Shown here one piece after another: positions 1-36,935 of a DNA stretch of 36,935 nt. Below the pieces are notes generated by a model, which saw only the letters and a list, made by a program, of their open reading frames with translations, was not told the origin of the DNA and made no database searches. This DNA is from Burkholderiales bacterium (GTDB lineage Bacteria; Pseudomonadota; Gammaproteobacteria; Burkholderiales; Casimicrobiaceae), in the NCBI GenBank assembly GCA_025927765.1, contig JAICKU010000038.1:1-36935 (forward strand). The letters run 5' to 3'. A program made the position numbers and the translations under genes. Position 1 is the first letter of the stretch. Each line of letters begins with the position of its first letter.

Positions 1-2
1 TG

Positions 3-446
3 CACCACTACTGCTGGGCGCTGATCAACCTCGGCCGCGCCGACCGACCCTCCATGCCGGCACAGGAGCGACTGGGGCTGCGCATGGGCGCCGTAGCAGA
101 CATGATGTACGTCATTCGCAACACACCGCCGAATTTCATCCTCCTCCCCGAGATCTACACGCGAAAGGGCCAGGTCGAGCTGCTGCTGAAGCGCGATGCG
201 GACGCCAAGGCATCGTTCGAGAAGGCCCGCGAACTGAAGCCGGACTACTGGCCGGCATACTTCCAATGGGCCGAATACCTCGCCAACTCGGGGCAGAAGT
301 CGCAGGCGCGCGAGGTGCTGGTGGAGGGCCTGCGGCACGCGCCGTCGTCGAAGACGCTGCGCAAGTACTACCGCGACCTCGGCGGCGATCCCTCCGACGT
401 TCGCGCGCCGGGCGACTCCACGCCGGACAAGGCAGCCGCCAAGTGA
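3..446 (+). CDS. TPR-repeat protein, C-terminal part (5' end outside window)
   Basis: The frame is open from the first bases of the window and ends with TGA at 444-446, so the true start lies upstream and only about 147 residues are visible. The fragment contains helical-pair repeats of TPR type: one block reads as a helix rich in Leu/Ala ending KARELKPDYWPAYFQWAEYL, followed by a second unit with AREVLVEGLRHAP. The last 25 residues are charged and Pro/Ala rich and probably disordered. TPR proteins of this kind occur beside exopolysaccharide genes and usually act as scaffolds, but the visible part does not identify a family. It does not obviously match the C-terminus of PrsT, the large TPR lipoprotein of XrtA loci. 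The next gene begins immediately after the stop, so the two are probably cotranscribed. Confidence 0.75.
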   Translation, partial: HHYCWALINLGRADRPSMPAQERLGLRMGAVADMMYVIRNTPPNFILLPEIYTRKGQVELLLKRDADAKASFEKARELKPDYWPAYFQWAEYLANSGQKSQAREVLVEGLRHAPSSKTLRKYYRDLGGDPSDVRAPGDSTPDKAAAK

Positions 447-453
447 GCCGACG

Positions 454-1905
454 CTGAGCGCAGTCCGCAAGTCGCTCGCGTACACGTTCGCCGACGGCTA
501 CCTCGCGGCGGCGCTGCAGCTCGTCGCGACGATCTTCCTTGCGCGCCTGCTGACGCCGGCCGAAACCGGCGTGTGGGCGGTCGCAGCGGTCTTCGCCGCG
601 ATCGCCAGCATGTTCCGCGACTTCGGCGTCGCGGAATACCTGATCCAGGAAAAGGACCTGACGCGCGACAAGCTTCGCGCTGCGCTCGGCGTCAACATCG
701 CCGTCTCGTGGGCGATGGCCGCGCTGCTCTTTCTCGGCAGCGGGCTTGTCGCCCGGTTCTACGCGGAGCCCGGCGTCGGCGACGTGATGCGCGTCCAGGC
801 GCTGAATTTCGTGCTGATCCCGTTCGGCGCCGTCACGCTCGCCTGCTTTCGCCGCGACCTGCATTGGCCGCCGATCTTCTATGCGTCGATCCTCAGCAAC
901 GTGACGAGCGTCACCGTCGCGGTGGTGCTCGCGTTCCTCGGTCACGGTTACATGAGTCTCGCGTGGTCGTCGGTGTCGGGCGTCGCGATGTCCGTCGCAG
1001 TGGCGACGATCGCGCGGCCGAAGGACGTCCCCCTGCTGCCCGGCATCCGCGGCGTACGTCGGGTGATACGCTTCGGCACGCACCTCACGAGCGTTTACCT
1101 GCTCGGCCAGCTCGGCAAGAGCGCGCCGGATCTCGTCATCGGCAAGGTGCTCGGCGTGGCGCCTGTCGGCTTCTTCAGCCGCGCCAACGGACTCGGCGAG
1201 CTCTTCAACCGCCTCGTGCTGAAGGGCGCCTTCCCCGTATGCCTGCCCTACTTCGCGCGCGAGGCACGCGAAGGCAAGGACGTGCGGACCGGCTACCTGC
1301 GTGCCGTCGCCTACCTGACCGTCATCGGCTGGCCGTCGTTCCTGTTCCTCGCCGCCATGGCCTACCCGGCCATTCGCATCCTCTACGGCCCGCAATGGCT
1401 CGCGTCCGTGCCACTCGCGCGCATCCTCTGCGGCGCGGCGGCCGTGAGCGTCGTCTACCTGCTCGCCACCGAGGTCCTGATCGCGCGCGGCGATGCCGCG
1501 ATCGCGAACTACGTGCAGGCGGTGACCCAGGTCGCGCGCATCGCCGGCATCGTGTTCGTGGTCCCGTTCGGCCTCGACGGCGCCTGCTGGGGACTGTTCG
1601 GCGCGGCGTTCTTCGGCGCGTTCGCCGCGCAACGCGCGTTGCGCCTACGGATCGGCCTCACGCTCGCGAAAACCGCGGCTGCCTGCGCGCCGAGCGCGAT
1701 CGTCGCACTGGTGAGCGCAGCGCCGGCCGTCCTGTACGCGCTCTTCGGCGTCATCGACGAGCGCAATTTCGCGTACGTCGCCGTCGGGCTCGGCGTGACG
1801 TTCGGTATCCTCTGGCTCGTCAGCGTCCGGCTCGTCGGACATCCGCTCTGGAATGAAATTTGCGCGTTCGTCGCCCGGCGGCGAACACAGGAACAACAGG
1901 CCTAG
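454..1905 (+). CDS. Wzx-type oligosaccharide flippase (MOP/PST family)
   Basis: The product is a polytopic membrane protein of about 483 residues with some twelve hydrophobic segments and the N-terminal signature of PST flippases (FLARLLTPAETGVWAVAAV, then FGVAEYLIQEKDL). Such proteins move undecaprenyl-linked sugar repeat units across the inner membrane in Wzx/Wzy-type polysaccharide assembly. The start is uncertain. The first ATG/GTG/TTG in frame is GTG 571, which would cut away the first transmembrane helix. The family-like N-terminus (SAVRKSLAYTFADGYLAAAL) begins at 457, and the only start-like codon ahead of it is CTG 454. A GTG at 443-445 overlaps the upstream stop as GTGA but is one base out of frame. 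Either a CTG start is used or a base is missing here. It is followed after 2 nt by a methyltransferase gene. Confidence 0.88.
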   Translation: MSAVRKSLAYTFADGYLAAALQLVATIFLARLLTPAETGVWAVAAVFAAIASMFRDFGVAEYLIQEKDLTRDKLRAALGVNIAVSWAMAALLFLGSGLVARFYAEPGVGDVMRVQALNFVLIPFGAVTLACFRRDLHWPPIFYASILSNVTSVTVAVVLAFLGHGYMSLAWSSVSGVAMSVAVATIARPKDVPLLPGIRGVRRVIRFGTHLTSVYLLGQLGKSAPDLVIGKVLGVAPVGFFSRANGLGELFNRLVLKGAFPVCLPYFAREAREGKDVRTGYLRAVAYLTVIGWPSFLFLAAMAYPAIRILYGPQWLASVPLARILCGAAAVSVVYLLATEVLIARGDAAIANYVQAVTQVARIAGIVFVVPFGLDGACWGLFGAAFFGAFAAQRALRLRIGLTLAKTAAACAPSAIVALVSAAPAVLYALFGVIDERNFAYVAVGLGVTFGILWLVSVRLVGHPLWNEICAFVARRRTQEQQA

Positions 1906-1907
1906 GG

Positions 1908-2561
1908 ATGAAACTCGACTGGAACCCGACGACGCATTACCAGGACGTGGCGGTCGCCGAGCGCTACGATCGCGAGCGCTTCTCGAGCTTGCCGGGCCGC
2001 GTGTTCAATGCCCTCGAAAAGCGCGAGCTTTGCCGGGCATTCGCGTCCGTTCCCAGGAGCTCGACGGTGCTCGACGTGCCGTGTGGAACGGGCCGGCTCG
2101 CGGAGGCACTGCTGGACGCAGGCTATCGCGTCGTGGGCGCCGACATCGCGGCACCGATGCTCGAGGTCGCGCGGCGCAAGCTCGCGCGCTTCGGCGATCG
2201 CTTCGAGACGCGCGTTGCCGATGTCCGTGAGCTCGCGGAGCGCGAGCCGGGCACGTACGACGTCGCCTTGTGCGCACGCGTGCTGATGCATTTTCCCCTC
2301 GACGAGCAGATCACCTTCCTGCGTGCCGTCGCGCGGCTTGCCAAAGGCACGGTCGTCTTTTCGCAGTCGCTCAGCACACCGTATCAGCGCGGCAGACGCC
2401 AGGTGAAGAAGGCGCTGGGCCACCAGGCGCCGGCGGGCTTTCCCATCACCGAAAACGAGTTGCAGGCACTGCTCGCCGGAGCGGGCCTGCGGGAAGTCGC
2501 GCGGCACCGGCTGAACAGCCTGATCTCCGAAGCCATGTTCGTGGTGGCCGAGCACCGATAG
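1908..2561 (+). CDS. class I SAM-dependent methyltransferase
   Basis: The 217-residue protein has the Rossmann-fold methyltransferase core. Motif I is VLDVPCGTGRLAEALL (about residues 49-64), followed by GYRVVGADIAAPMLEVAR with the acidic ribose-binding residue, a DVREL motif II, and YDVALCARVLMHF as motif III. The ATG at 1908 sits 2 nt after the flippase stop with a purine-rich GGG just before it; longer in-frame starts run into the flippase gene. The substrate cannot be read from sequence. The neighbours (flippase, kinase-like protein, deacetylase) suggest O- or N-methylation of a polysaccharide sugar or lipid-linked intermediate. It is distinct from the methyltransferase at 6487-7236. Confidence 0.88.
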   Translation: MKLDWNPTTHYQDVAVAERYDRERFSSLPGRVFNALEKRELCRAFASVPRSSTVLDVPCGTGRLAEALLDAGYRVVGADIAAPMLEVARRKLARFGDRFETRVADVRELAEREPGTYDVALCARVLMHFPLDEQITFLRAVARLAKGTVVFSQSLSTPYQRGRRQVKKALGHQAPAGFPITENELQALLAGAGLREVARHRLNSLISEAMFVVAEHR

Positions 2562-2578
2562 CGCGTCGCGCCTGCGAC

Positions 2579-3541
2579 ATGCGGACCGCGCGCGTACCGC
2601 CGCCTTCGGTCGTCGCATGCCTGTCCGCCCTCGGAAGCGATGCCGGTTGGCGTGGAGAGGTCGCACGACGCGACAATTCGCGCGTTCACCGCGCGCATCG
2701 CGGCGACCTCGAGATCGCGATCAAGGAGTGCTTCACCCCGAGAACGGACCTCGCCGACCGCGCGCTCGCCGAGCGCGAGTTCGCAGCGCTTCGCCGCATC
2801 TGCGAGGGTGCGCGAAGCGCCAGCGTCGCGCCGCCGACGCCCGCGCCGCTCGCGCTGTGTGCGGAGCACGGCGCATACGCGATGACGTGGATCGACGGAC
2901 GGCCGGCGACGGACGTTCTCCTGTCGACGCAAAGCCCCGCGGACGCCGAGCGCATCGGATACGCGGCCGGCGCATGGCTCAAAGGCTTTCACGCGCTGCA
3001 GCGTCTTCCGCCGCGACCGCCGGACTATCGGGGCAAGATCGCCTTCGTACGAGCGCTCGGTGCATCCCACGCAAGCAGCCGGCCGGTAAGGCGTGCGACG
3101 CGCGTGCTGATCGAGACCGTCGACGCGGCCTGCGCCGCGACCTTGCCGGCGAGTTGGATCCACGGCGACATGAAAAGCGATAATTTGCTGATCCACGGCA
3201 GCGCCATGGCCGGCATCGATGCGCACATCGTCGACGAGAACGTCGTCCTGTACGACCTTGCTCCGTTCCTCAATCATCTCGGCCTCTTGCGCTGGTCGCC
3301 CCGCGGCATGACGCGAGGGCGTGTCCTGAAGAAGGCGGGTTGCGCGTTCCTCGATGCCTACTCGAACGAAGCGTGCGCATGGGCGCTTCCCCTCGCCTGG
3401 CTTCGCGCGTATCTCCTCGTGCAGGCGTATGCCGCGACGCATTCGCGGCGCGGCATGCACGAACGATTGCGCGAAGGGCCGCTTCGCCTCGAACTCGCGA
3501 GCGTCGTGCAATCCCTCGCTTCGGCAGCACACCGCTCCTGA
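2579..3541 (+). CDS. APH-fold kinase-like phosphotransferase
   Basis: The 320-residue protein resembles aminoglycoside/choline-kinase-fold enzymes. A lysine in IAIKECF (near residue 50) fits the ATP-binding lysine, WIHGDMKSDNLL contains the catalytic HGD-x4-N loop, and VDENVVLYDLAPFLNHL occupies the position of the metal-binding segment, although the usual IDFE/DWE is replaced by HIVDENVV. It probably phosphorylates a small hydroxylated substrate such as a sugar or lipid-linked glycan precursor. The setting inside a polysaccharide block makes antibiotic resistance unlikely. The ATG at 2579 was chosen because it lies 17 nt after the preceding stop; upstream in-frame sequence is a shadow of the methyltransferase gene. 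Its stop overlaps the next start as TGATG, indicating translational coupling. Confidence 0.8.
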   Translation: MRTARVPPPSVVACLSALGSDAGWRGEVARRDNSRVHRAHRGDLEIAIKECFTPRTDLADRALAEREFAALRRICEGARSASVAPPTPAPLALCAEHGAYAMTWIDGRPATDVLLSTQSPADAERIGYAAGAWLKGFHALQRLPPRPPDYRGKIAFVRALGASHASSRPVRRATRVLIETVDAACAATLPASWIHGDMKSDNLLIHGSAMAGIDAHIVDENVVLYDLAPFLNHLGLLRWSPRGMTRGRVLKKAGCAFLDAYSNEACAWALPLAWLRAYLLVQAYAATHSRRGMHERLREGPLRLELASVVQSLASAAHRS

Positions 3542-4548
3542 TGCGCTCTCCGTACGCTCACGCATGGCTTCCCCTCGCACGCGGCGCGCTTTCCGTCGTT
3601 GGCGGCCGCCGCCTCACGATCCTGATCTACCATCGCGTGCATCGCGAAACCGATGCGCTGTTCCCGGGCATTCCCGATGCGCGGCGCTTCGATGAAGAGA
3701 TGGCGTGGCTCGGGAAGATGCTGCGCGTCCTTCCGCTTTCCGAAGCGATCGAAATGCATCACGAAAGGCGCCTGCCGCCGCGGGCGGGCGCCATCACGTT
3801 CGACGACGGTTACGCGGACAACGCCGACGTCGCGCTGCCCATCCTGAAGCGGCATCGGTTGCACGCGACGTTCTTCGTCGCCAGCGGGTTCCTCGACGGC
3901 GGCCGCATGTGGAACGACACGATCATCGAGTCGGTCCGACGCGCGCCGGGAACGATGCTGGACTTCACCGACCTCGGCCTCGGGAAGCTTTCGATCGCGA
4001 CGCCGCAGCAGCGACGTTCGTCGATCGACGCGCTCATCCGTGATGCGAAGTACCTGACGCAAGGTCAGCGCGACGAGCGTGTGCGCGCGATCGCTGCACG
4101 CGCGTGCGCAACCTTGCCGACGAACCTGATGATGCGCAGCGACCAGGTGCGCACGATGCACCGCGCGGGCATGGAAATCGGCGCGCACACCGTGACGCAT
4201 CCGATCCTCGCCCGCCTCGAATGGCAGGAAGCGCAGGCCGAGATCGCCGGCGGCCGCATGGCGCTCGAATCACTACTGGGCGCGAAAGTGACGCTTTTCG
4301 CCTACCCGAACGGCAAACCCGGCGTGGACTACGGCGCGGAACACGTGAAGATCGTGCGCGACCTCGGCTTCTCGGCGGCGCTGTCGACGCGCGCGGCACC
4401 GGTGGACGACGCCAGCGACCGCTACGAGCTGCCGCGCTTTACGCCGTGGGGAACTTCATGCCCGCGGTTTGCGGCGGACCTGCTTCGAACGCACGTCGGT
4501 CATCGCCTGCACGCGAAGGTTCGATCCGCAGGCCGCGACGCTTACTGA
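3541..4548 (+). CDS. polysaccharide deacetylase (NodB homology, CE4)
   Basis: The 335-residue protein has the carbohydrate-esterase-4 pattern: LIYHRVH near the N-terminus, TFDDGYADN as motif 1 with the catalytic base and metal-binding Asp, IGAHTVTHP as motif 2 with the two metal-binding His, and ELPRFTPWG near the end. These enzymes remove N- or O-acetyl groups from polysaccharides. No clear signal peptide is seen; the hydrophobic start (WLPLARGALSVV) is short. Its ATG overlaps the stop of the kinase-like gene by one base. It ends 25 nt before the convergent end of the asparagine-synthetase-like gene. A second, unrelated-subfamily deacetylase (DUF3473 type) is encoded at 16938-17822, so two deacetylases may act on the same polymer at different steps. 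Confidence 0.92.
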   Translation: MRSPYAHAWLPLARGALSVVGGRRLTILIYHRVHRETDALFPGIPDARRFDEEMAWLGKMLRVLPLSEAIEMHHERRLPPRAGAITFDDGYADNADVALPILKRHRLHATFFVASGFLDGGRMWNDTIIESVRRAPGTMLDFTDLGLGKLSIATPQQRRSSIDALIRDAKYLTQGQRDERVRAIAARACATLPTNLMMRSDQVRTMHRAGMEIGAHTVTHPILARLEWQEAQAEIAGGRMALESLLGAKVTLFAYPNGKPGVDYGAEHVKIVRDLGFSAALSTRAAPVDDASDRYELPRFTPWGTSCPRFAADLLRTHVGHRLHAKVRSAGRDAY

Positions 4549-4573
4549 GCACCACGGCATGCACCCGCCGCCA

Positions 4574-6490
4574 TCACACGAGCGGCGCACCTGCAGGCCA
4601 GCCGTGCTGCTGCAGCCACAACTCGAGCTGCAGCATCACCCAAAGCTCGTTGCCCCAATAGGCGGCATCGTCGGATTGATGGCGCTTCATCATCGCGTCG
4701 AGGAACTCCGGACGGAATATGCCGCGCGCGGCCAGCGCACGCGCGGCGTCGTAGCCGACGTCGCGCAGAGGCGGATGCGACTGCATCCACAGGCCGACCG
4801 GCAGGCCGAATCCATGCTTGCGCTTGGCGATGATGTCGGGTGGCAGGAAGTCGCGCAGCGCCTGCTTGAAGAAGTACCGAAGCCTGCGTCCCTTCAGCTT
4901 GAAGTGCGTCGGCAATCGCAACGAGAAATCGACGAGGTCGTCGTCGAGCATCGGAAAGGCCGACTCGACGCCGGCGAGCTCGCACATGCGGCTGACCTTG
5001 TACAGGTCGTTGTCCGCCAGCGTGAAGCGCAGGTCGACGGCCAGCATGCGATTGAGAACCGACGACGCCTCTGCGTCGTCGTAAATCCCGCAGAAGATCT
5101 TCGCGGGAGCCTCGGGATCCACGCGCTGCAGGAATTCGCGGTCGAAGACCGCCTCGGTTCCGCTGCGCAACACCATGTTGTGCGCATACACGCGCATGGG
5201 GACGGGCATCGCGATGTGCGACAGGAAGCCTCGTGCCTTGCGGACGAGGGTCATGCGACTTCCCCACGGCATGGCCGCAACCGCCGGCTCGATCAGTCCC
5301 TTGCGAAGCGCCGCGGGCAGGCCATCGTAGGTGCCGTAGATCGCCTGCATCGCGTAGCGCTCGTTGCCGCCGAATAGCTCGTCGCCGCCGTCGCCGCCGA
5401 ACATGACCTCGACACCTTCGACGGCGGCGAGCATCGCGCAGTAGTACGCGGGGACCGCCGATGCGTTGCCGAACGGCTGATCGCAGAACGACGCAACCGA
5501 TGACGCCATGGCGAGCACGTCTTCCGGCGTCACGTAGTACTCGTGATGGTCGGTACCGAAATGCTGCGCGGCGATGCGCGCATACGACATCTCGTCGTAA
5601 CCGGCGGCCTCGAATCCGATCGAATAGGTGCGCGCCGGTGCTCCCAGTGCCTGCGTCAGCAGGCCGGCGACGGTGGAGCTGTCGGTTCCCCCGGAGAGAA
5701 ACGCGCCCGCATTGCCCCGTTGCAGCGCCCGCTCGACCGCCTGCTTCAGCAGGTGCCTGAAGTCACCCTGCAGCGCCTGCTCGTCGTACTGCGTCGCTTC
5801 GTCGTATCGCGGCTTCCAGTACGAATCGACGACGACGCGACCGTCGCGCACTTCGACGTATTCCCCCGGCAGAAGCCGCGCCGCGCCCGCGAGCACCGTC
5901 GCAGGGCCGGGCACGCAATGAAGGAAGACGTAATTGAAGACGCCTTGGAGGTTGACGGATGGCCGGGTCTCGAGACATTCGACGAGATCCTGCAGCGACA
6001 AGCCGAATACGACGCCAGGGTCGACGCGCTTGTAGAAGAGCGACGAGACGCCCATCCGATCGATCGCGAGCAGCGCGCAACGTGCGCGATCGTCGAGCAG
6101 CACCAGCGTGAACGAGCCGGAAAGCGATGCGAGCACGCGCGTGCCGATCTTTCGGTAGGTCTCGAGCACGCGTCGAGGCAATTCGCCCGGTTCGACCTGT
6201 CCATCGCCGCGCCAGCGCGGCCGACCCACGAGCACGACGACCGCGCCCGGTTCCTCCCAGAACATCACGGCGCGGCCGAAGGCCGTCACGCCCCCGATCG
6301 CGAGGATGCTGCAGGAACGGTCCCGCGATCGATCCGCGCCAGCGTTGGCATGCGTCAACGGGCGACACGCCGAGGGTGCGTCGGCCAGTCCGGCCCAGCC
6401 GCGGCATTCGGATCGCAAGGGCGTCGTGGGCTCGCGACGAACCGCCGTCGCAGCCGCAGGAGCTGCGACCAATGAAGACTGCGAACTCAT
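4574..6490 (-). CDS. asparagine-synthetase-like protein with degenerate glutaminase domain
   Basis: The protein (about 638 residues from ATG 6490) has a clear asparagine-synthase C-terminal domain: the PP-loop in AGAFLSGGTDSSTVAGLL, the SIGFEAAGYDEMSYAR segment, MFGGDGGDELFGGNERY, and a C-terminal KRKHGFGLPVG motif. The N-terminal half aligns loosely with a class II glutamine amidotransferase domain (GSFTLVLLDDRARCALLAIDRMG) but lacks the N-terminal catalytic Cys-Gly-Ile; the first 60 residues are low-complexity. It therefore probably cannot hydrolyse glutamine and may use ammonia or another nucleophile, or form another amide or ester. It is the last gene of the 16-gene run, and its ATG overlaps the methyltransferase stop (ATGA). 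A start further downstream, for example in the MFWEEPG region, is possible. Confidence 0.85.
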   Translation of the reverse strand: MSSQSSLVAAPAAATAVRREPTTPLRSECRGWAGLADAPSACRPLTHANAGADRSRDRSCSILAIGGVTAFGRAVMFWEEPGAVVVLVGRPRWRGDGQVEPGELPRRVLETYRKIGTRVLASLSGSFTLVLLDDRARCALLAIDRMGVSSLFYKRVDPGVVFGLSLQDLVECLETRPSVNLQGVFNYVFLHCVPGPATVLAGAARLLPGEYVEVRDGRVVVDSYWKPRYDEATQYDEQALQGDFRHLLKQAVERALQRGNAGAFLSGGTDSSTVAGLLTQALGAPARTYSIGFEAAGYDEMSYARIAAQHFGTDHHEYYVTPEDVLAMASSVASFCDQPFGNASAVPAYYCAMLAAVEGVEVMFGGDGGDELFGGNERYAMQAIYGTYDGLPAALRKGLIEPAVAAMPWGSRMTLVRKARGFLSHIAMPVPMRVYAHNMVLRSGTEAVFDREFLQRVDPEAPAKIFCGIYDDAEASSVLNRMLAVDLRFTLADNDLYKVSRMCELAGVESAFPMLDDDLVDFSLRLPTHFKLKGRRLRYFFKQALRDFLPPDIIAKRKHGFGLPVGLWMQSHPPLRDVGYDAARALAARGIFRPEFLDAMMKRHQSDDAAYWGNELWVMLQLELWLQQHGWPAGAPLV

Positions 6491-7236
6491 GGATGAACGA
6501 CAGGAATGGAGAGAGATCGCGCGCTGTCGCTTGCGCGCCGCAGCGTGACGAGAATCCACGAGCGCAGGAACCGCAGCGCGTCGACACGCTCGAGCAGCTT
6601 GTCGTAAGCGGTGCCTGCGAGGAACAGTGCGGCGTTGAACATGAAGTAGTTCGGATACTGCCCGAGGTAGCGAAAATCTTCCACCTCGAACCCGGACGAC
6701 GCGGCGAGGCGCGACACGGCCTTGCGCGTATTGGTGCGGTAGCGCACGGGAAAAACGTCCTCTTCCTCGCGGCCCTCCACCTTCGCGACGATGCCCGGGT
6801 GCAACCGGTTGGGCACGAGGCGCGCGAGGAGCGTTGCGTAGTCCCACATGTTCGCCGTGAGAAACACGACGCGACCGCCCGGCTTCAGGATGCGCGCGAA
6901 CTCGCGGTACACGGCTGCGGGGTCGTCGAGATGCTCGAACACGCTGCGCGACATCACGAGATCCACCGATTCCGCCGGCACCGGAATGTGGCAAAGATCC
7001 GCGCGGTACGTTTCGATGCCTTCTGGAACGTCCGAGAACTCGACGAGCTCGACGCCGATCAGGCGGCGCGCGCGACCGACGTATTGGCGAAGGACCGGTA
7101 CCGTGCGGCCGCAGCCTGCGTCGAGCAGCACGGCATCGCTGCGAAGATGCGCGTCGACCGCGCGCTCGAAATGACGATAAGGGTGCGCATCGCGCGGATA
7201 GTACTTGCGCTGGAGTCGCGCGGCGAGTTCAGACAC
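6487..7236 (-). CDS. SAM-dependent methyltransferase (Methyltransf_11/25 type)
   Basis: The 249-residue protein carries motif I (VLLDAGCGRTVPVLRQY), an acidic motif after the second strand (GVELVEFSDV), YRADLCHIPVPAESVDLVMS and an LKPGGRVVFLTANMWDY post-motif. The start is GTG 7236: it begins the recognisable domain and overlaps the stop of the upstream ligase gene by 8 nt (GTGTCTGA), typical of coupling in this operon. A longer frame exists but is arginine-rich shadow sequence of the ligase gene. The C-terminal part has a hydrophobic segment around YFMFNAALFLAG that could touch the membrane. The role is probably methylation of a sugar or terminal residue of the exopolysaccharide; the substrate is unknown. 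Confidence 0.9.
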   Translation of the reverse strand: MSELAARLQRKYYPRDAHPYRHFERAVDAHLRSDAVLLDAGCGRTVPVLRQYVGRARRLIGVELVEFSDVPEGIETYRADLCHIPVPAESVDLVMSRSVFEHLDDPAAVYREFARILKPGGRVVFLTANMWDYATLLARLVPNRLHPGIVAKVEGREEEDVFPVRYRTNTRKAVSRLAASSGFEVEDFRYLGQYPNYFMFNAALFLAGTAYDKLLERVDALRFLRSWILVTLRRASDSARSLSIPVVHP

Positions 7237-8533
7237 GGCTGGCCTCCGGTGTTGCCGCCACCGCCGTCGAGCGCGCGCGCGCGGGCGCCTCACGCAGCGA
7301 TTGCGCGACGGTGAGATGCGTGAGCACGACGATCGCGGCGACGTAGTACGGAAGGTCGTAGTGGAGAAGGCCCAGGAACGCGCCGCCCACCGCGAAGATG
7401 ACGAGGCTCACCTGCGACATCCGCATCAGCAGCACGACCCACGCGAACTCGGGGAGGTCCTTGCAACGCGCCGCCAGCCGCCCGCTTCTCCACCACACCG
7501 CGACCCCGAGCGCGAGGTACAGCGCGAGGCCGACGAATCCATGTTCGCCGAGCGCCTGCATGTAGATGCTGTGCGGACCGAGCACCTGTTGATTCGGCAC
7601 GACGCCATAGAGCTGGTACAGCACCGGGTTCGCGAGATCGAAGCCTGCGCCGACGATCGGCCGATGCAGGACCATGTTCCAGATCATATGCCATGTCTGG
7701 AGGCGGCTCATCGCGGACGCGTCCTGCTGGTACGTCTCGATGGTTTCCATACGCTCGGTCCAGTTGTCGGGCATGAACAGCGCAGCCGCGGAGAGCGCGG
7801 CGGCGAAGACGATCGTCATCACCCAGGGCCGACGGCTCTTGACGCCGAGGAAGAATGCGCCGGCGACCGCCGCCAGCAGGTCGCCTCGCGAGTGCGTGCC
7901 GAGGACCGCCATCGCACATGCGGCCATCGTGCCCCATAGCGCGTAGCGAACCATTCTGCGACCGGACATCTGCGCGAGGTAATACATGAACGGAATCAGC
8001 ATCGCGAGCGCGAGCCCGAGCTCGTTGTTGCCTTCGATCCACGAGCCGGGCGGGCCCCAGACGCGGTTCGCCCCGCCGGTCAGGACGGTCCACACGCCCC
8101 CCTTGATGCCGAAGTAGCCGATGGAAACCACGATCGTCCAGATGAGAACGTCGATCTGCCGGCGACCGCGAATCAGCATCATCGTCACGAACAACATGAG
8201 CTGCGTCTTCAGGACGCTGATCAGGACGTCGACCACGTCGGCAAACGGCTGCAGAGCGAACAGCGACGTGATCGACATCCACGCGACGAATGCGAGCATC
8301 AGCGCCGAGATCGGCGTCACCGGGAACGGCTTGCGGTCCTTCGAGACGATCCACGCGAGGAGCGTCGTGATCGCGATGACCATCGCGAACGGGAACGAGT
8401 ACGCGGCACCGAAGGTGAGCCGATGCGGGTTCATCATGCTCACCCATACCCACATCACCGCGCCGATGTAGGGCCGGTACAGGATCACCGGCAGCGACGC
8501 GAAGACGATGGTGAAGACTAACAGGCTGCGCAT
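7229..8533 (-). CDS. exosortase A-associated O-antigen-ligase-like protein (TIGR03097 type)
   Basis: The 434-residue polytopic membrane protein has ten or more transmembrane segments. It shows the Wzy_C/O-antigen ligase pattern: a large periplasmic loop with HSRGDLLA, WHMIWNMVLHRPIVGAGFDLANP and GPHSIYMQALGEHGFVGL. The N-terminus (MRSLLVFTIVFASLPVILYR, then VWVSMMNPHRLTFG) is characteristic of the putative O-glycosylation ligase found in XrtA loci, as I remember the family. It likely transfers or polymerises lipid-linked glycan in the periplasm and could glycosylate sorted PEP-CTERM proteins; that role is a proposal in the literature rather than proven. The ATG at 8533 lies 16 nt inside the upstream glycosyltransferase gene. 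Confidence 0.92.
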   Translation of the reverse strand: MRSLLVFTIVFASLPVILYRPYIGAVMWVWVSMMNPHRLTFGAAYSFPFAMVIAITTLLAWIVSKDRKPFPVTPISALMLAFVAWMSITSLFALQPFADVVDVLISVLKTQLMLFVTMMLIRGRRQIDVLIWTIVVSIGYFGIKGGVWTVLTGGANRVWGPPGSWIEGNNELGLALAMLIPFMYYLAQMSGRRMVRYALWGTMAACAMAVLGTHSRGDLLAAVAGAFFLGVKSRRPWVMTIVFAAALSAAALFMPDNWTERMETIETYQQDASAMSRLQTWHMIWNMVLHRPIVGAGFDLANPVLYQLYGVVPNQQVLGPHSIYMQALGEHGFVGLALYLALGVAVWWRSGRLAARCKDLPEFAWVVLLMRMSQVSLVIFAVGGAFLGLLHYDLPYYVAAIVVLTHLTVAQSLREAPARARSTAVAATPEASRV

Positions 8534-9711
8534 GGCATCTCGGGGGCGAGCACGCCGCTCGCCTGCTGAAGGACGGCGCAGTGCGCACGTGCGCTCGATC
8601 CCCAGTCGAACCGCTCGGCGAAACGGCGCGTGCGAATCGGATCCGGCCGCGCGTCGAGCAGTGCGCGCAGCGCGGTTGCGAATGCTCCTGCGCTCCGCTC
8701 GTGCACGAGCCGGCCGGCCGCCTCGTCGGTGACGATTTCCGGGATACCGCCCACCGCCGAGGCGACAACGGGGGTGCCGCACGCCATCGCCTCGAGGATC
8801 ACGTTCGGCATGCCTTCCCGGGACGACGCGAGAACCAGGGCGTCGACGGCAGCGTAGAGCAGTGCAAGTTCCGACTGCGGTCGCTCGCCGAGAAAGCGTA
8901 CGCGATCCTCGACGCCGTTCGCCGCTGCGCGCCGGGCGAGGGCGTCGCGCTCGGCGCCCGCCCCGACGATGAGCGCGCGCACGGCCGGCAACTGCACGAG
9001 CGCATCGAGCACGAGATCGTGACCCTTTTCGGCCACGAGATTGCCGCACGACATCACGAGCGGCCCGTCGGGCAGCGCGAATTTCCGGCGCATCGCGACG
9101 CGGTCCTGCAGTACGAAGCGCGCGAGATCGACGCCGTTCGGAATCACGACGAGCTTGCCGTCGGCGACGCCAAGTGCGCGCAGACGCTCCGCGAGTGCCG
9201 CCGACACGGTGACGATCGCCGCCGCGCTCCGAGTCGCGAAGCCGATCAACCGGCGCGGCCACGCGTATTGCGAGAGCCGGTTGACGTCGGAGCCGCGTGC
9301 CGTCAGCACCAAGGGGACCCCGAGCCGGCGCGCGATCATGGCCGCGGCGACGCCGTCCGGATACAGATAGTGCGCATCGATCACGTCGAATGCGACACCT
9401 TGCGACGCGAGTTGCCGGATGGCGCGCAGGCCGGCCGCAGCCATCGTCCACGGCTGCACGTACATCGCAAGACCCGGCGGTGACGCGTAGCGGGGATAGA
9501 GGACGCGATTGCCGAGGCGCGTTTCCTCCCGCAGCGCGCGATCCATCCGCACCCGGCCGGCGCACGCCATCGCAAACGCGGCAACGGGTGCGACGACGTG
9601 CACGTCCAGCGGCTGCGCGCGCTGCATCGCCGCGAGCCGCGCCTCCACGAAAATGCCGTGACGAGGACGCGCGCTGCTCGGGTAGAGCGACGTGAACGTC
9701 AGCACGCGCAT
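8518..9711 (-). CDS. glycosyltransferase family 4 (WcaL/GT-B type)
   Basis: The 397-residue GT-B fold protein opens with MRVLTFTSLYPSSARPRHGI, the acceptor-domain start of GT4 enzymes. It has YLYPDGVAAAMIARRLGVPLV in the middle, VVIPNGVD linking the domains, and EGMPNVILEAMACGTPVVAS with the EX7E nucleotide-sugar-binding motif. It transfers a sugar from an activated donor to the growing lipid-linked repeat unit on the cytoplasmic face. The ATG at 9711 was chosen because the domain starts exactly there; it overlaps the end of the preceding glycosyltransferase by 13 nt. The sugar specificity cannot be read from sequence. Confidence 0.92.
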   Translation of the reverse strand: MRVLTFTSLYPSSARPRHGIFVEARLAAMQRAQPLDVHVVAPVAAFAMACAGRVRMDRALREETRLGNRVLYPRYASPPGLAMYVQPWTMAAAGLRAIRQLASQGVAFDVIDAHYLYPDGVAAAMIARRLGVPLVLTARGSDVNRLSQYAWPRRLIGFATRSAAAIVTVSAALAERLRALGVADGKLVVIPNGVDLARFVLQDRVAMRRKFALPDGPLVMSCGNLVAEKGHDLVLDALVQLPAVRALIVGAGAERDALARRAAANGVEDRVRFLGERPQSELALLYAAVDALVLASSREGMPNVILEAMACGTPVVASAVGGIPEIVTDEAAGRLVHERSAGAFATALRALLDARPDPIRTRRFAERFDWGSSARAHCAVLQQASGVLAPEMPCAAC

Positions 9712-10928
9712 GCGACGATTCCCGGCACCAGGCTTGCGTACACCGCATCGTAGCGACGCACGCTGTCGCGCCACGTGCGCTCGCGCTGCACGAAGCGACG
9801 GCCGGCATCGCGCAGCGCGGGCCAGCACAAGCGCTCGTCGAGGAGACGCACGAGCGCTTCCGCCAGCGCCTCGGGCGCACCCGCGGCGAACAGCACGCCG
9901 GTTTCGCCGTCGCGGATCAGTTCGCGGTGACCGCCCACATCCGAGGCGACGAGCACGATGCCCTGCGCCATCGCCTCGAGTGGCTTCAGCGGCGTGACGA
10001 GTTCGGTGAGGCGCATCGCGTGGCGCGGATAGGCGAGCACGTCGATCAGGCTGTAGTAGCGACGCACCTCGTCGTGCGGAACGCGACCGGCGAACACCAC
10101 CTTGTCGGCCACGCCGAGCTCGCGGGCGAGGCCGAGGAGCCGGGACTCGGCAGGGCCGCCGCCGACGAGCAGGACCCGCACGTCAGCGTGCGCGCGAAGC
10201 ACGCCGGGAAGCGCACGCAGCAGTACGTCGAGGCCTTCATACGCATAGAACGATCCGACGAAGCCTACGATGGTCTTGCCGCGGAGGCCGAGGCGCGCAG
10301 CGAGCGCCTCGTCACGGGGCGCACCGAACTCGAACTCGTCGACGTCGACCGCGTTCGGAATGACCGTGACGCGCGACGGATCGATGCCCCGCGCGAGGAT
10401 GTCGCGCTTCAGTCCTTCGCAGATCGTCGTCACGTGGTCGGCGCGCGCGAGCGCGAACGATTCCACCGCGCGCGTCGCCCGATAGCGCGGGCTGCCTTCG
10501 CGATGGGTGCCGTGGTCGACGGCTGCATCTTCCCAGAACGCGCGCACCTCGTAGACCACCGGGAGCCCCAGGCGGCGGCCGACTGCGAGGGCCGGCAATG
10601 CGTCGAGCACCGGGGAATGCGCATGCAGGATGCTCGGCCGCGTCCGCGCGGCGAGGGCTGCGAGGCGCCGCCGCGTCGCGTGCATCTGCGCGACTTCGCG
10701 CACGAGCGGAATGCGGCTCGCAGGGCCGGCCGGGCAGCGCGTGCGGTGGAATTCGAGTCCGTCGACGCTTTCCTCGCTCGGCACCCGCGCGCCCTGCTTC
10801 GGGCTCGTCAGGTGCACCGTTTCCCAGCCGAGGCGGCGCTGCTCGCGCAGGATCGCGCGCGAGCGAAACGTATAGCCGCTTTGCAGCGGGATCGAATGGT
10901 CGAACACGTGCAGGATGCGAAACGTCAC
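9699..10928 (-). CDS. PEP-CTERM/exosortase A-associated glycosyltransferase (TIGR04063 type)
   Basis: The 409-residue GT4 protein starts (V/M)TFRILHVFDHSIPLQSGYTF followed by RSRAILREQRRLGWETVHLTSPK, an N-terminus I associate with the exosortase-A-linked glycosyltransferase family TIGR04063. VTVIPNAVDVDEF and a C-terminal donor site (LTPLKPLEAMAQGIVLVASD in essence, with the second Glu of EX7E replaced in context) complete the GT-B fold. The start is GTG 10928, which overlaps the stop of amidotransferase 1 as GTGA; no ATG is available near the domain start. It presumably adds one sugar of the exopolysaccharide repeat. Confidence 0.93.
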   Translation of the reverse strand: MTFRILHVFDHSIPLQSGYTFRSRAILREQRRLGWETVHLTSPKQGARVPSEESVDGLEFHRTRCPAGPASRIPLVREVAQMHATRRRLAALAARTRPSILHAHSPVLDALPALAVGRRLGLPVVYEVRAFWEDAAVDHGTHREGSPRYRATRAVESFALARADHVTTICEGLKRDILARGIDPSRVTVIPNAVDVDEFEFGAPRDEALAARLGLRGKTIVGFVGSFYAYEGLDVLLRALPGVLRAHADVRVLLVGGGPAESRLLGLARELGVADKVVFAGRVPHDEVRRYYSLIDVLAYPRHAMRLTELVTPLKPLEAMAQGIVLVASDVGGHRELIRDGETGVLFAAGAPEALAEALVRLLDERLCWPALRDAGRRFVQRERTWRDSVRRYDAVYASLVPGIVACAC

Positions 10929-12853
10929 CCTGCCGCCCTTTCGCGCTCGAGGGGAAGGCGGTCGCCCATGACGTTGCCGAGGAACGCGTCGAACATCAGC
11001 AGCGTCCACAGCGGTGCGCTGAAATCGCGTGTGCCCGCGAGATGCCGCTCGACGAGATGGCGCAGGTAACGCTCGTTGAAAAGACCGGTCGATGCGAGCC
11101 TCGGGCCGAGGATGGTGGACGCGAGGCGCGACCGCAGCGGACCGCGGAACCAGGCCGCGAGCGGCACCGCGAACCCTTGCTTGCGCCGGTACAGCACATC
11201 CGACGGAAGCCGCGGCTCCATCGCCTTCTTCAGCAGGTACTTGCCCTCGCCACCGCGGAGCTTCATCGACGCGGGCAACGTCGCGAGCCATTCGACGAGC
11301 GGATGGTCCATCAGCGGCTCGCGCACCTCGAGCGAATGCGCCATGCTCGCGCGGTCGACCTTCGTGTTGATGTCGCCGACTAGATACGTCTTGAGGTCGA
11401 GATACTGGACGAGCGAAAGCGGGTCTGCCGCGACCGCGCGCGCGGCATGCCCGCGAAACACCTCGACGGCGTTGTAGCCGCCAAGCCGCGCGCGAAGCGC
11501 GGGCGCGAACAATTGGCGGCGCATCGAGTCGCGCAGGATCGAAACGGTGTGGAAGTACGCGTCGACCGAGTCGCGGGCGAGCGATTCGAACGTCGACTTC
11601 GCGCGAAACACGCGCGGCGCCCAGTCGGCCTTTGGATACGCGGCGCCGAGCAGTCCGAAGAGCGGCCGTCGGATCGATGCGCCGATCGAACTGCGCAATC
11701 GATCTTCCATCATGTGCATCCGGTAACGGCGATAGCCGGCGAAGCTCTCGTCGCCGCCGTCGCCCGACAAGGCGACGGTCACGTGCATGCGCGCAAGCTG
11801 GCACACGCGATACGTCGGGATCGCGGAACTGTCGGCATAGGGCTCGTCGTAGACATTGGCCAGCGCGTCGACGAGGCCGAAGTCGTCGCTTTCGACGCGC
11901 TCGACGAAATGCCGCGTGCGATAGCGCTCCGCCACCTTCTGCGCATATGCCGATTCGTCGAACGCAGGGTCGTCGAACGCGATCGAGCAGGTGTTGACGG
12001 GATCCGGCGACGCGGCTGCCATCATGGCGACGACGGCACTCGAGTCGACGCCGCCCGACAGGAACGCGCCGAGCGGCACGTCGGCGATCATGCGCAGGCG
12101 CACCGATTCGTCGAGGCGCGCCGCGAGCTCCTCGCACGCGTCCGCTTCGCCGATGCGGTTGTCGCCCGTGAAGCGCACGTCCCAGTATTCGCGCGGCCCA
12201 GCGCGCGCCTGGCCGCGGCGAAGGGTGAGCGTGTGCGCGGGCGGAAGCTTCGCGGCCCCCGTGAAGATCGTGCGCGGCTCGGGCACGTAACCGAGCGCGA
12301 AGTACTCCTCCACCGCGCAGGGATCGAGGTCGAGCGCGAAGCCGCCGTGCGCGAGCAGCGACTTGAGTTCGGAGCCGAAGATCACGCGTTCGTCCGGCAG
12401 CACGGCGTAATAGAGCGGCTTGACGCCGAGCCGGTCGCGCGCGAGGAATAGCGTCTCCTTGTTGCGATCGTAGATCGCGAACGCGAACATGCCGCGGAAG
12501 CGCGCAACGCAGGCCTCGCCCCACGATTCCCACGCGTGGACGATCACTTCGGTGTCGCTGCGCGTGCGAAACGAGTGGCCGAGCGCGGCGAGCTCCGTGG
12601 CGAGCGACTGGTAGTTGTAGATCTCCCCATTGAAGATCACGCAGACGCTGCCGTCCTCGTTGTAGATCGGCTGATGCCCGGTGGTGAGATCGATGATCGA
12701 CAACCGCCGGAACGCGAGGCCGACGCCCGGCTCGACGTGGAATCCGTCGTCGTCGGGGCCGCGATGCCGCTGCGCATCGCTCATGCGCGCGAGCAGGTCC
12801 CGTCGCACCTCGCGGCGCTCGCGCAGATCGAAGATGCCGGCAATGCCGCACAT
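10925..12853 (-). CDS. exosortase A system amidotransferase 1, asparagine-synthase type (TIGR03108)
   Basis: The 642-residue protein has an intact class II glutaminase domain starting MCGIAGIFDL (Cys2 nucleophile after Met removal), RHRGPDDDG, FRRLSIIDL and FNGEIYNY. It is followed by the synthetase domain with LGAFLSGGVDSSAVVAMM as PP-loop, SIAFDDPAFDESAYA and ALSGDGGDESFAGY. It uses glutamine nitrogen to amidate a carboxylate, probably a uronic acid or similar group of the exopolysaccharide. It sits in the conserved XrtA neighbourhood between stp2 and the TIGR04063 glycosyltransferase. Its ATG is one base from the stp2 stop. Compare the gene at 4574-6490, which keeps the synthetase half but has lost the catalytic Cys. 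Confidence 0.95.
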   Translation of the reverse strand: MCGIAGIFDLRERREVRRDLLARMSDAQRHRGPDDDGFHVEPGVGLAFRRLSIIDLTTGHQPIYNEDGSVCVIFNGEIYNYQSLATELAALGHSFRTRSDTEVIVHAWESWGEACVARFRGMFAFAIYDRNKETLFLARDRLGVKPLYYAVLPDERVIFGSELKSLLAHGGFALDLDPCAVEEYFALGYVPEPRTIFTGAAKLPPAHTLTLRRGQARAGPREYWDVRFTGDNRIGEADACEELAARLDESVRLRMIADVPLGAFLSGGVDSSAVVAMMAAASPDPVNTCSIAFDDPAFDESAYAQKVAERYRTRHFVERVESDDFGLVDALANVYDEPYADSSAIPTYRVCQLARMHVTVALSGDGGDESFAGYRRYRMHMMEDRLRSSIGASIRRPLFGLLGAAYPKADWAPRVFRAKSTFESLARDSVDAYFHTVSILRDSMRRQLFAPALRARLGGYNAVEVFRGHAARAVAADPLSLVQYLDLKTYLVGDINTKVDRASMAHSLEVREPLMDHPLVEWLATLPASMKLRGGEGKYLLKKAMEPRLPSDVLYRRKQGFAVPLAAWFRGPLRSRLASTILGPRLASTGLFNERYLRHLVERHLAGTRDFSAPLWTLLMFDAFLGNVMGDRLPLERERAAG

Positions 12854-12854
12854 G

Positions 12855-14081
12855 TCAAACGTTTCCCGTCGTTGCGGTCGGTCGTGGCAATGCGCGGCCG
12901 ATACCTTTGCGTGCTGCGATCAGTCGCTCGTAGAGCGATGCGTACTGCTCGACCATGCCGTCGAGGCTGTACAGGCGCTCGGCACGCGCACGCGCCGAAC
13001 GGCCTGCTTGCGCAGCGAGCGTCGCATCGCTGGCGTAGCGAATCAAGGCATCGGCGAGCGCCTCGACATCGCCCGACGCTACGAGCACGCCGGTTTCACC
13101 GTCGGCGACGAGCTCGGCGTTGCCGCCGACCCGCGTCGCGACCACCGGCAGGCCGCTCGCCATCGCCTCCAGGATCGTATTCGAAATGCCCTCCGCGAGC
13201 GACGGCAGCACGAGCATGTCGAGCCCACGCAGGATCGACGGCACGTCGTCGCGCGAGCCGGGCAGCCACGCGAGCTCACGGGCATTGCCTTCCGCCAGGA
13301 TCGCCTCGATCGTGGGACGCAGCGGGCCTTCGCCGACGATCACCAGGCGAAGGCTCCGCCGCAGGCCGGGCGACTTCTGGAGTGCGCGAACGAACGCCCG
13401 GGCGAGCAGCGCCTGGTTCTTGACCGCCTGCAGGCGCCCGACGGCGCCCACGATGCGCAGCGCGGGGTCGCTGAACGGGCAATCGGCCGGCGCCGTGCGG
13501 ATCGATGCCGGATGGAACGTCGACGTGTCGACGCCATTGACGATGCGCGTGACGCGCGTCGCCTGCACGTTGATGACGTCGACGAGGTAGCGGGCGAGAT
13601 CGTCGGAGACCGCCACGTATTGCGTCACGAACGGACGGTGCAGGCGCCGCGCGAGCCGGTTCCTGCGATTCGAGCCGTCGAGGTCGTCGACGTCGCGGCC
13701 GTGCTCGCCATGAATGCGGATGGGAACGCGCGCGAGCCACGCGGGCGGCACCGCATCGAGGGCCGCGAGATTGCGCGTATGAACGATCGCAGGCGCGAGC
13801 GTGTGCAACAGTCGTGCCAGACGCGGCAGTAGGCGCACGCCCGACCCGGGCGCCTTGTGCAATTCGACGAACGCGACGTCGTCACGGCGCACGCGCCGGC
13901 GAAACGACGTCGCTTCGGTGAGCGCGATCACCGCGTGTCGAAAGCGTTCCTCGGGCAGCCGGTTCAGGAGGTTCACGAGGCCATTCTCGAGCCCACCGAC
14001 GTCGAAGCGGTAGACGACGTGAGCGATGAGCGGCCGCGGGTCGGCACCGCGCGCGGCGTTCGTTGGCGCGCTCGTGCTCAT
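12855..14081 (-). CDS. glycosyltransferase stp2, PEP-CTERM/XrtA-associated (TIGR03088)
   Basis: The 408-residue GT4 protein begins its domain with PLIAHVVYRFDVGGLENGLV and continues with VHTRNLAALDAVPPAWLARV, IHGEHGRDVDDLDGSNRRN, VTRIVNGVDTSTF and EGISNTILEAMASGLPVVAT (EX7E motif). The HGEHGRD...N pattern is the hallmark of the stp2 family. It adds a sugar to the lipid-linked exopolysaccharide precursor in the cytoplasm. The ATG at 14081 overlaps the exosortase stop as ATGA; the first 15 residues are a short variable leader. The stop precedes the amidotransferase ATG by one base. Confidence 0.94.
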   Translation of the reverse strand: MSTSAPTNAARGADPRPLIAHVVYRFDVGGLENGLVNLLNRLPEERFRHAVIALTEATSFRRRVRRDDVAFVELHKAPGSGVRLLPRLARLLHTLAPAIVHTRNLAALDAVPPAWLARVPIRIHGEHGRDVDDLDGSNRRNRLARRLHRPFVTQYVAVSDDLARYLVDVINVQATRVTRIVNGVDTSTFHPASIRTAPADCPFSDPALRIVGAVGRLQAVKNQALLARAFVRALQKSPGLRRSLRLVIVGEGPLRPTIEAILAEGNARELAWLPGSRDDVPSILRGLDMLVLPSLAEGISNTILEAMASGLPVVATRVGGNAELVADGETGVLVASGDVEALADALIRYASDATLAAQAGRSARARAERLYSLDGMVEQYASLYERLIAARKGIGRALPRPTATTGNV

Positions 14082-15628
14082 TGCGAGGAACGTGCCGCTT
14101 CGAGCATCGCCACGATGCGCGGCCATGCATCGTGCACGTACCGCGCGAGCGTCTCTTCGCCGCCGCCGCCCGGGCCGCCACGCGTGTACACGACGATCAC
14201 CGCCCCGTCGTCGCCGCGGCCACGCAGCCGCTCCCACGCGGTGCGCGCCTTCGCGATCGTGTTGCTCGACACGATCGCACCATCGATCCAGTACCACTGC
14301 CAGGCGACCACGGCGTCGCCGCGCGCGTTCCGCAGCTCCTCAGCGACGACGCGATGCTTCGATCCGCCGATGTCGATCGTGCGCCCGGTCGTCGCGACGC
14401 GCATCCATTCCGATCCGATGCTCGGCACCAGCACGTTCTTCGAGCTTGCGACCTTGCGCTGCGCATCCTGGTTGCGGTAGTACGCGATGTACACCGCGAC
14501 GGTGTCGCTCCCGCTGCGCATGACGCGCTGCACGGAGGCGGAGGGTGTGCTGAATTCGGGCACGAACGGCGGCGCCGAGGCGTCCTGGGACCACCCCGGC
14601 ACATCGAGTGCCGGCAACGTGACTGCCGCGGTGTTCTGCCGCTGCGCGGCGACGTCGAGGACCCGCCAGGGGACGGTCACGACCAGCAAGGCAGCCACCG
14701 CGAGCCAGAACGTCGCCGGCGTCGGCCCGCGCGCCGGCGCGAGGTCGAGCATCGCCACCGGCCGTGCAACCGCAGGCTCCTGCCAGCGGCTGCCGATCCA
14801 GAATGTCGCCAGCATCACGACGCCGAAGAAGATCCAGCCGTACACGAGGTGGTCGGCACCGGTTGCGATGGCGTTGTTCGTCAAATGCGCCAGCATGACG
14901 ATCATGTAGGCGCGAAGCCAATTGGCGACGATCGGCACGACGATCGCCACCGCGATGAACCCGAGGCGGCGCCAGTTCGACCGGTACGTGATGTAGGCGA
15001 ACAGCGTTCCCGTCATCAGCGACGCGATGAGGTAGCGAACGCCGCCGCAGGCCTCGACGACCGACCAGCGCCCCGACGGAATCGCGAAATTGAGACCCTC
15101 GCGATACACGGGCACGCCCGAAAGACGCAACGCGACGATGGCGAAGTCGGCGGTGCGTTCCATCAGGAACGGCAGCAGGAAATCGCCGATCGGCACGGCG
15201 AAGAAGAGGAACCCGAGCGGGAACATCATCGCACGCGCGGTGGAGAGGCCAAGGATCGCGGGTGCGCAGAGCACGAGCATGGCGACGAATGCCGTCTGCG
15301 CGAGCGCGTTCACGGCACCGAACGCACCGAGAAGCCAGGCAAAGCCGGCGACGACGAACAGCGGCAGAACGCTCCACGACGGACGCGGCGAGCACGCGCG
15401 AAGCCGATCGCGCATCCGCCAGACGAGCCACGCGAAGATCGGCACGATGACGAAGCCGTGCGCATACGTTTCCGTGCGTTCCCACGTGCCGACCATCTCG
15501 CGCGCCGTCGCGAAGTAGGTGACGATGACGGCCAGGAGCGCACAGGCGAGCGGCGGCAGCGCACGGCGCCAGGCCACGGGCAGTCCCGCCTCGACCTTCA
15601 GTGCCGTCAGCGCCAGGTCGCGCTTCAT
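14078..15628 (-). CDS. xrtA: exosortase A with fused EpsI domain
   Basis: The 516-residue integral membrane transpeptidase-like enzyme recognises the PEP-CTERM tripartite tail, cleaves it and releases or attaches the protein at the cell surface. Residues 1-280 form the exosortase core with about eight transmembrane segments. The predicted catalytic residues are Cys194 (VEACGGVRYL), Arg239 (NWLRAY) and His260 (HLVYGW). The first motif reads ACGG where ACSG is usual, a mild variation. Residues from about 300 form the periplasmic EpsI domain (WSQDASAPPFVPEF, YIAYYRNQ, WQWYWIDG), typical of XrtA rather than shorter exosortases. The ATG at 15628 overlaps the stp1 stop (ATGA). It is surrounded by the polysaccharide genes it always accompanies. 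Confidence 0.96.
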   Translation of the reverse strand: MKRDLALTALKVEAGLPVAWRRALPPLACALLAVIVTYFATAREMVGTWERTETYAHGFVIVPIFAWLVWRMRDRLRACSPRPSWSVLPLFVVAGFAWLLGAFGAVNALAQTAFVAMLVLCAPAILGLSTARAMMFPLGFLFFAVPIGDFLLPFLMERTADFAIVALRLSGVPVYREGLNFAIPSGRWSVVEACGGVRYLIASLMTGTLFAYITYRSNWRRLGFIAVAIVVPIVANWLRAYMIVMLAHLTNNAIATGADHLVYGWIFFGVVMLATFWIGSRWQEPAVARPVAMLDLAPARGPTPATFWLAVAALLVVTVPWRVLDVAAQRQNTAAVTLPALDVPGWSQDASAPPFVPEFSTPSASVQRVMRSGSDTVAVYIAYYRNQDAQRKVASSKNVLVPSIGSEWMRVATTGRTIDIGGSKHRVVAEELRNARGDAVVAWQWYWIDGAIVSSNTIAKARTAWERLRGRGDDGAVIVVYTRGGPGGGGEETLARYVHDAWPRIVAMLEAARSSQ

Positions 15629-16938
15629 CGCGGGGCCGCTCCGCTGCGACCCGCACGCGCCAGCGCAACGTCGAGCGGCGCGAACTGCGCCTCCCATGCG
15701 TGGCGGGCCAGCATGCGGGCGCGCGCGCGCTCGCCCACTGCGCGGGCGTGCGCCGGTTGCTCGAGCAGGCGCGCCAGCGCGGCGACGAATTCCGCGGGTT
15801 CGGTGGCCGCGATGAGATCGCGTCCGGGCACGGCGTCGATCGGCGCAACGCACGCGTGCGACGCGACGACCGCACAGCCCATCGCCATCGCTTCCAGGAT
15901 CTTGTTCTGGATGCCGCGGGCGATGCGCAACGGCGCCACGACGACCGCAGCGTGCCGCAGGTACGGCCGCACGTCGGCAACCGTGCCGGTGACCGTAACG
16001 CCATCGCCCGCGAGCGCAGTCACCACCGGCGACGGGTTCATGCCGACGATCGTGAAATGGGCCGACGGAAACCGCGTGCGCAGCGCAGGCAGCACCTCGT
16101 TCGCGAACCAGCGCACGGCGTCGACGTTGGGCCAGTAATTCATGGCGCCGGTGAACACGATCGGGAGCGACCCGGCAGCGAACGGCGAGTCGCTCGTGAA
16201 CGACGGCGTGAAGTACTCGGTGTCGACGCCGTTGCCAAGCGCGCTCGCCTTGTCCGCGAGGTCGGGCGCGACGCGCCGCCAGAGCGCGACCTCGGCGTCG
16301 GTGACGAAGAACGCGCGGGCGGCGCGATGTGCGACGCTGCGCTCGAACGCGAGCAACGTTTGCGCTTCGCGTCGATAGAGCCACGACAGCGGCCAGCGCC
16401 TCGCCTGCGCGTAGTCGCTCCATTTCGCCGAATCGACGTCGACGAAATCGATCAGCATGCGCAGCGCCGGCACGCGGGTCACGTATTGCGCCATCGCCGC
16501 GCAAAAGACGACCGCCGTGTCGACGCGCCGCGTGCGCACGGTGTCCGCGACGAATCGATGCAATCCCGCGTCGCGGTAATAGGCGAGCGTCAGGGGCTCG
16601 CGCGCGGCGAGGCCGACGAGGCTTCGCACGCGCGCGATCCGTGGATCGAGCCGCGCGACATGGAGGCTCGCGCAGAACGGACGAAGCGCGTCGACGTGGC
16701 GGAGGTCATCGGGGTCGTCGACGAACGTGCCGAGGTGCACGCGGTGCCGCTTCGCGAGATGCTTCAGCAGCCGATACGAGCGAAGCTTGTCGCCCTTGTT
16801 GGGCGGATACGGAATGCGATGCACCAGGTAGAGGACATCGGTGATCGCAGGGTCATCGGACGCGCGAGCGCCGGGCTGCGCAGCGCGCGATAGCGCGGCC
16901 TCGTCCACGCCGGGATCGTGGGTCGCCGTCCCGCTCAT
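15625..16938 (-). CDS. glycosyltransferase stp1, PEP-CTERM/XrtA-associated (TIGR03087)
   Basis: The 437-residue protein contains the family-defining VLYLVHRIPYPPNKGDKLRS near residue 35, then HLGTFVDDPDD, MLIDFVDVDSAKWSDYA, NGVDTEYF, IVFTGAMNYWPNVDAVRWF and a C-terminal GIQNKILEAMAMGCAVVAS donor site. It is a GT4 enzyme of XrtA loci that extends the exopolysaccharide precursor. The ATG at 16938 overlaps the stop of the deacetylase by one base (TGATG). The first 34 residues before the Rossmann strand are variable, so a later start cannot be excluded, but the overlap pattern favours this one. Confidence 0.94.
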   Translation of the reverse strand: MSGTATHDPGVDEAALSRAAQPGARASDDPAITDVLYLVHRIPYPPNKGDKLRSYRLLKHLAKRHRVHLGTFVDDPDDLRHVDALRPFCASLHVARLDPRIARVRSLVGLAAREPLTLAYYRDAGLHRFVADTVRTRRVDTAVVFCAAMAQYVTRVPALRMLIDFVDVDSAKWSDYAQARRWPLSWLYRREAQTLLAFERSVAHRAARAFFVTDAEVALWRRVAPDLADKASALGNGVDTEYFTPSFTSDSPFAAGSLPIVFTGAMNYWPNVDAVRWFANEVLPALRTRFPSAHFTIVGMNPSPVVTALAGDGVTVTGTVADVRPYLRHAAVVVAPLRIARGIQNKILEAMAMGCAVVASHACVAPIDAVPGRDLIAATEPAEFVAALARLLEQPAHARAVGERARARMLARHAWEAQFAPLDVALARAGRSGAAPR

Positions 16939-17822
16939 CACGCGTCGCGGAGGAACAGTCGATCCGCGCGGCTCCAGCGAAAATCGCGCAGCAGGCGCGA
17001 CAGCCGCGGCGCCATCCGCGCGAGGTTCACGTAATGGCGAAAGCGCGTCTTCGCAGCGATGCCGTCGACGCGCGGCTGGCCGGGATCGACTTCCCAGGGA
17101 TGGAAATAGAACATCGCGGGCACGCGGTCGCGCGCGTTGATGCGGCGCAGCGACCAGCGCGACAGCGCGTAGGGCAGCAGCCGGAAATAGCCGCCGCCTC
17201 CGGCAGGCCAGTTGCGTCCGAGCACGCGCACCGTCGCGACGGGAATCTCGAGCAGGCCCGCACGCGGCTCGTACGCGACGCGCGGTGCGTCGGGCATGCC
17301 GTAATGATCGTGGCGAATCGGATAGACGCTCGAGCTGTAGCGATAGCCCGCCTCCGCGATCGCGTCGAACGCGTCCGGATTCGACGCGCCGATCGAGAAG
17401 CTCGGTGCACGATAGCCGCGCACTTCCTGGCCCGCGACGTCCTCGAGAATGGCCTTCGCAAGCCGAATGTCCGCGCGAAAGGCGTCGCGGCCCTGCGCAG
17501 TTGCGCGCTCGTGCCCGAAACCGTGGCTTGCGATCTCGTGCCCCGCATCGGCGATGCGGCGCACCATCGCCGGGTACCGCTCGGCGATCCAGCCCAGCGT
17601 GAAAAAAGTGGCGGTCGCACCGGCGTCGGCGAAAAGCGCGAGCACGCGCTCGACGTTGCGCTCGACCCGGCACTCGTAGCTGTCCCACGCCTGGCGTGCG
17701 ATATGCGGCGCGAACGCCGAGACCTGGAAGTAATCCTCGACGTCGACGGATAGCGCATTGACGATCGGTGCCGTCGCATCGGCCGCGCGCGCGAGCGGTG
17801 GCGTCGCCGCGAGCGTGCTCAT
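16938..17822 (-). CDS. XrtA system polysaccharide deacetylase (TIGR03006, DUF3473)
   Basis: The 294-residue protein has the N-terminal NALSVDVEDYFQVSAF pattern, the catalytic TFFTLGWIAERYP and HEIASHGFGHE motifs of the NodB fold, and YRAPSFSIG. A C-terminal DUF3473 extension includes FYFHPWEVDPGQPR. The combination is specific to deacetylases of XrtA/PEP-CTERM polysaccharide loci. It probably de-N-acetylates amino sugars of the polymer made from the epimerase product encoded just upstream. Both junctions are one-base TGATG overlaps. The FemAB-like gene often found directly after this deacetylase in other XrtA loci is absent; stp1 follows instead. Confidence 0.95.
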   Translation of the reverse strand: MSTLAATPPLARAADATAPIVNALSVDVEDYFQVSAFAPHIARQAWDSYECRVERNVERVLALFADAGATATFFTLGWIAERYPAMVRRIADAGHEIASHGFGHERATAQGRDAFRADIRLAKAILEDVAGQEVRGYRAPSFSIGASNPDAFDAIAEAGYRYSSSVYPIRHDHYGMPDAPRVAYEPRAGLLEIPVATVRVLGRNWPAGGGGYFRLLPYALSRWSLRRINARDRVPAMFYFHPWEVDPGQPRVDGIAAKTRFRHYVNLARMAPRLSRLLRDFRWSRADRLFLRDA

Positions 17823-18994
17823 CAGCCTACCCTCGCCTTCGACGCGACGGCAGGTTGCGCGAGCCACGCGTCGAGATGCAGCGCGATGCGCTCGGCCGCG
17901 TGTCCGTCCCAGAGCTCGGGCACGCGTCCGCGCTTGCCGCCGTTCGCGAAGACGTCGTCGATCGCTTGCGCGATGCGCGCGCGATCGCGGCCCACGATCG
18001 TGTTCGTGCCTTGCGACACGGTGATCGGGCGCTCGGTGTTCTCGCGCATGGTGAGGCACGGCACGCCGAGCGCCGTGGTCTCTTCCTGCATGCCGCCCGA
18101 ATCGGTCAGTACGACGCGTGCCCGCGACATCAATCCAAGCATTTCGAGGTAGCCCTGCGGCGGCACGAGCGCGATGCGCTGCGCATCGACCTGCGACGCG
18201 AGCCCGAAGCGCTCGATGTTCGCGCGCGTGCGCGGATGCACCGGCCACACGAGCGGCATGCGCTGCGCGGCGTCGCCGAGGGCCGCGAGCGCCTCCGACA
18301 GCGCGTCGTAACTGTCGACGTTCGACGGACGATGAAGCGTGACGACCGCGTAGCCATCGCTTCCACGGGCGAACTCGCGCGGGAACCCGTTGGCGGCGAG
18401 CGTGTCCTCGGCAGGAATCGCGCGGGGCAGGTGCTGCCGCAACGAGTCGATCATGACGTTGCCGACGAACTGCACGCGGGCTGCGTCGATGCCCTCGCGC
18501 GCGAGGTTCTGCGCGGCGTCGCGCTCCGTCGTGTAGAGCAGGTCGGCGATCTGGTCGGTGAGGACCCTGTTCACCTCCTCCGGCATCGCGCGGTCGAAGC
18601 TGCGCAGGCCCGCCTCGACATGCGCGACCGGTGCGCCCCGCTTCGTGGCAACGAGCGCGCACGCGATCGTCGAGTTGACGTCGCCGACGACGATCACGCA
18701 GCTGGGCTTCAGGTCGTCGACGACCGGATCGAAGCGGCGCATCACCTCCGCCGTTTGGACCGCGTGCGTGCCCGATCCGACTTCGAGGTTGAGATCGGGC
18801 GCCGGCAGTTCGAGATCGGCGAACAGGCGCTCGTTCATCGCGAGATCGTAGTGCTGGCCGGTATGGACGAGCACAATGCCGGGCAGGCCGGCGCGTGCAC
18901 GGAGCGCGCGCACGAGCGGCGCCATCTTCATGTAATTCGGCCGCGCACCGACCACGCACACGAGCGGGCCCATCGGTCGCAGGATCTCGCCCAT
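17822..18994 (-). CDS. wecB: UDP-N-acetylglucosamine 2-epimerase (non-hydrolysing)
   Basis: The 390-residue protein carries the family motifs CVVGARPNYMKMAPLV, LVHTGQHYD, VVGDVNSTIACALVA and HVEAGLRSFDRAMPEEVNR, together with LTDSGGMQEETTALGVPCL in the C-terminal nucleotide-binding domain. It interconverts UDP-GlcNAc and UDP-ManNAc, supplying the N-acetylmannosamine-type precursor for the exopolysaccharide. Two starts are possible, ATG 18994 and ATG 18973 (second Met, before GPLVCVVGARP); 18994 is preferred because it overlaps the ATPase stop as TGATG, like neighbouring junctions. The gene lies inside the XrtA operon, so the enzyme is probably dedicated to this polymer. Confidence 0.95.
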   Translation of the reverse strand: MGEILRPMGPLVCVVGARPNYMKMAPLVRALRARAGLPGIVLVHTGQHYDLAMNERLFADLELPAPDLNLEVGSGTHAVQTAEVMRRFDPVVDDLKPSCVIVVGDVNSTIACALVATKRGAPVAHVEAGLRSFDRAMPEEVNRVLTDQIADLLYTTERDAAQNLAREGIDAARVQFVGNVMIDSLRQHLPRAIPAEDTLAANGFPREFARGSDGYAVVTLHRPSNVDSYDALSEALAALGDAAQRMPLVWPVHPRTRANIERFGLASQVDAQRIALVPPQGYLEMLGLMSRARVVLTDSGGMQEETTALGVPCLTMRENTERPITVSQGTNTIVGRDRARIAQAIDDVFANGGKRGRVPELWDGHAAERIALHLDAWLAQPAVASKARVG

Positions 18995-20010
18995 CAGTGC
19001 GACGCCGGCCGCTTCGACGGGTCGCTGGCGTCGGGATGCAGCAGGCGATGCAGCAGGTCGACCGCGCCGCCGACCGTCTTTTCGAGGCGCGCGATCCGAT
19101 CCTCGATGTCCCGCAGATGATCGATGGTGGTCGCCGTGCCGTTCGCGGTCGCTGCGGGGCGCGCGTAGCCGTTCACACCCGGCATCGGATCCTGCGGCCC
19201 CAGCTCCTCGCGGATCTCGTGGGCGATCGACTCGACGTCCTCGGCGGTCAGCGCATGCTTCTCGCCCAGGTACCCGGCCAGCAGCAAGCGATTGCACAGC
19301 GTGTTCACGCGCCGGGGAATGCCGCCGCTTCGCGCATGGATCGCGTCGAAGGTCGACGCGTCGAACGCCGGATCGCCGTTCCAGCCGACGTGCGCGAGAC
19401 GGTGCTCGACGTATGACTGCGTGTCCGCCTTGTCCATCGGCCCGAGGTGATACGACGCGATCACGCGCTGGCGCAACTGCTGCATGTCCGGCCCCTGCAT
19501 CATCTCGCGCAGTTGCGGCTGGCCGATCAGGAAGCTCTGCAGCAGCGCCTGGTCGGCGAGCTGGAAGTTCGAGAGCATGCGCAGCTCCTCGATCGCGCGC
19601 GGCGTGAGGTTCTGCGCCTCGTCGACGACGAGCAGCGCGCGCCGCCCCTCGACGGCGAGCTTGCAGAGGAACGCTTCGAGCGACGCGAGCAGCGACGCCT
19701 TGTCGAGCGTCTTCGCGGGCAGGCCGAACGCGACGGCCACCGAGCGCAGCATGTCGTCGGCGTCGAGCTGCGTGCTGACGAGTTGCGCGGCGACCAAGCG
19801 CGAGCGGTCGAGTTGCTCGAACAGGCTTCGCACGAGCGTCGTCTTGCCGGCGCCGACCTCGCCGGTGATGACGATGAAGCCCTCGCTCTGGTAAACGCCG
19901 TACTGCAGGTACGCGAACGCGCGCTTGTGGCCGCGACTGCCGAAGTAGAACGCCGGATCGGGATTGAGCTGGAACGGCTTGCCCGTCAGCCCGTAAAACG
20001 ATTCATACAT
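18994..20010 (-). CDS. XrtA-associated ATPase, GspA/ExeA-like AAA (TIGR03015)
   Basis: The 338-residue protein starts MYESFYGLTGKPFQLNPDPA, the signature of ExeA/GspA-type ATPases. It has Walker A GEVGAGKTT (residues 50-58), Walker B ALLVVDEAQN (about 124-133), a sensor region with IGQPQLREMM, and SGGIPRRVNTLCNRLLLAGYL at the end of the AAA module. The last 70 residues are a variable tail with an acidic/basic coiled segment (LRDIEDRIARLEK). It probably energises or organises the exopolysaccharide export machinery at the inner membrane; the exact role is unknown. The ATG lies 9 nt after the beta-barrel gene stop. Confidence 0.94.
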   Translation of the reverse strand: MYESFYGLTGKPFQLNPDPAFYFGSRGHKRAFAYLQYGVYQSEGFIVITGEVGAGKTTLVRSLFEQLDRSRLVAAQLVSTQLDADDMLRSVAVAFGLPAKTLDKASLLASLEAFLCKLAVEGRRALLVVDEAQNLTPRAIEELRMLSNFQLADQALLQSFLIGQPQLREMMQGPDMQQLRQRVIASYHLGPMDKADTQSYVEHRLAHVGWNGDPAFDASTFDAIHARSGGIPRRVNTLCNRLLLAGYLGEKHALTAEDVESIAHEIREELGPQDPMPGVNGYARPAATANGTATTIDHLRDIEDRIARLEKTVGGAVDLLHRLLHPDASDPSKRPASH

Positions 20011-20019
20011 GCGAACTCG

Positions 20020-21549
20020 TCATCGGTCCACGTAGCGGATGCCGACGAACATCGCGGCTTCGCGGTAACTGTTGTCGGTGCTCGAGAGCATGCGCTGCCA
20101 GCGTACGCCGAACGAGAGATCGGTACGTTGCGACACCTTGGCGCTCAGCGTGCTGCGTAACGTCACGAGCCGCGAGCGGATATCGGAAACGTTGTCGACC
20201 GCGTGGCTGTAGTCGGCGCTCGTCGAAAGCGAATAGAACGGCGTCACGCGCCAGGTCCACACGATGTTGCCACCGGTCTGCGTCGTGTCCTGCTCGAAGA
20301 GGAGCGTCTCGAGCGTCCCCTGCAGGTTGCCGACGGGGCGCGTGCGCTGGCGGTAGATCGTGGCGAGGATCGTATTGCGGGCGCCGACGATGCCCGCGGT
20401 GCCCTGCAGCCCTTCCTGCAGCGTCACCTGCTGGGTGAAGAGCGCGAGGGGTCCGGTCAGCACGGTCGGCAGGCCGCGCTCGCGGATCACCTGATCGACG
20501 AACGTCTGGCGTTGCACCTGGTCGGGAAGGCGCGACGTGAACAGGCGATCGAGCAGCGTCGACACGTTCTCGTTGGCGCTTAGCGCAGCAAGCTCCTGCG
20601 GGAACGTGGTGATGTCGCGGTCGGCACGGAGCGACCAGACCGTGAGCGGCGTCCGGTGGTCGAAGGCAACGTGATACGACCCGCCGAAGAAGCGATGCTC
20701 GACGCTCGCATCGAGCGTCGTGCGATCGGTCGGACGCCAGCGCGCCGCCACTCCGTAGATCGCGTCGGACTGTGTCGGCCCCTGGTAATTGTTGTCCTCG
20801 TAACCGCCGATCAGCGACCAGTGGAGCTGCGCGCTCTGCTGGAAAGCGGCGCGGCCGCGCACGATCTGATTGCGAAGCGGCGTCTCGTCGACGAAGCGCG
20901 TTTCGCTGCGGTCGTATTCGAGGCCGTAGCCGAACGGGCGCGGATCGCGATCGAAGCGCGCGAGGATGCTGTTGGTGTACGAACGACGCGCCTGAAACGA
21001 GGTGTTCGATTCGTTCGCAAAAATGTTGTCGTCGCGGAGCTCGTACGCATAGCCGTCGCCGGTCTTGCCCTTGAGCAGCGGCGAAATGCGATAGGTCTGG
21101 GCGGTGTAGCGATTGTTGGTCGCGTTCGTGAGGTTCGACGGCCGCGGGGCGAACGGCGACACGTACTGCTGCGAAACGTCGGTGGCGGCCTCGATGTAGA
21201 ACAGCCGCTCGACGAGTTCCGCAATGCCGCTCAGGTTGACTTCGGGCAGCACCTGGTTGTTCTCGCTCCCCGTTCGTGCGTACAACAGCACCGGCAGCCT
21301 GACCGTGCCCTCGAGCCGCGTGTGCGCGCCTCGCTCGGACAGCTTGAGCTCGGGCGTGAGCTGCGTCACGAAATCGGCTTTTCGATCGCCGTTGGGCGCG
21401 AGATCGACGTTGTCGGTCAGCGTGAACAGCGTATCGATGCCGGGCTCGAAGTGCCATACCTGCTGCGCAAGCGCGCCGGGCGACAGTGCGACGCCCATGG
21501 CGAACGCGAGCGCGGCACGGGCCGGCGCAACCGGCAACCGGCAACGCAT
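20020..21549 (-). CDS. PEP-CTERM system-associated outer-membrane beta-barrel protein (TIGR03016)
   Basis: From ATG 21549 the protein has 509 residues and a normal signal peptide (MRCRLPVAPARAALAFAMGV, then ALSPGALA before QQVWHF). The mature part shows alternating amphipathic strands and aromatic-rich turns ending in an aromatic C-terminal strand (AAMFVGIRYVDR), as expected for an outer-membrane beta-barrel. Sequence and position match the TIGR03016 barrel of XrtA loci, which probably serves as the exopolysaccharide secretion pore or a surface component. A longer start at ATG 21624 would overlap the kinase gene by 32 nt and add 25 residues before the signal peptide; the shorter start is preferred because of the signal sequence, but neither has a good ribosome binding site. 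Confidence 0.9.
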   Translation of the reverse strand: MRCRLPVAPARAALAFAMGVALSPGALAQQVWHFEPGIDTLFTLTDNVDLAPNGDRKADFVTQLTPELKLSERGAHTRLEGTVRLPVLLYARTGSENNQVLPEVNLSGIAELVERLFYIEAATDVSQQYVSPFAPRPSNLTNATNNRYTAQTYRISPLLKGKTGDGYAYELRDDNIFANESNTSFQARRSYTNSILARFDRDPRPFGYGLEYDRSETRFVDETPLRNQIVRGRAAFQQSAQLHWSLIGGYEDNNYQGPTQSDAIYGVAARWRPTDRTTLDASVEHRFFGGSYHVAFDHRTPLTVWSLRADRDITTFPQELAALSANENVSTLLDRLFTSRLPDQVQRQTFVDQVIRERGLPTVLTGPLALFTQQVTLQEGLQGTAGIVGARNTILATIYRQRTRPVGNLQGTLETLLFEQDTTQTGGNIVWTWRVTPFYSLSTSADYSHAVDNVSDIRSRLVTLRSTLSAKVSQRTDLSFGVRWQRMLSSTDNSYREAAMFVGIRYVDR

Positions 21550-21592
21550 GGCCAGAGCGGCGCGAGTTCGGCCGCGCACGACGCTCGGAGCG

Positions 21593-22528
21593 CTAGCCCG
21601 AGGCGTCGTTCGCGTAATAGCCATAGTAGGTGCCGACGTCGGTCCTGCTCGCCTTGTTCAGGACCATCATCACGATGTCGCAGCTTTCGATCGTCGCGAG
21701 CGCCTGGTTCACCGCATGCTGCGATGTCGCGTCGGCGGCCACCACCATCACGATCTGGCCCATGTTCGTGGCGAGCACGCGCGCTTCGGTCGTCGCGAGC
21801 AGCGGCGGCGAATCGAAAATGATGATGCGGTCGGAGTAGCGTGACGCCATCTGGCGCAGCAGGCTCGCCATCTGCTCGCTCGCAAGGAGCTCCGTCGAGC
21901 GGCGATGGCGCGACCCGGCGGGCAGCAGCGAGAGCTTGTCGATGTTGGTCTTGACGAGCGCGTCGGAGAAATCGAGGTCGTCGCGTGTGAGCAGGTCGAG
22001 GAGCCCCGGGCCATGCGGCGCGCCGAGCTGCTCGGGAATCGACGGGTGCGCGACGTCGCCGTCGACCAGCAGCACGGTGCTGTCGACTTCGGTCGCGATG
22101 CTGAGCGCGAGGTTCAGCGAGGTGAACGTCTTGCCTTCCGACGGCAGCGCACTCGTGACCATGACGAGGTTGCCGTGCTTGACGCGCGCGGTGCCGCGTC
22201 CGAGCGCGTTGCGGATGATCGGTCGCTTGATGACGCGGAATTCCTCGGCGATCTGGGTGGCGCCGGAATCCGGCGTCACGAAGCCGCGCGCCTTGAGACG
22301 CCCGAAATCGAGATCGATGCGGCGCGTGGAAGGCGCGTCGCCGTCGTGCGACGGCGCGCGCGCGTGTTCGCGGCCGCTTCGCGCCGCGTACGGCCGTCCT
22401 TCGAGCGCGACCACGGCGGCTTCGGCCGCGAACGAGGCGCCGGCGGGCGCAGCCTCCCCGGCCCCGTCGACGCCCGCGCGCTGCAACTCCTCGAGTCGCT
22501 TCGCCGCCTGCTCGATGATGCTGCTCAT
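21593..22528 (-). CDS. XrtA/PEP-CTERM locus tyrosine autokinase (TIGR03018, BY-kinase)
   Basis: The 311-residue cytoplasmic BY-kinase has Walker A SALPSEGKT (residues 126-134), Walker A' LLVDGDVA (153-160) and Walker B IIIFDSPPLL. A tyrosine cluster YYGYY lies at the C-terminus, the usual autophosphorylation site. It lacks transmembrane segments and so should pair with the separate Wzz-like protein encoded just upstream, as in Gram-positive CapA/CapB systems. Phosphorylation cycles would control polymer length and export. A good ribosome binding site (GGGAGAGGG) lies 5-6 nt before the ATG. Confidence 0.95.
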   Translation of the reverse strand: MSSIIEQAAKRLEELQRAGVDGAGEAAPAGASFAAEAAVVALEGRPYAARSGREHARAPSHDGDAPSTRRIDLDFGRLKARGFVTPDSGATQIAEEFRVIKRPIIRNALGRGTARVKHGNLVMVTSALPSEGKTFTSLNLALSIATEVDSTVLLVDGDVAHPSIPEQLGAPHGPGLLDLLTRDDLDFSDALVKTNIDKLSLLPAGSRHRRSTELLASEQMASLLRQMASRYSDRIIIFDSPPLLATTEARVLATNMGQIVMVVAADATSQHAVNQALATIESCDIVMMVLNKASRTDVGTYYGYYANDASG

Positions 22529-22541
22529 TTGACCCTCTCCC

Positions 22542-24128
22542 TCATGCGGCGCGCGCGAATAGCAGCGCGAGCGCGAACACCGCGCCGAAGCCGGCGAAGA
22601 GGCTCGTCAAGCCGCCCGCGAACATCCACGAATTGCGACGTCGCGCACGATGCAGCGTATCGCTCGGCAGCATCGACACCATGCCGAGCAACGGACGACG
22701 GCTCACTTCGCGCAGCGTCTTCGCCTCGTGGAACGTCGGCACGAGCTGGCTCGCCGCGAGGCTCGCGAAGAGGCCGAGGCCAAGCGCGAGCACGAACGCA
22801 ATCGCGAGCAGCGCGAGCCGGTTCGGCGCGACCGGCTGCGGCGAGACGCGCGGCGGGTCGATCACGCGGAACTGCGCGCCGCCCGTGTCCTGGATGTCCT
22901 TGCCCATCGTCGCCGATTCGCGCCGCGCGAGCAGCGTTTCGTACGTCTTCTTCTGCACGTCGTAGTCGCGCACCAGTTGCGTGTACTCGGCCTCCGCCTC
23001 GGGCACGAGCCGCGCCTGCGTCTGGAGCAAGTGCTCCTGCGACTCGAGGCCCGACAGCTTCGCACGTGCGGAAGCAACGGCGGCTTCGGCGTCGGCGAGC
23101 GAGATCTTGATCTGCTGCGTGACGGGGTTCTCGGTCGAGCGTGGCGACTTGGCGGCCGCGGCTTGCGCGGCCTTGCGCCGCTCGTCGAGGATCTTCGTAC
23201 GCTGCTCTTCGAGTTGCTGGATCAGGCGCCGCGTCGAGATCACGTCGGGATGCGCCTCCGTGTACTTGCGCAGGAGCGTGTCGAGGTCCTTCTTCAGAGC
23301 ATCGAGGCGCGTGTCGACATCGGGGACGGCCTCGTTGACGATCGTCGGCGCCTGCGCGAGCAGGTCCGGCATCTCCTCGCCGGAAAGCTCGCGCTTGTAG
23401 GAGTCGCGCGCCTGCTCGGCGCTGTTGAGGTCGAGCTTCGCCGCCTCGATTTGCTGCCGCAGTCCGGAAACGCGTGCGAAATAATCCTGCCCCTGCACGC
23501 CGCTGGCCGCGCCGGCGATGCCCATGTACTTGAGCTTGAAGTCCTTGATGCGATCCTCGGCCGCCTGCAAATTCTTCTGGTAGCTGCGAATCTGGTCGTC
23601 GAGGAACTTCACCGCCGTCTGCGTATCCTGGCGCTTGTCGCCGAGACTCGACTCGACGAAGATCGTGAGCAGCGACTGCACCACCTTGCGCGCCAGCGTC
23701 GGATCGGGATCGCGGTAACTGATCGTGTAGAGGTTCTGCGAGACCGCGCCCGACGTCGTGTTCGCTTCGAGCCGGATCGTCTTCGTCACCTTGTCGATCA
23801 GTTCCTCGCGGTCGGAGGTGCCCCGCGTCTTCAGATCGAGGTCGGCCATGCGCACGAGCTTCTCGACGTTGGGCCGGCTGATCAGCGTGCGGCTCATCAG
23901 CGCGACCTGCTGGTCGAGATTGGGCTGGATCGCGAGGCCCGCCAGGAGCGGGCGCAGCAGCGTTTCCGTGTCGACGTAGACGCGTGCGCTCGCTTCGTAA
24001 CGCTCGGGAATCTTGTAGACCACGGCGATGCCGATGATCGCCGCGACCCAGGCGACGGCAAGGCCGATCCAGCGGCGATGCCACATCCCGCGCAGGAGGC
24101 GGGTCAACTGCTGTACGAACTCTTGCAT
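22542..24128 (-). CDS. XrtA system polysaccharide chain-length determinant (Wzz-like, TIGR03007)
   Basis: The 528-residue inner-membrane protein has a first transmembrane helix at about 20-38 (WIGLAVAWVAAIIGIAVVYKI). A periplasmic Wzz domain (YEASARVYVDTETLLRPLL) follows, then a long coiled-coil region from about 180 to 400 rich in Gln, Glu, Lys and Ala. A second hydrophobic helix follows the PQPVAPNRLALLAIAFVLAL segment, and a further hydrophobic segment lies at the extreme C-terminus. It regulates exopolysaccharide length and is the likely partner and activator of the tyrosine autokinase encoded 13 nt downstream. It starts 32 nt after the export-lipoprotein stop. Confidence 0.94.
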   Translation of the reverse strand: MQEFVQQLTRLLRGMWHRRWIGLAVAWVAAIIGIAVVYKIPERYEASARVYVDTETLLRPLLAGLAIQPNLDQQVALMSRTLISRPNVEKLVRMADLDLKTRGTSDREELIDKVTKTIRLEANTTSGAVSQNLYTISYRDPDPTLARKVVQSLLTIFVESSLGDKRQDTQTAVKFLDDQIRSYQKNLQAAEDRIKDFKLKYMGIAGAASGVQGQDYFARVSGLRQQIEAAKLDLNSAEQARDSYKRELSGEEMPDLLAQAPTIVNEAVPDVDTRLDALKKDLDTLLRKYTEAHPDVISTRRLIQQLEEQRTKILDERRKAAQAAAAKSPRSTENPVTQQIKISLADAEAAVASARAKLSGLESQEHLLQTQARLVPEAEAEYTQLVRDYDVQKKTYETLLARRESATMGKDIQDTGGAQFRVIDPPRVSPQPVAPNRLALLAIAFVLALGLGLFASLAASQLVPTFHEAKTLREVSRRPLLGMVSMLPSDTLHRARRRNSWMFAGGLTSLFAGFGAVFALALLFARAA

Positions 24129-24160
24129 TGCGTTATTCCGGACTCGGGCGGGTCACGCGA

Positions 24161-24808
24161 TCAGAACCAGCTTTGCGGAATGATCAGGATGTCGCCGGGA
24201 CGCATCGCGACATTGGCGGTGATGTCGCCGCCCTTGATGAGGTCGCGCAGCCGAACGCTGTAGATCTTTCCACCGTCGGCTACGCGAAAAATACGGGCCG
24301 CGTTGCCGTCGGCGAAGTCGGTGAGACCGCCGGCCTGGATCATCACGTCGAGCACCGTCATGTCCTTGCGAAACGGCAGGATCTGCGGCTTGGCGGCTTC
24401 GCCGATCACGCGCACCTGCTCGCTCGTCGGGCCGACGAAGTTGGTGACGACGATGGTCACGACCGGATCGCGGATGTACTTGACGAGCGCCTTCTCCATG
24501 TCGCGCTCGAGCTCGGACGGGGTCTTGCCGAGCGCAGGCAGGTCGTCGATGAGCGGCGTGGTGATCTTGCCGTCGGGACGTACGGGCACCGACATCGACA
24601 ACTCCGGATTGCGCCATACAATCACGTTCACCACGTCGGACGGACCGATGTGATAGTTGTAGTCGACGTCGCCGAGCGATGCGGGTGCCGGCGCGTACTG
24701 CGGCCCCGCACATGCCGCGAGCACGAGCGAGAACAAGAAAGGAATCAGATGCCCGAGCCGGACACGACGTTGCAAACCTGCGTCACGACCTTGCGGTTCC
24801 TGCAGCAT
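24161..24808 (-). CDS. XrtA system exopolysaccharide export lipoprotein (Wza-like, TIGR03027)
   Basis: The 215-residue lipoprotein has a signal sequence ending in a lipobox (LAAC, mature Cys33). A polysaccharide export domain follows (YHIGPSDVVNVIVWRNPELS, then VPVRPDGKITTPLIDDL), then an SLBB domain (VRVIGEAAKPQILPF, AGGLTDFADGNAARIFR) and a final MRPGDILIIPQSWF. It forms the periplasmic/outer-membrane part of the polysaccharide translocon. ATG 24808 is fixed by a GGAGGA Shine-Dalgarno sequence 4 nt upstream; longer in-frame starts would run through the promoter. It is the first gene of the 16-gene minus-strand run, directly behind a sigma-54 promoter. Confidence 0.95.
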   Translation of the reverse strand: MLQEPQGRDAGLQRRVRLGHLIPFLFSLVLAACAGPQYAPAPASLGDVDYNYHIGPSDVVNVIVWRNPELSMSVPVRPDGKITTPLIDDLPALGKTPSELERDMEKALVKYIRDPVVTIVVTNFVGPTSEQVRVIGEAAKPQILPFRKDMTVLDVMIQAGGLTDFADGNAARIFRVADGGKIYSVRLRDLIKGGDITANVAMRPGDILIIPQSWF

Positions 24809-24811
24809 GCT

Positions 24812-24817
24812 TCCTCC
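24812..24817 (-). promoter_or_regulatory. ribosome binding site of the export-lipoprotein gene
   Basis: GGAGGA on the minus strand ends 3 nt before ATG 24808. It is the strongest Shine-Dalgarno match in the operon and decides the start of the first gene. Confidence 0.8.
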
Positions 24818-24858
24818 GGTAGCCGACCATCGAGGGTGCGGCCGATGATAACAAGTGT

Positions 24859-24870
24859 TTCGACGTCGAA
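24859..24870. repeat. 12-bp perfect palindrome in the divergent promoter region
   Basis: TTCGACGTCGAA is a perfect palindrome lying just downstream of the predicted sigma-54 start site of the 16-gene operon, in the 5' untranslated region. It could be an operator or simply chance in GC-rich DNA. No regulator in the window can be assigned to it. Confidence 0.35.
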
Positions 24871-24886
24871 CCGAGCGGAAGAACCA

Positions 24887-24902
24887 AGCACGGTTCGTGC
24901 CA
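24887..24902 (-). promoter_or_regulatory. sigma-54 (-24/-12) promoter of the 16-gene XrtA operon
   Basis: Read on the minus strand, the site is TGGCACGAACCGTGCT. Against the consensus TGGCAC(G/A)-N4-TTGC(A/T) it matches 11 of 12 informative positions, with the invariant GG and GC correctly 10 bp apart; only the first T of the -12 element is G. The transcript would start near 24876 and leave a leader of about 68 nt before ATG 24808. Sigma-54 control with the PrsK/PrsR two-component system is known for PEP-CTERM systems in some betaproteobacteria. Confidence 0.8.
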
Positions 24903-24910
24903 TCACTTCG

Positions 24911-24926
24911 TGGCATACGCCGCGCT
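24911..24926 (+). promoter_or_regulatory. candidate sigma-54 promoter facing the DUF1302 gene
   Basis: TGGCATACGCCGCGCT on the plus strand matches the -24 element fully (TGGCA, pyrimidine, purine) and keeps the GC and final T of the -12 element, but the two T residues of -12 are replaced by GC. The predicted start is near 24937, about 43 nt before ATG 24980. Only 8 bp separate it from the divergent promoter at 24887-24902. Confidence 0.5.
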
Positions 24927-24947
24927 TCGTGAGAGCACAGGATGTTA

Positions 24948-24968
24948 GCGAAACTCCCTGCGTTTCGC
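24948..24968. repeat. inverted repeat, possible activator site
   Basis: GCGAAAC and GTTTCGC form a perfect 7-bp inverted repeat with a 7-nt spacer. It lies 46 to 66 bp upstream of the -24 box of the minus-strand sigma-54 promoter, a plausible place for an NtrC-type activator. It also lies downstream of the start site of the plus-strand promoter. Function is inferred from position only. Confidence 0.4.
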
Positions 24969-24979
24969 GGTCTCGGCTG

Positions 24980-26521
24980 ATGAACGTGGCGGATGACGAC
25001 GCGGGCGAGATCGCTGCGGGCACTCTACGCGAACGCCGGGAGCCAGCGCCGGCAGCATGCGCATCGCGATGGCTCGCCTGCGCGCTTCGCCCGCTGCTCG
25101 CGCTCTCGGTGGGGTTGCTTGCGTTGGCGGCGCACGCGAGCGACATCGCGCCGCCGTTCGCGCCTGCACGCGATTTCGCGTCGCTGCTTGCACAGGCCGC
25201 ACCCGCATCGCGCGACGAATTGTTCGGCGGCGACGAAGCGAAACCGTCGGAGCCTTCGCGCGAATCGCTGTTCGGCGAGGACGTGGCGCGCGCCAAGGCG
25301 CAAGCGTCCGGCATCGCGTGGCATGGATATCTGCGCGGCAAGCTCGCGTACACGTACGCCGACCCGGAGCACTGGTCGAAGATGCTCGTTCGCGGCGAGC
25401 TCGACGGCCAGGGACAGCTCGCGCCCAACGTCAAGTATCGGATCGGCGCGCGACTCGACTACGACTTCGTCTACGACGCGACGAACTTCTACCCGTCCGA
25501 CGTGCGGCGCGACCAGCGATTCGACGCGATGCTGCGCGAGAACTACGTCGACATCGGCGCGGGCGATTTCGATTTCCGGCTCGGCCGCCAGCAGATCGTG
25601 TGGGGCGAGATGGTCGGGCTGTTCTTCGCCGACGTCGTCTCCGCGAAGGACCTGCGCGAATTCATCCTGCCCGACTTCGACGTGCTGCGCATTCCGCAAT
25701 GGGCGCTGCGCGGCGAGTATTTCAAGGGCGACTTCCATGCGGAGGCCGTGTGGATTCCCGTGCCGAGCTACGACGACATCGGCAAGCCGGGTTCCGAATT
25801 CTTCCCGGCATTGCCGCCGCCACCGCCCGGATTCGCAACGCTCTACGACAACGAGCAGTTTCCGAAGCGAACGGCCGGCCACACCAATTTCGGCGCGCGA
25901 CTGTCGTGGCTCTCCAACGGTTACGACGTGTCGGCGTTCTATTACGACAGTATGGATGCGCAGCCGACGTTCTATCGCCAGATCCTCCTCGCACCGCAGC
26001 CGGCGTTCATCTATCAGGCCCGGCACGATCGCATCCAGCAGGTGGGCGGCACGCTCGCGAAGGACCTCGGCCCCGCCGTGTTCAAGATGGAAACCGTGTA
26101 CGCGCGCGGACGCAGCTACAACGTGCTGCGCTTCGACGACGGCGACGGCGTCGTGCGCCAGAACACGCTCGACATCGTGGCGGGGCTCGACTTCACGCTG
26201 CCGGCCGACACGCGCCTCAACGTGCAGGCGTTCAATCGTACGTTCTTCGACCACGATCCCGACATCGTGCCGAAGCGAAACGAGCCCGGCGCGAGCCTCC
26301 TCGTCAACCACCGCATCTCGGATCGTCTCGAAGCGGAAGTGCTGCTGATCTCGAGCGTCATTCGCAGCGACTGGCTGTTGCGGCCACGCGTCACGTGGAC
26401 GCTGACCCCGAACGTCCACCTGCTCTTCGGCCTCGACGTGTTCCACGGACCGCCGCTCGGGCTCTTCGGCCAGTTCAACAACCGCGATCGCGTCTATACC
26501 GAAGTACGCTACGCGTTCTGA
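24980..26521 (+). CDS. DUF1302-like outer-membrane protein
   Basis: The 513-residue protein has a long basic N-region and then a signal-peptide core (LRPLLALSVGLLALAAHAS) ending near residue 55. After a linker with repeated RDELFGGDE / RESLFGEDV, the remainder is a predicted outer-membrane beta-barrel beginning GYLRGKLAYTYADPEHWSKM. It contains LGRQQIVWGEMVGLFFADVV, SAKDLREFILPDFDVLRIPQ and an aromatic last strand ending VRYAF, a pattern I recognise from DUF1302 proteins. Such proteins are repeatedly found with lipid-export machinery. ATG 24980 is chosen because a later start would lose the n-region; there is no clear ribosome binding site. It ends 19 nt from the convergent ABC ATPase gene, which supports membership in the same export system. 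Confidence 0.82.
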   Translation: MNVADDDAGEIAAGTLRERREPAPAACASRWLACALRPLLALSVGLLALAAHASDIAPPFAPARDFASLLAQAAPASRDELFGGDEAKPSEPSRESLFGEDVARAKAQASGIAWHGYLRGKLAYTYADPEHWSKMLVRGELDGQGQLAPNVKYRIGARLDYDFVYDATNFYPSDVRRDQRFDAMLRENYVDIGAGDFDFRLGRQQIVWGEMVGLFFADVVSAKDLREFILPDFDVLRIPQWALRGEYFKGDFHAEAVWIPVPSYDDIGKPGSEFFPALPPPPPGFATLYDNEQFPKRTAGHTNFGARLSWLSNGYDVSAFYYDSMDAQPTFYRQILLAPQPAFIYQARHDRIQQVGGTLAKDLGPAVFKMETVYARGRSYNVLRFDDGDGVVRQNTLDIVAGLDFTLPADTRLNVQAFNRTFFDHDPDIVPKRNEPGASLLVNHRISDRLEAEVLLISSVIRSDWLLRPRVTWTLTPNVHLLFGLDVFHGPPLGLFGQFNNRDRVYTEVRYAF

Positions 26522-26540
26522 CCGTTTGCGCGGTCCGCGA

Positions 26541-27365
26541 TCAGCGCCCGGGCTGCGTCTCGCCGTCGGCGAACGCCGGCGGCTCGGCCGCGCGTTCGAA
26601 CGCGTAGCTCCATTCCTTGCGTGCGCGCACGCCAAGACGCACGATCTCGCCGTCCTCGAGGTCGACGCGACGATCGGCCATGCGGATCACCTGCGGGTCG
26701 TGCGTCGAAAAGATGAACGTCACTTTGGTTGCGCGATTGATCCGGCGCATGAGCCGCAGGATGTTGCGGCCCGTGCGATGGTCGAGATTCGCGGTCGGCT
26801 CGTCGGCGAGCACGAGCTGCGGATGCGCGACCAGCGCGCGCGCGATCGCGACGCGTTGGCGCTGACCGCCCGACAGCTGGTTCGGGCGGTGGCGCGCGTA
26901 GTCGGCGAGGCCGACGACGTCGAGGAAATGCAGCACGCGCTCGCGGCGCTCGCGCCGCCCGATCTCGGGCAGGTGTTGCAGCGGGTACTCGACGTTCTCG
27001 TAGGCGGTCAGCACGGGAAACAGGTTGAACGTCTGGAACACGAAGCCGATGGTGCGCGCGCGAAGCGCCGCGAGTTCGTCGGGCGTGCGCCCGCTCACGT
27101 CGCGGCCGTTGATCACGATGCGCCCGCGCGTCGGTGTATCGATGCAGCCGATCATGTTGAGCAGCGTCGACTTGCCGCTTCCCGAGGGACCCGCGAGCGC
27201 CAGGAACACGCCGCGGTCGACGTTGAGGCTCACGTTGGCAAGCGCGACGACGCGCTCTTCGCCGAGCGCGTATTCCTTGCTCACACCCTGCACCGACACC
27301 GCGAGGCGCGGATCGGCATCGGGCGCCCGGGTGGGCCGGCCGGCGCGCGCGGGCTCACCGGTCAT
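26541..27365 (-). CDS. ABC transporter ATP-binding protein (LolD/MacB-type)
   Basis: The 274-residue ATPase has Walker A GPSGSGKSTLLN (about 61-72), a Q-loop in FVFQTFNLFPVLTAYENVEY, signature LSGGQRQRVAIARAL, Walker B LVLADEPTANLD and the switch His in FSTHDPQ. These features place it in the LolD/MacB/FtsE class that works with FtsX-fold permeases to extract or push lipids and lipoproteins rather than to import solutes. It is the last gene of a three-gene minus-strand operon, with a GGAGGG ribosome binding site before ATG 27365 and a 42-nt gap after the second permease. Confidence 0.93.
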   Translation of the reverse strand: MTGEPARAGRPTRAPDADPRLAVSVQGVSKEYALGEERVVALANVSLNVDRGVFLALAGPSGSGKSTLLNMIGCIDTPTRGRIVINGRDVSGRTPDELAALRARTIGFVFQTFNLFPVLTAYENVEYPLQHLPEIGRRERRERVLHFLDVVGLADYARHRPNQLSGGQRQRVAIARALVAHPQLVLADEPTANLDHRTGRNILRLMRRINRATKVTFIFSTHDPQVIRMADRRVDLEDGEIVRLGVRARKEWSYAFERAAEPPAFADGETQPGR

Positions 27366-27407
27366 GCGACTTCCCTCCGCGCTTCGCGCTTCGCGGCCAA
27401 GTTGCGC

Positions 27408-28619
27408 TCATATCGCCTGCCGCAACGCATCGACGACGGGGATGCGTACCGCGCGCCGCGCCGCCGGAATGCCGGCGAGCGCCGTCGCCACGACGCCGAT
27501 CGCGAACGCCGCGAGCACGAGCACCGGCACGATCTCGATCCGCGCGACGTACCCGACGTCGGAATTCGGCGGCGGCGGCATCGGAATGCCGACGAACGAA
27601 ATACCCGCCGAGACCAGCACGCCGAGGATCGCGCCGATCGCCGAGCCGGCCACGCCGAGCACGAGGCATTCGACGAGCACGAGGCGCACGATGAACCCCG
27701 AGCGGTCGCCCAACGCGCGCATCGTTCCGAACTCGGGGATGCGCTCGAACAGGCTCATGTTCACGCTGTTGGCCACCGACAACAGCACCATGAGCAGGAT
27801 GATCGCGCGCAGCACGTCGAACTGCCGCTCGTAGAGCTTCACCGTCTTGGCATAGAAGTCGTTCAGCGTCTGCCACGTCGCCACGTCGAGATGCTGGCCG
27901 GCGAGCTTCGCCTCGAGCTCGCCCGCGATGCGATCGGTATCCTCGGTGCGCTCGAGCGACACGACGATCGTGCTGATGCCAGGGGTGCCGAGCGCGTCCT
28001 GCGCGGCGGCGAGCGGCACGCGGATCGCGCGCGCGTCGTAATCCTTGGAGAAGGTGCGGAACACGCCGACGACGTCGAGATCCGCCGTGTTGACCGCACC
28101 GCCTTCGCTCGAGAGCATCAGCGTGACGCGATCGCCGGGCTCGAGCTTGAGCGCACGTGCGACGCCGTCGCCGACCATCACGCCGTGTTCGTCACTCGCA
28201 CGAAGCCGCCGCCCTGCAACCATCGCGAGGTGCGTCCCGAGCGCCGCTTCCTTGTCCGGCTCGACGCCCTCCCCGTTGATCGCGAGGTCGGAGCGTCCGT
28301 TGTTGAGCAGCCCCGAAAAGGTGATGCGCGCCATCACGTCGCGCACCCCCGGGGTCGCTGCTATCGTCTTCTCGATCGGCTGTGGATGCGCAATGCGGTA
28401 GCGCTCGGGTTCGCGTGCGCCCCCTTGCCGGAAGCCTTCGCGCGACACCTGGATGTGTCCCGACTGCGAATGGATGACCGACTCGCCGAGCTGCACGAAG
28501 ATGTCGTGCACGAAGCCGCCGCTGACGATCAGTCCCACGACGCCGGCGATGATCGCCGCCATCGTCAGCGACGTGCGGCCGACGTGGCGGAACACGTTGC
28601 GTAGCGCGAGCTTCAGCAT
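27408..28619 (-). CDS. ABC transporter permease, FtsX/LolE type (second permease)
   Basis: The 403-residue protein has one N-terminal transmembrane helix (SLTMAAIIAGVVGLIVSGGF), a large periplasmic MacB-like domain of about 220 residues, and three C-terminal helices, with the FtsX core around SVANSVNMSLFERIPEFGTM. A periplasmic/loop motif GIPMPPPPNSDVGYVARIEI lies between the last two helices. With the ATPase and the sister permease it should form a LolCDE-like complex that moves a lipid or lipid-linked molecule to the periplasm. It is separated by 3 nt from the upstream permease gene. N-terminal residues MLKLALRNVFRHVGRTS are typical of the class. Confidence 0.92.
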   Translation of the reverse strand: MLKLALRNVFRHVGRTSLTMAAIIAGVVGLIVSGGFVHDIFVQLGESVIHSQSGHIQVSREGFRQGGAREPERYRIAHPQPIEKTIAATPGVRDVMARITFSGLLNNGRSDLAINGEGVEPDKEAALGTHLAMVAGRRLRASDEHGVMVGDGVARALKLEPGDRVTLMLSSEGGAVNTADLDVVGVFRTFSKDYDARAIRVPLAAAQDALGTPGISTIVVSLERTEDTDRIAGELEAKLAGQHLDVATWQTLNDFYAKTVKLYERQFDVLRAIILLMVLLSVANSVNMSLFERIPEFGTMRALGDRSGFIVRLVLVECLVLGVAGSAIGAILGVLVSAGISFVGIPMPPPPNSDVGYVARIEIVPVLVLAAFAIGVVATALAGIPAARRAVRIPVVDALRQAI

Positions 28620-28622
28620 CGG

Positions 28623-29852
28623 TCAGCGGTTGTGGCGCAGCGCATCGACGATCGCGAGCCGCGACGCGCGCCACGCCGGATAGACGCTTGCAACGATCGC
28701 CGTGACCGTCGCGAGCACGAACGCGCTTGCCGCGAGGTCGGGCGTGACCTTCACCTGCCCGATGTAGCCATGCGCCATGCCGGGCGGCGGCGGCATCGGA
28801 ATGCCGATCGCGGAGACGGCGAGCGCGAGCAGGAACCCCAGGACGAGGCCGATGACACCGCCCAGCAGGCCGAGCGCAGTTCCCTCGGCCATGAACTGCG
28901 CGAGGATGCGCCGGCGCGGGACACCGAGCGCCATCGACGTGCCGATCTCGCCGGTGCGCTCGAGCACGGCCATCGTGAGTGTGTTCGAGATGCTGAGTAC
29001 GATGATCGCGGCGATGATGAGCCGCACGACGCCCACCTGCTTCGAGAAGAGCGAGACGGTCTTGCGATAGAAATCCGCCTGTGCATACCACGTCGTCACC
29101 TCGAAACGATCGTGGGGCAGTTCCTGCCGCAGCACCTTCGCAACTTCGTCGGTGTTGGACGTATCGTCGAGCAGCACGATCCACGCATGCGCGCCTTGCA
29201 CGCGCAAGAGCGTTTGCGCGATTGCGATCGGCACGCGCAGCGCCGAATCGTCGTAGGCTTTCGACACCGTCGTGAACAAGCCCCGCACGACGAGTTCCAC
29301 CGCGTTGACGCCGCCGCTTGGCGTGTTCGCGAGCAGCACGACGGTGTCGCCGACACGAACGCCGAGGCTCTGCGCGAGGCCCGCGCCGAACAGCACGCCC
29401 TTCGGATCGTCGTCGCGAAGCGACGCGCCCTGCTCGATCAGCACGGCACGGCTCAAGTCGGTCTCGAGGCTCGGCTGTACGCCCTCGCCGACGAACGACA
29501 CGGTGGTCTCGCCGTGGCTCACGAGGCCCGAGAAATAAAGACGCGGCGCCACCTCGCGCACGTGCGGCGTACTGCGTACCCTTTGCAACGCTGCAGTGTC
29601 AGCGGGCAGCAGGTAGGCGAACGGGTCGGCGCGCCCCGCCTCGAGATAACCCGGTCGAGCGATCGTGAGGTGCCCCAGCTTCGAATGGATCGTCGATTCT
29701 CGCAGGTCGTAATAGATCCACTCGATGAAGCCGCTCGCGAGCATCAATGCGACAATCCCGAACGTGACGGCGGCGAGCGCCATCGCGCTTCGGCGCGGCT
29801 CGCGCAGCAGGTTGCGTATCGCAAACCATGGGATCGTCCACAGGAATCGCAT
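28623..29852 (-). CDS. ABC transporter permease, FtsX/LolE type (first permease)
   Basis: From ATG 29852 the protein has 409 residues, beginning MRFLWTIPWFAIRNLLREPR before the first membrane helix. It has the same plan as its neighbour: a periplasmic MacB-like domain, then three helices with the core ISNTLTMAVLERTGEIGTSM and the shared motif GIPMPPPPGMAHGYIGQVKV. A longer start at ATG 29909 has a GAAGG sequence a few bases upstream and cannot be excluded; it would add 19 charged residues. The two permeases are clearly paralogous but diverged, as in LolC/LolE pairs, suggesting a heterodimer. The start faces the ThiF-like gene, so the promoters of the two divergent units must lie in about 90 bp. 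Confidence 0.9.
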   Translation of the reverse strand: MRFLWTIPWFAIRNLLREPRRSAMALAAVTFGIVALMLASGFIEWIYYDLRESTIHSKLGHLTIARPGYLEAGRADPFAYLLPADTAALQRVRSTPHVREVAPRLYFSGLVSHGETTVSFVGEGVQPSLETDLSRAVLIEQGASLRDDDPKGVLFGAGLAQSLGVRVGDTVVLLANTPSGGVNAVELVVRGLFTTVSKAYDDSALRVPIAIAQTLLRVQGAHAWIVLLDDTSNTDEVAKVLRQELPHDRFEVTTWYAQADFYRKTVSLFSKQVGVVRLIIAAIIVLSISNTLTMAVLERTGEIGTSMALGVPRRRILAQFMAEGTALGLLGGVIGLVLGFLLALAVSAIGIPMPPPPGMAHGYIGQVKVTPDLAASAFVLATVTAIVASVYPAWRASRLAIVDALRHNR

Positions 29853-29943
29853 CTGGACCGCAAGGCGTACGGCCTCCGTGCGCCGGGACCGATCGGAAGA
29901 GGATAGCATTGCCTTCGATGCGAACGGCGCATCGTCCGCGCCC

Positions 29944-30831
29944 GTGACGCCCGGCGAGCGCGCGCGATTCGACTACGACGAGGCGTTCTCGCGCAACATC
30001 GGCTGGGTGACGAGGCCGGAGCAGACGGCGCTGCGCGGCAAGCGCGTGGCGATCGCGGGCCTCGGGGGCGTCGGCGGCATTCACCTGGTCACGCTCGCGC
30101 GCCTCGGCGTGGGCGCGTTCCATCTCGCCGACTTCGATCGCTTCGACCTCGCCAATTTCAATCGGCAGTCGGGCGCGATGATGAGCACGCTCGGCGAGCC
30201 CAAGGTGGAGGTGCTCGCGGCGATGGCGCGCGACATCGATCCCGAGATCGACGTCGTCACGTTCCCGAACGGCGTGGACACGCAGAACGTGGACGCCTTC
30301 CTCGCCGGCGTCGACGTCTACGTGGATGGGCTCGACTTCTTCGCCTTCGAGGCGCGGCGCGCGACCTTCGCCGCATGCGCGCGCCTTGGCGTGCCCGCGG
30401 TCACGGCGGCGCCGCTCGGCATGGGCGCAGCCGTGCTGAATTTCCTGCCGGGCGGGATGACCTTCGAGCAGTACTTCCAGCTGGAGGGCCACTCCGAGGA
30501 CGAGCAGGCGATCCGCTTCCTGCTGGGCCTCGCACCCGCCACGCTGCATCGCGGCTATCTCGTCGACCCCAGCGCGGTCGACCTTCGCGCTCGCAAGGGC
30601 CCGTCCACGGCGATGGCGTGCCAGATCTGCGCGGGCATCGCCGCGACCGAAGCATTGAAGATCATGCTGAAGCGTGGCCGCGTACGGAGCGCGCCGGCAG
30701 GTATGCAGTTCGACGCGTATCGCGGTCAGGTGCGGCATACGTGGCGTCCCGGTGGCAACGCCAATCCGCTGCAGCGGGCGGCCATCGCGATTGCCACGCG
30801 TCAATTGCTCGGGCGGATGCGCAACTCGTGA
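29944..30831 (+). CDS. E1-like (ThiF family) adenylyltransferase
   Basis: The protein has a ThiF/MoeB/E1 adenylation fold: RFDYDEAFSRNIGWVT, nucleotide-binding VAIAGLGGVGGIHLVTLARL, FHLADFDRFDLANFNRQ with the acidic and NRQ residues, and a conserved Lys in GEPKVEVL. A CQIC pair appears late (about 236-239); it may be a half zinc site or hold a catalytic Cys. E1-like enzymes activate a carboxylate as acyl-adenylate. No sulfur-carrier protein or molybdopterin gene is nearby, so a role in cofactor synthesis is doubtful. The start is uncertain: GTG 29944 (295 residues) and GTG 29878 are both possible, and a strong GGAAGAGGA sequence at 29895-29903 precedes only non-standard starts. It overlaps the nitroreductase gene as GTGA. 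Confidence 0.85.
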   Translation: MTPGERARFDYDEAFSRNIGWVTRPEQTALRGKRVAIAGLGGVGGIHLVTLARLGVGAFHLADFDRFDLANFNRQSGAMMSTLGEPKVEVLAAMARDIDPEIDVVTFPNGVDTQNVDAFLAGVDVYVDGLDFFAFEARRATFAACARLGVPAVTAAPLGMGAAVLNFLPGGMTFEQYFQLEGHSEDEQAIRFLLGLAPATLHRGYLVDPSAVDLRARKGPSTAMACQICAGIAATEALKIMLKRGRVRSAPAGMQFDAYRGQVRHTWRPGGNANPLQRAAIAIATRQLLGRMRNS

Positions 30832-31895
30832 GCGTCGTGCGCGAAATCCTCGAACTCGCGCGCTACGCGCCGAGCGGCGACAACACGCAGCCGTGGCGCT
30901 TCGCCATAGACGGCGAGCACGCGGTGACCGTGCACGGCCACGACACGCGCGAGCATTGCGTCTACGACCTCGACGGACGCGCGAGCCAGGTCTCGATCGG
31001 CGCGTTGCTCGAAACGATCGCGATTGCGGCGACGCGTTTTCGCCTGTCGACGGAAGTGACGCGGCGCCGCGATGCGCCGGAACAGGCGCCGGTGTTCGAC
31101 GTCACGTTCGATGAAGCGCCGGCGATGCAAGCCGATCCATTGTCCGCGTTCATCGTCGAGCGGCGCGTCTGCCGTCGCCCATTGTCGACGCGAGCGCTCA
31201 CGGCGGCGGAGCGCGATGCGCTGGAACGTGCGGCGGCGCCCTACACGCTGCGATGGTTCGATGGCTGGCGGGGACGGCTGCGGATGGCGGGCGTAAATTT
31301 CCGCAACGCCGGATTGCGATTGACGTTGCCGGAAGCGTACGAGGTGCACCGCGACGTGATCGAATGGGGCGCGACCCAAAGCGAGGATCGCATTCCGGAT
31401 GCGGCGCTCGGGGCAAGCCCGCTATCGCTCGCGATGATGCGGATGGCAATGAAGAGCTGGCAGCGCGTCGACTTCCTCAATCGCTACCTGGCCGGCACGC
31501 TTGCGCCCCGCATCGAGATGGATTGGATACCAGGCATCGCGTCCGCCGCACACATGACGCTTGTCGCTTCCGAGGCGCCCTCGGACATCGACGACTACGT
31601 TGCGGCCGGACGCGCCGTCCAGCGGCTCTGGTTGACGGCGGCGAGCCTCGGCCTGCAGTTCCAGCCCAGTTACACGCCGCTCGTGTTTTCCAGATTCGTC
31701 CGTGACGGCGTACGGTTCACGTCATCGCCCGCAGCGCATCGCCGCGCCGCCCGTGTTCGCGACGAGCTCGGCGATCTGCTCGGGCAGGACTTCGTGGATC
31801 GGACGGTATTCATGGGCAGGCTGGGCGCCGGCGCGCCGGCGCGTGCGCGGTCGACGCGGCTGCCGCTCGATCGCCTGATGAACGACCCCACGTAG
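30828..31895 (+). CDS. nitroreductase-family flavoprotein (MoeY-like)
   Basis: The 355-residue protein starts VSVVREILELARYAPSGDNT followed by QPWRF, the FMN-binding N-terminus of nitroreductase-fold enzymes. It ends with IASAAHMTLVASEAPSDIDD and an AGRAVQRLWLTAASLGLQFQ helix that normally closes the FMN site. The middle (about 110-250) has an insertion with NAGLRLTLPEAYEVHRDVIE not seen in simple nitroreductases. Its GTG start overlaps the ThiF-like stop, so the two proteins are made in fixed ratio. A ThiF domain and a nitroreductase domain also occur in one polypeptide in mycobacterial MoeY, from memory. It probably oxidises or reduces the compound activated by its partner; the substrate is unknown. 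Confidence 0.85.
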   Translation: MSVVREILELARYAPSGDNTQPWRFAIDGEHAVTVHGHDTREHCVYDLDGRASQVSIGALLETIAIAATRFRLSTEVTRRRDAPEQAPVFDVTFDEAPAMQADPLSAFIVERRVCRRPLSTRALTAAERDALERAAAPYTLRWFDGWRGRLRMAGVNFRNAGLRLTLPEAYEVHRDVIEWGATQSEDRIPDAALGASPLSLAMMRMAMKSWQRVDFLNRYLAGTLAPRIEMDWIPGIASAAHMTLVASEAPSDIDDYVAAGRAVQRLWLTAASLGLQFQPSYTPLVFSRFVRDGVRFTSSPAAHRRAARVRDELGDLLGQDFVDRTVFMGRLGAGAPARARSTRLPLDRLMNDPT

Positions 31896-31909
31896 ACCGG
31901 CGCGCAAAA

Positions 31910-31941
31910 CGAACAAGGGCGCCTTGCGGCGCCCTTGTTCG
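31910..31941 (-). terminator. intrinsic terminator between convergent genes
   Basis: A perfect 14-bp stem (CGAACAAGGGCGCC and its complement) with a 4-nt loop lies between the nitroreductase stop (31895) and the PEP-CTERM gene stop (31965). Read on the minus strand it is followed by TTTTGCG, so it best terminates the PEP-CTERM transcript; the symmetric stem may also stop the plus-strand transcript. Confidence 0.88.
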
Positions 31942-31964
31942 TGAAGCAGCGAGGACGGTACTTC

Positions 31965-32939
31965 TCAGCCGTTGTGGCGCTTGCGGCTCGCCCAGCCGAA
32001 GCCGATCAGGCCGACGCTCAACAGCGCGAGCGTACCGGGCTCGGGAACGGCTGTCACTTCGGTGGCCTGTGTAGTCACGTGGTGGTCGATCGTGAACGTG
32101 TATCGGTGACCGCCGAGCAGCACGACGTTCGACGTCGCCGCGAAGTGACCAGAACAATCCTGCGTCGGGGGCGAAGGCTGATCAAACGTCGCGCTTGCAT
32201 TCCGCGCCAAATTGCAGCCTTCCGCCGACACCGTCAACCCCTCCTGCGTACCGGAGCCCGTGTTCCCGTTGGGAATCCAGTCGATCAACGTGTCGCCCGT
32301 CACGGCGTCGACCAGCGTCAATTCCCATTTGAAGCCCGCGCCGGCGCCCGTGGGGTCCGTCGTGCCGGCCGCCGTCCACGCTTGAAGGAAGGTCGTCGCG
32401 TCGAAGGAGAATCCCGCTTGAGCGATATCGTGCGTGGCGACGAACGTAAAACCGGACGTGAGCAGGATGTCCGACGACGACCCGCCGGTCGCGTCGGTGC
32501 TGAGCGACGTAACGGCGATCGCGCTCGCATTGGCACCCACGGGCTGACCGGTGCCGCTGATCGGTTGGCCAGTCAGCAGAGAGTCACTTCGAGCATAGGT
32601 GTCGGTCGGAGGCGTACCCACTGACGTGAACACGTTCTCGCCCGGGCATCCCGTGCCGACGCATGCCTGCGCCGCATCCGTGACGGGCGCGAAGCCGGTG
32701 GACTGAACCTGATGATGATCGGTGGCGCCGTTCAAGATCGCGTCGTTCGTCAGCGTATCGATGAACGACAGTTGCGAAAAGTCACTTAATGCCAACGGCG
32801 TGCCGCTACCGTTGGTAATGACGAAATTGTTGATAGTGAGGAGCGACTGCGCCAACGCGTCCGCATTCGCATTGCCTGCCATGCCGACGCCGCACGCCGC
32901 CGCAACCGCTGTCCCGAGTGCCAGTTTTTGGAGCTTCAT
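31965..32939 (-). CDS. PEP-CTERM sorting domain-containing protein
   Basis: The 324-residue secreted protein has a signal peptide (MKLQKLALGTAVAAACGVGM, then AGNANA before DALAQ). A Thr/Ser/Gly-rich mature domain of beta character contains two short Cys-containing loops (CVGTGCPGE and CNLARN...QDC). A classical PEP-CTERM tail follows: VPEPGTLALLSVGLIGFGWA, then the basic RKRHNG end. XrtA should cut at the PEP motif. ATG 32939 is set by GCGAGGA 7 nt upstream and by the signal peptide; a longer frame to 33017 is not supported. It is transcribed from a sigma-54-type promoter and ends at a strong terminator. The globular domain function is unknown. It is the only PEP-CTERM substrate in the window. 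Confidence 0.95.
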   Translation of the reverse strand: MKLQKLALGTAVAAACGVGMAGNANADALAQSLLTINNFVITNGSGTPLALSDFSQLSFIDTLTNDAILNGATDHHQVQSTGFAPVTDAAQACVGTGCPGENVFTSVGTPPTDTYARSDSLLTGQPISGTGQPVGANASAIAVTSLSTDATGGSSSDILLTSGFTFVATHDIAQAGFSFDATTFLQAWTAAGTTDPTGAGAGFKWELTLVDAVTGDTLIDWIPNGNTGSGTQEGLTVSAEGCNLARNASATFDQPSPPTQDCSGHFAATSNVVLLGGHRYTFTIDHHVTTQATEVTAVPEPGTLALLSVGLIGFGWASRKRHNG

Positions 32940-32991
32940 TCGTTGTCCTCGCTTTGTTCGATGTGCGCTCAACCCGATGCGCCGAACATAA

Positions 32992-33007
32992 AGCAAGGGC
33001 AGTGCCG
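32992..33007 (-). promoter_or_regulatory. sigma-54 (-24/-12) promoter of the PEP-CTERM gene
   Basis: The minus strand reads CGGCACTGCCCTTGCT. The GGCAC of the -24 element and the complete TTGCT of the -12 element are present with correct spacing (10 of 12 informative positions). The start would be near 32981, about 40 nt before ATG 32939. This agrees with RpoN-dependent expression reported for PEP-CTERM genes in other betaproteobacteria. Confidence 0.78.
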
Positions 33008-33089
33008 AAGAATGCAACTACTTGTAGTGAATAGATTTTTTCGAAGGAAGGTCGAGCGCGGCGGCTTCCCGTGTAAAGCGCTTCGACAC

Positions 33090-33104
33090 TCGCTCAACGA
33101 GCGA
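33090..33104. repeat. inverted repeat upstream of the PEP-CTERM promoter
   Basis: TCGCTC and GAGCGA form a 6-bp inverted repeat with a 3-nt centre, 83 to 97 bp upstream of the -24 box and just after the stop of the N-acyltransferase gene. It could be an NtrC-type activator site or a short hairpin after that gene; it has no T-tract, so a terminator is less likely. Confidence 0.35.
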
Positions 33105-33111
33105 AAGACGG

Positions 33112-33888
33112 TCAGCCCAACGTCCGGAGACGCCGCTCCACCGACATCTCCTCCCTCGTTCCGAAAAAGTACGGATAAAGCGACCGCGTCGAGGCTGCGA
33201 GATCGATGCGTCCGCCAAGACGCGCGATCTCCGCCTGGGCGTGCGCGAGGCACAGGCGCAGCAGCACGGCCGGCGCACCCACACGCGGATCGCCGCGCTC
33301 GTCGCCGTACGGCTCGAATCCCAGCATGCGGCGATAAAACGCGGCGTGACGGGGGTTCACTTCGATCAGGAGGTCCGTGCAGCGATGGATGCGCCGGGCG
33401 CAGATGTACGCAATGTGGAACAGCGCGGCGAGCAGCGGCTTCGAATGCAGGTTGTTGTCGACGGCGAGCTTGGTGAATTCGGCCACGCGGCGCCCTTCCC
33501 CCCGCAGCTGGTTCGCTTCACCGCCATAGAGCCCGTCGACGAACAGGCCTTCGGAAGAGTCGAGCCCGACGGTGACCGTACCCACGACACCGTCCGGATC
33601 GTGCGCGGCGATCGTGATGCGGGTCGGCGTCTTCGACGGCGCCGCGCCGTCGACCGAATACCCGCGCCACGCGTACCTCCGTTGGATCAGGTAGCTCGCC
33701 GACTGGCACTGCGACTCGGTGGTCGCGAGGCGGATCTTGAAGAGGTTCGTGTTGGCCGTGGTGGTGAGGGCCCGGGAATCGGGATCCTCGACACAGAGCC
33801 GAACGGGGTGGGGAGTGCGGGGTACGGTAACGATCGTATCGCCGCCGATCGGCGTCCGGATCGGCTGGCGTCTGGCCAATGCTGTCAA
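33112..33888 (-). CDS. FeeM-type N-acyl amino acid synthase
   Basis: The 258-residue protein resembles N-acyl amino acid synthases of the FeeM group. It has a GNAT-like fold with ASYLIQRRYAWRGYSV at the start of the acyl-binding region, VGTVTVGLDSSEGLFVDGLY, the conserved RVAEFTKLAVDNN strand and LLIEVNPRHAAFYRRMLGFE near the end. Such enzymes join a long acyl chain from acyl-ACP to an amino acid; a group of them is known to be linked to PEP-CTERM/exosortase systems. The start is TTG 33888, supported by AAGGAG 5 nt upstream; there is no better ATG. The PEP-CTERM gene follows on the same strand after 172 nt, and the TIGR03694 acyltransferase is encoded divergently. Confidence 0.88.
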   Translation of the reverse strand: MTALARRQPIRTPIGGDTIVTVPRTPHPVRLCVEDPDSRALTTTANTNLFKIRLATTESQCQSASYLIQRRYAWRGYSVDGAAPSKTPTRITIAAHDPDGVVGTVTVGLDSSEGLFVDGLYGGEANQLRGEGRRVAEFTKLAVDNNLHSKPLLAALFHIAYICARRIHRCTDLLIEVNPRHAAFYRRMLGFEPYGDERGDPRVGAPAVLLRLCLAHAQAEIARLGGRIDLAASTRSLYPYFFGTREEMSVERRLRTLG

Positions 33889-33893
33889 CGGTG

Positions 33894-33899
33894 CTCCTT
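33894..33899 (-). promoter_or_regulatory. ribosome binding site fixing a TTG start
   Basis: AAGGAG on the minus strand lies 5 nt before TTG 33888 and decides the unusual start codon of the N-acyl amino acid synthase gene. Confidence 0.75.
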
Positions 33900-34028
33900 A
33901 TTCATCTGTCATGACCCGAGGACGCAGCCGAATGGTCGACTACACGTTGAACACGCCGGGAGTCTAATTGAGAAAAAAAGCGGATGATAGTGTCTCTGAA
34001 AGGCGACGCTGCGCGCCAAATGGCCACT

Positions 34029-34041
34029 GATTGGGCCAATC
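34029..34041. repeat. inverted repeat between the two divergent acyltransferase genes
   Basis: GATTGG and CCAATC flank a single central G in the 251-bp region 33889-34139. It is the clearest symmetric element there and could be an operator for both genes. The same region has an A-tract at 33972-33979 and a TACAAT hexamer at 34085-34090 that might be a -10 element for the plus-strand gene, but no well-spaced -35 was found. Confidence 0.3.
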
Positions 34042-34139
34042 GACAACATTCATTCAACCGGCATTGTTCCCGGAGGGTCGCGGCTACAATGGGGCCGGAC
34101 GCCCACCCCGCAAGGCGCGGGAACGCCGTCCTCACACGC

Positions 34140-34931
34140 ATGTACCTGCCCGAGTTCCTGAACCTCCGCGCCGGATTCGAGAAGTACTTCACGGCGCACG
34201 CCGCCACTACGGAGGCCCTCGAGCTCGCCGCCTACCGCATTCGCCACGAGGTGTACTGCGAGGAGCTGGGCTACGAGGCCGCGCGGGACGACGGCATGGA
34301 GCGCGACCGTTACGACGCCCGCGCACTGCATTGCGTGCTGCGCAGCGTGCGCAACGACGAATACGTCGGGTGCGTACGACTCGTGCTCGCGGATCCGCAC
34401 GATGCGACCGCGAACCTGCCGTTCGAGACGTATTGCGGCGCGTCGCTCGACCGCCGCCTCGCCGATCCTGACGCCCTGCCGCGAACCACGATCGCCGAAG
34501 TCTCGCGCCTCGCCGTCGTCGGCCGCTATCGCCGACGCAGCGGCGAGCGCAATCTGCCGGTGGCACTCACCGAACGCGACTTCGGCACGCCGGATCGCCC
34601 GCGCTTTCCGTACCTCGCGGTGGGCCTCTATCTCGCGATGCTCGCGCAGGCGCGCCGCCATGGCATCGAGACGCTGTTCATGCTGACCGAGCAACGTCTC
34701 GCCCGTCAGCTCACGCGTCTCGGCGTGCACCTCACGCCGATCGGGCCCGCGATCGAGCATCGCGGCTGGCGCTTCCCGTCGATGATGTCGGTGCCCGAGG
34801 TCATCGACAGCCTCAACTTCTTCGTGCGGCCGATGTTCGAGGTGATCGCAGAAGAAATCGAGACGTCGTACCAGCCGGCGAAAGCGACGCCGTTCGAGCT
34901 CACTCGAGCTTCTTCAGGTAGTCCTTCGTGA
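34140..34931 (+). CDS. PEP-CTERM/exosortase system-associated acyltransferase (TIGR03694)
   Basis: The 263-residue protein starts MYLPEFLNLRAGFEKYFTAH and contains AAYRIRHEVYCEELGYE, a pattern related to autoinducer (AHL) synthases. YVGCVRLVLAD, LPFE, a conserved EVSRLAVVGRYRRR segment and GIETLFMLTEQRLARQLTRL follow. The family is found only with exosortase systems and is thought to make an acylated small molecule. Its substrate is unknown. ATG 34089 would add 17 residues; 34140 matches the family start. It is divergent from the FeeM-like gene and its last 32 bases overlap tail-to-tail with the LolA-like gene. Confidence 0.9.
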   Translation: MYLPEFLNLRAGFEKYFTAHAATTEALELAAYRIRHEVYCEELGYEAARDDGMERDRYDARALHCVLRSVRNDEYVGCVRLVLADPHDATANLPFETYCGASLDRRLADPDALPRTTIAEVSRLAVVGRYRRRSGERNLPVALTERDFGTPDRPRFPYLAVGLYLAMLAQARRHGIETLFMLTEQRLARQLTRLGVHLTPIGPAIEHRGWRFPSMMSVPEVIDSLNFFVRPMFEVIAEEIETSYQPAKATPFELTRASSGSPS

Positions 34932-35709
34932 ATACCTTGTCGGGCAGGTCGCGCAGCTTCATCGCGCTGTAATCGAGCGTCGAGATCTCGCCCGCGTGCA
35001 GCGCGTCCTCCATCACGAGGCGCGTGGGCCGCAGCTTCCCGAGCACCTTCTCGAACTTCTCGTAGCGGCATGTTTTCAGCAAGCGGTTCGACGCCGAGTA
35101 GAACTCGGCCTTGTACGGCGCCGACGTCGACTGCTTCACCCAGTACACCACGCGCGGATAGGTCACCGAGCGGTCGACGGCGGTGAGCTCGAGCACGTCG
35201 TATTGCTCGCCGTCGATCGTGTCGGTGCGTACGACCTTCGGCTCGTAATCGCCGGCGAAATTGGCGCGCGCGAGATCGCCATTGGCGACCTGCCCGGTGA
35301 GCCGTTGCGCGAGCGACAGGCGCACCGGCTGCGACACGTTGGGCATGAACACCCAGAGATCATGTCCCTTCATCAGCATGATCTGCCCGCGCTCCGACGC
35401 GGGCTCGGTGATCATGACGACGGTGTTCTCGTTGCCCTTCGAGAGTATGCGGTACTTGTGCTCGTCGGCCGCGCGTTCCTTGCCGGTGGTCGCGATCGCG
35501 ACGTCCACCTGGAAGCCCTCGGCGGGGAAGCGAATGCGATCGGCTTCCTCGACGATCTTGCGTGCATGCGCGTCGACGCCCGCCGGCGCCTGCTCCTGCA
35601 CGGCGGTGGTCGTGGGTGCGGCCGGCGGCGAGCCGTCGGCAAACGCGGCGCCCGAGGCGGCGACTGCGAGCGCGAGCGAAACGAGGGGTGCGTTGAGCGG
35701 AATCTTCAT
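34900..35709 (-). CDS. LolA-like outer-membrane lipoprotein-sorting protein (COG2834)
   Basis: The 269-residue protein has a signal peptide (MKIPLNAPLVSLALAVAASG, cleaved after AAFA). A LolA/LppX-like fold follows: ARKIVEEADRIRFPAEGFQV, SERGQIMLMKGHDLWVFMPN, QPVRLSLAQRLTGQVANGDL, YDVLELTAVDRSVTYPRVVY and a C-terminal TLDYSAMKLRDLPDKVFTKD. Proteins of this group carry lipids or lipoproteins through the periplasm on a half-open barrel. Together with the LolD/LolE-type ABC genes and the DUF1302 barrel it supplies the periplasmic step of an export route. Its last 32 bases overlap the end of the convergent acyltransferase gene. The nearest upstream gene is tRNA-Arg. Confidence 0.9.
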   Translation of the reverse strand: MKIPLNAPLVSLALAVAASGAAFADGSPPAAPTTTAVQEQAPAGVDAHARKIVEEADRIRFPAEGFQVDVAIATTGKERAADEHKYRILSKGNENTVVMITEPASERGQIMLMKGHDLWVFMPNVSQPVRLSLAQRLTGQVANGDLARANFAGDYEPKVVRTDTIDGEQYDVLELTAVDRSVTYPRVVYWVKQSTSAPYKAEFYSASNRLLKTCRYEKFEKVLGKLRPTRLVMEDALHAGEISTLDYSAMKLRDLPDKVFTKDYLKKLE

Positions 35710-35735
35710 GAGTGGAGGCCAGGCGATGGCTTGAT

Positions 35736-35751
35736 TGCACTTCCGGCACCA
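35736..35751 (-). promoter_or_regulatory. weak sigma-54-like site before the LolA-like gene
   Basis: The minus strand reads TGGTGCCGGAAGTGCA. The invariant GG and GC are correctly spaced but only 8 of 12 informative positions match, and the leader would be very short (about 16 nt). A perfect 7-bp inverted repeat (AGCGAGC/GCTCGCT) lies just upstream at 35760-35782. Support is weak. Confidence 0.25.
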
Positions 35752-35818
35752 CGGCAGGAAGCGAGCGAACCCGAAGCTCGCTCAAGCGCTCGCGGTCCAG
35801 GCAATTCAGCGCAAGGGG

Positions 35819-35895
35819 TGGCGCGCCCGACAGGATTCGAACCTGTGACCCTTGGCTTCGGAAACCAATACTCTATCCAACTGAGCTACGGGCGC
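35819..35895 (-). tRNA. tRNA-Arg (anticodon CCG)
   Basis: On the minus strand the 77-nt gene folds into a complete cloverleaf: acceptor GCGCCCG/CGGGCGC, D-arm GCTC AGTTGGATA GAGT, anticodon loop TTCCGAA with CCG at positions 34-36, T-arm ACAGG TTCGAAT CCTGT. The discriminator base is G and CCA is encoded. CCG reads the CGG arginine codon, common in this high-GC genome. Confidence 0.97.
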
Positions 35896-35904
35896 GAAGC
35901 GCGA

Positions 35905-35910
35905 ATTATA
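35905..35910 (-). promoter_or_regulatory. probable -10 element of tRNA-Arg
   Basis: A perfect TATAAT on the minus strand lies 9 nt before the tRNA 5' end, the right distance for a very short leader. No recognisable -35 hexamer is seen 16-18 bp upstream. Confidence 0.5.
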
Positions 35911-35965
35911 GCCTCTCGCCCCGGCGACGCGCGGTTTTGCAGGCCGTCGCGGCGCCTCGCATGGA

Positions 35966-35971
35966 TATAAT
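35966..35971 (+). promoter_or_regulatory. possible -10 element of the cytochrome c gene
   Basis: A perfect TATAAT on the plus strand lies about 60 nt before ATG 36032 in otherwise GC-rich DNA. The only -35-like sequence (TTGCAG at 35937-35942) is 23 bp away, too far for a standard promoter. Confidence 0.35.
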
Positions 35972-36031
35972 GCCGAGTTTGGCCTTCGCAAGCCCTGCGC
36001 CACCAATCCCATTCCACCCAAGCTCGAGACC

Positions 36032-36935
36032 ATGCCGGAACACGACCCGCACTCCTCCGCGATCAAGACCCCGAAGCAACTCATCGTCGTCGTCGTGCTG
36101 GCGTTCCTCGTGCCGATCACCGTGATCGCTCTTCTGTCGCAGCTCTTCACCAGCACGATGCGCGACGCGACGGAGGACGAGCAGCACGTGCTCGAACGCA
36201 TCAAGCCGGTGGGCACGGTGGTCATCGCCGAAGCGACGGCGCCCAAGGGCAGTCTGACCGGCGAGCAGGTGTACGCGCAGGTGTGCAAGACGTGCCACGA
36301 AGCGGGGCTCGCGGGTGCTCCCAAGATCGGCGACAAGGCCGCCTGGCAGCCGCGCATCGCACAGGGCGAGCAAACGCTGGTGCAGCACGCGATCAGCGGC
36401 TTCCAGGGCAAATCGGGCGTGATGCCGCCCAAGGGCGGCAATCCCGACCTGACCGACGAGGAAGTGCATCGCGCGGTCGTGTACCTGGCAGACCACGCCG
36501 GGGCCACATGGAAGGAGCCGGCCCCGGCGGCAACGGCATCGGCATCGGCCGGCAACGCGCCGCCGGCCGCGAATGCGGCCGTGACGACCGCGGCGGCTGC
36601 GCCGACGCCAGCGGCCGCACCCGCGGCGCCCGCACCCACGGCCGTTCCGAGCGCTTCCGGCGTTCCGGCAGCGCCGGCGCCCGGCGCAACTCAAGCGGCG
36701 AGCGCCGGTTCAGCCGCGGAAGGCAAGGCGGTGTACGACCAGACGTGCCACGTCTGCCATGCAACGGGCCTGGCGGGGTCGCCCAAGTACGGCGACAAGT
36801 CGGCCTGGGCGCCGCGCATCGCGCAGGGCATGGATACGCTCTACAACGCTGCGCTGCACGGACTGCGCGCGATGCCGCCGAAGGGTGGCAACGCGTCGCT
36901 GACCGACGCGCAGGTGAAAGCTGCCGTCGACTACA
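36032..36935 (+). CDS. membrane-anchored di-heme cytochrome c, cytochrome c5 family (3' end outside window)
   Basis: The frame is open from ATG 36032 to the end of the window, giving 301 residues. The N-terminus has one uncleaved membrane anchor (about 17-38, LIVVVVLAFLVPITVIALLS). The first class I cytochrome domain has heme site CKTCH (85-89) and the Met-containing GVMPPKGGNP. An Ala/Pro/Thr-rich linker of about 60 residues follows, then a second domain with heme site CHVCH (239-243) and AMPPKGGNAS. The two domains are alike, so they arose by duplication. Such proteins carry electrons in the periplasm, for example toward a terminal oxidase or within respiratory chains. The last few residues after AAVDY are missing. 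It is divergent from tRNA-Arg and seems unrelated to the exosortase genes. Confidence 0.93.
   Translation, partial: MPEHDPHSSAIKTPKQLIVVVVLAFLVPITVIALLSQLFTSTMRDATEDEQHVLERIKPVGTVVIAEATAPKGSLTGEQVYAQVCKTCHEAGLAGAPKIGDKAAWQPRIAQGEQTLVQHAISGFQGKSGVMPPKGGNPDLTDEEVHRAVVYLADHAGATWKEPAPAATASASAGNAPPAANAAVTTAAAAPTPAAAPAAPAPTAVPSASGVPAAPAPGATQAASAGSAAEGKAVYDQTCHVCHATGLAGSPKYGDKSAWAPRIAQGMDTLYNAALHGLRAMPPKGGNASLTDAQVKAAVDY

Follow-up and report, generated by a model that had tools for sequence, protein, structure and literature searches.

Several described gene clusters combine an N-acyl amino acid synthase (NAS) with a ThiF-type protein and a nitroreductase-superfamily flavoenzyme (FDO). In TyzABC, TrzAS and OxzAB, the NAS, a ThiF cyclase and the FDO are encoded together and make the acyl-oxazolones Tyz, Trz and Oxz (PMC10404671, PMC12856293). 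The same three enzymes are proposed to make N-acyl dehydrotyrosines, and in the stieleriacine, thalassotalic acid and kyonggic acid clusters the NAS, ThiF and nitroreductase-family genes lie close together, overlapping or separated by short gaps in two Pseudomonadota strains; the role of ThiF in these clusters is called 'enigmatic' by the authors (PMC12479983). The locus described here differs from both groups: in their available text, the reports describe no transport genes for the N-acyl dehydrotyrosine clusters (PMC12479983), and neither an exosortase locus nor a LolA-like carrier or DUF1302 protein for the acyl-oxazolone pathways, the transporter mmpL9 being merely noted near tyz (PMC10404671, PMC12856293). 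A link between NAS and exosortases is credited to Craig, Cherry and Brady 2011 (as cited in PMC11072679, PMC4897644), and in Methylomonas LW13, according to the accessible part of the report, disruption of the NAS of a PEP-CTERM system abolished a distinct polysaccharide band, which complementation restored (PMC11072679).

On the transport side, the locus shares its permease fold and a LolA-superfamily carrier with LolCDE-LolA and the type VII ABC systems (MacB, YbbAP). Two further systems, as far as the available text goes, have a comparable composition. AmeABCD of Castellaniella defragrans unites a DUF1302 outer-membrane protein, a LolA-superfamily periplasmic protein and an inner-membrane pump for hydrophobic compounds; unlike in the window, the pump is of the RND HAE3 type, the carrier a DUF1329 protein and the substrates are monoterpenes (PMC6394551). 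In Borrelia, the seven-gene cluster BBJ23-29 groups a type VII ABC transporter with a LolA-like and an outer-membrane protein, for which a non-polar ligand is proposed, but it belongs to spirochaetes, has an Omp85-family barrel and a homodimeric permease and is described without a synthase (PMC13078400).

Here we analyse a window of 36,935 nucleotides, the whole stretch of DNA under study, from a Burkholderiales bacterium. The initial annotation had proposed a single complete pathway for making, modifying and exporting an acylated small molecule beside an exosortase locus. We instead favour, with a probability of roughly 0.55, two linked modules at this locus, of which module A (FeeM, ThiF, FDO) would make an N-acyl amino acid and module B (two MacB/LolE-like permeases, a LolD-like ATPase, a LolA-like carrier and a DUF1302 barrel) would serve the dedicated export of N-acyl amino acid-type lipids from the inner to the outer membrane.

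Gene content of the locus

Family-profile and open reading frame searches recovered all genes of the initial annotation in their places beside the xrtA locus, with the identities and the coupling that it had assigned to them (Table 1). The LolA-like gene overlaps the 3' end of the TIGR03694 gene by 32 nt. A megablast search for plasmid DNA similar to the window gave no match.

Table 1. Features of the module region and the neighbouring exosortase locus
Feature	Position	Strand	Evidence
XrtA/PEP-CTERM locus	7229..24916	-	NCBIfam models over cut-off
DUF1302-family outer-membrane beta-barrel, Sec-type signal region	24980..26521	+	PF06980, 48.1 bits (cut-off 23.2)
ABC ATPase, LolD/DevA-like; third in permease operon	26541..27365	-	PF00005
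ABC permease 1, MacB_PCD+FtsX, LolE/LolF-like (type VII ABC)	27408..28619	-	Pfam
ABC permease 2, MacB_PCD+FtsX, LolF/LolE-like; divergent from ThiF	28623..29909	-	Pfam
ThiF/E1-like adenylyltransferase-cyclase	~29944..30831	+	NF006077, 463 bits (cut-off 266)
Nitroreductase-superfamily flavoenzyme (FDO)	30828..31895	+	PF00881
EDSAP-1 family PEP-CTERM protein	31965..32939	-	NF041538, 236 bits (cut-off 100)
PEP-CTERM regulatory box	32992..33077	-	motif 1 TTTACA, 64-nt spacer, sigma-54-like motif 2
FeeM-type N-acyl amino acid synthase	33112..33888	-	PF21926, 166 bits (cut-off 27)
PEP-CTERM/exosortase system-associated acyltransferase	33984..34931	+	TIGR03694, 252 bits (cut-off 111.95)
LolA-like periplasmic carrier	34900..35709	-	PF17131, 167 bits (cut-off 30)

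In the XrtA locus, exosortase A with an EpsI domain is encoded within 14078-15553 (XrtA core 14777-15550) and TIGR03109 scores 337 bits, over its cut-off. TIGR03027/3007/3018/3016/3015/3087/3088/3108/4063/3097 also exceed their cut-offs, and the locus includes glycosyltransferases (TIGR03087/3088/4063), an amidotransferase and an O-ligase. The PEP-CTERM gene in the middle of the cluster was absent from the initial annotation; the C-terminus of its product matches TIGR02595 and PF07589, and the protein is a predicted exosortase substrate. In the regulatory box, motif 1 (33077-33072) is the sole TTTACA on either strand of the window, and motif 2 (33007-32992) has two mismatches and would not stand out alone. 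The spacer and distance fit those given in the available text of Haft 2006 (PMC1569441). As the sigma-54 consensus alone has 45 matches in the window against 63 expected, it is the two-part box that is informative, not the consensus by itself.

The make-and-modify enzymes

Two NAS-type acyltransferases are encoded in the window: in sequence searches of the PDB, the FeeM-type protein matches FeeM (2G0B, E=1e-13), and the TIGR03694 protein has a weak AHL-synthase match. In an alignment of 14 ThiF orthologues, a glycine-rich loop, the arginine of FNRQ, the acidic residues in VD..VDxLDFF and one CxxC are invariant; the loop, FNRQ and the acidic residues we take to be those of adenylation. The ThiF-type cyclase with adenylation residues that belongs to a NAS-ThiF-FDO pathway is thus present, as is a coupled FDO of the nitroreductase superfamily, whose start overlaps the ThiF stop (GTGA). 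The FDO passes PF00881 with a best stretch of only 25 residues, and it matches NF005901 (the Rv1355c/TrzS family), over the C-terminal half, and Acg NF047509, both under cut-off; R.APS.DN.Q.WRF is kept across 14 orthologues. Moreover, FeeM, ThiF and FDO match non-overlapping segments of the 989-position model NF011425 (86-208, 312-593 and 622-735, respectively), each match being partial and far under the model cut-off. The arrangement suggests that a natural fusion of the three exists.

The enzymes beside the xrtA locus are thus likely to produce a fatty-acid-tagged amino acid and to modify it further, part of which ThiF and FDO would turn into a cyclised and/or desaturated form, that is, an acyl-oxazolone or N-acyl dehydroamino acid. 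Since NAS, ThiF and a nitroreductase-type FDO are the published gene set for acyl-oxazolones and N-acyl dehydrotyrosines, this half is known chemistry, and the novelty originally claimed for the lipid route does not extend to it. Module A is itself variable, as the FDO is missing from some genomes with ThiF: at E 1e-8, it was not found in three of the nine genomes searched that have both ThiF and the ABC exporter, nor in the ThiF-bearing genome G056.

The transport genes

The permeases and the ATPase resemble Lol proteins but fall far short of the NCBIfam equivalog cut-offs for LolC/E and LolD. The ATPase scores 216 bits with TIGR02982 and 212 bits with the LolD model TIGR02211, both under cut-off (308 for LolD), and permeases 1 and 2 reach 98 and 124 bits with TIGR02212, against a cut-off of 362. 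The best PDB match of permease 1 is LolE and the best PDB sequence for permease 2 is LolF, while the AF2 model of permease 2 (pLDDT 86) is closest in fold to LolE of LolCDE with Lpp. At the place of the LolC Hook, which docks LolA, the loop falls about five residues short of its counterparts in LolE and LolF. Measured by target TM, the model of permease 2 agrees slightly better with Hook-less LolC (0.64-0.67) than with Hook-bearing LolC (0.58-0.63), a gap that target length partly predicts. The closest relative with a solved structure, LolCDE, moves lipoproteins, an observation that speaks against the export of N-acyl amino acids.

The carrier belongs to the LolA superfamily, but PF17131 (LolA_like) is its sole Pfam match and no NCBIfam model, canonical LolA included, matches at E 1e-3. 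It is an orthologue of PDB 3BUU (Nitrosomonas europaea NE2245), with an alignment profile score of 411 bits over the domain (E=8e-123). Over 223 aa, the 3BUU chain and the protein of one of our survey loci (L191) show 100% identity, so that this orphan structure itself comes from an ABC/LolA-like/DUF1302 module. Alongside module B, this N. europaea locus encodes a TIGR03694-like enzyme and a PEP-CTERM-like protein, whereas neither ThiF nor FDO was detected in its 20.8 kb. The DUF1302 protein has no sequence match in the PDB, and its AF2 model (mean pLDDT 76) is a barrel; the Foldseek matches are generic porin- and AlgE-like ones, too uninformative to derive a substrate from the fold. We propose that the barrel is the outer-membrane exit.

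Module B could also be a second, dedicated Lol route that moves lipid-bearing proteins, for instance PEP-CTERM proteins processed by exosortase or private lipoproteins, to the outer membrane, with the acyltransferase as lipid supplier or mere neighbour. The kinship of the permeases to LolE, LolF and LolC in fold and sequence, the superfamily of the carrier and the PEP-CTERM gene inside the cluster speak for it, whereas the Lol cut-offs, the PF17131 carrier and the recurrent DUF1302 partner set module B apart from LolCDE-LolA. We consider this reading unlikely, also in light of the distribution described below.

Distribution across genomes

Orthologues were searched in 200 genomes of the order and in a class-wide sample of 312. 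Permease 2 (ABC_P2), our marker for the exporter, was counted as present with a best match of >300 bits (19 genomes) or, in one genome (G005), with a shortened, 55%-identical match, and the LolA-like orthologue with >180 bits; these thresholds were set after seeing the gap in scores. Left out were permease 2 matches of <300 bits (34-39% identity, 10 places), LolA matches of <180 bits, a second G092 fragment (a gene cut by the contig end), FeeM matches in G081, in G102 and, at two further weak places, in G016 (E about 1e-11), ThiF matches that missed the cut-off and, from alignment A6, permease 2 of locus L036, which has a stop codon in range.

ABC_P2 is found in 20 and the LolA-like orthologue in 19 of the 200 order genomes, with 19 common to both. 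Together with the missed family cut-offs, this distribution rules out that these are the housekeeping LolCDE/LolA genes. Their clustering exceeds chance: other genomes also unite these families, in many rearranged orders, and the independent scattering of families that would have spoken against the initial proposal was not seen overall. That such housekeeping genes and unrelated enzymes are neighbours by accident has next to no probability, even if every family, taken singly, is either widespread or similar to a common one. ThiF and ABC_P2 lie at most 11 kb apart in all 12 genomes with both; in seven of these, XrtA lies no closer than 64 kb or on a different contig, which weakens the explanation of this linkage as a by-product of the xrtA island, although draft contigs do not prove distance. 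Under strict thresholds, all five transport genes are present in 11 of 12 loci from other orders, and ThiF in nine.

The proposed tie to xrtA held up as non-random: XrtA accompanies 19/20 genomes with ABC_P2 and 33/35 with ThiF in the order sample and, over cut-off, all 13 carriers of the LolA-like orthologue among the 312 class-wide genomes, 77 of which have XrtA (E<=1e-50). This tie would suit a second Lol route; however, 37 of the 56 XrtA-bearing order genomes lack the module, so PEP-CTERM sorting can proceed without it. At the limits used, XrtA and all of these orthologues are absent from the five other sampled genomes of the organism's own family, and the set is therefore patchy.

A single obligatory pathway is ruled out. 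Eight of 20 genomes with the exporter lack ThiF, 23 of 35 with ThiF lack the exporter, and within the 56 XrtA-bearing genomes the two are independent (12 with both; Fisher p=0.78, kinship ignored). At E 1e-8, the FDO was found in none of the eight genomes with the exporter but no ThiF, all of which have TIGR03694. As ThiF and the exporter each also occur alone, we see two linked modules, and an exporter that is not dedicated to the product modified by the E1-like enzyme and the flavoenzyme.

The exporter does follow the synthases. FeeM or TIGR03694 is present in 20/20 order genomes with ABC_P2, compared with 28/180 without it, and among XrtA-bearing genomes in 19/19 versus 24/37 (Fisher p=0.0023, kinship ignored); in 19/20, at least one such gene has a module gene no more than 10 kb away (exception G111). 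The 24 XrtA-bearing genomes with a synthase but no exporter indicate that such products can do without export by this module.

Module B may, on the other hand, export another hydrophobe or envelope lipid, such as a hopanoid, a fatty acid or a lipid intermediate of exopolysaccharide synthesis, and neighbour the synthases through a common surface island. We regard this as rather unlikely. It would agree with the diverse hydrophobes of related pumps, namely the monoterpenes of AmeABCD (PMC6394551) and the non-polar ligand proposed, in the accessible text, for Borrelia BBJ23-29 (PMC13078400). Distant ABC and LolA_like homologues also adjoin in six genomes (G058, G077, G182, G024, G115 and G129, contig 27), so the pairing is general, and of the 52 module loci that span at least 18 kb, 29 gave no synthase near LolA by tblastn. 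Yet FeeM is encoded somewhere in the genome in 28 of the 29 module genomes whose LolA locus showed no synthase, and the linkage stays close even where XrtA lies apart; in the module genome of Rhodocyclus purpureus (L123), neither FeeM nor TIGR03694 was found. Among the 10 loci listed from a de novo search for an extra conserved neighbour, a search muddied by shadow ORFs, no hidden synthase was recognised. Some signal-peptide proteins occur in the gap before DUF1302 in these loci.

Proposed role and significance

The association of module B with NAS-type enzymes and XrtA supports the export of an acyl product that the initial annotation had envisaged. In our favoured reading of two linked modules, TIGR03694 or FeeM enzymes would supply an N-acyl amino acid-type amphiphile, which the ABC exporter would extract from the inner membrane and pass to the LolA-like protein. 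This carrier would take the amphiphile through the periplasm for delivery to the outer membrane, or passage across it, by way of the DUF1302 barrel. The five-gene transporter may thus bring a fatty-acid-tagged amino acid to the cell surface, where it would join the surface and exopolysaccharide programme served by XrtA. We think it very unlikely that the N-acyl amino acid, or a related lipid, is the membrane anchor or acceptor of exosortase A and the module a private Lol-type route to the surface for lipid-anchored PEP-CTERM proteins or for the anchor lipid.

Craig, Cherry and Brady reportedly found in 2011 that NAS genes, including the TIGR03694 family, adjoin exosortase elements, and are said not to mention an exporter module. 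Among the literature matches listed, which covered titles and abstract openings with subscription papers mostly outside their scope, none described the ABC/LolA-like/DUF1302 module in connection with NAS or exosortase; in this setting, the transport half may be new.

These findings offer a testable role for the orphan crystal structure 3BUU/NE2245, a conserved type VII ABC exporter and a DUF1302 barrel. They would also join the N-acyl amino acids of environmental bacteria to exosortase and exopolysaccharide as parts of a single envelope programme. Should the cargo prove to be an N-acyl amino acid, module B would constitute an ABC/LolA-type export route for this lipid class.

Organization of the region

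The window, which is the entire contig 75 of a draft genome (4.0 Mb, 148 contigs, 95.6% complete), carries the genes named in the initial annotation, whose calls proved correct. Beyond the exosortase A (XrtA) locus (see table) lie a DUF1302 gene (+), an operon of permease 2, permease 1 and ATPase (-), and ThiF followed by FDO, a nitroreductase-superfamily flavoenzyme (+). These are followed by a PEP-CTERM gene (-), FeeM (-), TIGR03694 (+) and a LolA-like gene (-). ThiF and FDO overlap by GTGA and the 3' ends of TIGR03694 and the LolA-like gene by 32 nt, while permease 2 and ThiF diverge from likely starts ~34 bp apart. In the following, we refer to the two permeases, the ATPase, the LolA-like carrier and the DUF1302 barrel as the module.

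Features located in the window
Feature	Position	Strand	Remarks
Second asparagine-synthase-like amidotransferase	4574-6994	-	below TIGR03108 cut-off
XrtA/PEP-CTERM exopolysaccharide locus	7.2-24.9 kb	-	family models over cut-off: exosortase A with EpsI domain, three PEP-CTERM-system glycosyltransferases, amidotransferase, O-glycosylation ligase, UDP-GlcNAc epimerase; TIGR03015, 3016, 3018, 3007, 3027
Full-length amidotransferase	10925-12853
Perfect sigma-54-like match	13804-13819	-	within glycosyltransferase gene
Sigma-54-like site, one mismatch	24887-24902	-	~80 nt upstream of an internal ATG, likely the start of the TIGR03027 export gene
Two-part PEP-CTERM regulatory box	32992-33077	-	TTTACA (single occurrence in whole window), 64-nt spacer, sigma-54-like site; 52 nt upstream of EDSAP-1 ATG
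tRNA-Arg(CCG)	35819-35895	-	immediately past LolA-like gene; possible island border

Predicted synthesis and modification enzymes

The FeeM protein (166 bits) matches the FeeM crystal structure 2G0B, the TIGR03694 protein scores 252 bits, and ThiF is assigned to NF006077. Two long family models give partial matches, all far below cut-off: NF011425 (989 positions) to FeeM (86-208), ThiF (312-593) and FDO (622-735), and NF011424 (679 positions) to ThiF (22-297) and FDO (327-669). This layout looks like that of natural fusions of FeeM/ThiF/FDO-type enzymes. The glycine-rich loop, the FNRQ arginine, the acidic residues of VD..VDxLDFF and one CxxC are kept in 14 ThiF orthologues, as is R.APS.DN.Q.WRF, a flavin-site motif of nitroreductases, in 14 FDO orthologues. 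In described homologous pathways, an amino acid is acylated by TyzA/TrzA, cyclized in an ATP-dependent step by TyzB/TrzS-ThiF and desaturated in an O2-dependent step by FDO to yield acyl-oxazolones (PMC10404671, PMC12856293); likewise, producers of N-acyl dehydrotyrosine are marked by genes for an N-acyl amino acid synthase (NAS), ThiF and a nitroreductase-family protein (PMC12479983). The make-and-modify half is therefore of a known kind.

Some FeeM proteins of 431-461 residues (e.g. at loci L205-L208, L210-L216 and L219-L223) carry a long extension C-terminal to the FeeM domain, and many of those found in whole-genome searches of named genomes are ~435 residues long with such an extension. 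One of five tested gave a sub-threshold PilZ match; perhaps these are c-di-GMP-controlled NAS enzymes, and both terms occur in PMC4897644. Two genomes (G086 C22 and G165 C21; loci L066, L067) carry a tandem pair of diverged ThiF-like genes, ~30% identical to that of the window.

The proposed export proteins

Both permeases have MacB_PCD and FtsX domains and find their best PDB relatives in LolE, LolF and LolC; against the LolC/E family model, their scores (98 and 124 bits) are far below the cut-off of 362. At the expected position of the LolC Hook, their loop has ~5 residues fewer than its counterparts in LolE and LolF, the two proteins of that comparison. The permease 2 model (pLDDT 86) fits best to LolE of LolCDE with Lpp; its target TM-scores are 0.64-0.67 to Hook-less LolC versus 0.58-0.63 to Hook-bearing LolC, a difference partly expected from target length. 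A sequence search of the PDB found nothing related to the DUF1302 protein, whose model is a generic barrel.

The carrier belongs to PF17131 (LolA_like) and was not matched by any canonical LolA model in the family-model search. An alignment of its orthologues recovers, at 411 bits, PDB 3BUU, the 'uncharacterized LolA superfamily protein NE2245'. Over 223 residues, the 3BUU chain shows 100% identity to a Nitrosomonas europaea protein (locus L191). The gene for this protein is accompanied by those for both permeases, the ATPase, the DUF1302 protein and a TIGR03694-like enzyme, and by one encoding a protein with, as judged by eye, a PEP-CTERM-like end. A 2018 paper that lists 3BUU with other structures of the LolA superfamily gives the periplasmic role of most of them as unknown (PMC6394551). 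Among the matches listed, in a search that most subscription journals lie outside, there was no earlier report of this genomic context.

Distribution in Burkholderiales

We searched 200 genomes of the order, including that of the window. A permease 2 orthologue is present in 20 ('ABC-positive'; 19 with a best match >300 bits and G005 with a truncated, 55%-identical match), a LolA-like orthologue in 19, ThiF over cut-off in 35, XrtA in 56 at E<=1e-50 (51 over cut-off), FeeM in 37 after removal of two genomes with weak matches, and TIGR03694 in 26. Permease 2 and the carrier share 19 genomes, the sole ABC-positive exception (G126) being 78% complete. ABC-positive genomes bear 12 family labels.

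XrtA is found in 19/20 ABC-positive and 33/35 ThiF-positive genomes. FeeM or TIGR03694 is carried by all 20 and all 35 of these, versus 48/200 overall. Within the 56 XrtA-positive genomes, and with kinship ignored throughout, a synthase accompanies ABC in 19/19 (p=0.0023), FeeM accompanies ThiF in 30/33 (p=2e-8) and TIGR03694 accompanies ABC in 14/19 (p=6e-4), but ThiF (33) and ABC (19) overlap in only 12 (p=0.78), ThiF and ABC being independent of each other within this group. All eight ABC-positive genomes without ThiF have TIGR03694, and none has FDO at E 1e-8. FDO gave no match in three (G118, G092, G179) of the nine searched genomes among the 12 with both ABC and ThiF, matched weakly in two (G103, G029), and was not found in ThiF-positive G056; these results count against a strict ThiF-FDO pair.

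The five other sampled genomes of the window's own family (G038, G083, G125, G163, G198) gave no XrtA, permease 2, LolA-like, FeeM or TIGR03694 match at the limits applied, nor did ThiF pass its cut-off in any of them. The region as a whole may have a patchy inheritance or have been acquired.

Linkage and arrangement

In 19/20 ABC-positive genomes, a FeeM or TIGR03694 gene lies <=10 kb from a module gene. All 12 genomes with both ThiF and permease 2 have the two within 11 kb of each other; seven of these genomes have XrtA on a different contig or 64 kb or more away. Counting differences in order, strand or detected ThiF, FDO and synthase, we found seven arrangements among seven full-module loci of the first set, and four among five, 20 among 36 and nine among 11 in the other sets. 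A directly adjacent, divergent permease 2/ThiF pair occurs in 4/36, 0/15, 17/80 and 2/12 loci of the four sets; the gap between the two genes ranges from 71 bp to 2 kb.

In G107 and G063 (L049, L109, L099, L100), the module is split, with permease 2 away from permease 1, ATPase, LolA-like, DUF1302 and TIGR03694 genes; in G107 it still adjoins ThiF-FDO, and G063 has the two parts on separate contigs. Distant permease and LolA_like homologues (30-39% identity) adjoin each other in G058, G077, G182, G024, G115 and G129 C27, which suggests that ABC-LolA_like pairs form a broader family, perhaps with different cargo.

Conservation beyond the order

Among 312 genomes of the class, the listed ones including two of the same order besides the window's own, 13 have a LolA-like orthologue (E<=1e-55). 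XrtA exceeds its cut-off in 13/13 of these, versus 77/312 (E<=1e-50) overall (p=6e-9; 2e-8 without the own genome). At strict thresholds, the five transport genes are complete in 11 of the 12 other stretches around these matches, the twelfth having a weak DUF1302 match at the contig start; ThiF occurs in 9/12, an FDO-like match in 8/12 and a TIGR03694-like match in 6/12.

A search of genome contigs with the LolA-like alignment yielded 327 relatives, of which we kept 80, including Accumulibacter, Dechloromonas, Azonexus, Propionivibrio, Rhodocyclus, Nitrosomonas, Nitrosospira and other Betaproteobacteria. By tblastn on these 80 loci, many of them cut short, we detected ATPase and DUF1302 in 74 each, permease 1 in 40, permease 2 in 41, TIGR03694 in 30, ThiF in 28, FDO in 22 and FeeM in 11. 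Of the 52 loci that span 18 kb or more, 29 showed no synthase near the LolA-like gene; genome-wide, FeeM is found in 28 of these 29 genomes and TIGR03694 in two, with only Rhodocyclus purpureus (L123) having neither.

Proposed function

The link of FeeM-type enzymes and TIGR03694 to PEP-CTERM systems, given as known in the initial annotation, is indeed already established for NAS and exosortases, as are the ThiF/FDO/NAS chemistry and, elsewhere, the ABC/LolA-like/outer-membrane kind of system. Among the matches listed, most subscription journals being outside the search, no earlier report described this five-gene exporter, which is widely conserved and linked to XrtA and these synthases.

As established for Lol, ABC systems of the LolCDE type pull acylated molecules out of the inner membrane, and proteins of the LolA type shield the acyl chains on their way through the periplasm. 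AmeABCD, which handles hydrophobes, has a DUF1302 protein, a LolA-superfamily protein and a pump in common with the module (PMC6394551); the system proposed for Borrelia BBJ23-29 shares an ABC transporter, a LolA-like protein and an outer-membrane protein (PMC13078400). Therefore, the best reading of the module, at slightly better than even odds (about 0.55), is that of a transporter for an acylated amino acid, as had been proposed. The further proposal that the cargo is the form altered by the E1/flavoprotein pair is not favored, since 8/20 ABC-positive genomes lack ThiF. Finally, disruption of a PEP-CTERM-system NAS in Methylomonas LW13 led to loss of a polysaccharide band (PMC11072679), which suggests that the acylated amino acid may have a role in the matrix.
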